From NCBI RefSeq assembly GCF_028737215.1, contig NZ_JAQZAM010000001.1, forward strand, positions 248,001 through 312,000: a DNA stretch of 64,000 nucleotides. Direction: 5' to 3'. This DNA is from Actinomycetospora chibensis. GTDB lineage: Bacteria; Actinomycetota; Actinomycetes; Mycobacteriales; Pseudonocardiaceae. A program made the translations under genes and the position numbers. A model generated the notes under the pieces. It was not told the origin of the DNA. It saw only the letters and a program-made list of their open reading frames with translations, and ran no database searches. This document shows, one piece after another, positions 1 through 64,000 of the stretch (the stretch's first letter is position 1; each line of letters starts with the position of its first letter).

Positions 1-1949
<1,949 letters not shown>

Positions 1950-1973
1950 CTAGGAGAACGGGCTCGACGACTC

Positions 1974-2564
1974 TCACGCGGCGACCGGGGGATGGTGCGG
2001 GCAGGCGGTCCGGTGGTGGGTGTCGACGTGCACGGTGCCGGGGACGGCAGCGGCGATGACCGTGGCGAGGTGCTGCTCCACCGGATCGTCGAACTCGTCG
2101 CAGAGCGCGACCTCGCCCTCCCTCGCGTGGACCGTCCACCGGCTCCATCCGGCGTAGGCGTCCAGCTTGCGCTCCACCGCGGCACGCAGGTCGGCGTCGC
2201 TGCGGGCGAGGACCCGGGTGATGTCGAGCCGGGTCACGATGCCCACGAGCTCGTCGTCGGTGACGACGGGCAGGCTGCGCAGGCCGCGGTCCACCATGAA
2301 CACGGCGACGTCGGCGATGTCGGTGTCGGGGGGCACGGCGCACGCGGTCCGGGTCATCACCTCGCCGATCCGGGCCGGCGGCCCCACCTCGTCGTCGCGG
2401 GCTCGCAGGATGTCGGACACGGTCACCACTCCCACCAGCGCCCCGCCGGCGACGACCGGCAGCAGGGCGAACCCGTACCGGCACAGGAGCCGGGCGGCGA
2501 CGTGCACCGAGGTCTCCGACGACACGGTGAGCGGTGCCCGTGTCATCACGTCACGGATGAGCAC
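1974..2564 (-). CDS. CBS-pair plus BON domain protein
   Basis: 196 aa. Two CBS motifs (about 5-60 and 70-125) are followed by a C-terminal BON-like domain (about 130-190; WTVHAREGEVALCDEF and VPGTVHVDTH pattern). CBS pairs bind adenine nucleotides; BON domains are usually tied to membrane or polymer binding. This CBS-BON architecture is common in actinobacterial hypoxia clusters. The GTG start at 2564 follows TAGGAGG, which fixes it; the reading frame runs far upstream but without a ribosome site. The gene is divergent from the acetyltransferase/acyl-CoA synthetase gene, with a DosR-type box between them, 81 bp upstream. Confidence 0.8.
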   Translation of the reverse strand: MLIRDVMTRAPLTVSSETSVHVAARLLCRYGFALLPVVAGGALVGVVTVSDILRARDDEVGPPARIGEVMTRTACAVPPDTDIADVAVFMVDRGLRSLPVVTDDELVGIVTRLDITRVLARSDADLRAAVERKLDAYAGWSRWTVHAREGEVALCDEFDDPVEQHLATVIAAAVPGTVHVDTHHRTACPHHPPVAA

Positions 2565-2644
2565 CCTGCGCCTCCTACCGGAGATACGGACGCCGGCGGT
2601 CGTCGGCTCGAGTGATCGTCCGACACCGGGCCGGTACGCCGTCA

Positions 2645-2658
2645 GGGTCGTTGGTCCC
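2645..2658. promoter_or_regulatory. Candidate DosR-type box, GGGTCGTTGGTCCC
   Basis: Imperfect 14-bp palindrome whose reverse complement is GGGAC-CAAC-GACCC. It lies 81 bp from the CBS-BON start (minus) and 113 bp from the acyl-CoA synthetase start (plus) in their shared intergenic region. Confidence 0.6.
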
Positions 2659-2770
2659 CTCCCCCGCCGCCCGCGGCGTCCGACGCCCCGACCCTCGCCG
2701 GACCGGAGGTCCCGGGTCCCGCGGCCCGACGACCCTGACGATCGAGGACGCCGCCGCGTGGGATGAGGGC

Positions 2771-5485
2771 ATGAGCGTCCTCGACGGTTCCCGCGCGTCC
2801 CTCGACCAGCGGATCCTTCTCGCGGACGGCACCCCTGTCGATGTCCGGTCGCTCGGCCCCGACGACGCCGAGGCGCTCGTGCGCCTGCACCGGGAGCTGC
2901 CCGAGCGTGACCGCTGGCTGCGCTTCGCCACCGTGTCCTCCCACGGTCTCGCGCCCTACGCCACCGCGGCGGCGATCTCCGGTCAGGTGTGGGGAGCCTT
3001 CCTGGGTGCCGAGCTGGTCGGGGCGATGCACCTCGCGCGCGACACCGCCACCTCCGCAGAGGCCGAGGTGGCCGTGACCGTCGGTCACCGGATGCAGGCC
3101 CACGGCGTGGGCACCGCCCTGCTCGAGCGGGCGGTGCTCGAGTCCCGCCGCCAGGGCATCCGGCGCTGGAGCGCGGAGGTGCTGGCCGAGAACACCGCGA
3201 TGGTGCGGGTGTTCGCCGATCTCGGCCTCCCGACCACCCGGCAGCAGGACGGCCCGTCGATGCACGTCGTCGTGACGCTGCCCGACGACGACGATCCCGA
3301 GGGCACCGCCCGGTACTCGGCTGCCGCACTCACCCGGTCGTCCCGAGCTGCCCGCGCCGGCCTGGAACCGGCACTGCGGCCCCGTTCGGTCGCGGTGGTG
3401 GGCGCCGGCCGGAAGCGCGGGTCGGTGGGTCGTGCCGTGCTGGACACGCTGGTCGCCGGTGGCTTCGCCGGGCGGGTCCACGTCGTCCACCCCGAGGCGC
3501 CGACGATCGGGACGATCCCCGCGGTGGCGTCGGTCGAGCTCCTCCCGGAGGCCCCCGACCTGGTCATCCTCGCGACCCCTCCCGACGCCCTCCCGGCGCT
3601 GGCGGAGGCGTGCGGGCGGCGCGGAGCCCGCGCGCTGCTGATCGTCACGTCCGGCCTGGCCGCCGCCGGGGTGGACGGGGCGGTGCTCGCCGCGGTGCAC
3701 CGGCACGGGATGCGGCTGATCGGGCCCAACTGCCTGGGTCTGGTCGACACCGACCCCGAGGTACACCTCGACGCCACGTTCGCGCCCGCCGCGGCGCCGT
3801 CCGGCACGGTCGGTGTGGTCACCCAGTCCGGCGGGGTGGCGATCGCCGTCCTCGAGGCCCTGCGCGGCCTCGGGCTCGGCGTCTCCACCCTCGTCTCGGT
3901 CGGCGACCGGTACGACGTCAGCAGCAACGACCTGCTCGCCTGGTGGTCCGGGGACGCCGCCACCAGCGTCGCGGTGCTGCACGTCGAGTCCTTTGGCAAC
4001 CCGCGGGCGTTCTCCCGCCTCGCCCGCCGCGTCTCCGCACGGATCCCCGTGCTCGCGGTCCGCGCCGCCAGCAGCGACGTCGGAGCCCGGGCGGCGGCGT
4101 CGCACACCGCCGCCTCGGCCACCCCCGCCGTGCGACGCGACGCGCTCTACCGACAGGCCGGGGTGCAGCCGGTCGACGACCTCGGCGAGCTGTCCGGCGC
4201 GCTGGCCGCCCTGTGCTGGAGTCCGCCGTCGCCCGGCGACCGGGTGGCCGTGCTCGGCAACGCCGGCGGCACCAACGTGCTCGCCGCGGACGCGTGCGTC
4301 GCGGCCGGGCTCCGGGTCCCCCCGCTCGCCACCGCCACCCGGGAGCGGCTCGACGCCCTGCTCCCCGCCACCGCGGCCACCGCGGGACCGGTGGACACCA
4401 CCGCCGCCGTCGACGCGGCGACCTTCGCCGCCTGTCTGGAGGTCCTGCGCGACGCCGAGGAGATCGACGCGATCGTCGCCGTCGTGTGCCCCACCGCGCT
4501 GGGCGACCCGGGTACTGCGCTCGGGCGGGAGCTCGCCCGGCCGGGCCGGCGTCCCGTGCCCGTCCTGACGGTCGCCCTCGACCAGCGGGTCCGGGTCGCC
4601 GCGGTGACCGCCCCGGACGGGCGCCCGGTGGCGGCGTCGTTCGCCGACCCGGCCGACGCCGTCCACGCCCTCGCCCACCTCGTGCGGCGCGGAGCCGACC
4701 TCGCCCGCGACCCCGGGCGCCCCCTGCCCGCCGAGGAGCACCCGGTGGACCTCGCGACGGCACGCGCCGTCGTCGCCGGGGTGCTCGCCCGCGCCCCCGG
4801 GGGAGGGTGGCTGGAGCCCGACGAGTGCGCAGCCCTGGTGCGTGCGGCCGGCCTCGACCTCCTGCCCGGTCGGACCACCCGCACGGTGGACGAGGCGGTC
4901 GCGGCGGCGCGGGAGTACGGCGGACCGGTGGCGCTCAAGGCCGTGGCCGAGGGTGTGGTGCACAAGTCCGAGCGCGGCGGGGTGGCCCTTGCGGTGGAGG
5001 GCGACGACGCCGTGCGCGCGGCGGTCACGGGGTTCGCCGAGCGCTTCGGGGCTGCGTGGCACGGCACCGTCGTGCAGCCGATGGCCCCGCCCGGGGCGGA
5101 GATGCTGGTGGGGGTGGCGGGCGACCCCGACTTCGGCGCGCTCGTGACCGCCGGCGTCGGCGGCACCGGCACCGACGTCGCCGACCGGCGCTGGCACCGC
5201 CTCGTCCCGATGACGACGACGGACCTGGCCGAGCTGCTCGACGAGCTCCCCCTGCACCGGGGCATCGCGGCCCGGCTCGTCGACCGCGACCGACTCGCCG
5301 TGGTGATCGCCAGGGTCGCCCGGCTGGCCGAGCTCCTGCCGCAGATCGCCGAGATGGACCTCAACCCCGTGGTCTGCACGCCGGACGCGTGCCGACTGGT
5401 CGACGCCCGGGTCCGGGTCGCCCCCGTCACGGGCCCTCCCCCGCCCGGGCCGCGGGCCGACGTCACGACAGGAGAGAAACGATGA
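2771..5485 (+). CDS. GNAT acetyltransferase fused to ADP-forming acyl-CoA synthetase
   Basis: 904 aa. An N-terminal GNAT domain (about 15-170, with GHRMQAHGVGTALL acetyl-CoA loop) is fused to a CoA-binding domain (about 205-300, VVGAGRKRGSVG), succinyl-CoA-ligase-like domains (SHTAAS segment) and a C-terminal ATP-grasp (about 685-890; ALKAVAEGVVHKSERGGV). This is the Pat-type protein acetyltransferase/NDP-forming acyl-CoA synthetase family; whether the synthetase half is catalytic or regulatory cannot be told from sequence. ATG 2771 is chosen because the DosR-type box at 2645 lies inside the longer open frame. The last codon overlaps the next gene (ATGA), indicating translational coupling. 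Confidence 0.82.
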   Translation: MSVLDGSRASLDQRILLADGTPVDVRSLGPDDAEALVRLHRELPERDRWLRFATVSSHGLAPYATAAAISGQVWGAFLGAELVGAMHLARDTATSAEAEVAVTVGHRMQAHGVGTALLERAVLESRRQGIRRWSAEVLAENTAMVRVFADLGLPTTRQQDGPSMHVVVTLPDDDDPEGTARYSAAALTRSSRAARAGLEPALRPRSVAVVGAGRKRGSVGRAVLDTLVAGGFAGRVHVVHPEAPTIGTIPAVASVELLPEAPDLVILATPPDALPALAEACGRRGARALLIVTSGLAAAGVDGAVLAAVHRHGMRLIGPNCLGLVDTDPEVHLDATFAPAAAPSGTVGVVTQSGGVAIAVLEALRGLGLGVSTLVSVGDRYDVSSNDLLAWWSGDAATSVAVLHVESFGNPRAFSRLARRVSARIPVLAVRAASSDVGARAAASHTAASATPAVRRDALYRQAGVQPVDDLGELSGALAALCWSPPSPGDRVAVLGNAGGTNVLAADACVAAGLRVPPLATATRERLDALLPATAATAGPVDTTAAVDAATFAACLEVLRDAEEIDAIVAVVCPTALGDPGTALGRELARPGRRPVPVLTVALDQRVRVAAVTAPDGRPVAASFADPADAVHALAHLVRRGADLARDPGRPLPAEEHPVDLATARAVVAGVLARAPGGGWLEPDECAALVRAAGLDLLPGRTTRTVDEAVAAAREYGGPVALKAVAEGVVHKSERGGVALAVEGDDAVRAAVTGFAERFGAAWHGTVVQPMAPPGAEMLVGVAGDPDFGALVTAGVGGTGTDVADRRWHRLVPMTTTDLAELLDELPLHRGIAARLVDRDRLAVVIARVARLAELLPQIAEMDLNPVVCTPDACRLVDARVRVAPVTGPPPPGPRADVTTGEKR

Positions 5486-5880
5486 CCACCACCTCCGGGC
5501 CACCCTCGGAACCGCGGCACATCGTCCCGAGCCGCCCGGTCCGCGTGGTCGACGAGCGGACCTCGGTCGCCGAGGCCCTGCAGGTCATGCGCGTCGCGGG
5601 AGTGCGCCACCTGCCGGTCGTCACCGGCGGGCGGTGCGTCGGTTTGCTCGTCGACCGCGACGTCGTGGCCGCCGCCGTCGAGGGCGTCACGGGTCCGGTC
5701 GCCCCGTGGGCTCGCTCCCCCGTCCCCACGGTGGCTCCCGGGGACCCACCCCCGGTCGTCGCTCGCGCGGTGCTCGACGGCGGGCTCGACGCGGCCCTCG
5801 TGGTGGACGACGGCGTCGTGGTCGGGATCGTCACCGCCACGGACGCGCTGGCGGCCCTGGCCGGCGAGCCGACGACCTGA
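5482..5880 (+). CDS. CBS-pair protein
   Basis: 132 aa, essentially a single CBS pair (about 12-65 and 75-128) and no other domain. Motifs TSVAEALQVMRVAGVRHLPV and LVVDDGVVVGIVTATDAL are typical. It starts inside the stop of the acetyltransferase/acyl-CoA synthetase (ATGA overlap, preceded by GGAGAG), so it is co-translated with it. A role as an adenylate-sensing partner of that enzyme is inference. The second CBS repeat lacks part of the usual first strand. Confidence 0.78.
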   Translation: MTTTSGPPSEPRHIVPSRPVRVVDERTSVAEALQVMRVAGVRHLPVVTGGRCVGLLVDRDVVAAAVEGVTGPVAPWARSPVPTVAPGDPPPVVARAVLDGGLDAALVVDDGVVVGIVTATDALAALAGEPTT

Positions 5881-5901
5881 CCTCGCGCCCCGGGCGGGCG
5901 C

Positions 5902-5930
5902 TTGACTCCGCGCGGTGGCGGTCCAGGATG
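5902..5930 (+). promoter_or_regulatory. Possible sigma-70-like promoter before the GAF-GAF gene
   Basis: TTGACT at 5902-5907, a 17-bp spacer, then AGGATG at 5925-5930. The -35 is good and the -10 poor. It lies 45 bp before the GTG at 5975 and no DosR-type box is seen here, so this gene may be transcribed differently from its neighbours. Confidence 0.3.
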
Positions 5931-5974
5931 GGATCGGTACGCCGCGCGCGATGCCGTCCGAGAGAGGGTGGGCA

Positions 5975-7309
5975 GTGCCCGACCGCCCTGACCCCGCGGT
6001 CCCGTCGGAAGGACTCTCCTTCCCCTCGGTGGCCCGCCTCGAGCTCGACGAGCTGCTCGACCAGCTCATCGCCCGCGCCACCGAGGTCAAGCTCACCCAG
6101 GGTCGCCTGCGTGGGCTGCTCGACGCGAGCCACCACATCACGGCCGGCCTCGAGCTCGACGATCTCGTCCAGCGGATCGTCGAGAGTGCCCGGGCCCTCG
6201 TGGGCGCCCACTACGCCGCGCTCGGTGTGGTGCGCGACGGCCGCCTCATCCGTTTCGTCCACGTCGGCATGGATGCCGCGACCGTCGAGCGCATCGGCGA
6301 GCTCCCCCAGGGCAAGGGCGTGCTGGGATGCCTCATCGACGACCCGAGGCCCCTGCGCCTGACGGACCTGAGCACCCACGAAGCGGCGGTCGGCTTCCCC
6401 GAGGAGCACCCGCCGATGCACTCCTTCCTCGGGGTGCCTCTCCGCGCCGGCGGCACCGTCTACGGCAACCTCTACGTCACCGAGAGCGAGCGAGGCGACG
6501 CCTTCTCGGCGGAGGACGAGCAGCTCCTCACCGCCCTGGCCGGCGCGGCCGGGATCGCCGTGGAGAACGCGCTGCTCCTCGACACCGCCCGGCGCCGGGA
6601 GGCGTGGCAGGCAGCCTCGGCGCGCCTCGCCAGCGACCTCCTCGCCGGCGAGCTCCCGCCCGAGGCGGAGCTCCAGCATCTGCTCGAGGCCGCGGTCGAC
6701 GTGGCCGGCGCCCACGGAGCCGCCATCACCGAGGTCGCCGACGCCGATCCCGGACGCGCGACGGTCTCCGCCGCGGCCGGCCAGCTGCACGACTGGGCCG
6801 GCCGGACCGCCGCCACTGCGGGCTCGATCACGCAGGCCGCCCTCGACGCGGGAGGTCCGGTGCTCATCGTCGACGCCGCGTCGGACGCGCGCACGACCGG
6901 AGTGGTCGACCGGGCCCCCGAAGTGGGGTCGGTCCTCGCGGTGCCCCTGTCCTCCTCACGCGGCGGGCCCGGGACGCGCTCGGTGCTCGTCCTGACGCGC
7001 GCCGCCGGCGAAGACGTCTTCGGCGCGGTGGAGGCCGAGATGCTGCTCGGGTTCGCCGTCCACGCCACCACGGCCGTCGAGCTGGCGCGGGGCCGGCGCG
7101 ACCGCGAGACGGTCCGCGCTCTCGAGGACCGGGAGCGGCTGGTGCTCTCGCTGTCCGAGCAGGTCCTCCAGCGGGTCCAGCGGGTCGGGCTCGCCCTGAC
7201 CAGTACGGCGTCGGGCGCCGATCCCGCGCTGCGCGACCACCTGCTCGCCCAGGTCGCCGAGCTCGACGACGTGGCACGCGCTGTGCGCGACACGGTCTTC
7301 CCGCGCTGA
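5975..7309 (+). CDS. GAF-GAF sensor protein with degenerate, truncated kinase end
   Basis: 444 aa. GAF-A (about 55-205) and GAF-B (about 220-370) are clearly related to the DosS-like protein in this window and GAF-A keeps the haem-ligand-type HPPM motif (His145). The C-terminus (about 375-444) still resembles the first helix of a HisKA_3 domain, but the phospho-acceptor HDHV is replaced by SEQV and the ATPase domain is absent: the protein stops at a natural TGA. It is probably a kinase-less gas or redox sensor, perhaps heterodimerising with a DosS-type kinase (inference). GTG 5975 follows GAGAGGG; ATG codons at 5915 and 5951 have no comparable ribosome site. Confidence 0.75.
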   Translation: MPDRPDPAVPSEGLSFPSVARLELDELLDQLIARATEVKLTQGRLRGLLDASHHITAGLELDDLVQRIVESARALVGAHYAALGVVRDGRLIRFVHVGMDAATVERIGELPQGKGVLGCLIDDPRPLRLTDLSTHEAAVGFPEEHPPMHSFLGVPLRAGGTVYGNLYVTESERGDAFSAEDEQLLTALAGAAGIAVENALLLDTARRREAWQAASARLASDLLAGELPPEAELQHLLEAAVDVAGAHGAAITEVADADPGRATVSAAAGQLHDWAGRTAATAGSITQAALDAGGPVLIVDAASDARTTGVVDRAPEVGSVLAVPLSSSRGGPGTRSVLVLTRAAGEDVFGAVEAEMLLGFAVHATTAVELARGRRDRETVRALEDRERLVLSLSEQVLQRVQRVGLALTSTASGADPALRDHLLAQVAELDDVARAVRDTVFPR

Positions 7310-7323
7310 GGGGACGGGCCGGG

Positions 7324-7923
7324 TCAGCGCAGGCTCTCGGTGTCGGGGCCGGTGAAGCGGCGCCAGGCCGCCTCCCACGCCCGCAGTCGCATCCGGTCCA
7401 GGACCCAGCGCAGACCGATGAGCAGGGCCAGGGAGATCAGCAGGTCCCCGAGCAGGATCGCGATCGTGACCAGGAGTCCCTGGGCGGCCGGGTAGGAGGC
7501 CGTGATCGGCGGCGGGGTGGGCCGGTCCGCCCGGTCGACCCACAGCACCCGCGGGTCGCCGGGCCGCGCCGAGAGTCCCACGTGGACCTCGGCCTCCCGC
7601 ATGGTCCCGTCGGCCGCCCTCCAGCCCACGGCCGCCCGCCGATCCTGGTCGGTGACGTCGCTCCGGGCCGAGTTGTGGTTCACGGGCCTCTCCAGCACGG
7701 TCGCGGTCACCTGGTGCCGCTCCGCCCACTGCTCCTCGACCTGGGGGGCGAGCGCCGCGGTGACCTCGCTGCCGATCGTCAGCGCCACCGGAACGATGAT
7801 CAGACCCACGAGGAGCAGCACCCAGCGTGCCGTGAGCTCGATCCCGTCGCTGCGCCGCCGGAGCGATGAGCGCTTCGGTAGGAACAGGCCGATCGCCCGG
7901 TACACCGCTCCCGTCGCACCCAT
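7324..7923 (-). CDS. Rv1733c-family two-helix membrane protein
   Basis: 199 aa. A basic N-terminus (KRSSLRRRSDGIE) precedes a first membrane helix (about 32-53, WVLLLVGLIIVPVALTIGSEV); a central soluble part of about 90 residues contains WRAADGTMREAEV and GDPRVLWVDRADR, then a second helix (about 147-170) and a conserved amphipathic tail ending WEAAWRRFTGPDTESLR. The layout is that of M. tuberculosis Rv1733c, a DosR-regulon membrane protein of unknown function. ATG 7923 has GGGGAGG upstream. It diverges from cydA across the best DosR-type box in the window. A paralogue lies at 33122-33724. Confidence 0.8.
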   Translation of the reverse strand: MGATGAVYRAIGLFLPKRSSLRRRSDGIELTARWVLLLVGLIIVPVALTIGSEVTAALAPQVEEQWAERHQVTATVLERPVNHNSARSDVTDQDRRAAVGWRAADGTMREAEVHVGLSARPGDPRVLWVDRADRPTPPPITASYPAAQGLLVTIAILLGDLLISLALLIGLRWVLDRMRLRAWEAAWRRFTGPDTESLR

Positions 7924-8045
7924 GGTCGTCGCCTCCCCGGTCGTCTCGCCGTCCCGTCCAGCGTGGACAGCGGAGAGCGGCACCGGCACGGGCCGCGGGC
8001 CCGCGCCCGACGGCCCTGCGGCCCGGACCCGGAGGGACCACCGGC

Positions 8046-8059
8046 GGGACCTTGGGCCC
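8046..8059. promoter_or_regulatory. Candidate DosR-type box, GGGACCTTGGGCCC
   Basis: Near-perfect dyad GGGACC-TT-GGGCCC lying 81 bp before cydA (plus) and 123 bp before the Rv1733c-like gene (minus). It places cytochrome bd oxidase under the dormancy regulator if bound. Confidence 0.72.
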
Positions 8060-8139
8060 TGATCAACCACCGGCCGTGGGGCGCATCGTCGCCGCCGAAC
8101 CCTGCTGCGGAGCGGGGGCCGACGCGGGAGGGCACCGAG

Positions 8140-9540
8140 ATGGCGCTGGATCTGGCGCGCTGGCAGTTCGGCGTGATCACCGTCTACCACTTCCTCTTCG
8201 TCCCGCTGACCATCGGCCTGTCGCTGCTGGTCGCGATGATGCAGACCGCGTGGGTGCGCACCGGTGACGAGCGCTGGCTGCGCATGACGAAGTTCTGGGG
8301 CAAGCTCTTCCTGATCAACTTCGCCATGGGCGTGGTCACCGGGATCGTGCAGGAGTTCCAGTTCGGGATGAACTGGAGCGACTACAGCCGCTTCGTCGGC
8401 GACATCTTCGGGGCCCCGCTGGCGATCGAGGGCCTGCTGGCGTTCTTCCTCGAGTCGACGTTCCTGGGGCTCTGGATCTTCGGGTGGGGCCGGCTGTCGA
8501 AGAGGGTCCACCTGGCCACGATCTGGCTGGCCGCGATCGGCACCATGCTCTCGGCGTACTTCATCCTCGCCGCGAACTCCTGGATGCAGCACCCGGTCGG
8601 GTCGACGGTCAACCCGGTCTCCGGGCGCGCCGAGCTCACCGACTTCGGCGCCGTGCTCACCAACTCCACGGCCGTCGGCGCCTTCACACACACGATCACC
8701 GCGGCGTTCCTCTCCGCGGGCATGTTCATGCTCGGCATCTCGGCGTGGCACCTGGCACGGAAGAACGAGACGCGGGTCTTCCGGTCGTCGATGCGCATGG
8801 CTCTGGTGACCGTGCTGGTCGCCGGCGTCGGGGTCGTCGTGACCGGCGACCTGCAGGCCAAGCTCATGACCGAGCAGCAGCCGATGAAGATGGCCGCCGC
8901 CGAGGCACTCTGGAACACCAGCTCGCCGGCCTCGTTCTCCCTGTTCACCATCGGCAGCCTCGACGGCACCCAGGAGGTCTGGAGCGTCCGGGTGCCGAAG
9001 GTCCTGTCGTTCATGGCCACCGGCGACCCCGACGGGACGGTCGAGGGCATCAACGACGTGCAACGGGCCTCCGAGGCCCAGTTCGGGCCCGGGGACTACA
9101 CGCCCAACGTCCCGATCGCCTACTGGACCTTCCGCGTCATGGTCGGCTTCGGTGGGCTGGCCCTGCTCCTCGCCCTGGCCGGCGCCTGGCTGCAGCGCGG
9201 GGGGCGCGTGCCGACGAACCGGTGGTTCACCTACGCCGCCCTCGCCGGCATCGGGTTCCCGGTGGTGGCCAACTCGGTGGGCTGGATCTTCACGGAGATG
9301 GGCCGCCAGCCGTGGGTCGTCTACGGGACCATGCGCACCGCCGACGGGGTGAGCCCCTCGGTCGGCCCGGCCTCCGTGGCCACCTCGATGATCGTGTTCA
9401 CGGTGCTCTACGGCGTGCTCGCCGTCGTCGAGGTGACCCTGCTCGTCCGCTACGCCCGCAAGGGCCCGGACCCGCTGCCGCCGCCCGACGAGGCAGCCCC
9501 GAGCGAGGACGCGCCGCGCCCGCTCGCCGTCGCCTACTGA
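8140..9540 (+). CDS. cydA: Cytochrome bd ubiquinol/menaquinol oxidase subunit I
   Basis: 466 aa, about nine membrane helices. It carries the haem ligand His17 (VYHFLFVPLTIGLS; E. coli His19), the FGMNWSDYSRFVGDIFGAPLAIEG segment characteristic of subunit I and the conserved GRQPW motif with the haem b558 methionine just before it (EMGRQPW). It is a short-Q-loop type. It reduces O2 to water with electrons from quinol, without proton pumping, and has high O2 affinity. ATG 8140 follows GGGAGGG. It is first in a cydA-cydB-cydDC operon downstream of a strong DosR-type box; the N-terminal extension of the open frame contains that box, confirming the start. Confidence 0.95.
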   Translation: MALDLARWQFGVITVYHFLFVPLTIGLSLLVAMMQTAWVRTGDERWLRMTKFWGKLFLINFAMGVVTGIVQEFQFGMNWSDYSRFVGDIFGAPLAIEGLLAFFLESTFLGLWIFGWGRLSKRVHLATIWLAAIGTMLSAYFILAANSWMQHPVGSTVNPVSGRAELTDFGAVLTNSTAVGAFTHTITAAFLSAGMFMLGISAWHLARKNETRVFRSSMRMALVTVLVAGVGVVVTGDLQAKLMTEQQPMKMAAAEALWNTSSPASFSLFTIGSLDGTQEVWSVRVPKVLSFMATGDPDGTVEGINDVQRASEAQFGPGDYTPNVPIAYWTFRVMVGFGGLALLLALAGAWLQRGGRVPTNRWFTYAALAGIGFPVVANSVGWIFTEMGRQPWVVYGTMRTADGVSPSVGPASVATSMIVFTVLYGVLAVVEVTLLVRYARKGPDPLPPPDEAAPSEDAPRPLAVAY

Positions 9541-9571
9541 CCCCGCCCGACCCACGGAGATCGAGGACATC

Positions 9572-10693
9572 ATGTTCGGGCTCGCCCTGACCGACATCTG
9601 GTTCCTGCTCATCGCCCTGCTCTGGACGGGCTACTTCGTCCTGGAGGGGTTCGACTTCGGCGTCGGTGCGCTGCTCGGCGTGCTGGGCCGCGACGAGACC
9701 GACCGCCGCCGGGTCGTCAACACCATCGGCCCGCTCTGGGACGGCAACGAGGTCTGGCTGCTGGTCGCCGGCGGTGCCACGTTCGCGGCGTTCCCCGAGT
9801 GGTACGCGAGCCTGTTCTCGGGCTTCTACCTCGCGCTCCTGGTCGTGCTGGTCGCGCTGATCGGGCGCGGCGTCGCCTTCGAGTACCGCGGCAAGGTGGA
9901 CGACGACCGCTGGCGCCGGCGGTGGGACGCCGTGATCATCGGATGCTCCGCGGTGCCCGCCCTGCTCTGGGGCGTCGCGTTCGCCAACATCGTGGCGGGC
10001 GTGCCGCTGGACGCCGACCACGAGTACACCGGCACCTTCTTCACGCTGCTCAACCCGTACGCCCTGCTCGGCGGGCTCACCACCCTGCTGGTGTTCCTGA
10101 TGCACGGCGCCGTGTTCGTCAGCCTCAAGACCGACGGGGACCTGAGGGTGCGAGCCCACCGCCTCGCGCTGCGCCTCGGCGTGGTCGCGGTGCCGGTCGC
10201 CGCCGCCTTCCTCGTCTGGACCCAGCTCGCCCACGGCAAGGGCTGGACGCTGATCAGCGTCGCGCTGGCCGCCGGCGCGCTCGTCGGTGCCGTCCTGCTC
10301 GTCGGCCGCGGCCGCGAGGGCTGGGCGTTCACCCTGACCGCCGCCACCATCGTCGCCACCACGGTGACGCTCTTCGGCTCGCTCTACCCGAACGTGTTGC
10401 CGTCCAGCACCGACCCCGCCGGCACGCTGACCACGACGAACGCCGCGTCCACGCCCTACACGCTGCAGATCATGACCTGGGTGGCGCTCGCGGTGACCCC
10501 GGTCGTCCTGGCCTACCAGGCCTGGAGCTACTGGGTGTTCCGTCGCCGTCTCACGCGGGACGACATCCCCGCGCCCACCGGCCTGCCGCCCCGCAACACC
10601 CGTGCCGGGGCCCGGCCCGAGATCCCCGGGACCGCTCAGGAGCAGAGGGCCGGGGACGAGGTCGCCGAGGAGCGGCCCGAGGTGCGGCGGTGA
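9572..10693 (+). CDS. cydB: Cytochrome bd oxidase subunit II
   Basis: 373 aa, about eight membrane helices plus a hydrophilic tail of about 55 residues. Family motifs include FVLEGFDFGVGAL, GPLWDGNEVWL and the RGVAFEYRGK stretch. It pairs with CydA in the cytoplasmic membrane. ATG 9572 lies 31 bp after cydA with GGAG upstream; its stop overlaps the next gene's GTG (GTGA), so CydAB and the CydDC exporter are translated together. Confidence 0.95.
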   Translation: MFGLALTDIWFLLIALLWTGYFVLEGFDFGVGALLGVLGRDETDRRRVVNTIGPLWDGNEVWLLVAGGATFAAFPEWYASLFSGFYLALLVVLVALIGRGVAFEYRGKVDDDRWRRRWDAVIIGCSAVPALLWGVAFANIVAGVPLDADHEYTGTFFTLLNPYALLGGLTTLLVFLMHGAVFVSLKTDGDLRVRAHRLALRLGVVAVPVAAAFLVWTQLAHGKGWTLISVALAAGALVGAVLLVGRGREGWAFTLTAATIVATTVTLFGSLYPNVLPSSTDPAGTLTTTNAASTPYTLQIMTWVALAVTPVVLAYQAWSYWVFRRRLTRDDIPAPTGLPPRNTRAGARPEIPGTAQEQRAGDEVAEERPEVRR

Positions 10694-13600
10694 AGCCGCT
10701 GGACCCCCGCCTGCTGCGCCACGTCCGCCCCGCCCGCACCTTCGTGGTGCTCACCGCCGCGGCGGGCGTGGCCACGGCCGGCCTCGTCGTCGCCCAGGCC
10801 GACCTGCTCTCACAGGTCGTCGCCCGGGCCTTCCTCGACCGCGCACCGCTCGCCGCCCTCACCGCGCTCCTCGTCGGCCTGGGCATCGTCGTCGCCGGAC
10901 GCGCGCTGCTGGCCTGGGCCACCGAGGCCGCCGCGGTCCGCGCCAGCGCCCGGGTCACCGGGCGGCTGCGCGCCGACCTCGTCGACCACGCCCTGCGCCT
11001 GGGACCGCGGGATCCCCGCCTGCCGTCGGTCGGGGAGCTCGGCACCCTCGCCACGCGGGGGGTGGACGCGCTCGACGGCTACCTGCGCCGCTACCTGCCC
11101 ACCCTCCTGCTCGCCACGACCGTCCCGCTGCTGGTCGGGGTGCGTCTGCTGACCGCCGACTGGCTCGCGGCCGTGATCGTCGCCGTGACCGTGCCCCTGA
11201 TCCCCCTGTTCATGGTGCTCGTCGGCCTGCGCACCCGCGACGACACCGCCCGCCGCTGGCGGACCATGGCGGTGCTCGGCCACCACTTCCTCGACCTCGT
11301 CGCCGGGCTCGACGTCCTGGTCGCCTTCGGCCGGGCCGGCGCGCAGAACGGACGCCTGCGCGCGGTCGCCGAGGAGTACCGGCGGACCACGATGCGGACC
11401 CTGCGGGTGGCGTTCCTGTCGGCGCTGGTGCTCGAGGTGCTGGCCACCCTCTCCGTCGCGCTCGTGGCGGTCTCGGTGGGGCTGCGCCTGGCCGGAGGCC
11501 GTCTCGACCTCGCCACCGGGCTGCTGGTGATCATGCTGGCGCCCGAGATCTACCTGCCGCTGCGCGCGGTGGGCGCCCGCTTCCACGACAGCATGGAGGG
11601 CCTGGCCGCGGCGGACGACGTCTTCGCGGTGCTCGAGACCCCGACGGCGGACGGCTCGGGGGCCCGCCGCCCGGCGCCGGACCCCTCGCGGGTCCCGCTG
11701 CGCCTCGACGGGATCGGCGTCGACGGTCGCGGCGGGCCCGTCCTCGACGACCTGGACCTCACCGTGGGCCCCGGCGAGACCCTCGGGCTGCGCGGACCGA
11801 GCGGTGCGGGCAAGTCCACCCTGCTCGACCTCGTCACCGGACTGCGCCGGCCCGATCGTGGACGCGTGTCGGTCGGCGGCGTCGGGCTCGACGACCTCGA
11901 CACCGAGGCGTGGCGGGCGCGGATCGCGTGGGTGCCCCAGCGGCCCGTGCTCGTCGTCGGCAGCGTCGCGGACAACATCCGGTTGGGGGCGCCGGACGCC
12001 ACCGACGTCGCCGTGGCCCGTGCCGCCCGCACGGCCGGCGTGGACATGGCCCTCGACACCGAGGTCGGCGAGCAGGGCGCCGGGCTGTCCACCGGCCAGC
12101 AGCGCCGCGTCGCGCTGGCCCGGGCGCTCGTCACCGACCGACCCCTCCTGCTGCTCGACGAGCCGACCGAAGGGGTCGACGCGGACACCCAGGCGGCGCT
12201 GCTGGCCGCCCTGCCCGAGGCACTCGCCGGGCGGAGCGCCGTCGTCGTCAGCCACCGCCCGGAGGTCCTGGCCGCCTGCGACCGGGTCGTCGCCCTGCCC
12301 CACCGCCGTACGTCGGCCGCGACGAGCAGCGCCACCCCCGGAGATGCGCCCGCGCCGGCGGGGCCGAGCACACCGGCGCCCGTCCCCCCTGCCCTGCCCG
12401 AGCGCGCCCTGCCCGAGGGAACGCGACGCGCGCGCGGTGGGCTGCGGTGGCTCGCCGCCGCCGTCCGTCCCCGCGCGGCCCGCCTCGCCGGCGCGGTCCT
12501 GCTCGGCGCGGGCGCGCTGGGCAGTGGGGTGGCGCTCGCGGCCACCTCGGCCTGGCTGATCTCCGCGCCGGCGCTGCAGCCCCCGCTGCTCACCCTGATG
12601 GTCGCGATCGTCGCGGTCCGCGCGTTCGGCCTCTCCAAGGGCGTCCTGCGCTACCTCGAGCGGCTCGCGTCCCACGACGCCGCGCTGCGCCTCGGCGCGG
12701 ACCTGCGGGTACGGGTGTGGCAGGCCCTCGTCCGGCGGGGCCCGGCGGCCACGGCCACGCAGCGCCGGGGCGATCTGCTCGCCCGGCTGACCGGCGACGT
12801 CGACGCCCAGCAGGACGTCCTCGTCCGTGGGCTCGTGCCCGCCGGCTCGGCGCTGCTCGTCGGTGCGGGCCTCGTCGGCCTCTTCGCGGTCCTGCTGCCC
12901 GAGGCCGCCCTCGTCCTCGCGCTCGGTCTGGTCCTCGCCGGTGTCGTGGCCCCGCTGCTCGGCGTGCTCGCCGGCCGCCGGGCCGCACGCACGACGGCTG
13001 CCGCCCGTGCCGCGGTGGCCACCGGCACCCTGGAGCTGCTCGAGGGGGCCGCGGACCTGCTCGTCCTCGGTGCGGCCGCCCGGCGCCGCCGGCGGCTCGC
13101 CGACCACGACGCCGATCTCGCGGCGCGCACCGTGGCCCAGGCCGGTGGCGCCGGCGTCGGCGCGGGGCTCGGGGTTCTCGGTATCGGCCTGGCCATGATC
13201 GGGGCCACCGTCGCGGGCGTCCTCGCCCTCGCCGACGGGCGGCTCGCGCCGACGGCGCTGGCCGTGCTCGCCCTGACACCGCTCGCCGCCGCCGAGCTCG
13301 TCGCCGGGCTCCCCGACGCGGCCGCCCGCCTCGCCGAGGCCGGGCCCGCCGCCCGGCGGCTGGCCGAGCTCGAATCCCGGCCGGCACCGGTGGCCGATCC
13401 CGTCCGGGCCGAAACCGTGCCCGCCGACCCGGCCGTCACCGCCGAGGCCCTGGCCGTGCGCTGGCCGGACGCGACGTCCGAGGCGGTCAGCGGCGTGACC
13501 TTCGTGCTCCCGCCCGGCGGGCGCATGGTGCTCGCCGGCCCGTCCGGTGCCGGCAAGAGCACCGTCCTCGCCGCGCTCCTGCGCGCCCTGCCCGCCGCCC

Positions 13601-14127
13601 GCGGTGCCGTCACGCTCGACGGGCACGACACCGCGACGATGGCCGGGGAGGACGTCCGTGCCCGGTTCGGCTGGTGCGGCCCCGCCGCGCACCTGTTCGA
13701 CAGCACGCTGCGCGAGAACCTGCGCCTGGCCCGCCCCGGTGCGACCGACGACGATCTGGTCGACGCGCTGCACCGTGCGCGCCTCGGCGCCTGGTTCGCG
13801 TCGCTGCCCGACGGGCTCGACACGGCCCTCGGCGACCACGGCGGGGCGGTGTCCGGCGGTGAACGTCAGCGCCTCGCGGTGGCCCGGGTCCTGATCGCCG
13901 ACCGCCCGATCCTCGCTCTCGACGAACCCACCGCCCATCTCGACGCCCCGACCGCCGCGGCGCTCGCCGGCGAGATCAGCGAGCTCAGTCGCGGTCGGAC
14001 CGCGATCGTCGTGTCCCACCGCCCGAAGGAGTTCCCGGATCTTCCGGTGGTCGCGATCGGCTCCGCGCCGGGCGTGCCCGGTCCGCGGCCGGAATCCACG
14101 GGGCGCGCGGTCACGCGGCCGGCCTGA
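10690..14127 (+). CDS. cydDC: Fused CydD-CydC heterodimeric-type ABC exporter
   Basis: 1145 aa, two complete ABC half-transporters in one chain. Half 1: membrane domain (about 15-310), Walker A GPSGAGKST near 372-380, signature STGQQRR (deviating from LSGGQ), Walker B LLLLDEPTEGVD. Half 2: membrane domain (about 595-880), Walker A GPSGAGKST near 950, signature SGGERQR, Walker B ILALDEPTAHLD. CydDC exports thiols and is needed for cytochrome bd assembly. Fusion of the halves is known in actinomycetes (CydDC in Streptomyces). The linker around 540-590 is Ala/Pro-rich. The different signature motifs suggest unequal ATP sites. GTG 10690 overlaps the cydB stop. Confidence 0.92.
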   Translation: MKPLDPRLLRHVRPARTFVVLTAAAGVATAGLVVAQADLLSQVVARAFLDRAPLAALTALLVGLGIVVAGRALLAWATEAAAVRASARVTGRLRADLVDHALRLGPRDPRLPSVGELGTLATRGVDALDGYLRRYLPTLLLATTVPLLVGVRLLTADWLAAVIVAVTVPLIPLFMVLVGLRTRDDTARRWRTMAVLGHHFLDLVAGLDVLVAFGRAGAQNGRLRAVAEEYRRTTMRTLRVAFLSALVLEVLATLSVALVAVSVGLRLAGGRLDLATGLLVIMLAPEIYLPLRAVGARFHDSMEGLAAADDVFAVLETPTADGSGARRPAPDPSRVPLRLDGIGVDGRGGPVLDDLDLTVGPGETLGLRGPSGAGKSTLLDLVTGLRRPDRGRVSVGGVGLDDLDTEAWRARIAWVPQRPVLVVGSVADNIRLGAPDATDVAVARAARTAGVDMALDTEVGEQGAGLSTGQQRRVALARALVTDRPLLLLDEPTEGVDADTQAALLAALPEALAGRSAVVVSHRPEVLAACDRVVALPHRRTSAATSSATPGDAPAPAGPSTPAPVPPALPERALPEGTRRARGGLRWLAAAVRPRAARLAGAVLLGAGALGSGVALAATSAWLISAPALQPPLLTLMVAIVAVRAFGLSKGVLRYLERLASHDAALRLGADLRVRVWQALVRRGPAATATQRRGDLLARLTGDVDAQQDVLVRGLVPAGSALLVGAGLVGLFAVLLPEAALVLALGLVLAGVVAPLLGVLAGRRAARTTAAARAAVATGTLELLEGAADLLVLGAAARRRRRLADHDADLAARTVAQAGGAGVGAGLGVLGIGLAMIGATVAGVLALADGRLAPTALAVLALTPLAAAELVAGLPDAAARLAEAGPAARRLAELESRPAPVADPVRAETVPADPAVTAEALAVRWPDATSEAVSGVTFVLPPGGRMVLAGPSGAGKSTVLAALLRALPAARGAVTLDGHDTATMAGEDVRARFGWCGPAAHLFDSTLRENLRLARPGATDDDLVDALHRARLGAWFASLPDGLDTALGDHGGAVSGGERQRLAVARVLIADRPILALDEPTAHLDAPTAAALAGEISELSRGRTAIVVSHRPKEFPDLPVVAIGSAPGVPGPRPESTGRAVTRPA

Positions 14128-14128
14128 C

Positions 14129-14165
14129 CCCCTCCCCCTCGCGCACGCGCCGTGGAGGAGGGAGC
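14129..14165. terminator. Weak hairpin after cydDC
   Basis: A CCTCC...GGAGG-type stem around a GC-rich loop (CGCGCACGCG) immediately follows the cydDC stop, in a gap between convergent genes. No T-tract is present. The rest of 14166-14304 holds no supportable gene. Confidence 0.3.
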
Positions 14166-14304
14166 CCGCGGGCCCTCAGGCCGTGATCGGCGGGCGGGAG
14201 GCGTCGAGGGGCACCAGGATCTCCGGGGGCGCGTCGCGACACCGACCAATGGGCCCCGGTCGATGCCGAAGGCCCCGACGGCCCGGAGAGAGCCGTCCCG
14301 CCGA

Positions 14305-15078
14305 TCACCCGGCGGACGGCGACGCGGTGGTGACGGGCGGTCCCTCGGCGGGGTCACGGTGGACGGGCAGCGGTGGGACGACGACGACGGGGCAGGCGCT
14401 GCTCCGCACCACGCCGGGCGTCGTGTGGTGGTGGTGGAACCACGCGTCGGCGACACCGAGCACGAGGACCTCGGCACCGCGGGCGCGGTCCAGCAGCGCC
14501 CGGTCGACGTGGTCCGAGGCGACCCGTACCGCGACCAGGGGCGCACCGCGTCGCTGCGCGCGGTCGGCGGCGAAGCGCCAGGCGCCCTCGCAGCCGGGCG
14601 TGCCGTCGTCCCCGACGAGCACCGGCGCGTGGTCGCCGCGCGGCGCGGAGGGGTCGTACCCGACGGGGACGACCACGAGGGGGACGTCGACGTGCCCGGC
14701 GAGTCCGCGGACCACGCCGCCGAGCAGGAGATCGCCGACCCGGCCGAGGCCGTCACTGCCGACGACCACCAGCGCGGCGTGGGCGGCCTCCTCGCGGAGG
14801 ACCTGCGCCGCTCCGCCCCCGATCACGGCGGTCTCGACCTCGAGCTCCGGCACGACCTCCCGAGCGGTCGCCGCGGCGGCGTCGAGCTCGTCCGGGGCGA
14901 CCCGCCGCCGGCGGCGCGGGTCCGCCGCGGCCGTCCAGCCGGGACGGCGACCGACCGGGGGAATCAGTGCGTGAACCAGTCGCAGACGGAGTCCCAGGTC
15001 GCGGGCCTCCACCGCCGCCCACCGCACCGTGCGGTCGTCGTGCTGCCCGCCGACACCGACGACCACCGGCGCACTCAC
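14305..15078 (-). CDS. Tandem universal stress protein, C-terminal domain degenerate
   Basis: 257 aa with two USP-like halves. The N-terminal half (about 1-140) ends with a nearly canonical nucleotide-binding motif (VVGSDGLGRVGDLLLGG); the C-terminal half lacks it and carries a run of four histidines (AWFHHHHTTPGVV), so ATP binding there is doubtful. USPs act in the cytosol in stress survival and several are DosR targets. GTG 15078 overlaps the stop of the upstream flavodoxin gene (GTGA), so it is the second gene of that operon. Confidence 0.75.
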   Translation of the reverse strand: MSAPVVVGVGGQHDDRTVRWAAVEARDLGLRLRLVHALIPPVGRRPGWTAAADPRRRRRVAPDELDAAAATAREVVPELEVETAVIGGGAAQVLREEAAHAALVVVGSDGLGRVGDLLLGGVVRGLAGHVDVPLVVVPVGYDPSAPRGDHAPVLVGDDGTPGCEGAWRFAADRAQRRGAPLVAVRVASDHVDRALLDRARGAEVLVLGVADAWFHHHHTTPGVVRSSACPVVVVPPLPVHRDPAEGPPVTTASPSAG

Positions 15079-15602
15079 CGTGCACCCCGGAGAGCCACGG
15101 CGAGCGCGATCCCCAGCTCGTCGCCCCAGGCCTCGGCGCGCGCCGCCTCGCCGTCGGCGAGCGGACCGTCCATCCCGACGACGCGGAAGCTCTGCGGGGA
15201 CCCCATCGGGATCATGCCGAGGCCGCGCAGGCGCCGGTGCACGCCCCGGGCGGCCGACCCGGGGAGACCGGACGCTCCCATCCGCGTCCCGAAGGCCGCG
15301 GCCCGACGGCCGGTGGCGCCCTGGAGCAGGGCCAGCCACTCGCGGACACCGATCCCCGAGGAGACGGGTGGGTGCTCCCGTCGCCCGGCCGCGTCCTGGC
15401 GGGTGCTGGGCCGGCTGAGGCCGAACGCGTGGGTCGGCCCCCCGACCACCACGAGGTCCACGTCCTCGGCGAGCCGCGCAGGCGCGGCACCGACCTCCAC
15501 GACCTCGGTCGGGACGTGGTCGTCGAGGCCGCGGGCCACCGCCCGGGCCACCTCCGCCGTGTTGCCGAACATGGACTCGAAGACCACCAGGGCACGGGAC
15601 AT
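15075..15602 (-). CDS. Flavodoxin-domain protein
   Basis: 175 aa. The N-terminal ESMFGNTAEVARAVARGL is a flavodoxin phosphate-binding loop for FMN; DLVVVGGPTHAFGLSRPSTR is the second FMN loop. An insertion at about 70-90 is rich in charged residues. A role as electron carrier or regulated flavoprotein is inferred. ATG 15602 follows GGAGGAGG. It heads the operon flavodoxin-USP and is divergent from the 96-aa small protein with a DosR-type box between. Confidence 0.82.
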   Translation of the reverse strand: MSRALVVFESMFGNTAEVARAVARGLDDHVPTEVVEVGAAPARLAEDVDLVVVGGPTHAFGLSRPSTRQDAAGRREHPPVSSGIGVREWLALLQGATGRRAAAFGTRMGASGLPGSAARGVHRRLRGLGMIPMGSPQSFRVVGMDGPLADGEAARAEAWGDELGIALAVALRGAR

Positions 15603-15721
15603 CCGGCCCACCTCCTCCTGCGCTGCGGACGGTCCCGACGCTGCCGGGGCGAGGTCGACGGCGGCAGTGACACAGGGCCCGGATACCGGGGGGCGTGCGT
15701 CGGGGCACCCCCCGTGGTCTC

Positions 15722-15735
15722 GGGACCTGAGTCTC
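15722..15735. promoter_or_regulatory. Candidate DosR-type box, GGGACCTGAGTCTC
   Basis: Matches GGGACTWWAGTCCC at 11 of 14 positions, including GGGAC and AGTC. It lies 75 bp before the 96-aa gene (plus) and 120 bp before the flavodoxin (minus). Confidence 0.6.
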
Positions 15736-15809
15736 TCCAGGAGGTGACCTCCGGACCTCGACCGCGAGGAACCCCCCGCGGTGGGCTGGTGCGGAGGAGA
15801 GGAGCCGTC

Positions 15810-16100
15810 ATGGAGACCACACCGCACCGCCGGATCACCGAGGCCTGGGAGCTCGTCGCCCACGCCGTGGATCTGCGTCGGCGCGGCGTGCCGCACGTGA
15901 CGCTGCTCGCGGCCCTCGACCAGGCCCGGAGGTCCCTGCACCACGAGCCGTGCCGGGACGCCCGCCGCACGCTCATCTGGGTCGCCGGCGCCCTCGAGCA
16001 CGGCGACGCCGGCCCCGACACCGACGCCCGCGTCGACGCCGCTCTGCGGGTCGCCGCCCATGATCTGGCCCGGTCCTCGTCGGGAGGTGACGCGCGATGA
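15810..16100 (+). CDS. Small conserved protein, family 1, unknown function
   Basis: 96 aa, no family I recognise. It is predicted mostly helical and has a near-equal-length paralogue at 23867-24157 sharing the pattern VxAVxLRRG-(6)-LAA-DQAxxSLHxEP and a C-terminal VDAALRVAxxxLARS. No cysteines suggest metal binding and no membrane segment is seen. ATG 15810 follows GGAGAGGAG. The stop overlaps the start of the nitroreductase (ATGA), implying a linked role; a DosR-type box precedes it. Confidence 0.7.
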   Translation: METTPHRRITEAWELVAHAVDLRRRGVPHVTLLAALDQARRSLHHEPCRDARRTLIWVAGALEHGDAGPDTDARVDAALRVAAHDLARSSSGGDAR

Positions 16101-17110
16101 CCACCCCGACCACGGACACCGTCCGGGCGGCGCTGCGCGACGCCGTCGCCACGTCACTGCGGGCCCCCTCGGAGCACAACGCGCAGCCGTGGCGATGGGT
16201 GCTCGCTTCCGACCACCTCGACCTCCACATCGACCGGGGACGTCGCCTGCCCTTCACCGACGAGCGGGGCCACGGCGTGCTCCTGGGCTGTGGGTGCGCC
16301 CTGCACCACCTGCGGGTGGCGCTCGCCGATCGCGGCTGGCACGCCCGGGTGCGCCACCAGCCCGAGAACCCCGACGAGCCCGAGGGACGCCCGCTGGCCC
16401 GGGTGCGGATCCGCCCCGCGGAGGGCGGCGTCGACAAGGACGTCCACCAGCAGGCCGCGGCCATCGACCGGCGGCACACGGACCGCCGCCGGTTCTCGAG
16501 CCGGTCGGTGCCCCCGGACGTCCTCGGTGCCCTCGGCGACGCGGCGCGGCCCTTCGGCGGGGTCCTGCACGTGGCGTTCGGCGCACACCGCGCCCTGTTC
16601 GCCGAGGCCATGCGCGAGGCCGCCGAGCGCCAGCCCGAGCAGGAGGGTTACGCCGCCGAGCTGTACCGGTGGACGCACCGCTACGCCGGGGCCCGGGACG
16701 GCATCCCGGCCGCAGCCCGGCTCGAGGGGCCACCGCCGTCCTACCGCGACCTGGTGCTGCGGTGGTTCCCCCGGGGGACGCTCCGCCAACCGCACGGGGG
16801 GATGGATCACGAGGACGCGTCGATGCTGGCGATCCTCACCGCGGTCGACGAGGAGCCCGTCTCCGTCCTGCGTGCCGGGGAGTCCCTCAGCGCGGTGCTG
16901 CTCGAGGCGACCGCGCTCGGCCTGGCCACGACGCCGATCACCCAGGTGCTCGAGGTGGCGGAGACCCGCGAGCGCCTCCGGCACCTGGTCGTCGGCGCCC
17001 ATCGCGCGCCCGTCGTGGCGTTGCGGATCGGCTGGCCCTCCGAGCGTGGCGACCCCCTGCACCCGACTCCGCGGCGGCCTCTCGATCACGTGCTGACCGA
17101 GGTGGACTGA
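16097..17110 (+). CDS. Acg-family nitroreductase
   Basis: 337 aa, the usual length of the Acg/Rv2032/Rv3131 family. The N-terminal APSEHNAQPWRW is the flavin-phosphate contact motif; a middle RRHTDRRRFSSR and the C-terminal VLEVAETRERLRHL with PVVALRIGWP are family landmarks. These flavoproteins are strongly DosR-induced in mycobacteria; Acg is proposed to sequester FMN rather than act as a classic nitroreductase. It starts within the stop of the 96-aa protein. The related fragment at 1-180 would be a second copy. Confidence 0.85.
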   Translation: MTTPTTDTVRAALRDAVATSLRAPSEHNAQPWRWVLASDHLDLHIDRGRRLPFTDERGHGVLLGCGCALHHLRVALADRGWHARVRHQPENPDEPEGRPLARVRIRPAEGGVDKDVHQQAAAIDRRHTDRRRFSSRSVPPDVLGALGDAARPFGGVLHVAFGAHRALFAEAMREAAERQPEQEGYAAELYRWTHRYAGARDGIPAAARLEGPPPSYRDLVLRWFPRGTLRQPHGGMDHEDASMLAILTAVDEEPVSVLRAGESLSAVLLEATALGLATTPITQVLEVAETRERLRHLVVGAHRAPVVALRIGWPSERGDPLHPTPRRPLDHVLTEVD

Positions 17111-17124
17111 CCACCACGCCCGGA

Positions 17125-17138
17125 GGTCGAGCGTCCGG
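17125..17138. promoter_or_regulatory. Weak DosR-type box, AGGTCGAGCGTCCG
   Basis: Dyad GGTC-GAGC-GTCC with both outer bases differing from the core, 43 bp before the P-type ATPase GTG. The gene may instead be read through from the nitroreductase. Confidence 0.3.
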
Positions 17139-17180
17139 GCCGCCGCTGCGTGACGTCGACGATCTTCGAGGGGAGGGCGG

Positions 17181-19949
17181 GTGACCCCGACGCGCACCCG
17201 GCGGCACCGCCGGCACCCTCCCGTCGGGGAGGACGAGCCGGGGCCCGCTCCACCGGCCGCGGGCGTCGACGCCCCCCTCGAGCGGCTCTGGCACGAGCTC
17301 CGTTCCGGGCCCGAGGGCCTCGACGAGCGGGACGCCGCGCGGCGCCTGCAGGTGCAGGGCCCGAACGCCCTGCCCGTCAGGGGCGGGCCGTCGTGGCCCC
17401 GTGCCCTGGCCCATCAGCTCGTGCACCCGCTCGCCCTGCTGCTCTGGGCCGCCGCGGGCCTGGCGCTCGTGGCCGGCACGCCGGTCCTCGCCGCGGCCGT
17501 CGTGATCGTGATCGCGCTCAACGCCGCGCTCGCGTTCTGGCAGGAGCAGCACGCCGAGCGTGCCGTCGCCGCCCTCGAGGCCTACCTGCCGGCCGGCGCA
17601 CGGGTGCTGCGCGGCGGCGTCGCGCGCGAGGTCCCGGCGTCCGAGATCGTGACCGGCGACGTCGTCCTGCTCGCCGAGGGCGCGGCCGTGCCCGCCGACG
17701 GTCGTCTGGTGGCCGGCACCGTCGAGCTCGACATGAGTGCGCTCACCGGCGAGTCGATCCCCGCGCCGCGCCGCGCCGGCCCCCACCCGCCGGGACCCGT
17801 GCTCGAGGCACCGGACCTCGTCTTCCGGGGGACGACCTGCACCTCCGGCTCGGCCCGCGCGGTGGTCACCGGCACCGGCGCGCACACCGAGATCGGTCGC
17901 ATCGCCGCCCTCACCGGGCACGTCGGTCACCACGAGAGCCCTCTCGAGCAGCAGGTACGTCGGGTGGCCTGGCTCATCACCGCCGTGGCGGTCGGGGTCG
18001 GCGCGGCGTTCCTCCCGATCGGGCTGGCCGCGGGGCTGTCGTTCTCCGCCGCGCTGGTGTTCGCGATCGGCCTCCTGGTGGCGAACGTGCCCGAGGGGCT
18101 CCTGCCCACCATCACGTTGGCGCTCGCGGCGGGCGTGCGCTCGCTGGCCCGCCACGGTGCCGTGGTCCGCCGGCTCTCGGCGGTGGAGACCCTCGGCTCC
18201 ACCACGGTCATCTGCACCGACAAGACCGGGACGCTGACCGAGAACCGGATGTCCCCGCAGGCGTTCTGGGCGCCGGCCACCGGTCGCGGGGATCCCACGC
18301 GCGACGCTGGCGCCGCGCCGGCGTTGGCCCGGGTGGCCCAGCGCTGCAGCGACGCCGACCTGCCCGACCCGGCGCGCGGGCGCGGGTCCGGCGACCCGAC
18401 GGAGCTCGCGCTGCTCGCCCTCGCCGCCGCCGCCGGCCTCGACACCCGCGCCGAGGCCCGGAGCCGGCGACGCGTCGCCCTGCACGCCTTCGATCCCGTC
18501 CTCCGGCTCATGTCCACCGTCGACGAGACCCCCGACGGACCGGCGGTGCACACCAAGGGCGCCGTCGAGGCCGTTCTCGCCCGGTGCACGCGTCTGCGCC
18601 GGGCGGCAGGTGCGGTCCCGCTCGGCGCGGACGAGCGGGACGAGGTCCTCGCGGTCGCCGAGGGCCTCGCGGCCGAGGGCCTGCGCGTCCTGGCCCTCGC
18701 CACCCGCCCCGCGACCGCCGCCGACGCCCGTGCCCCGCGGGCCGACGTCGAGGCCGGCCTCGTGCTCGAGGGCCTCGTCGGGCTGTTCGACCGGCCCCGC
18801 GACTCGGTCGCCCCCGCGATCACCCGCTGCCACGCCGCCGGCATCTCCGTGCACGTCGTCACCGGTGACCATCCCGCGACCGCCGGGGCGGTGGCCCGGG
18901 CGGTCGGCATCGGGGCCGACGGTCTGCGCGTCGTGACCGGCGTCGAGCTCGCGGCGCTGCGGGACGACGACCTGGATGCCCTGCTCGGCGCGGGCGACGA
19001 GATCGTGTTCGCGCGCGTGGCGCCCGAGGACAAGCTGCGCATCGTCGAGGCCCTCGAGCACCTCGGTGAGGTCGTGGCGGTCACCGGGGACGGGGTCAAC
19101 GACGCCCCCGCGCTGCGCCGCGCCGACATCGGCATCGCCATGGGGGCCTCCGGGACCGACGTCGCCCGCGAGGCGGCGACGATGGTGCTCACCGACGACG
19201 ACTTCGCCACGATCGAGCGCGCCGTGGCGGCCGGGCGCCGGGTGTACGACGACGTCCGGAAGTTCGTGGTCTACATCTTCGCCCACGCGGTGCCGGAGGT
19301 CGTGCCCTTCCTGCTCTTCGCGCTCTCCGGCGGGTCGATCCCGCTCGGGCTCACCGTGCTCCAGATCCTCGCGATCGACCTCGGCACCGAGACCCTGCCG
19401 GCCCTCGCGCTCGGCCGCGAACCCGCCGAGCCCGGGTTGATGGACCGGCCGCCGCGTCCCCGCTCCGAGGGCCTCGTCCGCCCGCGCATGCTGTGGCGGG
19501 CCTGGGGGCTGCTCGGCATCACGTCGGCCGTCCTCACGACCGGCGCCTTCCTCCTGGTGCTGCTGCGCGCCGGATGGACCCCGGGCGCGCCCACCGGACC
19601 GGGAAGCGCCCTCCACCCGGCGTACCTCGAGGCCACCACCGCCACCTTCGTCGGCATCGTCGCCTGCCAGATCGGGACCGCCTTCGCCGCGCGCACGGAG
19701 CACGCCTCGCTGCGCAGCGTGGGTCTGGGCACCAACCCGCTCCTGTGGTGGGGCATCGCCTTCGAGGTGCTCGTGACCGCTGCCGTCGTCTATCTCCCGG
19801 TCGGTCAGCAGGTCGTCGGGACCGCCCCCCTCGACGCCCCGACCGTGGCCCTGCTGCTGTGCTGCGCCCCTCTCGTCTGGGGCGTCGACGAGCTCGACCG
19901 GTGGCGCCGCCGCCGGTCGCCGACCACCCCGGACAGGAGAACGACATGA
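17181..19949 (+). CDS. CtpF-like P-type (P2A-class) cation ATPase
   Basis: 922 aa. An N-terminal cation-ATPase domain (APLERLWHELRSGPEGLDERDA), actuator motif TGES (about 190), NVPEGLLPT in the ion-binding helix, phosphorylation motif CTDKTGTLTEN with Asp347, and the hinge GDGVNDAPALRRADIGIAMG. A C-terminal set of about six helices completes the roughly ten-helix plan of Ca2+/Na+,K+-type pumps. M. tuberculosis CtpF (Rv1997) has this type and is in the DosR regulon; the transported ion here is not determined. GTG 17181 follows GGGGAGGGCGG. The stop overlaps the next gene (ATGA). A truncated relic of the same N-terminus sits at 34005-34100. Confidence 0.88.
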   Translation: MTPTRTRRHRRHPPVGEDEPGPAPPAAGVDAPLERLWHELRSGPEGLDERDAARRLQVQGPNALPVRGGPSWPRALAHQLVHPLALLLWAAAGLALVAGTPVLAAAVVIVIALNAALAFWQEQHAERAVAALEAYLPAGARVLRGGVAREVPASEIVTGDVVLLAEGAAVPADGRLVAGTVELDMSALTGESIPAPRRAGPHPPGPVLEAPDLVFRGTTCTSGSARAVVTGTGAHTEIGRIAALTGHVGHHESPLEQQVRRVAWLITAVAVGVGAAFLPIGLAAGLSFSAALVFAIGLLVANVPEGLLPTITLALAAGVRSLARHGAVVRRLSAVETLGSTTVICTDKTGTLTENRMSPQAFWAPATGRGDPTRDAGAAPALARVAQRCSDADLPDPARGRGSGDPTELALLALAAAAGLDTRAEARSRRRVALHAFDPVLRLMSTVDETPDGPAVHTKGAVEAVLARCTRLRRAAGAVPLGADERDEVLAVAEGLAAEGLRVLALATRPATAADARAPRADVEAGLVLEGLVGLFDRPRDSVAPAITRCHAAGISVHVVTGDHPATAGAVARAVGIGADGLRVVTGVELAALRDDDLDALLGAGDEIVFARVAPEDKLRIVEALEHLGEVVAVTGDGVNDAPALRRADIGIAMGASGTDVAREAATMVLTDDDFATIERAVAAGRRVYDDVRKFVVYIFAHAVPEVVPFLLFALSGGSIPLGLTVLQILAIDLGTETLPALALGREPAEPGLMDRPPRPRSEGLVRPRMLWRAWGLLGITSAVLTTGAFLLVLLRAGWTPGAPTGPGSALHPAYLEATTATFVGIVACQIGTAFAARTEHASLRSVGLGTNPLLWWGIAFEVLVTAAVVYLPVGQQVVGTAPLDAPTVALLLCCAPLVWGVDELDRWRRRRSPTTPDRRTT

Positions 19950-20386
19950 CGGTGACCCCGATGGACCCGGCCCGCCTCGAACTCATCGACACCGCCGGGA
20001 GCCGGGCGCTGCTCATGACCGCCGAGCTCGGGCGGCTGGCCTTCACCGACGCCCACGGACCCACGGTCGAGCCGTTCGCCTTCGCCCTCGCGGGCGACGC
20101 CATCGTGATCGGCGCGGGCGCGCACAGCGGGGCTCGCGCGGCCGTCGGTCAGACGGTCGCCTTCGAGGTCGACGAGATCGACCCGGTCCACAGGACCGGG
20201 TGGACCGTGGTGGCGGTCGGGACCCTCCACCGTGCGCCCGCGGCGGTGGTCGACCGTCCCGAGTGCTGGCCCGACGACGAGCCCGACGACGAGGAGCGCA
20301 TCCTCCTCGTGCTCCCGGTCCAGCGCCTGTCCGGGCGGCGGCTACGTCGCGACGCACGACGTCGGAGGCCCGGAGCCGGCCGGTGA
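19946..20386 (+). CDS. Pyridoxamine-phosphate-oxidase-like flavin-binding protein
   Basis: 146 aa with the split-barrel pattern: LGRLAFTDAHGPTVEPFAFALAGDAIVIGAGAHSGARAAVGQTVAFEVDEID followed by GWTVVAVGTLHRA (key features given in pieces: LGRLAF, VAFEVDEID, GWTVVAVG). Such small proteins bind FMN or F420 and are found in DosR regulons (Rv3129-like). The C-terminus is Arg-rich. It overlaps the ATPase stop and converges on a USP gene. Confidence 0.72.
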   Translation: MTVTPMDPARLELIDTAGSRALLMTAELGRLAFTDAHGPTVEPFAFALAGDAIVIGAGAHSGARAAVGQTVAFEVDEIDPVHRTGWTVVAVGTLHRAPAAVVDRPECWPDDEPDDEERILLVLPVQRLSGRRLRRDARRRRPGAGR

Positions 20387-20411
20387 GCGGCCGTCCCGGG
20401 GCACCTGTTCG

Positions 20412-21353
20412 TCAGGGTCCGTCCTCGTGCGGATGCTCCGGGACGACGACCACGGGGCAGGGGGCCCGCACCACGGCCCCGTGGGCGACCGACCCCAGCA
20501 GCCACCGGGCGAACGCGCCGTGGCCGGTGCGCCCGACCACCACGAGCGGCGCCCCGCGCTGCTCGGCGACGTCCACCAGAGCCGCCGTCGGGTCCTCCCC
20601 CCGGACGACGACGTCCACCTGCGGGGCGGAGTGACCCCGCCGGTCGGAGTCCACGACCTCGTTCACGACCTCGTCCACGACCTCGGCCACGAACTGCTCG
20701 ACCCGTGGCTGCAGGGCGTGGCTCACCTCGCTCAGCGTCGCGGCACCCATCGGGCGGAAGCCGACCATCACCGGAGGTGGCGCCGTCCCGGTGACCGCGA
20801 CCAGCCCGACGCCCCGCCGCGTCGCGTCCCGCAGGGCGTAGCGCAGGGCGGCCGCCGAGCCCATCGACCTGTCGATCCCGACGACCACAGGACCGTCCGC
20901 CGCCGTCTCCCGGGGCCGGTCCACCAGCACCGGACAGGCCGCGAGCGAGAGAACACGCAGTGCGGTCGAGCCGAGGACCGCGCCGCCCACCATCCCGCGA
21001 CCGCGGTGGCCGACGACCAGCAGCGCGGCGGTACGGGCGGCCTCGGCGAGGAGCGGGGCAGGGGATCCGGCCCGGACCGAGAGCTCGAGCGCGACCTCGC
21101 GCAGTGGCGCGGGCAGGGGCATCGTCGCCTCGTCGACGAACCGTCGCGCCTCCTCGAGCACGGCGGTCGCCAGCCGGTCCGGCTCGTCGGCACCGGCGTG
21201 CCCCGTCGCGCCCCACGATCCCGGCGCGGGGTAGGCGAGGACGGCCGTCACGGTCTCCCCGCGTCGGGCGGCCTCCTCGAGGGCCGTCATGAGCGCGGCG
21301 GCCGACCGGGGCGAACCGTCGATCCCGACGACGACGCCGGCAGCTCCGGTCAT
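20412..21353 (-). CDS. Tandem universal stress protein
   Basis: 313 aa, two USP domains (about 5-150 and 155-310), each ending in a canonical ATP motif G-2x-G-9x-GS: GHRGRGMVGGAVLGS and GRTGHGAFARWLLGS. This is the Rv2005c/Rv2623 arrangement, whose founding member binds ATP and slows growth. The second domain carries an acidic helix (VVDEVVNEVVDS). ATG 21353 overlaps the stop of the CBS gene. It is the last gene of the minus-strand set USP-CBS-USP starting at 22289. Confidence 0.87.
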   Translation of the reverse strand: MTGAAGVVVGIDGSPRSAAALMTALEEAARRGETVTAVLAYPAPGSWGATGHAGADEPDRLATAVLEEARRFVDEATMPLPAPLREVALELSVRAGSPAPLLAEAARTAALLVVGHRGRGMVGGAVLGSTALRVLSLAACPVLVDRPRETAADGPVVVGIDRSMGSAAALRYALRDATRRGVGLVAVTGTAPPPVMVGFRPMGAATLSEVSHALQPRVEQFVAEVVDEVVNEVVDSDRRGHSAPQVDVVVRGEDPTAALVDVAEQRGAPLVVVGRTGHGAFARWLLGSVAHGAVVRAPCPVVVVPEHPHEDGP

Positions 21354-21796
21354 GCCGGGAGTTCTCCACCGAGGACCGTGCTCAGCACCGCGGTGGTGGT
21401 CACCAGCCGCAGGGGCCCGCCTCGGGGGGAACGCACGGGCAGCGCGGGCAGGGCCGTGGCGAGCAGACGGTGGCCGGCGTGCCGCACCGTGTCGTTCTCG
21501 TCGAGGACCTCGACACCGCAGGGGCGGTCGAGCAGCTCGTGGACCGTCCGCCGGTGCTGGACGAGAGGGCCCCCGGCGGGCCAGCTCTCGGCGAGACCGC
21601 CGGCGGTCACGACCGCGATGGGCAGGCCGTCGCGGACGACGACGCCGCACCGGACGGGATCCTCGTGCAGCCGGGTCCAGGCCTCGGGAAGCGGCGTGGT
21701 CTCCGCGAGAACGGTCGCGGGACGGGCGACCGTGTGCACCGGAGCGTCGAGGTCGACCGGGGGCCCGGTGGCGGACAGGGACGGTGCGGTGGACAC
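21350..21796 (-). CDS. Divergent CBS-pair protein
   Basis: 148 aa. Two weak CBS repeats are visible (about 20-75 with RCGVVVRDGLPIAVVTAGGL, about 85-145 with LPALPVRSPRGGPLRLVTTTAVL). The GxxxxxDxxxA ligand pattern is poorly kept, so nucleotide binding is uncertain. GTG 21796 has TGAGGA upstream, only 10 bp after the preceding USP gene; its stop overlaps the following USP. Confidence 0.68.
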   Translation of the reverse strand: MSTAPSLSATGPPVDLDAPVHTVARPATVLAETTPLPEAWTRLHEDPVRCGVVVRDGLPIAVVTAGGLAESWPAGGPLVQHRRTVHELLDRPCGVEVLDENDTVRHAGHRLLATALPALPVRSPRGGPLRLVTTTAVLSTVLGGELPA

Positions 21797-21806
21797 GGCC
21801 GGGTCC

Positions 21807-22289
21807 TCAGGCTGCGACGGGCTCGGGGACGACGGTCACGGGGCAGGACGCGTGGAGCACGCAACCCAGGCCGACCGAGCCGAGCACGACGCTTCCGAAG
21901 GCTCCGCGGCCGCGGTGCCCGACGACGAGCTCGTCGGCGTCCCCGGCGAGCTCGACCAGCACCTCGGCCGGTCGGCCGGCTCGCGCCTCGACCTCGATGT
22001 CGGGCAGCGTCAGCTCGTCCTGCATGTCCGCGCGGACCTCGTCGACCATCGTGCGTGCGGCGTTCAGCTCGTCCTCGCGCAGCGCGTCCGGGTCGGGCAG
22101 GGCCATGCCGGACGCCGGCCCGTAGCCCCAGGCCGCCCACATCTCGGGCGGCTCGTAGACCGCCACCGCCCGGACCCGGTCGCCACGTCGGGCCGCGGTC
22201 CGTATCGCCTCCTCCAGGGCGCGACGCGACCCGCTCGAGCCGTCGATCCCGCAGACGATCACGCCGCCCCGGGCGTTGTTGTCGGTCAT
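21807..22289 (-). CDS. Single-domain universal stress protein
   Basis: 160 aa, one USP domain with start VIVCGIDGSSGSRRAL and canonical nucleotide motif GHRGRGAFGSVVLGS near residue 125. A WAAWGYGP insertion follows the first strand-helix. ATG 22289 follows GAGAGGGAG. It is the first gene of USP-CBS-USP, with a perfect-core DosR-type box 104 bp upstream. Confidence 0.88.
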   Translation of the reverse strand: MTDNNARGGVIVCGIDGSSGSRRALEEAIRTAARRGDRVRAVAVYEPPEMWAAWGYGPASGMALPDPDALREDELNAARTMVDEVRADMQDELTLPDIEVEARAGRPAEVLVELAGDADELVVGHRGRGAFGSVVLGSVGLGCVLHASCPVTVVPEPVAA

Positions 22290-22392
22290 GGTGCTCCCTC
22301 TCTCGGTGCGGCCTCGTGCCGAGCTCCCACCATGGCTCACAGGGCTCGTCGCCGGTCAGTGCCGGAAGGTCCCCGCCTCGTCCCGGGCGCCG

Positions 22393-22406
22393 GGGCCGAA
22401 GGTCCC
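22393..22406. promoter_or_regulatory. Candidate DosR-type box, GGGCCGAAGGTCCC
   Basis: GGGCC-GAAG-GTCCC, reverse complement GGGAC-CTTC-GGCCC, 104 bp before the USP start at 22289 in the 130-bp gap after the preceding operon. Confidence 0.65.
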
Positions 22407-22419
22407 GAGCGGGACGGGG

Positions 22420-23289
22420 TCAGGCTCGGGGCCACCAGGAGCGCCGGGGTGGCCCGGGCGGGGGGACGACGAGGACGGGGCACCGGGCGCTCCGCACCGT
22501 CCGGGCGACCGGTGAGGGCGCCACCGCGCCGAGGACCCGGCCCCGCGCGGAGCGTCCGACCACCAGGAGCCGGGCGTCGCACGTCGATCCGATGAGCTCG
22601 ACCGTCGGGTCGCCGTCGCCGACCCGTACCTCGAGCGGCACCGAGGGGTGGGTGACGCGCCAGGCGGACAGCCGGTCCGCGCAGTCCCGGCGTTCCTCGT
22701 CCACGCGGCCGTCCTCGTCCTCGGTGCCGACGCGGGTCCACCGGTCGGGGTCACGGATGCGCAGGACGTGGACCGGGACGCCCCGCCGCTCGGCCGCGTC
22801 GAAGGCCGCCTCGATCGTCTCGTCGGTCGTGCGGTGCGCGAGCGCCAGCACGACGGCTCCCTGCGGGTGCGGAGGATCGGTGGGGACGACCGTCACCGGT
22901 TCGTACGCGGTGTCCACGAGGACGTCGACCTCGGGCAGCGACTGGGGCACGACGAGCATCCGTGCCCCCGCCGACGCGCGCCCCAAGCGCTCGGCCAGCG
23001 ACGGCGGCGCCCCGAACAGCGCCCACACGTGCTCGAGCAGGCCGCCGACCAGAGCGATCGGACCGGCGCGGGTCCCGGTGGCCCGGGCGGGCGGAGCCTC
23101 GGGGTCGAGGTCCGGGTCGACCAGGACCTCGATCCGCGCGCCGGTCCGCCGCGCGTGCCGGCGCGCCCAGGCGACGACGGCGTGCCGCCCCGTTCCGGGC
23201 GGGGCGAAGGCCCGGACGACCCCGGGGTCGGGCATCGGGCTCCCACCCTCGGTCGGGACGGCTGACTCGACCATTCGGACGGTGGTCAC
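22420..23289 (-). CDS. Divergent tandem USP-like protein
   Basis: 289 aa. Two Rossmann-like USP halves are recognisable by strand pattern (GAVVLALAHRTTDETIEAAFDAAERR; ARLLVVGRSARGRVLGAV) but the ATP motif is broken in the second (GRSARGRV...APS) and missing in the first. It probably does not bind ATP in the usual way. The GTG at 23289 overlaps the CBS stop (GTGA); an ATG at 23235 (MPDPGVV) with GGGTGGGA upstream is an alternative start 18 codons in. Confidence 0.65.
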   Translation of the reverse strand: MTTVRMVESAVPTEGGSPMPDPGVVRAFAPPGTGRHAVVAWARRHARRTGARIEVLVDPDLDPEAPPARATGTRAGPIALVGGLLEHVWALFGAPPSLAERLGRASAGARMLVVPQSLPEVDVLVDTAYEPVTVVPTDPPHPQGAVVLALAHRTTDETIEAAFDAAERRGVPVHVLRIRDPDRWTRVGTEDEDGRVDEERRDCADRLSAWRVTHPSVPLEVRVGDGDPTVELIGSTCDARLLVVGRSARGRVLGAVAPSPVARTVRSARCPVLVVPPPGPPRRSWWPRA

Positions 23290-23708
23290 GTGCGGTCGGC
23301 GAGCAGGGGCTCGACGACGTCACGGATCGACACCATGCCGGAGAGCCGGCCACCCTCCGCCGCGTCCTCGCGCACGAGGACGTGCCGGACGCCGGACTCG
23401 ATCATCAACCGGGCGACGTCCGCGACGGTGGTGGTGCCGGAGGTCGTCACGAGGTCGACGGTCATCATGTCGGCGGCCTGCGTGTCGGCCGACCAGCCGC
23501 CGGCGATCACGGCGACGAGATCGCGCTCGGAGACGAGGCCGACGGGGTCGCTCCCGTGCGCCACGACCACGACCCCGATCTCGTCGAGGGCCAGCTCCTC
23601 GGCGACCTCCCGCAGGGTCGCCTCGGCCCCGACGGTGGCCAGGTTCCAGGTCGCGAGATCGCGGACGGGGGTCGTCGCACTGTGCGGTGCCGCGTGGGTG
23701 GTGCTCAT
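23286..23708 (-). CDS. CBS-pair protein (Hrp1-like)
   Basis: 140 aa, one CBS pair: VGAEATLREVAEELALDEIGVVVV with GLVSERDLV, then TTTVADVARLMIESGVRHVLV with SGMVSIRDVV. It resembles Rv2626c-type hypoxic response proteins and likely dimerises. ATG 23708 follows GGAGGA closely. It leads the two-gene operon CBS-USP and shares its upstream box with the 96-aa paralogue on the other strand. Confidence 0.82.
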   Translation of the reverse strand: MSTTHAAPHSATTPVRDLATWNLATVGAEATLREVAEELALDEIGVVVVAHGSDPVGLVSERDLVAVIAGGWSADTQAADMMTVDLVTTSGTTTVADVARLMIESGVRHVLVREDAAEGGRLSGMVSIRDVVEPLLADRT

Positions 23709-23800
23709 CTGTCCTCCGAGTGGCTCGACCCGGACGACGCTGCCGCCTCGGCAGGCCGGGCGGCAGGGGCGACCGGCCCGGGCGCCCGGCCGCTCATCCC

Positions 23801-23814
23801 GTGACCTTCGGTCC
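23801..23814. promoter_or_regulatory. Candidate DosR-type box, GTGACCTTCGGTCC
   Basis: GTGAC-CTTC-GGTCC, two departures from the core. Situated 93 bp before the CBS gene (minus) and 53 bp before the small gene (plus). Confidence 0.45.
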
Positions 23815-23866
23815 TGCCCCTGTCCCGGGCGACGTGGGCCACTGGTGAGGAGGTGAGGAGGCTGTG

Positions 23867-24157
23867 ATGGCCGAGGACCGCGTCCGTCACCCGCGCGAGG
23901 CGCTCGACCTGACCGTGCGGGCCGTCGCCCTGCGGCGAGGTCGAGCCGAGGCCGTGGCCGTCCTGGCCGCCATCGATCAGGCCGAGGCCTCGCTGCACGT
24001 CGAACCGGACACGGCCGTCACCCGCTCGTTGACGTGGGTGTGCCGGGCGATCTCGCCGACGAACGCCGACGCCGACGCCGACGAGGTCGTCGTCAACGCC
24101 GCGCTGCGGGTCGCGGTCCGCAGCCTCGCCCGCTCCCCGTCCGACGGCGGGGTCTGA
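23867..24157 (+). CDS. Small conserved protein, family 1, second copy
   Basis: 96 aa, paralogue of the protein at 15810-16100. Shared features: LTVRAVALRRG, LAAIDQAEASLHVEP, VNAALRVAVRSLARS. An acidic repeat DADADADE sits near residue 70. ATG 23867 is preferred to the overlapping GTG at 23864; GTGAGGAGG lies upstream. It stands alone, convergent with the alpha/beta hydrolase, and again sits next to a DosR-type box. Function unknown. Confidence 0.68.
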   Translation: MAEDRVRHPREALDLTVRAVALRRGRAEAVAVLAAIDQAEASLHVEPDTAVTRSLTWVCRAISPTNADADADEVVVNAALRVAVRSLARSPSDGGV

Positions 24158-24163
24158 CCACCC

Positions 24164-24218
24164 TTCACGACGGGGGTCTCACGACGGGGCCCTCACGACA
24201 GGGCGCCCTCACGATGGG
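24164..24218. repeat. Degenerate tandem repeat of TCACGACGGGG
   Basis: Four imperfect copies of about 14 bp (TTCACGACGGGGG, TCACGACGGGGCC, TCACGACAGGGCG, TCACGATGGGA) fill the gap between two convergent genes and run into the hydrolase stop. Confidence 0.5.
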
Positions 24219-25090
24219 ACGGTGTCGTCGGCGGTGGGTGGCTCCCCGTCCGGGATCGGGCCGTCGATCAGGGGGCCCCGGGCCAGGACGTTGGTGAGGA
24301 TCTCGGTGAAGGCCGACGGATCGGTCATCAGCCAGCTGTGGCTGCCCTCGACGGTGCGGACGTCGACGTCCCCGAGCGCGAGACGGAGCGCGGCGAGGGA
24401 CGCCTGGGGGATGACGCGGTCCTGTCGGCCCCAGAGCACGACCACCGGGAGCCCGCGCCGTCGCAGCTCCTCGAGCTCGGCCCGCAGGTCGGCCGTGCGG
24501 GCGATCTCGGCCACCTTCCACACCGCCAGCGGGTTGCGCAGGGCGTTGGTCGCCGCATCGGAGACGATCACGGGCAGGACGCGGCCGGGCGCGCGACCCG
24601 GGTCGAGGTCGGCCCGCAGGTGCAGCCCCCAGTCCCACCACGGTCGTTCCGCCATGAGGCGGGGACCGTCGGGCCCCGCGGCCCACACCGCACCACCGAT
24701 GCTGTTGACCAGGACGAGACGGGCGACGGCCTGCGGGGCGTCGTGGGCGAGCCGCACCGCGACCCCGCCCCCGAAGGAGTGCCCGACGACGGTCACCGGC
24801 ATCGATTCGTCACGCATCTCCAGGAAGCGCGCGACCCACCGCGCATACCCTTCGAGCGTGGTCTCGGCGGCGGGCAGCTCGTCCGAGCCGCCGAACCCCG
24901 GCAGTGCCGGCGCGACCACCCGCGCCCCGCGCTCGGCGACCTGCTCGAGGGCCTGGCGGTAGGACGCCGGGCTCAGGGCCCAGCCGTGCAGGAACAGGAC
25001 CATCGGCCCCTCCCCCGCACTCCACCAGACCACGCGACGCCCGTCGATCCGGTCCTGGTGACGGCGACCGACCGGGCCTCGCGGGCTCAC
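24209..25090 (-). CDS. Alpha/beta hydrolase
   Basis: 293 aa. Oxyanion region VLFLHGWAL, nucleophile elbow GHSFGGG (Ser near residue 117), an acidic residue in WGRQDRVIP, and the catalytic His in EGSHSWLMTDP near the C-terminus: a full Ser-Asp-His triad. Substrate unknown; a lipid or ester role would suit the lipid-storage genes nearby (inference). GTG 25090 overlaps the stop of the USP upstream (GTGA), giving a USP-hydrolase operon. Confidence 0.83.
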   Translation of the reverse strand: MSPRGPVGRRHQDRIDGRRVVWWSAGEGPMVLFLHGWALSPASYRQALEQVAERGARVVAPALPGFGGSDELPAAETTLEGYARWVARFLEMRDESMPVTVVGHSFGGGVAVRLAHDAPQAVARLVLVNSIGGAVWAAGPDGPRLMAERPWWDWGLHLRADLDPGRAPGRVLPVIVSDAATNALRNPLAVWKVAEIARTADLRAELEELRRRGLPVVVLWGRQDRVIPQASLAALRLALGDVDVRTVEGSHSWLMTDPSAFTEILTNVLARGPLIDGPIPDGEPPTADDTVPS

Positions 25091-25644
25091 GGCACATCTC
25101 GCGCGCCACCCGAGAGGGCCGCGGTCCGGTCGCCCCGCACGCCGGGCCGGGTGTGAGGCCGGCCCGGCGGAGGAACGACGGTGAGCGGGCAGGAGGCGTG
25201 ACGCAGGCACCACCAGGCCACCGAGCCCAGCACCGTGGTCGCCAGGCCGCCCCGGCCACGGTGACCGACGACCAGCAGCTGCGCCCCGGCGGCCGCGTCG
25301 GTCAGCGCCGGCCCGGGATCGCCCGCGACCGCGCGCACCGCGACCGGCGGCGCGGCGGCGCCGGGGTGCTCGACGCGGTCTCCGGCGAGGACCTCGTCCA
25401 CCTCGGACCGGGCGGCCGCCTCGGCCGCCGCAGCGACCGCTTCGCGCTCGGTGACGATCGGAAGGCGGTTCACGACCGCGAGCCGCTCGGGGGAGATGAA
25501 CGCCGCGACGACCTCGAGCTGCGCGCCCCGTCGACGTGCCTCGTCCAGTCCGTGTCTCAGGGCAGCCCGGGACCCCGCCGAGCCGTCGATCCCGACGACC
25601 ACCCGAGGTTGCCCCGCCCCACCCGTGCCCGCTCCACCGCTCAT
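25087..25644 (-). CDS. Single-domain universal stress protein
   Basis: 185 aa. VVVGIDGSAGSRAAL opens the domain and GHRGRGGLATTVLGS is a canonical ATP motif. An Ala/Glu-rich helix (about 68-85) and a C-terminal basic extension of about 25 residues (RPHTRPGVRGDRT) are additions. ATG 25644 has GAGGAGG six bases upstream. It is first in the operon with the hydrolase, and a DosR-type box lies 60 bp upstream. Confidence 0.86.
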   Translation of the reverse strand: MSGGAGTGGAGQPRVVVGIDGSAGSRAALRHGLDEARRRGAQLEVVAAFISPERLAVVNRLPIVTEREAVAAAAEAAARSEVDEVLAGDRVEHPGAAAPPVAVRAVAGDPGPALTDAAAGAQLLVVGHRGRGGLATTVLGSVAWWCLRHASCPLTVVPPPGRPHTRPGVRGDRTAALSGGARDVP

Positions 25645-25703
25645 CACGCGCCTCCTCGCTCCGTGTGACGGCCACGGTGCGGCAGGACGGCGCCGGCCGG
25701 CAG

Positions 25704-25717
25704 GGCCCCACGGTCCC
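25704..25717. promoter_or_regulatory. Candidate DosR-type box, GGCCCCACGGTCCC
   Basis: Reverse complement GGGAC-CGTG-GGGCC. Located 60 bp upstream of the USP start at 25644, between it and the end of the alcohol dehydrogenase gene. Confidence 0.5.
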
Positions 25718-25775
25718 GATCTCGACGGTCCGAGGGCCCTCGTGCCGGTCGTGTCGCCGCCCGGCGGCGCCGGCC

Positions 25776-26774
25776 TCAGGGCACCAGGACCGCGGCGCCG
25801 GTGATCCGGTCGCCGGCAAGGTCGGCCAGGGCGTCACCGGCGCGCTCGAGGGGGTAGGGAACCGTCGTGACCTCGAGGTGGTGCTCCCCGGCGAGGCCCA
25901 GGAACTCCCGCGCGTCGGACCGAGTGTTCGAGGTGACGCTACGCAGCGTGCGCTCCTGGAACAGGTGGCGCTGGTAGTCGAGCGGCGGGACCTCGCTGAG
26001 GTGGATACCGGCGACGGCCAGCGTCCCGCCGCGGTCGAGGGCCTCGAGCGCCGGCGGCACCAGCTCCCCGGCCGGCGCGAAGAGGATCGCGGCGTCGAGG
26101 GGCTCCGGGGGCGGGTCGGCCGCGCCCTGCGCCGACGCGACACCGAGGCGCAGGGCCAGCTCCCGGGCGGCCGGGCTGCGCGTCATGACGTGCACCGTGG
26201 CCCCCTCGGCGAGCGCGACCTGCGTGGCCAGGTGGGCACTGCCCCCGAAGCCGTAGACCCCGAGGCGCCCACCGGCCGGGAGCTCGGCGCGCCGCAGCGC
26301 GTGGTGGCCGATGATGCCGGCGCACAGCAGCGGCGCGAGCTCGGCGTCGGTGTAGCCCTCGGGCAGCCGGTGCGCGAAGTCCGCCGGCACGGTCGTGAGG
26401 TCGGCGTAGCCTCCGTCGGCGTCCCACCCGGTGTAGAGCGACCGCGGGCAGAGGTTCTCGGCACCGCGACGGCAGAAGCGGCACTCCCCGCAGGTGCGGC
26501 GCAGCCAGGCCACGCCCACGCGCTCGCCCTCGGCGAACCCACTGACCCGCGCCCCGACCCCCACCACCCGTCCGACCACCTCGTGCCCGGGGACGACGCC
26601 TCGTCGGTGGACCGGGAGGTCGCCCTCCGCCACGTGCAGGTCGGTCCGGCAGACCCCGCAGGCGAGCACCCGGACGAGGAGCTCGTCGGGCGCGGGCTCG
26701 GGAGCCGCCACCTCGACCCGCTCGAGCGGGCCTTCGGCGGCCGGTCTCGGGCGCTGTACCCGGAAAGCTCTCAC
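25776..26774 (-). CDS. Zinc-dependent alcohol dehydrogenase (AdhA type)
   Basis: 332 aa, medium-chain dehydrogenase. Catalytic zinc ligands Cys42 (CGVCRTDLH) and the GHE motif at 63-65; structural zinc loop [15 protein letters not shown] (four cysteines, about 94-108); cofactor-binding [13 protein letters not shown]. It interconverts alcohols and aldehydes with NAD(P). GTG 26774 follows GAGGAGG. Regulation by the dormancy system would make it an electron sink (inference). A box lies 70 bp upstream. Confidence 0.88.
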
Positions 26775-26843
26775 GCGGTCCTCCTCGGCGCGGAACGATC
26801 GGCGCCTCGGCGTCACGATGCCCGCCCGCGGGCACGGCGTGCA

Positions 26844-26857
26844 GGGCCCGGCGTCCC
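26844..26857. promoter_or_regulatory. Candidate DosR-type box, GGGCCCGGCGTCCC
   Basis: Reverse complement GGGAC-GCCG-GGCCC. It lies 70 bp before the alcohol dehydrogenase start and 132 bp before the divergent SHOCT protein. Confidence 0.6.
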
Positions 26858-26988
26858 CCTCGGGAGCGCCGGTGGTCGCTCCGGAAGGGGCCCAGCGACG
26901 CTGCCGGTCACCGGCCCGCAGCGCCGGCGTGGGCCAGGGACCGACCCGCCGGGACGACCGGCAGGCGCCCGAGCGCAGGAGGCGCGCC

Positions 26989-27228
26989 ATGATGTGGGAC
27001 GGCGGCTGGACGCTGGGATGGATGGTCCCGCTGATGGGCGTGAGCGCCGTCCTGTGGTGGGTGCTGGTGATCGCGGTCGTGCTCGCCGTCCTGCGGTGGT
27101 GGCGCACGACCCCGGGCGCCGGCGCCACTCTACGGCAGGACGCCCGCCAGGTCCTGGACGTCCGCTTCGCCCGCGGGGAGATCGACGCCGACGAGTACGC
27201 CGCCCGTCGACGGGCCATGGCCGAGTGA
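26989..27228 (+). CDS. Small membrane protein with C-terminal SHOCT motif
   Basis: 79 aa. A Trp-rich N-terminus and one or two closely spaced hydrophobic segments (about 8-37, [22 protein letters not shown] in pieces) are followed by a SHOCT module ([22 protein letters not shown]). SHOCT motifs occur at the ends of oligomerising or membrane proteins. ATG 26989 has AGGAGG six bases upstream. Confidence 0.78.
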
Positions 27229-27246
27229 GACCGGCTGGATGAGACC

Positions 27247-27281
27247 GGGGCGGGCCGCCCCGAGGGGACGGCCCGAGCCCC
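27247..27281. terminator. Bidirectional terminator hairpin
   Basis: GGGCCGCCCC (27252-27261), loop GAG, GGGACGGCCC (27265-27274): a ten-pair stem with one mismatch, extended by GGGGC/GCCCC. It lies between the convergent SHOCT and Rv2004c-type genes. Confidence 0.65.
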
Positions 27282-27285
27282 GTGC

Positions 27286-28812
27286 TCACACCTCGACCAC
27301 GGTCCAGGACCCGTGTCGCCGCGGGGCGCGCACGGCCGTCACCGCGTTCGCCACGGAGTCCTCCGCAGGTCCCGACGTGTCGATCGTGGTCGCCTCCGGC
27401 CAGGGGTCCGCGTCGGCCGACATCACCGCGGCCACGAGCGGGGTGGCGTCGGAGGGCGACCCGCGGCGTGCGCGGATGCGCGCGTCCGCCAGGTCCCGGG
27501 GGGCCTCGCAGCGCAGGCCGACCAGGTCCGACGAGGTCCGTGCGGCGAGCGCCGCGGCCTGGTCCCGGCGCCGGGCGTCGGTCCACGAGGCGTCGAGCAC
27601 CACCGTCTCGCCCCGGCCGAGCAGGTCCTCGGCGCGGTGGAGCAGCGCCGCGTAGGTGGCGTCGGTGTGCTCGGGCCGGTAGAGACCGCCGCGGTACCCC
27701 GCGGCCGCGGGGTCGGTGGGGTTGAGCCCGGCCAGCTCCTTGCGCACCCGGTCGCTGGAGACGAGCACGGCCCCCATCCGGTCGGCGACACCGCCGGCGA
27801 CGGTCGTCTTCCCCGTCCCGGGGAGGCCGCCGACGAGCACGAGGCGGACCCGGGCCTCCTGCAGGTGGCGGTCGGCGAGGTCGAGCAGGGTGCGGGCCTC
27901 GGCGGCATCCGCGCCGCCCTGGTCGACGCGGATGCAGGTCACCGCCGCGCGGACGGCCGCCCGGTAGGCCACGAGGTGGTGGCTCAGTGCCACCGGGGCC
28001 GGATCGGCGGCGAACTCGGCGTAGAGCTCCAGGAACCGGGCGGCGGGTTCCGGCCCGCCGAGACGTTCGAGGTCCATGGCGAGGAACGCCGCGTCGTCGA
28101 GCCCGTCGACGTACCGCAGACGGTCGTCGAACTCGAGGCAGTCGAGCAGCGCCGGCCCCTCGGGCAGGCAGAACACGTCGTCGGCCAGCAGGTCCCCGTG
28201 GCCGTCGACGACGCGGTCCTCGGCACGTCGTGCCGCGAAGAGGGCCGCGCGGCCGTCGAGGAACGCGGTCGCCTCGCGGGCGACCCGGTCGACGACGTCG
28301 GGGGGCAGCAGCGCGCCCGCGTGACGGCGCAGGCCGTCGAGGACCCCCTCCCACCGGGCCCGCGCCGCCTCGCGCGAGCCCTCCCGGGCGATCTCCGGTC
28401 CCCGCGCCGCGACGCTGTGGAACCCCGCGAGCCGTCGGGCGACCGCCCGCAGGTGGTCCTCGACGGGCGCGCCCGCGCGCACGAGGGCTGCGAGGCTGCG
28501 GTCGGCCGGCATGCGGCGCATGGCCACCAGGTACTCCGCGGCCTCGCCGGACGGCCCCAGGACGGTCTCGAGCCCGAGGTAGGCCTCGGGGCTGAGACGC
28601 CGGTTGAGCGCGATCTCCCGCCGGCAGGCCTCCCGGCGGAGCTCGACGGTGGTGAAGTCGCAGAAGCCGAGGTCGACGGGCTTCTTCATCTTGTGCACGC
28701 GGTCGCCGAGGAACCACAGCACCGCGGTATGGGTCTCGCGCACACCGACGGCGAGCCCGTCGGCGTCGGGCGCGCGGCCACCGCGGGCGGCCGCGCCGAG
28801 CGGGTCGGTCAT
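27286..28812 (-). CDS. Rv2004c-like bifunctional kinase-domain protein
   Basis: 508 aa. N-terminal aminoglycoside-phosphotransferase-like half (about 30-320; [11 protein letters not shown] near the start, [14 protein letters not shown] catalytic loop, [15 protein letters not shown]) and C-terminal AAA_33/P-loop kinase (about 335-500; Walker [20 protein letters not shown]). Size and layout match M. tuberculosis Rv2004c (498 aa), a DosR-regulon protein whose substrate is unknown. It overlaps the stop of the USP upstream (ATGA) and is the last gene of a three-gene operon starting at 30616. Confidence 0.84.
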
Positions 28813-29729
28813 CGGACCACGCCCGCCCGGGTGCCGGGACCGTCGGCCCCGGCGCCGGCCAGGGGACCGAGGACGAGCACCGGGCACGGAGCGGCCAGGA
28901 GCAGCGACCGGGTCGTCGAGCCGAGGCCGACGAGGTCCTCGGCGTCGCGGCACCGGTGCGCGACGACCACCAGGTCCGCCCCGAGGGCCCGCTCCAGCAG
29001 CAGCCGGGCCGGTCGGTCCTCGGCGACCACGACGCTCGTCGGGACGTCCGGGAACCGGTCCTTCATCGCGCTGACGAGGTCCTCGATCCGGGCACGCGCG
29101 TCCGTCTCCTCGTCACCGGCGTCGGTGTCGCGGCGGCGGGCGATCCGCCCGGCGTCGTAGGTGACCTCGTCGACCGCGTGGACCACCTCGACCGGCTCCG
29201 CCGACATCTGCGCGATCCGCAGGGCATGCTCGAGCACGACCGTGGCGCCCGGGCCCTCGTCGAGCCCGACGACGATCACCGCCCGCGGGGGCACGTGGAC
29301 CGCGGAGGGCGCGCGGTCCTCGCCGAGCACCAGGACGGGACACGGCGCGATCGCGATCAGCTCCTCGGTGGTCCGGCCGGCCTCGCTGCCCAGGCGGCGG
29401 TGTCGGTCGCCGACGACCAGCAGAGACGAGGCTCCGCAGGCGGCCGCGAGCGCCGCCGCGGGGTCGCCGGTGGCGCAGGTCCGGCGGACCTCGACGTCAG
29501 GGGCGGTCCGGCTCAGGTAGCTCTCGGCCCGCTCGCCGGCGTCGCCGTACCACGGGGTGTCGGGAGTGGCCGGACCGTCGACGTGCACGACGCGGAGGGT
29601 GCGATCCCGCCGGTGGGCCTCGGCCACGGCGCGGTCGAGCACCCGGGTCCGCAACAGGCCGTCGCCGACGCCGACGACCACGGAGGGGAGGCGCGGGGCC
29701 ACCGTCGCCCCCATCGACGTCACGGTCAT
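28809..29729 (-). CDS. Tandem USP with degenerate ATP motifs
   Basis: 306 aa, two USP folds. The nucleotide motifs are altered in both halves (GDRHRRLGSEAGRTT and AHRCRDAEDLVGLGS), so at best one half might bind ATP. Strand pattern and the conserved APCPVLVLG ends are kept. Its start and the preceding stop share one base (TGATG). Middle gene of USP-USP-Rv2004c-like operon. Confidence 0.8.
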   Translation of the reverse strand: MTVTSMGATVAPRLPSVVVGVGDGLLRTRVLDRAVAEAHRRDRTLRVVHVDGPATPDTPWYGDAGERAESYLSRTAPDVEVRRTCATGDPAAALAAACGASSLLVVGDRHRRLGSEAGRTTEELIAIAPCPVLVLGEDRAPSAVHVPPRAVIVVGLDEGPGATVVLEHALRIAQMSAEPVEVVHAVDEVTYDAGRIARRRDTDAGDEETDARARIEDLVSAMKDRFPDVPTSVVVAEDRPARLLLERALGADLVVVAHRCRDAEDLVGLGSTTRSLLLAAPCPVLVLGPLAGAGADGPGTRAGVVR

Positions 29730-30616
29730 CAGGCCCCCTCACCGGCGTAGGTGCGCTCGGGGCGCGCCCACGTCGCGGCGGCCCGCGGAGGCAGCACCGC
29801 GACCGGGCAGGGCGCGAAGCGGACGACCTGCTGGCTCGTCGAGCCGAGCAGCGCACCCCCGACGGCCCCCCGCCCCCGCGAGCCGAGCGCCACCAGGCTC
29901 ACACCGGACCGGGCCACGTCGAGGAGCGCCTCGCTGGGCGCACCCCGCCGGAGCACCTCCTGGACGACCAGGTCCGGGTGTGTCGTGGCGATGCCGGCCC
30001 CGGCCTCGGCGAGGTACCGGCGCCGGGTCTCCTCGTCGGGACCGTCGAGGCGCGGCGTGACGCTCACGGTGACGAGCGTGCTGCGGGACCGGTCCGCGAC
30101 GTCGGCACCGAACGCGATCGCGCCCACCGCCTCGGCCGAGCCGTCGACGCCCACGAGCACCCCTCGCGAGGCCTCGTCCTCGGCAGGCTCCCAGTCCGGG
30201 GGCACCACGATCACGGGGCAGGGGGCGTGGCCCATCACATGGGCGATGGTGCGACCGACGCCCATGTCGGCGAGCCCGGTCCCGGGGCGGGCGCCGATCA
30301 CCAGGAGGCGCGCGCGGGAGGCCGTCGCGACGAGCGACGGCCCGGCGACGCCGTCCACCACCGAGAGTCGCACGGGCACCTCCGGCGCCGTGGCGACGGC
30401 GACCTGGTGGGCCTGCTCGAGCAGCGCGTGGGCGCGCCCGGACGGGCTGCGGAGCTCGTCGTGCGGACGCTCCGAGGGCGGCAGCACCTGGACCAGGTCG
30501 AGTGGCAGGTGACGACGCGCGGCCTCGCGCGCCGCCCACCGGACAGCGCCTGCGGTCGCGGGGCTGCCGTCCACGCCGACGAGCACGCCGGCCGGTGGCG
30601 TCGAGTGGTCGATCAT
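29729..30616 (-). CDS. Tandem universal stress protein
   Basis: 295 aa. Domain 1 (about 8-145) has a degenerate motif (GARPGTGLADMGVGRT); domain 2 (about 155-290) is canonical (GSRGRGAVGGALLGS). Closest in plan to Rv1996/Rv2005c-type DosR-regulon proteins. ATG 30616 follows GAGGAGG; the open frame extends 21 codons further without a ribosome site. A DosR-type box lies 114 bp upstream. Confidence 0.85.
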   Translation of the reverse strand: MIDHSTPPAGVLVGVDGSPATAGAVRWAAREAARRHLPLDLVQVLPPSERPHDELRSPSGRAHALLEQAHQVAVATAPEVPVRLSVVDGVAGPSLVATASRARLLVIGARPGTGLADMGVGRTIAHVMGHAPCPVIVVPPDWEPAEDEASRGVLVGVDGSAEAVGAIAFGADVADRSRSTLVTVSVTPRLDGPDEETRRRYLAEAGAGIATTHPDLVVQEVLRRGAPSEALLDVARSGVSLVALGSRGRGAVGGALLGSTSQQVVRFAPCPVAVLPPRAAATWARPERTYAGEGA

Positions 30617-30729
30617 GCGGGCCTCCTCGGGAGGGAACGGCGCCGCGGTCGCGGCCCGCGCACCACGCTCCCGCCGCATGCCCGTCCCGCGTCAGGGCCC
30701 GACGGCGCGACCGGGCGGGACCTCCGGCA

Positions 30730-30743
30730 GGTCCGTCGGTCCC
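30730..30743. promoter_or_regulatory. Candidate DosR-type box, GGTCCGTCGGTCCC
   Basis: Reverse complement GGGAC-CGAC-GGACC. It sits 114 bp before the USP operon start at 30616, outside the duplicated segment that begins at 30763. Confidence 0.5.
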
Positions 30744-30787
30744 GGCGCACGCCTCGGGGCGGTCTGGGCCCTCCGGGGTGGCCGGGC

Positions 30788-30801
30788 GCGACCAACGGCC
30801 C
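30788..30801. promoter_or_regulatory. Candidate DosR-type box, GCGACCAACGGCCC
   Basis: One mismatch to GGGAC-CAAC-GGCCC, 79 bp upstream of the CBS gene at 30880; carried along in the duplication. Confidence 0.6.
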
Positions 30802-30879
30802 TGGGCGACCCACCACACCCGACCTCTACTCGACCTGCGCCCCGCGCGGGACGCACCACACCAGACCCAGGAGGTCGCT

Positions 30880-31329
30880 GTGAAGGTACGAGACATCATG
30901 AGCCACCCGGTGATCCGGATCGGACCCGACACCCCGGTCACCGACGCCGCAGCCCTGCTCGTCGAGCACGGCATCTCAGCACTGCCCGTCGTCGACGACA
31001 CCCAGCGCCTCATCGGCATCCTCAGCGAAGCCGACCTCGTCGCCGGCCGCATCCCCGCCCACGGCGACCAGCAACCCCCACCCACCACCTCCCGGGCGGG
31101 CCAACTCATGACCGACTCACCCATCACCCGCGAGCCCGACAGCGACGTCGCCGACGTCGTCCACACCATGCTCGACCACCGGCTCCGCGCCATCCCGATC
31201 GTCGACCACGGCACCCTGGTCGGCATCATCTCCCGCCGCGACGTCCTACGCTGCGTCGCCCAGGGCGAACTCACCTCCGCCGACGTCTGGCGCCACCGAT
31301 TCGGCCTCGTCGACCAGGACCGCGGCTAA
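30880..31329 (+). CDS. Hrp1-like CBS-pair protein, copy 1
   Basis: 149 aa, one CBS pair (VTDAAALLVEHGISALPVV with GILSEADLV; DSDVADVVHTMLDHRLRAIPIV with GIISRRDVL), opening with VRDIMSHPVIRI. Length and order match hypoxic response protein 1 (Rv2626c, 143 aa), although the paired cysteines of Hrp1 are not all present: only one Cys (LRCVAQ) is seen. GTG 30880 follows AGGAGG. The gene is markedly C-rich with A-ending codons (TCA, GCA, CGA) unlike its neighbours, a sign of separate origin. An identical copy is at 49636. Confidence 0.88.
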   Translation: MKVRDIMSHPVIRIGPDTPVTDAAALLVEHGISALPVVDDTQRLIGILSEADLVAGRIPAHGDQQPPPTTSRAGQLMTDSPITREPDSDVADVVHTMLDHRLRAIPIVDHGTLVGIISRRDVLRCVAQGELTSADVWRHRFGLVDQDRG

Positions 31330-31374
31330 GGACCCCGAACCGCTCAGGACCCCGAACAGCTCAGGACCCCGAAC
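31329..31374. repeat. Three 17-bp tandem units, AGGACCCCGAAC core
   Basis: AGGACCCCGAAC recurs at 31329, 31346 and 31363 directly after the CBS stop codon. Copy 2 has only two units (50085, 50102), so the array changed after duplication. Confidence 0.85.
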
Positions 31375-31449
31375 CGACCCCGGCGCTCAGGGGGCCGCCC
31401 GGACCGGCATAGGCACGGCGTCGGCGCGGCCACCGACGGGGAGCCCAGC

Positions 31450-31745
31450 GGGTTGTGGCTGGCCCTCGTCGGCGGGTTCCTCGCCACCGCGGCCGGGCCG
31501 CACGGCGGGGGTGCTCCTGACCGACGCCGAGGGCCGCCTGCCGGCCACCTGCCGTGCGGTCGACGGGCTCACCACCCACCTCGGTCCGGAGCTGCGCCGG
31601 GAGCTGCGGGCTCTCGACGTGCCGCGGATGGCGCAGGCCTAGCTGTCGGGTGGATCGAGGGGCTCTTCCAGGGCGCGCAGATGGCCTTCGCGGCCGAGCA
31701 GGCGGCGGCCGAGGTCGCAGCTCGAGCGGCGGCAGTACCTCCGAC
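31450..31745 (+). pseudogene. Chimeric remnant of Rip3-like protease and proteasome activator genes
   Basis: 31450-31490 matches the protease at 52703-52750 (GTTGTGGCTGGCCCTCGTCG shared), 31498-31535 matches 52888-52925 (GRTAGVLLT region), and 31556-31745 matches the Bpa gene at 53804-54060. The Bpa part has a CAG-to-TAG stop at 31640, then a one-base deletion near 31645, yet still ends in QYL. Two internal deletions join the pieces. No functional product is expected. This explains the otherwise gene-free 31330-31763. Confidence 0.82.
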
Positions 31746-31763
31746 AGGACGAGAGGATGAGAC

Positions 31764-31973
31764 ATGGAGGAGCACGGGACGCAGGCGGTTCTCGAGCGCC
31801 TAGACGAACTGGTGGCGCTGATGCGCCGCATCGACACCCGGTTGCAGCAGCTGACACAGGGTCTCGAGCGCCGGGAGCCGTTCCCCGACGATCCCGACCT
31901 CGAGCGGCCCCGCCGCCTGACGCTGGCCGACCCCGCCCGCACGGAGCTCGTCGGCCGGGCCGGCGCCACCTGA
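31764..31973 (+). CDS. Small charged coiled-coil-like protein
   Basis: 69 aa, no family recognised. The first 40 residues form a heptad-like helix (VLERLDELVALMRRIDTRLQQLTQGLE, in two parts), followed by a Pro/Asp-rich tail. ATG 31764 follows GAGAGGATGAG. It could be a real coiled-coil microprotein or a chance frame next to the decayed Bpa gene; the helix periodicity favours the former modestly. Confidence 0.45.
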   Translation: MEEHGTQAVLERLDELVALMRRIDTRLQQLTQGLERREPFPDDPDLERPRRLTLADPARTELVGRAGAT

Positions 31974-31997
31974 CGGGGCCATGCGTCGGGACAGGCC

Positions 31998-32030
31998 GCG
32001 GGACCCGACGACGGAGGGGTCGTCTCCCGC
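31998..32030. terminator. Hairpin between convergent genes
   Basis: GCGGGA-ccc-GACGAC, loop GGAGGG, GTCGTC-TCCCGC: twelve base pairs with a three-base bulge, placed between the small ORF and the convergent USP stop. Confidence 0.6.
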
Positions 32031-32040
32031 CGTGTCACAG

Positions 32041-33009
32041 TCAGGTGGACGCGGCGTGCGCGTCCACCCCCGGCAGCGGATGCCGCGGACCCCCAGGTGG
32101 GGGCACGACCGCCACGGGGCACGGCGCGCGGTGCACCATCGCGCGGCTCACCGAGCCGAGCAGGAGTCCGGCGAACCCGCCGCGACCGCGGGAGCCGACC
32201 ACCAGCAGCCGCGCCCCGACCGCGTGCCGGAGCATCACCTTCGAGGGGTGCGAGCGCTCGACCACGGTCGAGACCTTCACGTCCGGGTACGCCGCGGACC
32301 GACCCGCGAGCTGCTCGGCGAGCACGCGGTGCTCGTCGTTCTCGATCGCCCCCCAGTCCAGGAGGGGCTCCAGCTCCGGACCGACGAGGGCGTCCCACCA
32401 GGTGTGCACCGCTACCAGCGGACACCCGGCCGCGTCCGCGGCCGCCACCGCGAAGTCGATGGCGGCGGTGCTGGCCGGGGAGCCGTCGACGCCGACGACC
32501 ACGGGCGCGGCGGGGTCGGAGGGCTCATCGCCCCGGACAACGACCACCGGTCCCGCGGCGTGGACGACCACGGTGGAGGCGACCGACCCCGCGAAGGGTT
32601 CGCCGAGCCCGCCCGCACCCCGCCCGCCCACCACCAGCAACCCGTCCCCGGCCCGATCGAGCAGTGCCGGCGCCGCCGGGCCGTCCACCAGCTCCTCGGT
32701 GATCGTCAGGTCGGGCGCCGCCCGGCGGGCCTCCGTCACCGCGCGGTCGGCCTCGCGGCGCGCCCGGTCGAGGACGTCCTGCTGATAGCGGCGCCAGATC
32801 GCCGCGTCGGCCACCAGCGAGGGGTCGACGCCGCCGTAGGCCAGCACGATCCGCAGGGCACGGCCCCTGGCCGCGGCCTCGCGTGAGGCCCAGCGGACGG
32901 CGCGCAGTGCCGTGTCCGAGCCGTCGACACCCACGACGACCGACGCCGGACCGGCAGGCCGGCCGCTCCGGGCCGACGGATCGTCGTCGGTCGTGGTCGT
33001 GCTCGTCAT
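32041..33009 (-). CDS. Tandem universal stress protein (Rv2623-like)
   Basis: 322 aa, two canonical ATP motifs: GGRGAGGLGEPFAGS and GSRGRGGFAGLLLGS. Marked family features are WRRYQQDVLDRA in domain 1 and VAVHTWWDAL in domain 2, as in Rv2623/TB31.7. A close paralogue is at 61783-62721. ATG 33009 follows AGGAGAG. A perfect-core DosR-type box lies 92 bp upstream. Confidence 0.9.
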   Translation of the reverse strand: MTSTTTTDDDPSARSGRPAGPASVVVGVDGSDTALRAVRWASREAAARGRALRIVLAYGGVDPSLVADAAIWRRYQQDVLDRARREADRAVTEARRAAPDLTITEELVDGPAAPALLDRAGDGLLVVGGRGAGGLGEPFAGSVASTVVVHAAGPVVVVRGDEPSDPAAPVVVGVDGSPASTAAIDFAVAAADAAGCPLVAVHTWWDALVGPELEPLLDWGAIENDEHRVLAEQLAGRSAAYPDVKVSTVVERSHPSKVMLRHAVGARLLVVGSRGRGGFAGLLLGSVSRAMVHRAPCPVAVVPPPGGPRHPLPGVDAHAAST

Positions 33010-33100
33010 CGCGCTCTCCTGTCCCTCGGGCGGGCCCCTGCCGGGGGCAGCGTCGAGCACCGGAGGAGGTACGCGCCCGGGCCGACCGGGCCGATCGAGC

Positions 33101-33114
33101 GGGCCGACGGTCCC
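33101..33114. promoter_or_regulatory. Candidate DosR-type box, GGGCCGACGGTCCC
   Basis: Reverse complement GGGAC-CGTC-GGCCC, 92 bp before the USP at 33009, in the short gap after the Rv1733c-like gene. Confidence 0.65.
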
Positions 33115-33121
33115 GCGGTCG

Positions 33122-33724
33122 TCAGTGCATGCTCTCGTGGTCCGGGGGGGTGAACCGGCGCCACGCCGTCTCCCAGGTCCGCAGGCGCCAGCGATCGAGG
33201 ACCCATCGCAGCGCCGCGAGGAGGAGCAGCGAGACGACGAGATCGGAGACCACGAGGAAGAACGCGGTGAGGAATCCCTGCGCCGCCGGGTGGCTGGGCG
33301 TCATGGGCGCGGACGTGAGCCGGTCCTCGCGGTCGACCCAGACGACCCGCGGGTCGCCGGGGAGCGCGCTGGGCGGCACACGGACCTCGGCGATACGGGC
33401 GGTGCCGTCGGCGGCGGTCCACCGCACGGGCGCGCGCCACTCGCTGTCCCCCTCCCCGCCGAGGGCCAGCTGTGCATCGGTGGGCGCGAACAGCACCTCC
33501 GCGGTCACCTGGTGGCGCTCGGCCTGCTGCAGGGCGACCTGCGGGGCCAGCCCCGCGGTCACCTCGCTGCCGATCGCGAGGGATACGGGCAGGAACAGCA
33601 GGCCTGTGAGCAGCAGCAGCCAGCGTGCGCCGACCTCGATCCGGTCGCTGCGGCGCCGCAGCGCCGATCGCCTCGGAACGAACGCGCCGACGATCCGGCG
33701 CGTCGGTCCCGTCATGTCGCTCAT
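33122..33724 (-). CDS. Rv1733c-family two-helix membrane protein, second copy
   Basis: 200 aa, paralogue of 7324-7923. Shared landmarks: RRSALRRRSDRIEVGARW before helix 1, TIGSEV/AIGSEVTAGLAPQV after it, RWTAADGTARIAEV, PGDPRVVWVDRED, helix 2 (about 148-172) and the tail TWETAWRRFTPPDHES. ATG 33724 with GGGAGG upstream; a second in-frame ATG is three codons on. The gap between it and the USP downstream contains that USP's own box. Confidence 0.8.
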   Translation of the reverse strand: MSDMTGPTRRIVGAFVPRRSALRRRSDRIEVGARWLLLLTGLLFLPVSLAIGSEVTAGLAPQVALQQAERHQVTAEVLFAPTDAQLALGGEGDSEWRAPVRWTAADGTARIAEVRVPPSALPGDPRVVWVDREDRLTSAPMTPSHPAAQGFLTAFFLVVSDLVVSLLLLAALRWVLDRWRLRTWETAWRRFTPPDHESMH

Positions 33725-33944
33725 CTCGAGCCGCCTCCCTCGCCGCTCCGGGCGGTGTCCCGACGAGCGTCGGCGCCCGCGCGACGGTGCGGCACCGGCG
33801 CCCGGCCCCCCGCCGAGGCCCGGGCGGCCCGGTTCCGGCGGGACGACCGGCAGGTCCGGCGGCGTCCCGGGCCGGGTGACCCACGGGCCTCGGCGAACGG
33901 CCCGGGGCCGAGAACGGGCCTGTCGGGTCACGGGCGCCCGAAGG

Positions 33945-33958
33945 GGGTCGACCGTCCC
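33945..33958. promoter_or_regulatory. Candidate DosR-type box, GGGTCGACCGTCCC
   Basis: Reverse complement GGGAC-GGTC-GACCC. It is 221 bp before the Rv1733c-like start but only about 50 bp before the CtpF relic, so it may be that lost gene's old promoter. Confidence 0.5.
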
Positions 33959-34004
33959 GGGCCGGCTGACGTGGCGAGGACGGCGGCGAGGACCCGGGAG
34001 CCGG

Positions 34005-34100
34005 TCGACGGGATCGTGCTCGACCTCGATGCCCCGCTCGACCGGCTCTGGCACTCCGGGCCGGAGGGACTGGACGACCGCCGGCGCCCGCGGACCGGGA
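34005..34100 (+). pseudogene. Relic of a CtpF-like ATPase N-terminus
   Basis: Translates as DLDAPLDRLWHSGPEGLDDR, matching VDAPLERLWHELRSGPEGLDER of the intact ATPase at 17263-17330 with a small deletion. Nothing of the actuator, P-domain or membrane part follows. A dead fragment of a duplicate. Confidence 0.6.
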
Positions 34101-34143
34101 GCTGGGGGACCGGGGCGGGCTGCCCGACGCCGCGCCCGACCGG

Positions 34144-34482
34144 TCACCGGCGCCCCGTCGTGGCGTGGCGCAGGATGGCGACCGCCCACAGCGCGGTGAT
34201 CACCACGACCAGGGCGATGAGCGCCTCGGCGCTCCCGGACACGAGGGCCAGTACCGCCGCACCCGCGGCGACGACCCCGAGAGCCGCCGGCGCGCGCACG
34301 GTCGCCGGCGTCACCCACTCGCCCCAGGCGCCGCCCACGACCGCCGCCGTGAGGCCGAGCGCGATCACGAGCATGGTCGCGGCGCGCACGCCGTCCGGCG
34401 ACCCGGTCGCCGCGGGTCCCAGCACACCGATCGCCACCGCGAGGGTGACCAGCAGCCCGGCCATGAGGTCGCGTCGACTCAT
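34144..34482 (-). CDS. Small four-helix membrane protein
   Basis: 112 aa, four hydrophobic segments (about 5-24, 33-51, 60-80, 85-105) joined by short loops; one conserved-looking GEWVTP loop. It is of the SPW-repeat/small integral membrane type by shape only; I do not recognise a family. ATG 34482 overlaps the stop of the HPF-like gene, so it is co-translated with it. A membrane role coupled to ribosome hibernation is unproven. Confidence 0.65.
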   Translation of the reverse strand: MSRRDLMAGLLVTLAVAIGVLGPAATGSPDGVRAATMLVIALGLTAAVVGGAWGEWVTPATVRAPAALGVVAAGAAVLALVSGSAEALIALVVVITALWAVAILRHATTGRR

Positions 34483-35312
34483 GGCCCGGACCCCTCCCGC
34501 CCGGGGCCCACCTCCACGTCCACCAGGACGGCGCGACCGCGCCGGTCGGGGTGCACGACCCGCGCGCGCCCGTCCTCCGGATCGACGAAGAACAGGAACG
34601 GCAGCCCCGCCAGGCGCAGGTGCTCGACCGCGCTCTCCGGGCTCAGGACCGGGGCCGGCCGGCTGCTGCGGGTGATGTGGGCCGGGCGCGTCGGGCTCGG
34701 CGCGGACCCGTCGTCGAGCGCGATGCGGAAGCCGGTCGGGCCCCCGCGGTACGCCACGGCGCGGCGCCCCGTGGCGCGCTCGACGAAGAGATGGAAGGCC
34801 TCGTCACGGGCCTCCATGATGGCGACGGCGTCGGACGCGCAGGTGGGCACCGCCTGCACCACGTCGTGGCGCTCGATCAGGGCCTCGGTGTCCTGCGCCT
34901 GAGATGGGTCCGCGAGGTGCCTCGGCCGCCGGCGGGCGTGCTCGTCGCCGACCTGCCGGCGCAGCCGGTCGACGAGCAGGTCGACCGCCTCACGGGCGTC
35001 GGCGGCGACGACGTGGGCGTGGAGACGACGGCCGGCGAGGTCGACGTGCGCGCTCGCGACCACCGGCCGCTCGCGGGCCGGGTCGCCGTGGCGCACGACC
35101 CGGATCCGGGCGGGGCCGAGCGGGTCGACGCCGTGGTCGAGGGTCTGGACGACCTTCTCGCGGACGTACCCGACGAGATCCGTCGCGATGGCTCCGCGGA
35201 GCTCGACGACGGGCGGAGGGACGCGGGGCGCGGCGGTCGAGCCGGTCGTGGAGGTCGAGCCGGTCGTGGAGGTCGTGGAGGTCGTGGAGGTCGTGGGGAG
35301 ACTCGAGGTCAT
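34479..35312 (-). CDS. HPF/Rv0079-like ribosome hibernation factor
   Basis: 277 aa. After a Thr/Ser/Gly low-complexity leader (about 1-30) comes an S30AE-like domain (about 35-130: VELRGAIATDLVGYVREKV, RPVVASAHVDLAGRRLHAHV, DAREAVDLLVDRLRRQV) and a C-terminal dimerisation-like domain (about 165-275: DEAFHLFVERATGRRAVAYR, GLPFLFFVDPEDGRARVVH). This is the long-HPF plan and matches Rv0079 (DATIN), the DosR-regulon translation inhibitor. It would dimerise or inactivate ribosomes. ATG 35312 has a poor ribosome site; the leader arises from a 9-bp DNA repeat, so a later start is possible. A box lies 37 bp upstream. Confidence 0.82.
   Translation of the reverse strand: MTSSLPTTSTTSTTSTTGSTSTTGSTAAPRVPPPVVELRGAIATDLVGYVREKVVQTLDHGVDPLGPARIRVVRHGDPARERPVVASAHVDLAGRRLHAHVVAADAREAVDLLVDRLRRQVGDEHARRRPRHLADPSQAQDTEALIERHDVVQAVPTCASDAVAIMEARDEAFHLFVERATGRRAVAYRGGPTGFRIALDDGSAPSPTRPAHITRSSRPAPVLSPESAVEHLRLAGLPFLFFVDPEDGRARVVHPDRRGRAVLVDVEVGPGREGSGP
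35218..35300. repeat. 9-bp tandem repeat GTCGTGGAG inside the HPF-like gene
   Basis: Repeated GTCGTGGAG/GTCGAGCCG units encode the Thr-Ser/Thr-Gly leader of the hibernation factor. Pure units at the upstream end indicate recent slippage. Confidence 0.8.
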
Positions 35313-35348
35313 GGTGTCGACGCTGGTCCGAGCTCCCCGGGCGCGGCA

Positions 35349-35362
35349 GGGTCGTTCGTCCC
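35349..35362. promoter_or_regulatory. Candidate DosR-type box, GGGTCGTTCGTCCC
   Basis: Reverse complement GGGAC-GAAC-GACCC, 37 bp before the HPF-like ATG. One of two boxes in this divergent promoter. Confidence 0.62.
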
Positions 35363-35402
35363 GGCGCGGGGCGCCTCCCGTCACCGCGCCCGCGGGGTGG
35401 GA

Positions 35403-35416
35403 GGGCCGATGGTCCC
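35403..35416. promoter_or_regulatory. Candidate DosR-type box, GGGCCGATGGTCCC
   Basis: Reverse complement GGGAC-CATC-GGCCC. It is 91 bp from the HPF-like start and 103 bp from the 2TM gene; 54 bp (about five helical turns) from the neighbouring box. Confidence 0.65.
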
Positions 35417-35518
35417 GTGTCGCAGCGGCGGTCGGGTCCACGTCGGGCCCCACCCGGCCCTCCCCCGAGGCCCCGCCCGCGGCGACGGTGTGACGACGAC
35501 GACCGAGAGGAGGCCCCC

Positions 35519-35824
35519 GTGACCACGGACGACCAGCACATTGAGGAGCTCGAGACGCAGGCGACGGCCGAGGACGAACTGCGGCGCAAGGCGATCACAC
35601 GGCTTCGCAAGCGTGCCGACTTCCGCACCCACGTGTTCATCTACGTGCTCGTGAACAGCCTGCTCGTGGTGGTGTGGGCCGTCACGGGCGCGCCGTTCTT
35701 CTGGCCGATCTTCCCGATCCTCGGGTGGGGTGTGGGGCTCGCCGCCAACGCCTGGGACGTGTACCGCCCCGACCCCGTGACCGAGGAGCGGGTCCAGCGG
35801 GAGATGGGACGTCTGCGGCCCTGA
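35519..35824 (+). CDS. 2TM-domain membrane protein
   Basis: 101 aa. A charged N-terminal helix (HIEELETQATAEDELRRKAITRLRKR, in two halves) leads into two membrane helices (about 37-55 and 61-79) joined by GAPFFWP, and a tail RPDPVTEERVQREMGRL. This is the 2TM domain found in many actinobacterial and cyanobacterial proteins, often near sensors. GTG 35519 has AGAGGAGG upstream. Divergent from the hibernation factor with two DosR-type boxes between. Confidence 0.8.
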   Translation: MTTDDQHIEELETQATAEDELRRKAITRLRKRADFRTHVFIYVLVNSLLVVVWAVTGAPFFWPIFPILGWGVGLAANAWDVYRPDPVTEERVQREMGRLRP

Positions 35825-35830
35825 GGGGGC

Positions 35831-36025
35831 CTACGCGGCGTCCTCGCCGGATGCCGGGTCCTGCGGCGTACAACTCCGTTCGGCGTGCTCGAACCCGACC
35901 ATCTCGGTGTCGTCGCCCGCCGACGTCACGAGCCGTCGCACCGGCTCGCCGGGCGGGACCGGGAACCAGCAGCGCTCACACAGCGGCGGCGTCGTCTCCG
36001 GATCGTCGCCCGCGCCGCCGGTCAC
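35831..36025 (-). CDS. Small cysteine-containing protein (zinc-ribbon-like half)
   Basis: 64 aa. LCERCWFPVPPGEPVRRLVT carries a CxxC pair in a knuckle; a third Cys (SCTPQ) follows with a nearby His. A small zinc-binding protein is likely but no family is recognised. GTG 36025 overlaps the stop of the upstream small gene (GTGA), supporting real translation and coupling. It converges on the 2TM gene. Confidence 0.5.
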   Translation of the reverse strand: MTGGAGDDPETTPPLCERCWFPVPPGEPVRRLVTSAGDDTEMVGFEHAERSCTPQDPASGEDAA

Positions 36026-36222
36026 GCCGGTACCGCCCGCGGAGCGGTGCCGGGGTTGGGCAGCGTGTGCTGCAGACGTCGCGCCGGTGGCGCCGGCGGC
36101 GCGTCGTCGGGGGCTCCGAGGGCCGGCGCCGGGCAGGCGCACGGCCACATCCGGTCGCCGACCCAGGCCCACACGTCCCTACCGCAGAACGCGCATCCGA
36201 TCCCGTACATCTCCACGAACAT
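36022..36222 (-). CDS. Small CxxC/CxC protein
   Basis: 66 aa. IGCAFCGRDVWAWVGDRMWPCAC has CxxC and CxC spaced for one zinc or a metal cluster, then a Pro/Ala-rich tail. ATG 36222 is chosen because the Cys module follows directly; the Shine-Dalgarno (GACGGA) is weak and an ATG four codons later is possible. Coupled to the next small gene. No known family seen. Confidence 0.42.
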   Translation of the reverse strand: MFVEMYGIGCAFCGRDVWAWVGDRMWPCACPAPALGAPDDAPPAPPARRLQHTLPNPGTAPRAVPA

Positions 36223-36412
36223 CTGCGGTTCCGTCCATCCCGTGGGGGAGCCGCCGGTGGTCTCGGGGGGGCGACCACCGGCGGCCGGTCCCGTGAACCC
36301 GTCGCCGGGGCGCGACCATCGGGACGTCCTCGACGTTAGGCACCGGGGCCGAGACCCGACAGGAGCCGTCGGGCGCATCTTCACCGACAGGTACGGCCGT
36401 CACATGGTGCGG

Positions 36413-36426
36413 GGACCTGATGGTCC
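36413..36426. promoter_or_regulatory. Perfect-arm dyad GGACCTGATGGTCC (DosR-like or MarR site)
   Basis: GGACC-TGAT-GGTCC is a perfect inverted repeat of 5-bp arms. It resembles the DosR core but lacks the outer GGG/CCC; it lies 98 bp before marR and 191 bp before the minus-strand small genes. Confidence 0.4.
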
Positions 36427-36497
36427 GGCGAACACATCGTGCGCTCGTCGAACAATCTCGTGGCCGAAGACGGTTCCGGCTATCCTTCGATCGCCGA

Positions 36498-36510
36498 ACG
36501 GTACAACCGT
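36498..36510. promoter_or_regulatory. Inverted repeat ACGGT-ACA-ACCGT, likely MarR operator
   Basis: Perfect 5-bp arms 14 bp before the marR ATG, with a second dyad TTCG-N5-CGAA (36486-36498) adjoining. Position just downstream of the possible -10 suits autorepression. Confidence 0.5.
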
Positions 36511-36523
36511 CGAGAGAGTAGGG

Positions 36524-37042
36524 ATGCACGAGCTGGCGCGTGTGGTCCGCGAACTGATCGTCGCGTCCGACAGCTATCGCCGGACCATGGCGGGCGGCAT
36601 CGATCTGAGCACCACCGAGGCCGCCGTGCTCGGCCACCTCCTGCACGACGGTCCGCAGACACCCTCGGTGATCGCTGCGCGCGCCGGGCTCACCCCGGCC
36701 GCGGGCACCTCACTGCTCGACCGGCTCGCGCGGTACGGGCTCGTCGAGCGCCGGCCCCACCCACGGGACCGTCGGAGCCTGCTCGTCCATCTCACGCGCC
36801 GGGGGCACGCCGCCATCACCGCGATGTCCGCCATGTTCTCCGAGGACCTCCTTCAGGCCCTCGAGCGCTCCGATCCCCGTCTGGTCGAGGACCCCGAGCT
36901 CCGTCGCGCGGTCACGCACCTGGTCGGCGCGATGGCCGCCTCCCTGCGCGCGCGGGCCGGGGACGCCGCGGGGGTCCGCGCCGCGATCCTGGGCGAGATG
37001 TCGGCCTCGCACGAGACCGCCGACGGCGAGCACGGCCGCTGA
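36524..37042 (+). CDS. MarR-family transcriptional regulator
   Basis: 172 aa. Winged-helix core (about 25-105): TTEAAVLGHLLHDGPQTPSVIAARAGLTPAAGTSLLDRLARYGLVERRPHPRDRRS is the classic helix-turn-helix plus wing (landmarks LTPAAGTSLLDRL and RRPHPRDRRSLLV). C-terminal helices dimerise. The ligand is unknown. ATG 36524 follows GAGAGTAGGG; an inverted repeat sits at the promoter. It is the only DNA-binding regulator in the window and converges on the PRTase. Confidence 0.87.
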   Translation: MHELARVVRELIVASDSYRRTMAGGIDLSTTEAAVLGHLLHDGPQTPSVIAARAGLTPAAGTSLLDRLARYGLVERRPHPRDRRSLLVHLTRRGHAAITAMSAMFSEDLLQALERSDPRLVEDPELRRAVTHLVGAMAASLRARAGDAAGVRAAILGEMSASHETADGEHGR

Positions 37043-37056
37043 GGCCCGGGACCGGG

Positions 37057-37704
37057 TCACACCGGCTCGTCGTGCACCGCGCGGCGCAGCAGCTCGACCA
37101 TCTCCTCGTCCGGGAGCTGGCGGAAGTCGGCGTAGGATCCACCGACGCCGAAGAACTCCTCCGGGGTCTCGAGGCACACCAGTTCGTCGACCTCGTCGCG
37201 CACGCGGGGCGCGGCGTCCGGCGCGCACACCGGCGCGGCGAGCACGACCCGCGCCGCGCCCAGTTCCCGGGCCACCCGGCACGCGGCGCGGGCGGTCGCG
37301 CCGGTCGCGATCCCGTCGTCGACCAGCAGCGCCGTGCGCCCCACCAGGGACAGGCGGTCCCGCCCGGGACGGAATCGGCGGGCACGACGATCGATCTCGT
37401 CGCGCGCCCCCCGCTCGATCTCGGCGAGCTCGGCCTTGCCCACCTTCGCCCGGCGCACGAGCGACCGGTTCAGCACCAGGACGCCGCCCTCCCCGACCGC
37501 ACCCATCGCGAGTTCGGGCTGGAGCGGCATCCCGAGCTTGCGCACGAGGATCACGTCGAGGGGGGCGTCGAGCGCCGCGGCGACCTCTGCCGCCACCGGG
37601 AACCCGCCGCGTGGCAGCGCGAGGACCACGAGGTCCTCCCCCCGCAGGTGCTGCAGCCGGCGGGCGAGCTGCCGGCCGGCTTCGGCACGATCACTGAAAG
37701 GCAC
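37057..37704 (-). CDS. Phosphoribosyltransferase-domain protein
   Basis: 215 aa. PRPP-binding loop VDDGIATGATARAA, N-terminal LPRGGFPVAAEVAAALDAPLDVILVRKLG (LPRGG pyrophosphate loop, VRKLG) and C-terminal DFRQLPDEEMVELLRRA. Same family as Rv0571c and the N-terminal part of Rv2030c of the DosR regulon; substrate unknown. GTG 37704 overlaps the avidin-like gene by 14 bp, making a two-gene operon. A paralogue is at 59536-60321. Confidence 0.85.
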   Translation of the reverse strand: MPFSDRAEAGRQLARRLQHLRGEDLVVLALPRGGFPVAAEVAAALDAPLDVILVRKLGMPLQPELAMGAVGEGGVLVLNRSLVRRAKVGKAELAEIERGARDEIDRRARRFRPGRDRLSLVGRTALLVDDGIATGATARAACRVARELGAARVVLAAPVCAPDAAPRVRDEVDELVCLETPEEFFGVGGSYADFRQLPDEEMVELLRRAVHDEPV

Positions 37705-38095
37705 GGGTCCGCCCCCCGTCGGGCGTCGCGGCGACCGGCGCGGCGACGCGGGAGAAGACGTCCTGCCCCATCCGGGTGGAGCACCACCCCGTGTGCTCGG
37801 GCCCCTCGGCGGTCAGCAGCCATGTGGCGTGCAGGAGGTCGGCCTCGGGGTCGTAGCGACCGCACCAGGTCGTGACCGAGTGCTGGTTGCCCGAGGCGTT
37901 GTTCCACACCACCACCCAGCCCACCGCGGCGTGCGCGTCCGCGGGCGGTGTCGCGTCGAAGCGGCCCGCGAGGGCGTAGCGCCCGGTGACGTGCCCGACG
38001 TTCGACTCGTAGTCGCCGTTCAACAGCCCGTCCGGCGTGGCGGCCAGGGTCATCGTGGACCCGAGCTCGTTGCGCCAGGTGCCTTCCGGTCCCAT
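37691..38095 (-). CDS. Avidin/streptavidin-family biotin-binding protein
   Basis: 134 aa. Aligns with streptavidin over its full barrel: [51 protein letters not shown]. Every biotin-contact residue I could place is kept: Asn9, Ser13, Tyr29, Ser31, Trp64, Ser73, Thr75, Trp77, Trp92, Trp104 (the intersubunit Trp120 of streptavidin) and Asp112 (Asp128). Unlike streptavidin and avidin, no signal peptide is present: the protein begins MGPEGTW. ATG 38095 follows GAGGAGG, fixing the start. Two cysteines (78, 105) are unusual. It is operonic with a PRTase and shares an upstream dyad with the SPFH gene. Cytosolic biotin sequestration is inference. Confidence 0.9.
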
Positions 38096-38218
38096 GTGCT
38101 CCTCCTCGGTGGCCGACGGCGGTGTACGGGGCCGCGTACGGCCGCGTACGGCGGTCTCCGACGGCGACCGTGGACGGCCTCGCGGGCCGGCCCCAGGTGC
38201 GATCGGCACCGGACGGGC

Positions 38219-38232
38219 GGGCCTTCCGGCCC
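38219..38232. promoter_or_regulatory. Candidate DosR-type dyad, GGGCCTTCCGGCCC
   Basis: GGGCC-TTCC-GGCCC, arms perfectly palindromic but with C in place of the A of GGGAC. It lies 124 bp from the avidin-like start and 96 bp from the SPFH start. Confidence 0.4.
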
Positions 38233-38327
38233 GTCGAGGTGGTCGTCGAGGCCCTGTACGTCCCGGGCGCGGCACGCGCCCACTGGGCCCGGGCGGGTCC
38301 GCGCGGGCCCCGACGGGAGGTGCAGTG

Positions 38328-39101
38328 ATGAGCTTTCTCGGCGTCGCCGTGGTCCGGCAGTACGAGCGCGGGGTGGTGTTCCGCTTCGGACGCCTGCGCG
38401 CGACCAGGGAACCGGGCCTCCGATTCATGATCCCGCTCGTGGACCGCATGCGGAAGGTGTCGCTGCGGACGGTGACCATGCCGATCCCGTCCCAGCAGGT
38501 GATCACCCGCGACAACGTGTCGATCAACGTGGCCGCGGTCGCCTACTTCCGCCGGGTCGACCCGGTGGCCTGCATCATCGCGATCGAGAACGTGCAGACC
38601 GCCATCGGCCAGATCGCCCAGACCACGGTGCGCAACGTCGTCGGACGGTCCTCGCTGGACGACGTGCTGTCGGACACCGAGACCCTCAACGAGTCGATCA
38701 AGGAGATCCTGGACCGGACCACCGAGCGCTGGGGCGTGCTCGTCGAGCTCGTCGAGCTCAAGGACATCGAGCTGCCCCAGTCGATGCAGCGGGCCATGGC
38801 CCGCGAGGCCGAGGCGGAGCGGGAGAAGCGCGGCAAGGTCATCGCCGCCGAAGGGGAGGCGCTCAGCGCCGGCAAGCTCGCCGAGGCCGCCGACGTCCTC
38901 GCCGCGCACCCGATCTCCCTGCAGCTGCGCAACCTGCAGGTCCTCGGTGAGATCGCCATCGAGCGCAACTCCACCATCGTCTTCCCCGCCCAGTTCCTCG
39001 ACAGCGTCCGGGACCTGAGCGCGTTCGTGGCGCGCGAGGGGGGCCCCAGCGCCGACGCGCCCGCCGTCAACGGCCGGACGGCGGCGGGGGCGATGTCCTG
39101 A
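38328..39101 (+). CDS. SPFH/band-7 (slipin-stomatin) protein
   Basis: 257 aa. Band-7 domain from about 5 to 165 ([55 protein letters not shown]) and a charged coiled-coil (about 165-200, [21 protein letters not shown]) as in bacterial slipins. The usual N-terminal membrane helix is missing: only MSFLGVAV precedes the domain, so attachment is peripheral or via a partner. ATG 38328 follows GGGAGG. Confidence 0.87.
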
Positions 39102-39110
39102 GCCGGGCCG

Positions 39111-39992
39111 CTACGACGCCCGGTCCGGACGGGTCTCCTCGACCGGACCGGGGGCGTCCGCCCCACCCTCGCTGTAGAGCCACCGCAGGGCCCCCGGTGG
39201 GGCGAAGGGGCGCCACCGGCCCTCCGGCTGCGCGAGGCGGTCGGCCACCGCCCACAGCACCGCCGGGTGCATGCCGAGCCCGAAGTGGCTGCCGAGCACC
39301 CCGATCGACTCGGCCTGCTCGCCGGGCGGCTCGACACAGGCCCGCCAGGAGACGATGCCGTCCCAGGGCGAGAACACCGAGGTGCACGGAACCGGGAGCG
39401 CCGGCCGGTCGACCTCCGGCGGGGGCATCGCCGCGGGCGCGACGTGTCGGGACGACACCGCCCGGTAGAGGCCCATCGCCCGGGTCTGCGCGGGGTGGGT
39501 CAGCCGGACCGGGCTGCCCAGGGTGATGACGGACCGGACCCACCCGGGCGCGCGTCGGGCCGCGTCGCGCGCGTAGAGACCACCGAGGCTCCAGCCGACG
39601 ATGCTGACCCGGCGGGCGTACCGCTCGTGCAGCTCGGCGAGCCGCGCCGGCACGCCCTCCACCACCTCGGCGGTCGGACCGAGGTTGCGACCCAGGTGCC
39701 AGCCGTGCGCGCGGTAGCCCCGGTGGCGCAGGACGCGGCGCAGGACGCGGGTCGACGCGTCACCGGCGCCCAGGCCCGGCAGCACGAGGACGGGATGACC
39801 GTCGCCCAGGGGCGCGGCGCGCAGGACCGACCGGCCGAGCGCGGTGACCCCGGAGGCGCCGAGGGCGCGGCCGAGATCGGTGGCGAACAACGGCCACGAC
39901 GGGGGCCTCTCGTGCGACCCCGGGGCACGGAACCCCGCGTCCAGCCCGGGGCGCCAGGGGGTCGGACCCTCGTCGTCGAGCAGTGCGGACAT
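39111..39992 (-). CDS. Lipase-like alpha/beta hydrolase
   Basis: 293 aa. HPVLVLPGLGAGDAS oxyanion region, nucleophile GWSLGG (Ser near 143), SVFSPWDGIVSW with the acidic residue, and GSHFGLGMHPAVLWAV with the catalytic His. It resembles triacylglycerol-lipase/cutinase-like hydrolases that act on fatty esters. Divergent from the wax ester synthase gene across a DosR-type box, suggesting a storage-lipid turnover partner (inference). ATG 39992 with GGAGG upstream. Confidence 0.78.
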   Translation of the reverse strand: MSALLDDEGPTPWRPGLDAGFRAPGSHERPPSWPLFATDLGRALGASGVTALGRSVLRAAPLGDGHPVLVLPGLGAGDASTRVLRRVLRHRGYRAHGWHLGRNLGPTAEVVEGVPARLAELHERYARRVSIVGWSLGGLYARDAARRAPGWVRSVITLGSPVRLTHPAQTRAMGLYRAVSSRHVAPAAMPPPEVDRPALPVPCTSVFSPWDGIVSWRACVEPPGEQAESIGVLGSHFGLGMHPAVLWAVADRLAQPEGRWRPFAPPGALRWLYSEGGADAPGPVEETRPDRAS

Positions 39993-40064
39993 CGACCACC
40001 TCCGTCGCGTGGCCCCCCGCGAGCGGATCGTAATCAGGGCCGGGTCCCCCGGGGTAGACGGACC

Positions 40065-40078
40065 GGGCCGTTGGGACC
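40065..40078. promoter_or_regulatory. Candidate DosR-type box, GGGCCGTTGGGACC
   Basis: GGGCC-GTTG-GGACC, including the strong half-site TTGGGAC. It lies 73 bp from the lipase-like gene and 36 bp from the wax ester synthase start. Confidence 0.5.
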
Positions 40079-40113
40079 TGTCCACGGGGCCCGATCCCGC
40101 CGACGGTGCGGAC

Positions 40114-41502
40114 ATGGACGACATCCCGATGGCGGCCGAGGACGGCCTGTGGCTGCGGATCGACCGCGCGACGAACGTGCTCGGCATCGTCTCGGTCCTG
40201 TGGACCGCCACCCCCGTCGAGCCCGTCGCCCTGCGCCGGGTCCTCTCCGAGCGCGTCGTCGACCCACACCCGGTCTTCCGGCACCGCCCCGTGCTCGACG
40301 GCGGGTGGTTGCCCGCGGGCACGTGGGAGGAGGACCCCGACTTCGACCTCGACCGCCACCTGCGTGTGGAGTCGCTGCCCCCCGGCCGGCCGGACGCGGC
40401 CCTGCAGGAGCGGGTCGGGCAGCTGCGCAGCACCCCGCTCGACCTCTCCCGGCCGCCCTGGTCGGTCCACCTCCTGCAGGGGCACGGCGAGGGCAGCGCC
40501 GTCGTGGTGCGCGCCCACCACGCCCTCGCCGACGGCGTGCGCATGATCCGGCTGCTGCTCGCCCTGCTCGATCCCCTGCCCGGTGCGTCCGCGGACGCGC
40601 GTCCCGTGGCCACCCACGGCATGGACGACGTCGTGGCGGACCTGCTCGACGGCCTGCGGCACCCCTGGCGCTCCCTGGGCGCGGGCCTGCGACTGACGGT
40701 GTCGGCGCTCAACACGGCCCTCGACACGGTCGAGATCCTCGGCTGGGTCAACCCACGCACGGCGTGGACGGGGCCGCCCGGTCGGGACAAGACGGCGGCC
40801 TGGAGCGAGGAGATCCCGCTCGACCTGCTCGCCGGACTGGCCCACGAGGACGGCGCGACCGTCAACGACGTGTGCCTGGCGCTGCTCGGCGGCGCCGTCG
40901 CCCGCGCCCACGAGTCCGAGCTCAACGGCCCGACCCCGTCGAACCTGGCCTGGATGGTGCCGGTGAACCTCGACCCCCTCGAGGCCGGGCCACCGGAGCG
41001 GCTGGGCAACCACTTCGCGCTCGTCCTCGTGGTCCTGCCGCTGCGGGGTCCGTTCCGTGCCCGCCTGGCCGAGGTGCACGCCCGCGTCGAGCGCATCCGG
41101 CACAGCTGGGAGCCGGCCCTCACCCACGGGCTCCAGCAGCTCATCGGCCGGGCTCCCGACCCGGTCGCGGGCGCGGTGAGCGACCACCTCGCGAACAAGG
41201 CGATCGGTGTCGTGACCAACGTGCCCGGGCCCCGCACGCGGATGGCGCTGGCCGGCGCGGAGGTCACCGGCATCGTCGGCTGGGCACCGTGCAGCGCCGA
41301 CCAGGTGCTCACCGCCTGCATCGTCAGCTACGCCGGCGGGGTCCGGATCGGCTTCGGCGTCGACCGCTGCCGCGTCGGCGACGCCCGCGTCCTGGTGAGC
41401 GCTCTCCGCGAGGAGCTGGCCGCCGTCGTCCGCGACCACCGCCCGACCCACCGGAGCCCGGCCACGGGCTCCGCCACCACCCCTGCGAGGAGCACCCGAT
41501 GA
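40114..41502 (+). CDS. Wax ester synthase/diacylglycerol acyltransferase 1
   Basis: 462 aa, the normal length for bifunctional WS/DGAT. Active-site motif HHALADG with His135, His136 and Asp140; NPRTAWTGPPG, VNDVCLALLGGA and the C-terminal NVPGPRTRMALAGAEV are family landmarks. It makes triacylglycerol or wax ester from acyl-CoA; M. tuberculosis Tgs1 (Rv3130c) is the DosR-regulon counterpart. ATG 40114 has a weak ribosome site. The stop overlaps the ligase start (ATGA). Confidence 0.88.
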   Translation: MDDIPMAAEDGLWLRIDRATNVLGIVSVLWTATPVEPVALRRVLSERVVDPHPVFRHRPVLDGGWLPAGTWEEDPDFDLDRHLRVESLPPGRPDAALQERVGQLRSTPLDLSRPPWSVHLLQGHGEGSAVVVRAHHALADGVRMIRLLLALLDPLPGASADARPVATHGMDDVVADLLDGLRHPWRSLGAGLRLTVSALNTALDTVEILGWVNPRTAWTGPPGRDKTAAWSEEIPLDLLAGLAHEDGATVNDVCLALLGGAVARAHESELNGPTPSNLAWMVPVNLDPLEAGPPERLGNHFALVLVVLPLRGPFRARLAEVHARVERIRHSWEPALTHGLQQLIGRAPDPVAGAVSDHLANKAIGVVTNVPGPRTRMALAGAEVTGIVGWAPCSADQVLTACIVSYAGGVRIGFGVDRCRVGDARVLVSALREELAAVVRDHRPTHRSPATGSATTPARSTR

Positions 41503-43001
41503 GCCTCAACCTGGCCGTCGTGCTGCGCGAGTCCGCGCGGCGCCACCCCCACCGGACCGCGATCATCGCCGACGAGCACCGGATGAGCTGGAGCGAGCTC
41601 GACGCCGCCGCGGACCGCCTGGCCGAGGGCCTGCGCCGGCAGGGCCTGCGGACCGGCGACGCGGTGGCGCTCCAGCTGCCGAACGTGCCGCAGTTCGCGG
41701 TCGCCTGGTTCGGCATCCTCAAGGCCGGCCTCGTCGCCGTGCCGATGAACGTGCTGTTCAAGGAGAGCGAGGTCGCCTACATCCTCGCCGATTCCGCCGC
41801 CCGGGCGCTGCTGACCTGGCAGGGCTGCGCGGAGGCCGCGGCCAAGGGCGCCGCGGAGGCCGGCGTCGACTCCGTGTTCGTGCTCGGTGAAGGACCGGGC
41901 CACCCGTTCGGCGAGCTCCTGGCCCACGCGCCCGACGACCCCGACGGCGTGCTCGCGCCCTGCGACCCCGGTGACGTGGCCGCCGTGGTCTACACCGCGG
42001 GGACGACCGGACGGCCCAAGGGCGCCGAGCTGACGCACTTCCAGCTGTTCATGAACGCCGACACGCCGGGACGCGTGTTCGGCATCCGGTCCGACGACGT
42101 GGTCCTCGTGGCGCTGCCGCTCTTCCACGTCTTCGCGCTCTCCAGCCAGCTCGACGTCTGCACGCGCTTCGGGGCCACGATGACGCTGGTCCCCCGGTTC
42201 GAGCCGGGCCGGGTCCTCGAGGTGATGGAGCGCGACCAGGTCACGGTGTTCGAGGGCGTCCCGACGATGTACGTCGCGCTGCTCGAGCACCCGGACCGCA
42301 CCACCCGCGACCTGCGGGCGCTGCGCGTCGGCGTCTCGGGGGGCGCCCCTCTGCCCGCCGAGGTGCTGGACTCCGTCGAGCGCGCCCTCGGTCTCGTCGT
42401 GCTCGAGGGCTACGGGCTCTCCGAGACCGCGTCGACGACGACGTTCAACATCAGCGCCGAGGAACGGCGCGTCTACAGCGTCGGCAAGCCCATCTACGGG
42501 GTGGACCTGCAGATCCGCGATCCCGAAGGACACCGGCTCCCGCGCGGCCGCGACCACGTCGGCGAGATCGTCGTCCGCGGGGTCAACGTCATGCGGGGCT
42601 ACCGCGGCCGGCCGGAGGCGACCGCCGAGGCGCTCGTCGACGGCTGGTTCCACACCGGCGACCTGGGCTACCTGGACGAGGACGGGTTCCTGTTCGTCGT
42701 CGGCCGGACCTCCGACCTCATCATCCGCGGCGGCTACAACGTCTATCCCCGCGAGGTCGAGGACGTCCTCTACACCCACCCCGCCGTCCGCGACGCCGCC
42801 GTGATCGGGGTCCCGGACCGGCGGCTCGGGCAGGAGGTCCACGCGGTCGTCGCGCTGCGCCCCGGCAGCACGGCCGACGAGCACGAGCTGATCTCCTACG
42901 TCCGGGAGCGGGTGGCGTCCTACAAGTACCCCCGGTCCGTCGAGTTCCGCGAGGAGCTGCCCGTCGGCGCCAGCGGCAAGATCCTCAAGCGGGCGCTGTG
43001 A
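41499..43001 (+). CDS. AMP-forming fatty acyl-CoA ligase (FadD type)
   Basis: 500 aa. P-loop YTAGTTGRPKGAE, A5 motif EGYGLSETAS, A7 YLDEDGFLFVVGRTSDLIIRGGYNVYP (landmarks GDLGYLDEDG and GGYNVYPREVE) and the C-terminal catalytic lysine in ASGKILKR. It activates fatty acids to acyl-CoA, the substrate of the two flanking acyltransferases, with which it overlaps at both ends (ATGA, GTGA). Confidence 0.9.
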   Translation: MSLNLAVVLRESARRHPHRTAIIADEHRMSWSELDAAADRLAEGLRRQGLRTGDAVALQLPNVPQFAVAWFGILKAGLVAVPMNVLFKESEVAYILADSAARALLTWQGCAEAAAKGAAEAGVDSVFVLGEGPGHPFGELLAHAPDDPDGVLAPCDPGDVAAVVYTAGTTGRPKGAELTHFQLFMNADTPGRVFGIRSDDVVLVALPLFHVFALSSQLDVCTRFGATMTLVPRFEPGRVLEVMERDQVTVFEGVPTMYVALLEHPDRTTRDLRALRVGVSGGAPLPAEVLDSVERALGLVVLEGYGLSETASTTTFNISAEERRVYSVGKPIYGVDLQIRDPEGHRLPRGRDHVGEIVVRGVNVMRGYRGRPEATAEALVDGWFHTGDLGYLDEDGFLFVVGRTSDLIIRGGYNVYPREVEDVLYTHPAVRDAAVIGVPDRRLGQEVHAVVALRPGSTADEHELISYVRERVASYKYPRSVEFREELPVGASGKILKRAL

Positions 43002-44383
43002 ACGCCGTCGCGATGAGCCCGCTCGACGCGGCCTTCCTCGAGCTCGAGGACGCCGAGCCGGAGGTCTCCATGGCGATCGCCTCGATCGCGGTCTTCGCCG
43101 GCCCGGTGCCGGGCTCCGACGAGTTCGCCGCGCACCTCGCCGGGCGGCTCCCGCTCATCCCCCGCTACCGGCAGAAGGTCCGGCGGGTGCCGCTCGACCT
43201 GGGCCCACCGGTGTGGGTCGACGATCCGCACTTCGTCCTCGAGCACCACCTGGTCCGGGTCGCCCTGCCCGCACCCGGCGGTGACGCCCAGCTGTGCGCG
43301 CTGATGGGGCGGGTCATGGCCACGCGCCTCGACCGTGACCGCCCGCTGTGGCGGTACTGGATCGTCGAGGGTCTGGCCGGGGACCGGTGGGCGCTGATCT
43401 CCCAGGTCCACCACTGCATGGTCGACGGGGTGTCGGGCACCGATCTCTACCGGGACGTCCTCGACCCCGGGCCGGTCCCCCGGCCCCCGGCCCCACCGGC
43501 GGCGGCCCCCGAACGGGAGCCGTCGAGGGCCGAGCTCATGCTGCTCGGCGCGCGGGGACTGCTCGCGCTCCCGGTGTCGGCGGTGCGCGGCGCCGGCGCG
43601 CTGCTGGCCCGTCCCCGCGAGGGCGGGCAGCGGCTCGCCGCGCTGGTCCGGGGTGGTACCGCCCTGCTCGGGAGCCTGCGGGCCGGGGCCCCGTCGTCGC
43701 TGACCGGGTCGCGCCACCGGCCCCGCCACTACGCCGTCGCCCGCGGCCGGGTCGCCGACGTCCGGGCGATCCGGCACCGGCACGGCGGGACCTTCAACGA
43801 CGTGGTGCTCGCCGCGGTCACCGCGGGCTTCCGCGCGCTGCTGCTCGCCCGTGGTGAGGAGCCGACGCCCGATCTGGTGCGCACCCTGGTCCCGGTCTCG
43901 GTGCGGGCGCGGGGGGACGAGGGCGAGCGGGGCAACCAGGTCTCGCTGCTGCTACCGCGCCTGCCCGTGCACGTCGCCGACCCCCGCGAACGCCTCGCGC
44001 GGACCGTCGCGGAGCTGGAGTCGTGCAAGGCGGCGCACGAGGCCGAGGCGGGTGCGCTGCTGACCGAGCTCGCGCGCCTGGAGCCCTATCCGCTCGTCGC
44101 CCGGGGCGTGCGGTGGGCCTCCCGGTCGGACCAGCGCGCCGTCGTCACCGTGACCACCGACGTGCCGGGCCCGCGCGAGACGCTCTACGGACTCGGCCGC
44201 GAGCTCCTCGAGATCATCCCCTACGTCCCGATCGGCAGCACGGCCCAGATCGGGGTGTCGATCATGAGCTATCGCGACGGCCTGGCCATCGGGCTCACCG
44301 GGGACGAGTCCGTGGAGGACCTCGACGTGCTCGCCCGCGGGATCGAGTCGGAACTGGCACTGCTCTCGGGCGACCACGCCTGA
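42998..44383 (+). CDS. Wax ester synthase/diacylglycerol acyltransferase 2
   Basis: 461 aa. Motif HHCMVDG with His138, His139 and Asp143; opening MSPLDAAFLELED is the classic Tgs start, and DVPGPRETLYGLGREL the C-terminal family motif. It differs strongly from acyltransferase 1, so the pair probably has different acyl preferences. GTG 42998 overlaps the ligase stop; a second ATG (MSPLD) five codons on is also possible. Converges on the flavodoxin. Confidence 0.89.
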   Translation: MNAVAMSPLDAAFLELEDAEPEVSMAIASIAVFAGPVPGSDEFAAHLAGRLPLIPRYRQKVRRVPLDLGPPVWVDDPHFVLEHHLVRVALPAPGGDAQLCALMGRVMATRLDRDRPLWRYWIVEGLAGDRWALISQVHHCMVDGVSGTDLYRDVLDPGPVPRPPAPPAAAPEREPSRAELMLLGARGLLALPVSAVRGAGALLARPREGGQRLAALVRGGTALLGSLRAGAPSSLTGSRHRPRHYAVARGRVADVRAIRHRHGGTFNDVVLAAVTAGFRALLLARGEEPTPDLVRTLVPVSVRARGDEGERGNQVSLLLPRLPVHVADPRERLARTVAELESCKAAHEAEAGALLTELARLEPYPLVARGVRWASRSDQRAVVTVTTDVPGPRETLYGLGRELLEIIPYVPIGSTAQIGVSIMSYRDGLAIGLTGDESVEDLDVLARGIESELALLSGDHA

Positions 44384-44416
44384 GGGGGCGCGCGGGTCAG
44401 CGGGTCTTCTCGGACG

Positions 44417-44944
44417 TCACCCGGCCGGCCGGGCCGGCAGCGCGGTCAGTACCCGGGCCACGCCGTCGCCCCACGCGTCGATGCGGTCCCAGTCGCGGTA
44501 GTCCCCCGCGCCGTGGCTGGTGGCGAACATGAGCAGACGGCCGAGCAGCGACAGGTGCTCGTCGCGGACCACCCCGCTCACGACGAGGTGGTCGCGGAAG
44601 GACAGGCGGTCGGTGAACTCGGCGACGAGGGCCGCCGGCTGCAGGCCGGCCAGCAGGGTCAGCGGGAAACGCAGCGCGGCCGGCATCCCGACGCTGAACA
44701 GCCACACCGGCTTGGCCGCGAGCTCGGGCGCGTGCTCGGCGACGAAGGCGCGCGCCTCGGGGAGCCAGCGCTGGTCGTGCACCGCGCTGCCGAGGACGTA
44801 GGCGTCGTACCGCCCCGGATCGACGACGCGGGCGAGCTCCGACACGTCGGTGTCGAGCCCGTGTCCCCCCAGCCGCGCACCCAGGTGCTCGGCGATCTCG
44901 CGGGTGGAACCGTGGGCACTGGAGTACCCGACCAGGACCTTCAC
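44417..44944 (-). CDS. Flavodoxin-domain protein (protoporphyrinogen oxidase-like)
   Basis: 175 aa. VGYSSAHGSTREIAEHLG is an FMN phosphate loop; DAYVLGSAVHDQRWLPEARAFV and SVGMPAALRFP follow the HemG-type flavodoxin pattern. It could be a menaquinone-dependent flavoprotein, but function is open. GTG 44944 overlaps the DUF302 stop; last gene of USP-DUF302-flavodoxin. Confidence 0.8.
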   Translation of the reverse strand: MKVLVGYSSAHGSTREIAEHLGARLGGHGLDTDVSELARVVDPGRYDAYVLGSAVHDQRWLPEARAFVAEHAPELAAKPVWLFSVGMPAALRFPLTLLAGLQPAALVAEFTDRLSFRDHLVVSGVVRDEHLSLLGRLLMFATSHGAGDYRDWDRIDAWGDGVARVLTALPARPAG

Positions 44945-45366
44945 GACCGTGCCCCCTCGTCCTGGAGCGACCGCGGGGCGGGCACCTGGTCGCGGGCGAG
45001 AGCGTCCCGGACGCGCGCGAGGCGGGCGCCCGCCTCGTCGGCGATCGGGGCCAGCGCCTCGACGCCGCTCATCGCCACCATCGCCTGCGGATCGAGGATC
45101 TCCACGACGCTCTCCGCGCCGTCGGTGCGCACCGTCACCGTGCACGGCAGCAGGAGGCCGACGGAGCGGTCGATCTCGAGCGCCCGGTGGGCCAGGGCCG
45201 GGTTGCAGGCGCCGAGGATGACGTAGTCCTCGAACTCGACACCGAGCTTCGCAGCCATGGTCGCCCGCACGTCGATCTCGGTGAGCACGCCGAAGCCCTC
45301 GGCCGCCAGCGCCTCCCGCACGCGGGCGACGGTGTCGGCGTAGGGCAGTCCGAGCCGGATCTCCAT
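44941..45366 (-). CDS. DUF302-family protein
   Basis: 141 aa. Pattern DTVARVREALAAEGFGVLTEIDV, YVILGACNPALAHRALEIDRSVGLLLPCTVTV (landmarks LGACNPALAHRAL and LLLPCTVTV) identifies DUF302, a small alpha-beta domain of unknown function often found with metal or redox genes. Two conserved cysteines are present. ATG 45366 follows GAGGAGAGG, 15 bp after the USP gene. Confidence 0.85.
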   Translation of the reverse strand: MEIRLGLPYADTVARVREALAAEGFGVLTEIDVRATMAAKLGVEFEDYVILGACNPALAHRALEIDRSVGLLLPCTVTVRTDGAESVVEILDPQAMVAMSGVEALAPIADEAGARLARVRDALARDQVPAPRSLQDEGARS

Positions 45367-45380
45367 GGTCGTTCCTCTCC

Positions 45381-46217
45381 TCACGACGCGGGTGGCGGGA
45401 CGACCGCCACCGGACACTGCGCCCGCCGCAGCACCGACTGGCCGACGGACCCGAGGACCCGCTCGAGGCCCTGGCGCCGGTGGGAGCCGACCACGACCAG
45501 CCGGGCGTCGTCGGAGCGCGCGACGAGCGTCGGGACCGGCCGGCCCTCCGGCAGGACGCGGAGGACCTCCACGTCGGGGAACTTGCTGCTCCAGCCCGCA
45601 AGCCGCTCGCCGAGGAGCTCGGCCTCCGGGAGGTCGGGCATCCCCTCCGCCGCGGACGGCGAGACGTCGTCGTCCAGCATCGATCCCCACTCGGGGTCCT
45701 GGAGGTCCTGCCACACGTGGACGGCGACCAGGGGCACGCCCTCGCGGTCGGCGGCCGCGAAGGCGTAGCCGACCGCCGCCTCTCCGGACGGGGTGCCGTC
45801 GATGCCGACGACGACCGGATCGTCGGGCGAGGGAACGCGGGTGCCCCGCACGACCACGGTGGGGCACGTCGCACGGGCTGCCACCGCCGCGGAGACGGTG
45901 CCGAGGACCAGGCTTCCGATCGTGCCGCGGCCGCGGCTCCCGACGACGAGGAGCTCGGCATCGCGGCCCGCGTCCAGGAGGGCCTCGACGGGGTCGCCGC
46001 GCCGCACGTCGGCGGACACCACGAGCTCGGGGACGGCGCGCCGGGCCTCCTCGGCGGCGTCGCTCGCCAGGAACACCGACGACACGCCGTGCGCGGGCAG
46101 CACCGCCAGGACCTGCAACGGTCGCCGGCGCCGCGCGGCTTCCACGGTGGCCCAGGCGACGGCGCGGGCGGCTCCCGGCGATCCGTCGACGCCGACCACG
46201 ACCGGTCGCCCGGTCAC
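45381..46217 (-). CDS. Tandem universal stress protein
   Basis: 278 aa. Domain 1 motif GSRGRGTIGSLVLGT is canonical; domain 2 (GSHRRQGLERVLGS) lacks the second glycine and is shortened, as in many actinobacterial two-domain USPs. VAVHVWQDLQDPEW marks domain 2. GTG 46217 is the first codon with a purine-rich stretch before it (GGGGGG). First gene of the operon with DUF302 and flavodoxin. Confidence 0.85.
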   Translation of the reverse strand: MTGRPVVVGVDGSPGAARAVAWATVEAARRRRPLQVLAVLPAHGVSSVFLASDAAEEARRAVPELVVSADVRRGDPVEALLDAGRDAELLVVGSRGRGTIGSLVLGTVSAAVAARATCPTVVVRGTRVPSPDDPVVVGIDGTPSGEAAVGYAFAAADREGVPLVAVHVWQDLQDPEWGSMLDDDVSPSAAEGMPDLPEAELLGERLAGWSSKFPDVEVLRVLPEGRPVPTLVARSDDARLVVVGSHRRQGLERVLGSVGQSVLRRAQCPVAVVPPPAS

Positions 46218-46409
46218 CGAGGCCCCCCGGTGGAGGCCGCGTGCCCGGCGAGGTCGTGGCGCCGGGCGCCGCGCGGGCTCCCGGCGGCGTCCCGCGGGAC
46301 GAGGTCGGCCTGCGCGCACGCCGGAGGACAGGTCACCCGATCGTCGGTCACGCTCTCGATGCTGGTCCGACCCGGTGCGGAGCCCAGGGCCGTTCGGCTC
46401 CGGAGCGCC

Positions 46410-46423
46410 GGGCCCGAGGTCCC
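46410..46423. promoter_or_regulatory. Candidate DosR-type box, GGGCCCGAGGTCCC
   Basis: Reverse complement GGGAC-CTCG-GGCCC. It is 193 bp from the USP operon start and 73 bp from the divergent 46496 gene. Confidence 0.58.
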
Positions 46424-46495
46424 GGGGCGGACGGCGTCGCCGCCGAGGACGTCCGCCTCTGAGCCGTCCCGGGCGTGCGGTGCTGTGGTCGGCGG

Positions 46496-47047
46496 GTGAT
46501 CGCGAACCAACAGGCACCCGTGCGCCCGAGGCAGGCGGCCCGTGCCGTGGGGTGGTGCGCCCTCGAGGTGGTGCGGCTCCTCATCGCGGGCCGCCTGCGC
46601 CTCCCCCGACGGTGGGTGGGAGCGAGCGTGCGCTTCGCCGACGGCAGCTCCTCGTGGATCTACCGGGAGACCGTGGTGGACGGCCGGGAGGCACGCGAAC
46701 CGTGCACGCTGGTGGTCCGGTTCAGGCTGCGTGGCGTCCGGGGGATCGGTCACGCCCTGTTCCGGGCGGAGAGCCTGCTGAACACCCCGATGTTCGCGGG
46801 CTTCCCCGGTTTCGTGGCGAAGTGGTGGCTGGCGGCCGACGAGCACGGCGTCTACCGCGGCCTCTACGAGTGGGACGGTGCCGAGCGGGCCGAGCAGTAC
46901 GCGCGCGCCCTCTGGTGGATCCTCGCCATGGTCAGCGTGCCCGGCTCGATCGGCTACACCGTGCTCGAGGGCCGCCACCGCGACGACCTGGTCTCGCCGG
47001 CGCCGCCGGCCGGCGGACCGTGGTGGCAGCCCGTCGCGGTGGCCTGA
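46496..47047 (+). CDS. Conserved protein of unknown function, possible dimeric alpha-beta barrel
   Basis: 183 aa. I do not recognise a named family. A hydrophobic segment at about 18-38 precedes a strand-rich core; CTLVVRFRLRG and GLYEWDGAERAEQYARAL, then GSIGYTVLEG, resemble ferredoxin-like dimeric barrels of small monooxygenases or YdhR-like proteins. It directly precedes the FAD monooxygenase (one base between stop and ATG) and may assist it. The GTG at 46496 is uncertain; GTG 46475 is an alternative. Confidence 0.6.
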   Translation: MIANQQAPVRPRQAARAVGWCALEVVRLLIAGRLRLPRRWVGASVRFADGSSSWIYRETVVDGREAREPCTLVVRFRLRGVRGIGHALFRAESLLNTPMFAGFPGFVAKWWLAADEHGVYRGLYEWDGAERAEQYARALWWILAMVSVPGSIGYTVLEGRHRDDLVSPAPPAGGPWWQPVAVA

Positions 47048-47048
47048 C

Positions 47049-48614
47049 ATGCCCGCCGACGTCCTGGTGGTCGGGGCCGGTCCCACCGGACTGGCGCTCG
47101 CCCTGCAGGCCCACGACCACGGCGCCCCGGTGCGCGTCGTCGAGCGCCGGGTCGGGCCGCGCCCGTCGCGCGCCCTCGTCGTGCACCCGAGGACCCTCGA
47201 AGGCCTGCGCCCCCTCGGCGTCGTGGCGGAGCTCGCCGCCCGCGCCGACCGCGATCCCCGGGCCCGGCTCCACCTGGGTTCGCACGAGATACCGGTCCGT
47301 CTCGGGGAGCTCGCGCTCGACGAGACCGAGTTCGGCCACCCGTGGCTGCTGCGCCAGCAGGACGTCGAGGACGTCCTCGCCGCCGCCGCCGCGGCGCGCG
47401 GGATCCGGGTCGAGCACGGCACCGAGCTGGTCGGGCTGGACCCGGGCGACGACGGGGCACGCGTGGCACTGGAGGGACCGGGAGGGCGGGAGGACACCAC
47501 GGTCCACCGGGTGATCGGGTGCGACGGAGCCGGGGGCCCGGTCCGCGGATGGGCCGGCATCGGGAGCCGGGAGAGGCCCTACCGGCAGGAGATCGTCCTC
47601 GCCGACGTCGAGCTCGAGACCGACCTCGCGGCCGGTGTGTCCCACGTGTCCGCCGGATGGGCCGGGGTCGTGTTCGTGTTCGCCCTCGGGGAGCGGGCGA
47701 GCTGGCGCATCCTCGCCACCCGGGCAGCCGTCGAGGGCGGCGACGTCCCCGGACCCGAGGACCTCCAGCGGCTCCTCGCCGCCGCCGGGCTCACGGGACG
47801 GGTCACCGAGGTGGCCTGGTGCACCCGGCTCCGGCTGACGCGGCGGGTGGCCACGACGTATCGCCGCGGTCCGGTCCTCCTCGTCGGCGACGCCGCGCAC
47901 ACCCACTCCCCCGCCGCCGCCCAGGGCATGAACCTCGGCCTGCATGACGCTCTCAACCTCGGGTGGAAGCTGGGCCTCGCCCCCTCGAGCACCGACCCGG
48001 AGCGCCTCCTCGACTCCTACGACGAGGAGCGGCGTCCGGTCGCGACGATCTCCGCGGACCTCACCGACCTCGTCTTCTGGGCCGAGTCGTCCCCGACCGT
48101 GCTCGCAGGTCTCCTGCGCGGCGTGCTGGCGCCCCTGGGCGCCCCGCTCGTCCCCGCCCTCCTGCGATCGGGCCTCACGCGGCCCGGGATGCGGCTGCTG
48201 TCCGGTCTCAGCCTGGGTCTCCGACGCAGCTCCCTGTCCTGCGCGGAGGGCCGCGGGGGCCGCCTTCGTCCCGGCGACCGGTTGCCCGACCGGACCGTGG
48301 TCCACGACGGCGCCCGGGTCCGGCTCCACCACCTCGTCGCCCGGCCGGGCGTGCACGTCCTGCTCGGCCGGGACGCCCCCTGTCTCCCGCCCGACCTGGC
48401 CGGGGACCTGCTGACGGTCCAACGTCTCGACGACCGGCCGGGCTCCACCGTCCTCGCCGTGCGCCCCGATGGCTACGTCGGCTACAGCGGCCCGGGGACC
48501 GACCCCGCCCACCTCGGCCTCCGGGCCTGGGTCGACCGCATCGGCGCACATCCACGAGGAGATCACCGTGACGACCACGCCGGACACCGTTCCGAAGCCC
48601 ATCACCCCCGGTGA
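47049..48614 (+). CDS. FAD-dependent aromatic-ring-type monooxygenase
   Basis: 521 aa. Rossmann FAD motif VVGAGPTGLALAL, second FAD motif GDAAHTHSPAAAQGMNLGLHDA (GDAAHTHSP, QGMNLGL), and a C-terminal thioredoxin-like domain without redox cysteines (about 395-505). This is the PheA/TetX/RdmE-type class A hydroxylase, which uses NAD(P)H and O2. The substrate is not evident; no polyketide genes are nearby. The end overlaps the next gene by 47 bp. Confidence 0.85.
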   Translation: MPADVLVVGAGPTGLALALQAHDHGAPVRVVERRVGPRPSRALVVHPRTLEGLRPLGVVAELAARADRDPRARLHLGSHEIPVRLGELALDETEFGHPWLLRQQDVEDVLAAAAAARGIRVEHGTELVGLDPGDDGARVALEGPGGREDTTVHRVIGCDGAGGPVRGWAGIGSRERPYRQEIVLADVELETDLAAGVSHVSAGWAGVVFVFALGERASWRILATRAAVEGGDVPGPEDLQRLLAAAGLTGRVTEVAWCTRLRLTRRVATTYRRGPVLLVGDAAHTHSPAAAQGMNLGLHDALNLGWKLGLAPSSTDPERLLDSYDEERRPVATISADLTDLVFWAESSPTVLAGLLRGVLAPLGAPLVPALLRSGLTRPGMRLLSGLSLGLRRSSLSCAEGRGGRLRPGDRLPDRTVVHDGARVRLHHLVARPGVHVLLGRDAPCLPPDLAGDLLTVQRLDDRPGSTVLAVRPDGYVGYSGPGTDPAHLGLRAWVDRIGAHPRGDHRDDHAGHRSEAHHPR

Positions 48615-49494
48615 GGAGATGGCGGCGCTGCGGCGCTTCCACCGCGACACCACCTGGACCGGCACGATCGCCGAAGGAGGCATGGGCCCGGGGACCCCGG
48701 CCATGACGGCCACCGGCTCGGGCACCCACCGTCTGATCCAGGACGGCCGGTGGGTGGTCGGCGACTACCGCCAGGACCAGTACCTGCTCGACGGCACCCC
48801 CGTGCTGAGCTGGGAGCTGCACTGGGTCGCGGGATGGGACCCCGCCCGCCACGAGTACCGCGCCACGCTCGCCGACTGCTACGGCCACGCCGAGGTCATG
48901 GCAGGACACATCGACGGCGACCGTCTCGTCTTCGAGTCCACCGGCGACCCCGTGGTCCGGATCCGGCTCACGTGGGTCCTGCAGGAGCCGGACGCGATCC
49001 TCTGGCGCAACGAGACCAGCGTCGGCGGCGGCGCGTGGTCGCTCGTGGAGGAGTACCGCTGCACTCCGCTACCCGGACCGGGCGGACACTCGGGCGCCAA
49101 CCAGGCCGTCCGCACCTTCAACAAGCACGTGCTCAATCCCCTGATGCTCCGGCTGGCCGGCCGTCGGCACTGGTACGCGGCGCGGGTCGAGCACGTCGGA
49201 CGCCGAACGCAGCGGGCCTACGCCACTCCGGTGGCCGCCCGTCCCGTGCCCGGCGGCTTCGCCCTCCCGCTGCCCTACGGCCGCGACACCGACTGGTGCC
49301 GCAACCTGCTGGCCGCGGGAGGCGGGGTCGTCACCTTCGACGGCGCCCGCCACGACGTCACCGCGCCGCGCATCGTGCCGGCCGACGAGGTCCGCGGGAG
49401 CTTCACCCCGTACTGGCAGCGGATGCTCGCCGGAGTCCCCGAGTTCGTGCTGGCGACGACGGTCCCCGCCCCGCGGGGAGCCGCCGGCGGGTGA
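48568..49494 (+). CDS. DUF1579-like domain fused to Ddn-type deazaflavin nitroreductase domain
   Basis: 308 aa. The N-terminal half (about 15-170) has the DUF1579 pattern (ALRRFHRDTTWTGTI, RWVVGDYRQDQYLLDG, WDPARHEYRATLADCYGHAEVMAG in parts); the C-terminal half (about 185-300) has the Ddn split barrel (NPLMLRLAGRRHWYAARVEHVGRRTQRAYATPV, PLPYGRDTDWCRNLLAAGGGVV, in parts). Ddn proteins reduce quinones or nitro compounds with F420H2. A fusion with DUF1579 is not one I know. GTG 48568 follows GAGGAG within the monooxygenase end, so translation is coupled. Confidence 0.72.
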   Translation: MTTTPDTVPKPITPGEEMAALRRFHRDTTWTGTIAEGGMGPGTPAMTATGSGTHRLIQDGRWVVGDYRQDQYLLDGTPVLSWELHWVAGWDPARHEYRATLADCYGHAEVMAGHIDGDRLVFESTGDPVVRIRLTWVLQEPDAILWRNETSVGGGAWSLVEEYRCTPLPGPGGHSGANQAVRTFNKHVLNPLMLRLAGRRHWYAARVEHVGRRTQRAYATPVAARPVPGGFALPLPYGRDTDWCRNLLAAGGGVVTFDGARHDVTAPRIVPADEVRGSFTPYWQRMLAGVPEFVLATTVPAPRGAAGG

Positions 49495-49543
49495 CGTCGC
49501 TGAGCAGCAGCACCCGGTTCTGGGCCCTCCGGGGTGGCCGGGC

Positions 49544-49557
49544 GCGACCAACGGCCC
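49544..49557. promoter_or_regulatory. Candidate DosR-type box, GCGACCAACGGCCC (copy 2)
   Basis: Same sequence and 79-bp distance to the CBS start as at 30788-30801. Confidence 0.6.
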
Positions 49558-49635
49558 TGGGCGACCCACCACACCCGACCTCTACTCGACCTGCGCCCCG
49601 CGCGGGACGCACCACACCAGACCCAGGAGGTCGCT

Positions 49636-50085
49636 GTGAAGGTACGAGACATCATGAGCCACCCGGTGATCCGGATCGGACCCGACACCCCGGTCACCGA
49701 CGCCGCAGCCCTGCTCGTCGAGCACGGCATCTCAGCACTGCCCGTCGTCGACGACACCCAGCGCCTCATCGGCATCCTCAGCGAAGCCGACCTCGTCGCC
49801 GGCCGCATCCCCGCCCACGGCGACCAGCAACCCCCACCCACCACCTCCCGGGCGGGCCAACTCATGACCGACTCACCCATCACCCGCGAGCCCGACAGCG
49901 ACGTCGCCGACGTCGTCCACACCATGCTCGACCACCGGCTCCGCGCCATCCCGATCGTCGACCACGGCACCCTGGTCGGCATCATCTCCCGCCGCGACGT
50001 CCTACGCTGCGTCGCCCAGGGCGAACTCACCTCCGCCGACGTCTGGCGCCACCGATTCGGCCTCGTCGACCAGGACCGCGGCTAA
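49636..50085 (+). CDS. Hrp1-like CBS-pair protein, copy 2
   Basis: 149 aa, base-for-base the same as the gene at 30880-31329, including promoter and ribosome site (AGGAGG). The same protein will be made from both loci. The C-rich codon choice stands out from neighbours here too. It is followed by two 17-bp repeat units and converges on DUF1918. Downstream genes (PfkB, protease, Bpa) are intact here but decayed after copy 1. Confidence 0.88.
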   Translation: MKVRDIMSHPVIRIGPDTPVTDAAALLVEHGISALPVVDDTQRLIGILSEADLVAGRIPAHGDQQPPPTTSRAGQLMTDSPITREPDSDVADVVHTMLDHRLRAIPIVDHGTLVGIISRRDVLRCVAQGELTSADVWRHRFGLVDQDRG

Positions 50086-50116
50086 GGACCCCGAACCGCT
50101 CAGGACCCCGAACCGA

Positions 50117-50133
50117 CCCCCGCGCTCAGGGGG
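50117..50133. terminator. Small hairpin CCCCC-GCGCTCA-GGGGG
   Basis: Five-pair GC stem overlapping the DUF1918 stop codon, between convergent genes. Short, so only a weak terminator candidate. Confidence 0.35.
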
Positions 50134-50374
50134 CCGCCCGGAGCGGCGTCGGCGCGGCCACCGACGGGGAGCCCAGCGGCTGGTGCACCGGGTGCGGCTC
50201 GACCCGTGCGTCGGGGCCGGGGAACACCAGGCTGCGATGGTCGTCGTCGAGCCACCGGACCCAGAACGGCGGCGTGCCGTCGGCGTGGGTGACCGCCACG
50301 ATCTCCCCCTGACGGCGGGCCGACGCATCGGTCAGCCCCTCCACGATCAACCAGTTCCCGACCTGCGCCCTCAT
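50126..50374 (-). CDS. DUF1918 protein (Rv0569-like)
   Basis: 82 aa. The DUF1918 core (about 1-58) is clear: MRAQVGNWLIVEG, GEIVAVTHADGTPPFWVRWLDDDHRSLVFPGPDA (GEIVAV, PPFWVRWLDD, SLVFPGPDA). M. tuberculosis Rv0569 and Rv2302 have this SH3-like fold; Rv0569 is DosR-controlled. The last 25 residues lie in the duplicated segment and are unusual. ATG 50374 follows GAGGAGG. Confidence 0.85.
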   Translation of the reverse strand: MRAQVGNWLIVEGLTDASARRQGEIVAVTHADGTPPFWVRWLDDDHRSLVFPGPDARVEPHPVHQPLGSPSVAAPTPLRAAP

Positions 50375-50463
50375 CTCGAGCCTCCTCGCCACGTGACCGT
50401 GTGGTCGTCCGAGGTCCCCACGCCGGCGGAGTGCGGACCAGGGCCGTCCGCACCGACCGGCCC

Positions 50464-50477
50464 GGGACCTCCGGCCG
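50464..50477. promoter_or_regulatory. Candidate DosR-type box, GGGACCTCCGGCCG
   Basis: One base from GGGAC-N4-GGCCC. It lies exactly midway, 90-91 bp, between the divergent DUF1918 and glyoxalase-fold starts. Confidence 0.58.
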
Positions 50478-50567
50478 GAGCCGGGAGGACGAGCGGCACA
50501 TGCCGGTCGTTCCGGCCGGTGGGCACGGTCGGCCGCGACAGGACCACAGCGCGAGGAGGAGAGCGGC

Positions 50568-50933
50568 ATGGGCGACGCCGTCGTGCACTTCGAGATCGGG
50601 GGCGCCGACGGCGCTCGCTCCCGGGCGTTCTACACGGAGCTCTTCGGATGGTCGGTGGCGCCCGAGGCCCACGGCTACGGCGTCGTGTCCACCGGATCGT
50701 CGGACGGTATCGGCGGCGGCATCATGCAGACCCCGCCGGGTGTGTCGCCGTGGGTCACCGTGTACGTCGAGGTCGACGACCTGGAGAAGTCCCTGACCCG
50801 GGCCGAGGAGCTCGGAGGGCGGCGGGTGATGGGCCCCGCGCCGATCGGGGAGCTCGGCGACGTCGCGATGTTCACCGACCTCGACGGGAACGTCATCGGT
50901 CTCTTCGCCGGGGCGGAGAGGCGGGCACCGTGA
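50568..50933 (+). CDS. VOC/glyoxalase-fold protein
   Basis: 121 aa, one VOC domain: VVHFEIGGADGARSRAFYTELFGW, WVTVYVEVDDLEKSLTRAEELGGRRVMGP and FTDLDGNVIGLF. The FTDLDGN end with His at the first strand suits a metal-binding VOC enzyme, but metal ligands are not certain. ATG 50568 has AGGAGGAG upstream; the stop overlaps the PfkB GTG. Confidence 0.85.
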   Translation: MGDAVVHFEIGGADGARSRAFYTELFGWSVAPEAHGYGVVSTGSSDGIGGGIMQTPPGVSPWVTVYVEVDDLEKSLTRAEELGGRRVMGPAPIGELGDVAMFTDLDGNVIGLFAGAERRAP

Positions 50934-51940
50934 CCCCGACACGGCCGTGGGACGTCCTGTGTGTCGGCGACGTCGTCACCGACACCGCGATCGAGCTGAT
51001 CCAGGACGCCAACACGATCACCTACGAGGGCGCCGACGGCCCGTGGCTCGCGATGCGCTCCGGCGCGAAGCTCCCGTTCGCCGGCCACCAGACCTTCGAC
51101 GCTGCAGGGAACGCCTCCAACGCCGCGGTGGCGTGTACGCGCCTGGGCCTGCGGGCGGCCCTCGCCACCGACGTCGGCAAGGACGACACCGGCCGGCGCA
51201 TCACCGAGCGCCTGCGCGAGCACGGCGTGGACACCGACCTCGTGCACGTCCACCCCGAGCAGCAGACCAACCACCACTTCGTGCTGCGCCACGGCGCGGA
51301 GCGCACGATCCTCGTGCGGCACCACGACTTCGCCTACCGGTGGACGGCCCCGTCGGCGTCAGGGGCGCCGCGCTGGGTCTACTTCAGCTCGCTGAGCGAG
51401 CACGCGGCCGCCTACCAGGACGAGATCGCCGACTGGCTCGGCGCCCATCCCGAGGTGCGGCTCGTCTTCCAGCCCGGCACGTTGCAGGTCCGGTCGGGGG
51501 TCGGTCCGCTCCGCGCCGTCTACCGACGGAGCGAGGTCGTGGTGATGAACCGTGAGGAGGCCGTGACCGTCACCGGCGGGGACCACGCCGACGTGCACGA
51601 CCTCCTGGCCCGGCTCCACGCCGTCGGGCCGGCGAAGGTGGTCATCACCGACGGGCCGGACGGCGCGTACGCCTCCGACGGCGACGAGCACCTCTGGATG
51701 CCGACCTACCCCGACCCGGCGCCACCCGTCGAACGCACCGGCGCCGGCGACGCGTTCGCCGCGACGCTGGCCGCGGCGCTCATCCGCGGCGAGAGCTGGC
51801 GCGACGCCCTGCGATGGGCGCCGGTGAACAGCATGAACGTCGTCCAGCACGTCGGTGGCCAAGCGGGCCTGCTGCCCCTCGCCGAGCTCGAGGCGCGTCT
51901 GGCGCGCGCACCGGACTCGTACGAGCCCGTCCCCTTCTGA
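50930..51940 (+). CDS. PfkB-family carbohydrate kinase
   Basis: 336 aa. N-terminal GDVVTDTAIE, GGxxxN-type AAGNASNAAVACTRLG, C-terminal anion-hole motif ERTGAGDAFAATLAAAL with catalytic Asp. Ribokinase-fold sugar or nucleoside kinases of this type include Rv2029c (PfkB), a DosR-regulon member; the substrate cannot be told here. GTG 50930 overlaps the VOC stop. Confidence 0.85.
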   Translation: MTPTRPWDVLCVGDVVTDTAIELIQDANTITYEGADGPWLAMRSGAKLPFAGHQTFDAAGNASNAAVACTRLGLRAALATDVGKDDTGRRITERLREHGVDTDLVHVHPEQQTNHHFVLRHGAERTILVRHHDFAYRWTAPSASGAPRWVYFSSLSEHAAAYQDEIADWLGAHPEVRLVFQPGTLQVRSGVGPLRAVYRRSEVVVMNREEAVTVTGGDHADVHDLLARLHAVGPAKVVITDGPDGAYASDGDEHLWMPTYPDPAPPVERTGAGDAFAATLAAALIRGESWRDALRWAPVNSMNVVQHVGGQAGLLPLAELEARLARAPDSYEPVPF

Positions 51941-51976
51941 CCCGGGGTGAGCCGGTCCGTACCGGCCCTCCCCCGT

Positions 51977-51990
51977 GCGACCTTCGGCCC
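51977..51990. promoter_or_regulatory. Candidate DosR-type box, GCGACCTTCGGCCC
   Basis: One mismatch to GGGAC-CTTC-GGCCC, 60 bp before the protease start. Confidence 0.6.
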
Positions 51991-52049
51991 TTCCGGCTTC
52001 CCGTCCCGGGTGCGGCACTGACGTCCTGCACGGTCACCGGGAGGCACGG

Positions 52050-53345
52050 ATGGCGCGGGACGACACACGGACGGACAGGCGCGGGGTGCCGCTCGGCCGG
52101 ATCGCCGGCATCCCCGTCGCCGCGCACTGGAGCGTGCTCGGGATCGTCGCCCTGATCGCGGTCGTCGTGGCGCGCAGCGAGATGCCGATGCTCGCGCCCG
52201 GGCACGGCCCGATCGCCTACGGGGCGGCGGGGCTGACGGTCGCGCTGCTCCTCATGGTCTCGTTGCTGGCGCACGAGGTGGCTCATGCGCTGGTCTCCCG
52301 GGCCCAGGGCCTCGAGGTCGAGAGCATCACGCTGTGGCTGCTCGGGGGCACGACCCGCCTGCGGGGGGACCCGGACCGACCGGGACCCGAGTTCCGGATG
52401 GCGGTGGTCGGGCCGCTGACCAGCGGCGCGCTCGCCGGCCTGTTCGCCCTCGGGGCCGGCCTCACGGCGGGCGGTCTGGTCGACGCGGTGCTCGTCGAGC
52501 TCGCGCTCGTCAACCTCGTCCTCGCGGTGTTCAACCTGCTGCCCGCGGCCCCGCTCGACGGAGGCCGGGTGCTGCAGGCGCTCCTGTGGGCGGCACGCGG
52601 GGACCGGTGGGGTGCCGGGATCGCCTCCGCCCGGGTCGGGCTGGGGCTCGGCGCCGTGCTCGTGGGTCTCGGGGTGGCGACCGGCCTCCTCGTGGACCTC
52701 AGCGGGTTGTGGCTGGCCCTCGTCGGGTGGTTCGTCGCCGCGGCCGCCGGGGACGAGGAGCGACGGGCGCGGCTCGGCAGGGCGCTGGACGGCATTCCCG
52801 TCGCGGCCGCCGCCACGCCGCCGCCCGTGCTGCTCGCGGCGGACGCCTCGCCCGGCGAGATCACCGCCGCCCTGGCCTCCCCGGCCGGGCGCACCGCGGG
52901 CGTGCTGTTGACCGGGGACGAGGGCGACCTCGTCGGCTACCTCCCGCCGGAGCCGGCACCGTCGCCACGGTCGGGCGACCCGCACGTCCTGCGCCGGCGC
53001 ACCGTCCCGCCCTCGCGGCTGACGCGGGTGGGGCCGGACGACCGGCTCGCGCCGCTCCTCGGGCGCCTCGCCGAGCCGGGGAGCCGCCTGGTGGTGCTCA
53101 GCGGAGGGACGCCGGTCGGCACGGTGTCCGCAGCCGAGGTCGCGCAGGTCGCCGGCCGCGGCTCCGACCGCGTGGCACGACCGGTCGGCACGCCACGCCC
53201 GGGGACGCCGGGCGCCGCCCGGCCCGTTGCGGACGACGACGCCCCGCCTCCCCCGGGGTGGTGGTGGCACGGCGGTCCCCTCCCCGGCCGGGCGCCCGAC
53301 CCCTCCGCGACGCCGCCGGGGCGCCCCGCCGCACCGTCCGTGTGA
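52050..53345 (+). CDS. Rip3-like site-2 protease (Rv2625c type)
   Basis: 431 aa. Six or so membrane helices with HEVAH (His75, Glu76, His79) and the third zinc ligand in LDGG (Asp170): a complete metalloprotease site. A soluble C-terminal region (about 245-380) has weak CBS-like repeats, then a Pro-rich tail with GWWWHGG. Rv2625c (Rip3) has the same plan and is DosR-regulated. ATG 52050 follows GGGAGG; an ATG at 51975 would place the DosR-type box inside the gene. Confidence 0.88.
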   Translation: MARDDTRTDRRGVPLGRIAGIPVAAHWSVLGIVALIAVVVARSEMPMLAPGHGPIAYGAAGLTVALLLMVSLLAHEVAHALVSRAQGLEVESITLWLLGGTTRLRGDPDRPGPEFRMAVVGPLTSGALAGLFALGAGLTAGGLVDAVLVELALVNLVLAVFNLLPAAPLDGGRVLQALLWAARGDRWGAGIASARVGLGLGAVLVGLGVATGLLVDLSGLWLALVGWFVAAAAGDEERRARLGRALDGIPVAAAATPPPVLLAADASPGEITAALASPAGRTAGVLLTGDEGDLVGYLPPEPAPSPRSGDPHVLRRRTVPPSRLTRVGPDDRLAPLLGRLAEPGSRLVVLSGGTPVGTVSAAEVAQVAGRGSDRVARPVGTPRPGTPGAARPVADDDAPPPPGWWWHGGPLPGRAPDPSATPPGRPAAPSV

Positions 53346-53349
53346 CACC

Positions 53350-53386
53350 GGGGAGAGACGGCGGGGAGAGACGGCGGGGACGACGG
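53350..53386. repeat. 13-bp tandem repeat GGGGAGAGACGGC
   Basis: Two perfect units and a partial third (GGGGACGACGG) just after the protease stop. Confidence 0.6.
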
Positions 53387-53416
53387 AGACCGGAGGGCCC
53401 GACACGAGCGGCCCCC

Positions 53417-53430
53417 TGGCCCCTGGTCCG
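53417..53430. promoter_or_regulatory. Weak DosR-type box, TGGCCCCTGGTCCG
   Basis: GGCC-CCTG-GTCC with outer bases changed, 58 bp before the Bpa start. Confidence 0.28.
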
Positions 53431-53487
53431 CGCTCGCCGGTGGGCCGACCCTCCGGACCATCGAGCCTCGATGTGCCTGGAGGAGAC

Positions 53488-54075
53488 ATGCCCGCCTGGA
53501 GCCCGGACTCCGACTCCGAGGAACCCGCCGCGACCACGGCTGCCGCGTCCGGCACGACCGTGGGGCCCGTGGTCCACGACGCGCGGAAGTGGTCCCGCGT
53601 CGGTGGACCGGCCGTGTCGGTCCCCTCGCCACGTCCCGAGGCCGCACCCGCGACGGAGCCTCCGGGCGACGTCGAGGAGGGCACCGACCCCGGGGCGATC
53701 CTGCGCATCGGCACGATGATCCGGCGTGTCCTGGAGGAGGTCCGCGACGCCCCGATGGACGATCCGGCCCGCGAACAGCTCCGGGAGATCCGGCGTCGCG
53801 CCGTCGACGAGCTCACCGCCCACCTCGGCCCGGAGCTGCGCCAGGAGCTGGAGGCCCTCGTCGTCCCGCTCCCGGCGGACGAGGTGCTCGGCGACGTGCA
53901 GCTGCGAATGGCCCAGGCCCAGCTGGTCGGCTGGATCGAGGGGCTGTTCCAGGGCGCGCAGATGGCGTTCGCCGCGGAGCAGGTGGCGGCGAGGTCGCAG
54001 CTGGAGCGACTGCGCCACGAGGCCACACAGGGCCGGCGGGACACGCCCCCCGGTTCGGCGGGGCAGTATCTCTGA
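53488..54075 (+). CDS. bpa: Bacterial proteasome activator Bpa (Rv3780 family)
   Basis: 195 aa. A disordered N-terminus of about 70 residues leads to the helical core (DPGAILRIGTMIRRVLEEVRDAPMD, LRELQ-like REIRRRAVDELTAHLGPEL, RMAQAQLVGWIEGLFQGAQMAFAAEQ in parts) and the C-terminal GQYL, the motif by which Bpa docks on the 20S proteasome to open its gate. Bpa promotes ATP-independent degradation. It is unusual for bpa to sit in a dormancy cluster. ATG 53488 follows GGAGGAG. A dead copy lies at 31556-31745. Confidence 0.88.
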   Translation: MPAWSPDSDSEEPAATTAAASGTTVGPVVHDARKWSRVGGPAVSVPSPRPEAAPATEPPGDVEEGTDPGAILRIGTMIRRVLEEVRDAPMDDPAREQLREIRRRAVDELTAHLGPELRQELEALVVPLPADEVLGDVQLRMAQAQLVGWIEGLFQGAQMAFAAEQVAARSQLERLRHEATQGRRDTPPGSAGQYL

Positions 54076-54088
54076 CCCGTCCGGATCT

Positions 54089-54123
54089 CCGGCCCGTCCG
54101 GCAGGACGCTCAGGACGGGCCGG
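54089..54123. terminator. Perfect 11-bp hairpin, bidirectional terminator
   Basis: CCGGCCCGTCC (54089-54099), 13-nt loop, GGACGGGCCGG (54113-54123), between convergent bpa and the acyl carrier protein gene; it overlaps the latter's stop codon. Confidence 0.7.
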
Positions 54124-54370
54124 CGGCAGCGAGGAACACGGCGGCACTCGCGACCGTGCGCAGACGGGGATAGTCGTCCTCGTCGATGCGGATCCCCGTC
54201 GATCGGGCGAGGTGCTCGACGAAGGCGAGGAAGTCCAGGGAGTCCAGTTCCAGGCGGTCGCGGACGTCGTCGGTGTCGGCGAGGGCGTCGAGCTCCGGGC
54301 CCGGTGCGATGCGGGCCAGGCTCGCCCGCACCACGGTGCGGGCGTGCTCGTCGGTGGTGGGGGCGGTCAT
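54110..54370 (-). CDS. Acyl carrier protein
   Basis: 86 aa. Four-helix ACP with ELDSLDFLAFVEHL, the serine being the phosphopantetheine site, and acidic helix II-III (RIDEDDYPRLRTVASAAVFL). ATG 54370 overlaps the E2 stop (ATGA), so it is made with the 2-oxoacid dehydrogenase. Why an ACP follows an E2 is not clear. Confidence 0.87.
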   Translation of the reverse strand: MTAPTTDEHARTVVRASLARIAPGPELDALADTDDVRDRLELDSLDFLAFVEHLARSTGIRIDEDDYPRLRTVASAAVFLAAAGPS

Positions 54371-55764
54371 GGCCACTCCTCGGGGTCGTGGAGAACGGTG
54401 TCGATGACGTGCAGGAACCGGCCGCCGACGATGCCGTCGGTGGCTCGGTGGTCGCCGGTGAGCGTGGCGACGACGGTCGGGCGCGTGCCCAGGAGATCGC
54501 CGTCGGCCCAGGGACGGCGGACGACGGCGCCGAACCCGACCAGGGCCACCTCTGGCGGGAAGATCAGGCCGTGGACCGAGTGCGCACCCGTCTCGCCGAG
54601 GTCCGTCACCGTGATGCTGGCCGGGGCCGTGTCGGACGAACGGAGTCGGCCGCTGCGGGCGCGCCCGGCGACCCCCCGCAACGACGCCATCAGCTCGGGC
54701 AACGGGAGCTCGTCCGCGGCCGGGATCGTGGGGACCAGCAGACCTCCCCCACGCAGCGACACCACCACGCCCAGGGCCACGGACGTGGCCGGCACGAAGG
54801 CGCCGTCCACCCAGTGGCCGTTCAGCTCGGGGACCTGGCGGGCGGCCCGTGCCGCGGCGTGCAGCAGCAGCACCGCGGGCACCATGCGGTCCGGGACCGG
54901 GGCGCGCCGATTCACCTCGCGCAACCGTTCCAGCACTGCGCCGATCTCCAGCACGGCGTCGACGTGATAGTGCGGGATCTCCCGCATCGATCGGGTCATC
55001 CGGGCCGCGATCGCCGCCCGCATCCGCTCGGAAGCACCCGCTCCGGCCGTCGCACCGGTCGGGGCCGTCGCCGGCGGCGGCTCCGGGGGCGACTCCGGGG
55101 GCGACTCCGGGGGCGGCGCGGCGGCGGGAGTCGGCTCGGGCGCAGGCGGGATGTCGCGGGCGCGGATCACCCCGTCGCCTCCGGGGGTCAGGCACTGCGG
55201 AGACGCCCCCCGCTCGACCGCCAGCCGGCGGGCGTACGGCGTGATCCGCAGGCGCGCCGGGCTCGGCGACGGCGGGGACGGGAGAGGGCGCGGGGGCGCC
55301 ACCGCCGCCCGGACGTCGGCCCGGGTGACCGCTCCGCCGGGCCCGCTGCCGGGGACGGCCGCGAGGTCGAGCCCGAGTCGCTCCGCGAGCCTGCGCACGA
55401 GTGGCGTGGCCCGGGGCGAGGGCGCGGCGGGGGTCGGCGGGGCGTGCGCGACCTCCGGCGGCGGCGGGGCCGGGGTCGCCGCCGCCGGGGTCTCCGGGGG
55501 GACGGCCTCCGGCGACGGGCCGCCGGTCCCGTCGGGCGTGATCAGGGCGAGCGGCGCGCCCACCGGGACCGTCGTCCCCACCGGCACCAGCAGCCGCTCG
55601 ACGACACCGTCCTCGAAGCACTCCACGTCGATGACCGATTTCTCGGTCTCCACGGCGGCCACGAGGTCACCGCGGTGGACCCGGTCCCCGGGCGACACCG
55701 TCCACTCGACGAGCGTCCCGGACTCCATGTCGGCCCCGAGGGAGGGCATGCGGAACTCACCCAC
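54367..55764 (-). CDS. Dihydrolipoyl acyltransferase (E2) of a 2-oxoacid dehydrogenase
   Basis: 465 aa. One lipoyl domain (1-78; ETEKSVIDV with lipoyl Lys42), two peripheral-subunit-binding-like segments (about 120-155 and 175-205), Pro/Ala linkers including an ESPPESPPEPPP repeat, and the catalytic domain (about 235-465) with GDHRATDG (His439, Asp443). It transfers the acyl group from lipoate to CoA. GTG 55764 starts 3 bp after E1beta. Two binding segments instead of one is unusual. Confidence 0.88.
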   Translation of the reverse strand: MGEFRMPSLGADMESGTLVEWTVSPGDRVHRGDLVAAVETEKSVIDVECFEDGVVERLLVPVGTTVPVGAPLALITPDGTGGPSPEAVPPETPAAATPAPPPPEVAHAPPTPAAPSPRATPLVRRLAERLGLDLAAVPGSGPGGAVTRADVRAAVAPPRPLPSPPSPSPARLRITPYARRLAVERGASPQCLTPGGDGVIRARDIPPAPEPTPAAAPPPESPPESPPEPPPATAPTGATAGAGASERMRAAIAARMTRSMREIPHYHVDAVLEIGAVLERLREVNRRAPVPDRMVPAVLLLHAAARAARQVPELNGHWVDGAFVPATSVALGVVVSLRGGGLLVPTIPAADELPLPELMASLRGVAGRARSGRLRSSDTAPASITVTDLGETGAHSVHGLIFPPEVALVGFGAVVRRPWADGDLLGTRPTVVATLTGDHRATDGIVGGRFLHVIDTVLHDPEEWP

Positions 55765-55767
55765 GGC

Positions 55768-56738
<971 letters not shown>

Positions 56739-56742
<4 letters not shown>

Positions 56743-57748
56743 GACGGCTCCGAGTAGACGAACCGCTCCAGGTCCTCGACCGGTTCGATCGGAGCCGCCT
56801 CGGCGGCAAGCACGGCGTCCTCGATCTCCTCGTCCACCTGCGCGACGAGCCGGGTCCAGCGCTCGTCGTCCAGGCGCCCCTCGGCCACCAGGCGCTCCCG
56901 CAGCAGGTCCACCGGGTCGCGCTCCTTCCACCGCGTCACCTCGGCGCGCTCCCGGTAGCGATCGGAGTCGTACATCGAGTGGGCGCGGAAGCGGTACGTC
57001 CGCAGCTCGAGGAAGCACGGTCCGGCGCCGGCCCGGACGATCGCCGCGGCCCGCTCCGCGGCGAGGGCCACGGCCTCGACGTCCATGCCGTCCACCGGCC
57101 AGGCGGGCATCCCGTAGGCGGCAGCACGGAGGGCGAGATCGGTCTGCGCGTGCTCGCGCTCGAGCGCGGTGCCCATGGCGTACCGGTTGTTCTCGCAGCA
57201 GAAGATCACCGGCAGGTGCCACAGCGCCGCCAGGTTCAGGCACTCGTGGAACTCGCCCTCGGCGACGGCCCCGTCTCCGAACAGGCAGGCGGTGACGGCG
57301 GATCGCCCACGCATCGCGTCGGCGAGGGCGAGGCCGACCGCCACCGGCAGCCCGCCGCCGACGATGGCGTTGCCGCCGTAGAAGCGCCGACCGGCGTCGA
57401 ACAGGTGCATCGAGCCGCCGCGACCCCGGCTGCAGCCGGTGACGCGGCCGAACATCTCGGCCAGCACCGAGGTCATCGGCAGGCCGCGGGCGAGGGCGTG
57501 CCCGTGCTCGCGGTACGTGGAGACCACGGCGTCCTCGTCGGCGAGCGCGCCCATCAGCCCGACGGCCACGGCCTCCTCGCCGATGCACAGGTGCATGAAC
57601 CCCCGTATCCGCTCGGCGCTGTAGAGCTCGACGCAGCGCTCCTCGAAGCGGCGGATGCGCGCCATCGCGCGCAGCGGGCCCACCCGGGCGTCCTCGGGGA
57701 GCTCCTCGGCGTCCGGGAGCGGGTCGGGCGTGGTCTCCGGGGCGGTCG

Positions 57749-57752
<4 letters not shown>
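56739..57752 (-). CDS. 2-oxoacid dehydrogenase E1 alpha subunit
   Basis: 337 aa. ThDP-binding motif [31 protein letters not shown] ([10 protein letters not shown] ... ENN), [10 protein letters not shown] and the [12 protein letters not shown] phosphorylation-loop region. With E1beta it decarboxylates a 2-oxoacid (pyruvate or acetoin are likeliest; substrate not proven). GTG 57752 overlaps the ligase stop. Confidence 0.9.
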
Positions 57753-59535
<1,783 letters not shown>

Positions 59536-59539
<4 letters not shown>

Positions 59540-60321
59540 GGCGCGCCCTCGGCCGACGCGTCGGTCTGCGGGCCGCGATCCACGGGGTCGCCGGTGGACC
59601 CCGCAGCGGGCTGGTGGGTCAACGCGGCGACGACCTCGGCCTCGCTCACGGGCGTGAAGTCGTCGTAGCTGTCCGCCACCGACCTGTGGCGGGGGGACCG
59701 CTCGAGCACGATCAGCTCGTCCGCCTCGGGACGCAGGGCGTCCACCGCCGACCGGGCGCAGGTCGGCACCGCAACGACCACTCGGAGCGCACCCCGGGCG
59801 CGGGCGACCCGGCACGCGACCCGGGCCGTGGACCCGGTGGCCACGCCGTCGTCGACGATCACCACCGTGCGCCCGGCGACCGGCTCGAGGTCCCGCACCG
59901 CCCGGTAGCGCCGGGTGGCCCGTTCCAGGAGTGGCCGCTCGCGACGCTCCAGCCCCTCGATCACGTCCACCCCGGCGTGCACGGCGCGGGCGACCCGCTC
60001 GTCGAGCACGAGGGCACCGCCCTCACCGATGGCCCCCAGCGCGAGCTCCGGCCGGAAGGGGACGCCGAGCTTCCGGACGACGAGGACGTCCAGCGGCGCA
60101 TCGAGCGACGCGGCGACGGGTGCCGCGACGGGCACTCCGCCGCGCGGGAGACCGAGGACCACGACGTCCTGCCCGGCGAGATGGCCCAGCCGGCGGGCCA
60201 GGCGCCTCCCGGCGTCCGCACGGTCGGCGAACCTCACGGCCGCCCCCTCGTCCCACGCTCCGGTTCCCTCCGGGCCGGCGTGGCCGCCGGCGGAGTCTCC
60301 GCGCGTCGTCTGCTCGATCAT
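59536..60321 (-). CDS. Phosphoribosyltransferase-domain protein, second copy
   Basis: 261 aa, paralogue of 37057-37704 with longer ends. [29 protein letters not shown] (landmarks LPRGG, VRKLGVP), PRPP loop [14 protein letters not shown] and [14 protein letters not shown]. It leads the six-gene operon with the ligase, E1, E2 and ACP. ATG 60321 follows GGGAGAG. Confidence 0.84.
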
Positions 60322-60394
60322 GGTCTCTCCCGCCTCGCGATGCCGGCGGCGGCCGTCGCCGGTCGAACACTCCCGCCGCCCACTCGCTCCCGGC

Positions 60395-60408
60395 AGGACC
60401 ACGGACCG
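60395..60408. promoter_or_regulatory. Weak DosR-type box, AGGACCACGGACCG
   Basis: GGAC-CACG-GACC with altered outer bases, 75 bp before the PRTase operon; nothing better is visible in 60322-60474. Confidence 0.28.
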
Positions 60409-60474
60409 AGCTGCGGCGTACCGCCCGGCACACACGCTCCGTCCGGCCGGCCCGGGGGCCGACCGGACGCGGCG

Positions 60475-60951
60475 TCAGCGCCCCGTACGCAGAGGCTCGT
60501 CCCAGGTCGTGATCAGGGCGTAGAGGACGATCACGTCGAGGGCGATCACGAGGATCGACCACACCGGCGCGGCGGCGACGAACGTCAGGTGCAGGATCGC
60601 GGAGAGCGCCACGAGGCCGACCGCCGTCCCGCGGGCCCAGCTCGGCGCGTCGCCCAGCAGGCTCGCTCCGACGATCGCGACGAGCGCGCCGAGTGCCAGG
60701 TGCACCCATCCCCATCCCGCCAGCGACAGCACGAACACTGCGCCGCCGACGGTGATGTAGTACGACGGGCTCAGCACGGCGACCAGGCCCTCGATCACGC
60801 CGAAGACACCGACGATCACCATCACGACGGCGCCGAAGCGCACCCATCCGGCCGCCCCACTCCATCCGGGTCCGGTCCGCATCGGAGCCGGACCCGTACC
60901 GGTACCCGGTGCCCCTCGGTTCTCCCTCGGATCGGTCTTCTGGTCGGTCAT
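60475..60951 (-). CDS. DUF7144-like four-helix membrane protein
   Basis: 158 aa. A charged N-terminus (about 35) and four membrane helices (about 37-57, 68-80, 82-103, 108-150 region). The loop GWGWVHLALGALVAIVGASLL is characteristic of DUF7144 proteins. Function unknown. ATG 60951 follows GGGAGGTGG; the best-matching CAAC-spacer box lies 73 bp upstream. Confidence 0.75.
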   Translation of the reverse strand: MTDQKTDPRENRGAPGTGTGPAPMRTGPGWSGAAGWVRFGAVVMVIVGVFGVIEGLVAVLSPSYYITVGGAVFVLSLAGWGWVHLALGALVAIVGASLLGDAPSWARGTAVGLVALSAILHLTFVAAAPVWSILVIALDVIVLYALITTWDEPLRTGR

Positions 60952-61023
60952 GACTTCTCCACCTCCCGGCGAGACGACGGAACTCGTCGAGTGGACCGTC
61001 CCGCCACCCCCCGGGGCCGGGCA

Positions 61024-61037
61024 GGGACCAACGGCCC
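61024..61037. promoter_or_regulatory. Candidate DosR-type box, GGGACCAACGGCCC
   Basis: Exact GGGAC-CAAC-GGCCC, 73 bp upstream of the membrane protein at 60951. Confidence 0.7.
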
Positions 61038-61187
61038 CTCCGGGCGCGCCCACGGTCCCGGCTCGGCTCGACCCCGACGGGGACCGGTGGCGAGACGCCC
61101 GGCGGGTCGCTCGCGGGCCGCCCTCGCCGCAGAGATCCTTGGCCGCAGTTGCGACCCTCGGGTGATCGTCGGCGAGGGAGGGCCGAC

Positions 61188-61568
61188 CTAGAGTTCCTCC
61201 GTCGCCGACGGCCCCGTGCTCCGGCGGCCGCCGGCCCGTCGGCTGCGCTCGCCTCCCCCCGTGAGAGCGGCCGGCGGTCCCGGTCGGCTCGCACCGCGCG
61301 GCGGGAGCCTCCCGGGGGCGCTGTCCTGCAGCCGCTGCCGGGCCAGCCTCTCGAGCAGTTCCGGCAGCGCTCCGGGTGGCGCCCCGTCGAGGTCGCGCCG
61401 GCACTGATCCACCGTGCGGGACACGACCGCGGCGCACTGGGCCGGGAACTCCGCGGAGAGGCGCGCCACGGCGGCGGCGGTGGCGCGGGCGGTGTCGTGG
61501 TGGCCGCCGTGCGCGGCGGTGCGGAGGGGTGCGCCCGGCGCGGGGCCGGGCGGGCGTCGAGAGGTCAT
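61188..61568 (-). CDS. Small helical protein, possible three-helix dimerisation module
   Basis: 126 aa. A helical centre (ATAAAVARLSAEFPAQCAAVVSRTVDQCRRDLDG, then LPELLERLARQRLQ) resembles the small three-helix dimerisation domains of actinobacteria; the ends are Pro/Arg-rich and disordered. Function unknown. ATG 61568 is preceded by CAGGACG. A good box lies 92 bp upstream. Confidence 0.6.
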   Translation of the reverse strand: MTSRRPPGPAPGAPLRTAAHGGHHDTARATAAAVARLSAEFPAQCAAVVSRTVDQCRRDLDGAPPGALPELLERLARQRLQDSAPGRLPPRGASRPGPPAALTGGGERSRRAGGRRSTGPSATEEL

Positions 61569-61659
61569 CACGTCCTGTCGTGGTCCTTCCCGGGACGGCG
61601 CCGGTCGGTGGCGCCGTGGCGACCTCGTCACCGTGGACGGGCGCGAACCCGGGTCGGCA

Positions 61660-61673
61660 GGGTCGAACGTCCC
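61660..61673. promoter_or_regulatory. Candidate DosR-type box, GGGTCGAACGTCCC
   Basis: Reverse complement GGGAC-GTTC-GACCC, 92 bp before the helical protein at 61568. Confidence 0.65.
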
Positions 61674-61782
61674 GGGTGCGGGGAGGTGCGCCCCGGGCCG
61701 CGGCGGGCGTGCCGTGCGGCGGCGCGTGCGGACCGGGCCGGCCCCGACCCGGGTCCCGGCGCGGGCCGGGACCCGGCTCGGA

Positions 61783-62721
61783 TCACCGTGCGGCGACCTC
61801 GGCACGCGCCTCGGCCCGTCGCACGGACCCGCCGCCGGGCGGGGGGACGATCGCGACGGGGCAGGGTGCCCGGTGCACCATCGCACGGCCCACCGAACCG
61901 AGAAGGAGTCCGGCGAACCCCCCGCGGCCACGCGACCCGACGACCAGGAGGCGCGCTCCGCGGGCGCGGTCGAGCAACGTCCGGGAGGGGTGGGAGCGCT
62001 CCACCACGGTGGACACCACGAGATCGGGGTGCGTCGCCGAGCGGCCGGCGAGCTGCTCGGCGAGCACCCGCCTCTCGTCGTCGACGATCGCGTCCCAGCC
62101 CAGCAGCGGCTCCGTCACCGGGTCGAAGAGCGGGTCCCACCACGTGTGGACCGCGACCAGCGAGCAGCTCGCGAGGTCCGCGGCCGCGACGGCGAAATCG
62201 ATCGCGGCGTCGCTGGCCGGCGAGCCGTCGACCCCGACGACCACGGGTGCGCTGGGCTCGGTGGGCTCGTCGCCGCGGACCACGACGACCGGGCCCACGG
62301 CGTGGGCCGCCACCGACGAGGCGACCGACCCGACGAGCGTGCCGCCGAGTCCGCTGGAGCCCTGCTCACCCACCACGAGCAGGGCATCGTCCGCCCGCTC
62401 GAGCAGGGCCGCTGCGGCCGGGCCGTCCACGACCTCCTTCGTGACGGTCACCGACGGGGCCGCCTCGTGCGCCACCGCCACGGCCCGTGCGGCGATCTCG
62501 CGGGCGTGCTCGAGGAGATCCTGCTCGTAGCGGCGCCACAGCGAGGCGTCGGCGACGAGGGAGGCGTCGACCGCGCCGTAGGCGTGCACGACGTGCAGGT
62601 CCCGGCCTCGGGACGCGGCCGTGCGGGCGGCCCATCGGACGGCGCGCAGCGCCGACTCGGAGCCGTCGGCACCCACCACCACGGGCCGGCCCGTCCCGGC
62701 GTCGCCCGACATGTCAGCCAT
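61783..62721 (-). CDS. Tandem universal stress protein (Rv2623-like), second copy
   Basis: 312 aa, close paralogue of 32041-33009 over its whole length (LWRRYEQDLLEHA, VAVHTWWDPL, RSHPSRTLLDRARGARLLVVGSRGRGGFAGLLLGS in part). Both ATP motifs are intact (GEQGSSGLGGTLVGS; GSRGRGGFAGLLLGS). ATG 62721 shares a base with the stop of the small gene upstream (TGATG). Confidence 0.89.
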   Translation of the reverse strand: MADMSGDAGTGRPVVVGADGSESALRAVRWAARTAASRGRDLHVVHAYGAVDASLVADASLWRRYEQDLLEHAREIAARAVAVAHEAAPSVTVTKEVVDGPAAAALLERADDALLVVGEQGSSGLGGTLVGSVASSVAAHAVGPVVVVRGDEPTEPSAPVVVGVDGSPASDAAIDFAVAAADLASCSLVAVHTWWDPLFDPVTEPLLGWDAIVDDERRVLAEQLAGRSATHPDLVVSTVVERSHPSRTLLDRARGARLLVVGSRGRGGFAGLLLGSVGRAMVHRAPCPVAIVPPPGGGSVRRAEARAEVAAR

Positions 62722-62915
62722 CAGGCGGCCGCGGCGTGGCGGGGAGCCCGCGTGCCGACGACGGCCCCGATGTGCACGTGGGCGAAGTCCTCGACGACAC
62801 CGTCGTCGATCACCCGCCCGACGTGCACCCCTTCGAAGTCCCGGACGTCACCGGCGGCGTCCGCCCGACCGAACACCACTCCGCCGTGATCGGCCACCCT
62901 GCGTTCCGCGTCCAT
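62721..62915 (-). CDS. Small protein with repeated VG(R/A)V turns, unknown
   Basis: 64 aa, predicted beta-rich: RRVADHGGVVFGRADAA, GVHVGRVIDDGVVEDFAHVHIGAVVG. It has the look of a small PRC/SH3-like barrel but I recognise no family. ATG 62915 follows AGGAGAG. It is co-translated with the USP downstream, and a box lies 94 bp upstream. Confidence 0.6.
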   Translation of the reverse strand: MDAERRVADHGGVVFGRADAAGDVRDFEGVHVGRVIDDGVVEDFAHVHIGAVVGTRAPRHAAAA

Positions 62916-63008
62916 CGTGCTCTCCTGTCCTCGGCGGGCCTTCCTCGTCCGAGGCGAGGGTGGGTGGTGACGCCCGCCGGCGCCCGGGTCCTCCGGGCCC
63001 CGTCGGGC

Positions 63009-63022
63009 GGGCCGATGGTCGC
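63009..63022. promoter_or_regulatory. Candidate DosR-type box, GGGCCGATGGTCGC
   Basis: Reverse complement GCGAC-CATC-GGCCC, the same GCGAC variant seen before the CBS and protease genes; 94 bp before 62915. Confidence 0.52.
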
Positions 63023-63090
63023 TGCGTCCGCGCCACCTCCCGCACGCCCGGGCCGGGCCGCCGTCGGCGGCCCGGCCCGGGTGGCGGGAC

Positions 63091-63561
63091 TCAGCCCTTC
63101 TCGATGGCGATGGTCGTGGGTTCCTCGCCCGCGGCCGGCTCGGGCATCGGGACACGGACCGTGAGGATCCCGTCCTTGTAGGACGCGGCCACCGCCGAGG
63201 GGTCCACACCGTCGGGCAGGGGCAGGCGGCGGGCGAAGGTGCCGTAGCGCAGCTCGTGCCGGTGGTAGCCCTTGTCCTCGGTGTCCTCCGCGACCCTGCG
63301 TTCGGCGCGGAGGTCGAGGATCCCGTCGGCGACGGTCAGGCTGAGGTCCTTGTCCGGGTCGATACCCGGCATCTCGGCCTTGATCATTAGGTCACCGTTC
63401 TCCCGGTACTCGTCGACCTTGATCACCTCCTCGGGGGCCCGCATCGCGGGCGGCTCCCACGCCCGCAGGGGAAGGGCGCGCATCCAGTCGTCGAACATCC
63501 GGTCGAACTGTCGGAAGACGTCGGCCGAGCTCGTGGGTGTCTGGCGTCGGATCAATGACAT
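63091..63561 (-). CDS. Hsp20/alpha-crystallin small heat-shock protein (HspX/Acr-like)
   Basis: 156 aa. Alpha-crystallin domain from about 45 to 140 (VDEYRENGDLMIKAEMPGIDPDKDLSLTV in part; LRYGTFARRLPLPDGVD; YKDGILTVRVP). N-terminus DVFRQFDRMFDDWMRALP is typical for oligomer assembly; C-terminal IAIEKG lacks a clear IxI motif. HspX (Rv2031c) is the signature DosR-induced chaperone. ATG 63561 is preceded by GGAGGTGGAGAAC. Confidence 0.92.
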   Translation of the reverse strand: MSLIRRQTPTSSADVFRQFDRMFDDWMRALPLRAWEPPAMRAPEEVIKVDEYRENGDLMIKAEMPGIDPDKDLSLTVADGILDLRAERRVAEDTEDKGYHRHELRYGTFARRLPLPDGVDPSAVAASYKDGILTVRVPMPEPAAGEEPTTIAIEKG

Positions 63562-63610
63562 GTTCTCCACCTCCGGGCCCGACGTTCCGACCCGGCCCGA
63601 TCCACCCCCA

Positions 63611-63624
63611 GGGTCGAAGGACCC
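63611..63624. promoter_or_regulatory. Candidate DosR-type box, GGGTCGAAGGACCC
   Basis: Arms GGGTC/GACCC in perfect symmetry, 50 bp before hspX-like and 102 bp before the divergent 63726 gene. A second partial dyad, GGGCCCGACGTTCC, is at 63575-63588. Confidence 0.6.
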
Positions 63625-63725
63625 GCGACCGGCGTCGTCCGGCCCTCCGGGCGCGGGGCGTGCGGCCGTGCCCTGCTGCCCGCGGCGCTCCGAGACTCGT
63701 GACCAGGACGAGCGGGGAGGACGCG

Positions 63726-64000
63726 GTGGACGAGGTCGACACCCGGGTCGTCGGGGACGCCGAGGGCACGCTGATCGCGGGGCGCTATCGGCTCGGCGGG
63801 CTCCGGGACGCCGACGGACGCCGACGCGTCCACCACGGGTGGGACACCCGGCTCCGCCGGGCCGTCGCCGTGCTCCTCGTCGACCGTGACACCTCCCACA
63901 GTGCTGCCGGTCCCGCGGCGACCGAACCGACGCTGCCCGTGACCCCGGCACACCTGCACCGACCGGGACTCGTCGAGCTCTACGACGGCGGGGTGCACGG
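63726..64000 (+). CDS. Start of a Ser/Thr-kinase-like protein, possibly a pseudokinase (3' truncated by window)
   Basis: 91 codons visible, open to the window end. AGRYRLGGLRDADGRRRVHHGWDTRLRRAVAVLLVDRD follows the N-lobe plan of bacterial Ser/Thr kinases (GRYRL, DTRLxRxVAVxxL), and HRPGLVELYDGG matches the HPNIV strand. The glycine loop is poor and the VAVK lysine is replaced (AVAVLLVD), so catalysis is doubtful. GTG 63726 follows GGGGAGG. Only the N-lobe can be judged. Confidence 0.6.
   Translation, partial: MDEVDTRVVGDAEGTLIAGRYRLGGLRDADGRRRVHHGWDTRLRRAVAVLLVDRDTSHSAAGPAATEPTLPVTPAHLHRPGLVELYDGGVH

Follow-up and report, generated by a model that had tools for sequence, protein, structure and literature searches.

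In the avidin survey by Laitinen and colleagues, about 50% of the putative bacterial avidins are reported to have a signal peptide (PMC8033661), and the statement in the initial annotation that known avidins are mostly secreted is, because of that proportion, too strong for bacteria. The survey describes no clear association of avidins with distinctive processes and a frequent presence of mobile elements. It also presents the known eukaryotic avidins as secreted, contrary to tamavidins 1 and 2 of Pleurotus, which a second source describes as cytoplasmic (PMC6238071). Among the matches listed from the open-licence literature, we found no report of an avidin in a hypoxia regulon or of a link between avidins and dormancy. 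The locus described here, in a 64-kb stretch of DNA from Actinomycetospora chibensis analyzed as a whole (the window), combines a predicted leaderless avidin with a gene island of the DosR/OsdR type.

The avidin gene (P0002) runs from 38095 to 37691 on the minus strand and encodes 134 amino acids; the initial annotation had placed it correctly at 37691..38095, and only the minus-strand reading of that interval is an avidin, the plus-strand reading being none. Its assignment to the avidin/streptavidin family was upheld by a match to Pfam Avidin (PF01382; E 1.6e-21, 77.3 bits vs. a cut-off of 24), which is unique in the host's 6.18-Mb genome; the family was matched in 0 of 14 control genomes. 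Streptavidin chains rank best in a PDB sequence search (best single-domain chain, 2.8e-29), and the AlphaFold model, with eight strands and a mean pLDDT of 82.6, has a streptavidin as its top Foldseek match (E 3.2e-10). All 11 biotin contacts named beforehand sit at their assigned positions (N9, S13, Y29, S31, W64, S73, T75, W77, W92, W104, and D112), as aligned with the native leader-bearing streptavidin-type protein L072. The avidins of four sister species, A. lutea, A. cinnamomea, A. straminea, and A. lemnae (loci L036 to L039), keep 10 of the 11, with Ala at position 27 (S27A), a replacement expected to lower biotin affinity. Position 121 presumably lines the biotin entrance. Against the NCBIfam streptavidin equivalog NF047623, the window protein reached 108.7 bits, below the curated cut-off of 300; although an avidin, it is therefore no streptavidin by this strict definition. 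The dN/dS values (0.23 to 0.31 against the sister species and 0.09 to 0.15 among the sisters) indicate that the protein is under purifying selection and exclude a chance frame. By profile, contact residues, and predicted fold, the window protein is an avidin with a complete biotin site, and biotin binding itself is predicted.

The gene starts directly at the barrel behind a firm ribosome-binding site, as had been proposed: GAGGAGGAG (38099..38107, minus strand) lies 4 to 12 bases before the ATG and is conserved across the four sister species. All five avidin-carrying members of the genus are leaderless, and all five proteins begin with Met-Gly-Pro, the Met standing four codons before the GxWxN motif. 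The open frame continues upstream of the window ATG, where it is rich in arginine and proline and holds no hydrophobic stretch before the barrel. A missed upstream signal peptide is ruled out by this upstream frame in the window and is also countered in L009/L051, L043, L049, and L067 by a stop codon at most 16 codons before GxWxN. The lack of a signal peptide noted initially therefore stands, and because it is absent, we infer that the window avidin is cytosolic.

Leaders elsewhere were judged by hydrophobicity (best 12-residue Kyte-Doolittle mean) rather than by a trained predictor. On this measure, 9 of 34 avidin loci bear a leader, with values of 2.38 to 3.07 (L027, L029, L030, L068, and L071 to L075). 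The other 25, reduced to 24 by one duplicate (L070), are leaderless; their highest value, 1.92 in L044, belongs to a stretch that precedes that locus's own start codon. None of the 20 loci in a later Streptomycetaceae set (18 of them new) exceeded 1.20. With 42 distinct leaderless loci examined and 9 leader-bearing ones of the streptavidin type, avidins that lack a leader are common in Actinobacteria. Cysteines occur in 0 of 9 leader-bearing mature rows and 12 of 24 leaderless rows, and all five Actinomycetospora proteins have two or more. The pattern fits a reducing compartment, short of proof. Two of these residues, Cys78 and Cys105, directly follow the equivalents of streptavidin Trp92 and Trp120 and are kept in 5/5 Actinomycetospora avidins; placed there, they could make the biotin grip redox-dependent in this genus.

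In a tree of 33 rows, which leaves out the 18 later Streptomycetaceae loci, the nine leader-bearing rows group together (99/98), and a separate branch on a long stem unites the Actinomycetospora rows (100/100). Within the genus, 5 of 18 genomes carry the gene and 13 gave no match (three of the 18 are less than 90% complete); the function is therefore dispensable. Some avidin-family match was found in 18 of 390 genomes of the family and, in samples that overlap, in 4 of 394 class-wide, 10 of 392 of the genus Streptomyces, and 18 of 394 Streptomycetaceae. Five Streptomycetaceae genomes (G1233, G1190, G1193, G1221, and G1295) hold two or three avidin-family matches each, all in genus g194, which we infer includes Kitasatospora. 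The leaderless avidin L076 (G614) has Arg at the positions of streptavidin Trp92 and Trp75 and, because of these replacements, may have lost biotin binding.

It is important to consider how these loci were delimited. Gene starts and neighbors in the relatives are the output of a purpose-made gene caller, and the regions of L041, L050, and L068 are shorter than 15 kb. The counts leave out L070 (contig of L043), L167 (contig of L047), L168 (contig of L042), L046 (without marker scoring), and five tiny random contigs (L128 to L132). Partial or divergent family members (L015 to L018 with regions L032 to L035, L053, L054, L063/L077, L163, and L165) were excluded.

The gene content around the window avidin justifies the term dormancy cluster used in the initial annotation. 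A DevS/DosS-type sensor kinase of GAF-GAF-HisKA_3 architecture (165..1886, minus strand) was recognized by profile and by structure, its first GAF domain matching the DevS heme domain (2y8h, E 5.8e-50). A DevR homologue is encoded 37 kb away from the avidin gene on the same contig (C11:322825-323469) and is the best of 59 own-genome matches to the regulator of L051, with E 6e-88 to solved DevR. The sensor and regulator that define membership of a DosR/OsdR-type system are thus a DevS-type kinase within the window and, by sequence, a DevR homologue nearby. An Acg family FMN-binding oxidoreductase of the Rv3131 type (16097..17110, plus strand) scored 282.3 bits with NF047509 (cut-off, 199). Four universal stress proteins, each with two Usp domains, are encoded on the minus strand: 28809..29729 (by profile, searched over 28809-29669), 32041..33009 (by profile), and 29729..30616 and 45381..46217 (by our own HMM). 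Altogether, 18 stretches of the 64-kb window were scored as Usp, a number that includes fragments of single domains; 2 of 20 stretches of 19 to 20 kb elsewhere in the same genome had one each.

Profiles also identified an S30AE/HPF-type ribosome hibernation factor (34479..35312, minus strand, start uncertain), a MarR-family regulator (36524..37042, plus strand), two WS/DGAT acyltransferases (40114..41502 and 42998..44383, both plus strand), a weakly HemG-like Flavodoxin_5 protein (44417..44944, minus strand), and a DUF302 protein (44941..45366, minus strand). Cytochrome bd subunit I, a P-type ATPase, and Hsp20 are encoded farther off in the window. A CBS-pair protein (30880..31329, plus strand, by profile) has an identical copy at 49636-50085. 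The repeat is a 595-bp block (30763-31357 and 49519-50113) with zero differences, comprising the whole CBS-pair gene (450/450 bases) and 117 bp upstream, and is, as read from the sequence, a recent duplication or gene conversion within the island.

Divergent from the avidin lies an SPFH/Band 7 gene (38328..39101, plus strand, by profile), relatives of which also occur at L036 and L067. On the other side is a phosphoribosyltransferase (PRTase) gene (PF00156, E 1.8e-15; 37057..37704, minus strand), the first 14 bp of which, if its uncertain start is right, overlap the end of the avidin gene. The pairing with a PRTase put forward initially holds for the window, L036, and L037, on differing sides, and fails in L038 and L039; because of those two loci, the PRTase is a neighbor and not an obligate partner, adjoining the avidin in only three of the five genus loci. 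As for phage defence, 10 window proteins, including the avidin and the PRTase, gave no PADLOC match apart from a marginal hit between the MarR-type regulator and MkoB (18.1 bits).

The 232-bp intergenic region between the divergent avidin and SPFH genes contains two palindromes, CGGGCCTTCCGGCCCG (38218..38233) and the weaker AGGTGCGATCGGCACC (38195..38210). They were scored with a weight matrix made from the predicted OsdR sites of Streptomyces coelicolor given in the OsdR paper (PMC5069765), which themselves score 11.3 to 18.5. The first palindrome reached 9.4 (8.8 with the base composition of the window), below the range of the matrix-building sites, and the second 6.9. Boxes of at least 8.9 occur in 9 of 30 promoter-bearing intergenic regions of the window and in 21 of 39 of the four sister islands, vs. 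12 of 256 in random Actinomycetospora DNA and 4 of 161 in that of Streptomyces. The island is clearly enriched in boxes.

For individual avidins, transcription-unit heads were chosen by hand from gene order, and all five Actinomycetospora heads so chosen carry a box of at least 8.9. The sisters scored 9.2 (L036), 13.5 and 12.0 (L037, in a 1.2-kb gap), 13.5 and 8.9 (L038), and 8.9 and 7.6 (L039). Outside the genus, L067 (10.7), L066 (10.9), and L076 (12.6) were above this value. The heads of L041, L043, L044, L045, L049, and L069 scored at most 6.0, and those of L051 (7.8), L023, L031, L040, L042, L047, and L048 were also below 8.9. Additionally, we applied a uniform rule of 400 bp upstream, counted from a point 12 bases ahead of the barrel motif or match start, which is off by a few codons at loci without the usual barrel motif. 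By this rule, a box of at least 8.9 precedes 6 of 18 leaderless avidins with dormancy markers, 2 of 24 without them (P = 0.056), and 1 of 9 leader-bearing avidins; random upstream windows gave 41 of 641 and 19 of 331. The leader-bearing avidin L075 scored 14.8. This score and the P value of the uniform rule led us to reject the box as clear proof of control, and the window avidin's own box is a suggestive DosR/OsdR-like candidate site. The highest score among the avidin upstream regions scanned, 20.4, was found at a single locus, where 94 bp separate the end of a near-perfect OsdR consensus (GGGGCCGATCGGCCCT, L178:9787-9802) from the downstream ATG of a leaderless avidin.

The neighborhoods of other avidins were compared with a set of seven marker types taken from the window alone (Usp, CBS, PRTase, SPFH, DUF302, flavodoxin, and S30AE; marker set A) within a radius of 7.5 kb. 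Genes for pyruvate phosphate dikinase (PPDK), PFK, aldolase, PFL, RtcB, and Rv2632c-like proteins were spotted later and stand outside these counts. In the first sample, at least one marker lies near 13 of 22 distinct leaderless loci (13 of 23 including the duplicate) and at least two near 8 of 22. The leader-bearing loci had a marker in 0 of 9 cases and the comparison regions of six genomes in 2 of 55, none of them with two. For at least one marker, P was 4e-7 against the comparison regions and 0.004 against the leader group, both calculated on 23 rows and both overstating independence because the rows are related. In the second, validation sample, 4 of 18 leaderless loci had a marker; the 14 without one all belong to g194. 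The search for avidins beside USP- and PRTase-type genes in related genomes, suggested at the outset, thus returned markers near 17 of 40 scored leaderless loci when both samples are pooled, next to 0 of 9 leader-bearing loci and 2 of 55 random regions.

The marker-positive loci come from Actinomycetospora, two separate Streptomyces branches, three more Streptomycetaceae genera, a Pseudonocardiaceae MAG (L051), and a Gemmatimonadota MAG (L050), the avidin of which keeps only 8 of 11 contacts. The arrangements vary. In L076, USP, PPDK, and avidin genes are co-directional, with pyruvate formate-lyase and phosphofructokinase before them on the other strand. PPDK, phosphofructokinase, and pyruvate formate-lyase are biotin independent and suit anaerobic carbon flow. 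The neighbors in L067 (phosphofructokinase, a DeoC/LacD-family aldolase, CBS, DUF302, PRTase, and SPFH) are much like the window set. A gene with the S30AE C-terminal domain alone (L173:9234-10382) overlaps the avidin ATG by four bases at its end (ATGA), and Hsp20 follows. L051 has the order flavodoxin-avidin, with a DevR-type regulator and USPs close by, and a relative of that regulator (62.9% identity) lies about 4.7 kb from the avidin of L170. No marker was found within 7.5 kb of L042 and L047 (g194) or of Actinosynnema L040, and the eight distinct scored loci of the five multi-avidin genomes gave no dormancy marker. A universal dormancy linkage is ruled out by these loci and by the 4 of 18 positives of the validation sample.

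Another setting was found in Actinokineospora, in L048 (A. enzanensis, 9342-11711) and in L031 of the same genus (5850-8250). There, a leaderless avidin lies between a BioN-like gene of the CbiQ family and bioY, followed by an ABC ATPase, and the bioN end overlaps the avidin start as ATGA in both loci; bioB adjoins the L048 operon. This operon is possibly an avidin-assisted biotin uptake system, and its gene order BioN-avidin-BioY-ATPase links leaderless avidins with the intracellular handling of biotin. Consequently, since leaderless avidins also occur in biotin-uptake operons and in marker-free contexts, dormancy is one of their settings and not their definition.

Our preferred reading, held tentatively and a little short of evenly balanced, is that the window protein is a true, cytosolic avidin acting as an intracellular biotin sponge, which in Actinomycetospora forms part of a hypoxia island of the DosR/OsdR type, where a fall in oxygen probably induces it. 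The avidin would bind biotin tightly within the cytosol, and its induction as oxygen falls would be due to the DevR homologue. Free biotin, and perhaps also biotin on carboxyl-carrier domains, would then be held, which would starve BirA and lower carboxylase capacity during dormancy. The host genome encodes BioB and a single BirA ligase, gave no match to BioY, and contains eight biotin carboxylase C domains, the possible targets. Biotin held in this way would also be kept in the cell for regrowth, the same activity suiting either a sink or a store. Because avidins are classical inactivators of biotin enzymes, the biotin sink proposed in the initial annotation is plausible, and the interpretation given there is partly supported. 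A more specific version, in which a DosR/OsdR-controlled intracellular avidin seizes free, perhaps also carrier-bound, biotin and so switches off carboxylases through their cofactor as the cell enters dormancy, we consider doubtful.

The two alternatives that survive best are both unlikely in our estimate. In one, unloaded cytosolic avidin is a poison that starves amoebae or nematodes of biotin once they ingest the cell, as do the cytoplasmic mushroom tamavidins, which are reported to be toxic to Caenorhabditis elegans, an Acanthamoeba, and Drosophila (PMC6238071). The patchy presence in 5 of 18 genus genomes suits a defence gene, resting cells would benefit, and the avidin survey associates two defence-pathway GO terms with avidins (PMC8033661). 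However, an avidin placed in a biotin-import operon, as in the relatives, would be loaded, blunting the poison, and in a host that makes its own biotin the sites would fill unless expression were high.

The other, to which we give no greater credence, is a biotin store that protects the vitamin through dormancy and releases it at regrowth, without effect on carboxylases. The bioN-avidin-bioY-ATPase operon of Actinokineospora points in this direction, and S27A in the four sister species may permit release; however, the 11 of 11 contacts of the window protein would predict very slow release. Furthermore, Actinomycetospora synthesizes biotin (BioB is over the cut-off in 17 of 18 genus genomes) and BioY was matched in just 1 of the 18, one without an avidin, which argues against a store.

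Immunity to, or carriage of, a biotin-like metabolite is very improbable. It would resemble the secreted streptavidins, one of which is reported to bind acidomycin and shield its producer (PMC13336041), and the leader-bearing avidin L027 adjoins bioB; among the annotated neighbors of the window avidin, however, where part of the window genes was searched, no biotin-antimetabolite cluster was recognized. At L027 itself (6999-8640), the signal-peptide avidin of a Pseudonocardiaceae genome stands beside bioB (Pfam) with acyl-carrier and ligase-like genes, as judged by eye, and this may be a biotin-antimetabolite cluster. Least probable of all is a passenger gene moving between hot genomic places, with dormancy islands merely rich in accessory genes: patchy distribution, immediate neighbors that differ between L036/L037 and L038/L039, and the more than 10% of avidin genes that the survey places within mobile elements (PMC8033661) speak for it; against it stand the absence of all 9 leader-bearing avidins from islands of this kind, the translational coupling with the S30AE domain gene (L173), the USP-PPDK-avidin order (L076), and the recurrence of the dormancy link in several separate tree lineages.

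With respect to the native role of avidins, a large leaderless group is now tied to a known hypoxia regulon in several separate lineages and, in another lineage, to a biotin importer; both links offer a direct and inexpensive way to test for a function inside the cell. Should the biotin sponge act on carboxylases, resting cells would have a new means of halting fatty-acid synthesis and anaplerosis. A carboxylase switch at the cofactor level would, to our knowledge, be the first case of an avidin put to native, endogenous regulatory use.

Compared with the known systems, the window avidin shares with Streptomyces streptavidin the fold, all biotin contacts, and 41 to 46% identity among the Foldseek alignments listed. 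It differs in having no signal peptide, in falling below the NF047623 cut-off, in its dormancy island, and in the tree, where the streptavidin-type leader-bearing rows occupy the other branch (99/98). The tamavidins resemble it as cytoplasmic avidins but are fungal and serve fruiting-body defence, a comparison made by description. We know of no hypoxia regulon for tamavidins. With the BioMNY ECF transporter operon the likeness is the leaderless avidin that adds a fourth gene to such an operon in Actinokineospora; the window genome, in contrast, has no BioY match, and its avidin stands in another setting. The mycobacterial DosR/DevR and S. coelicolor OsdR regulons match the island in DevS, DevR, USP, CBS, the Acg oxidoreductase, Hsp20, and the type of box. 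The difference is the avidin itself: the main text of the paper on the OsdR regulon uses neither "avidin" nor "biotin" at any point (PMC5069765), and an avidin would be a new member of the regulon.
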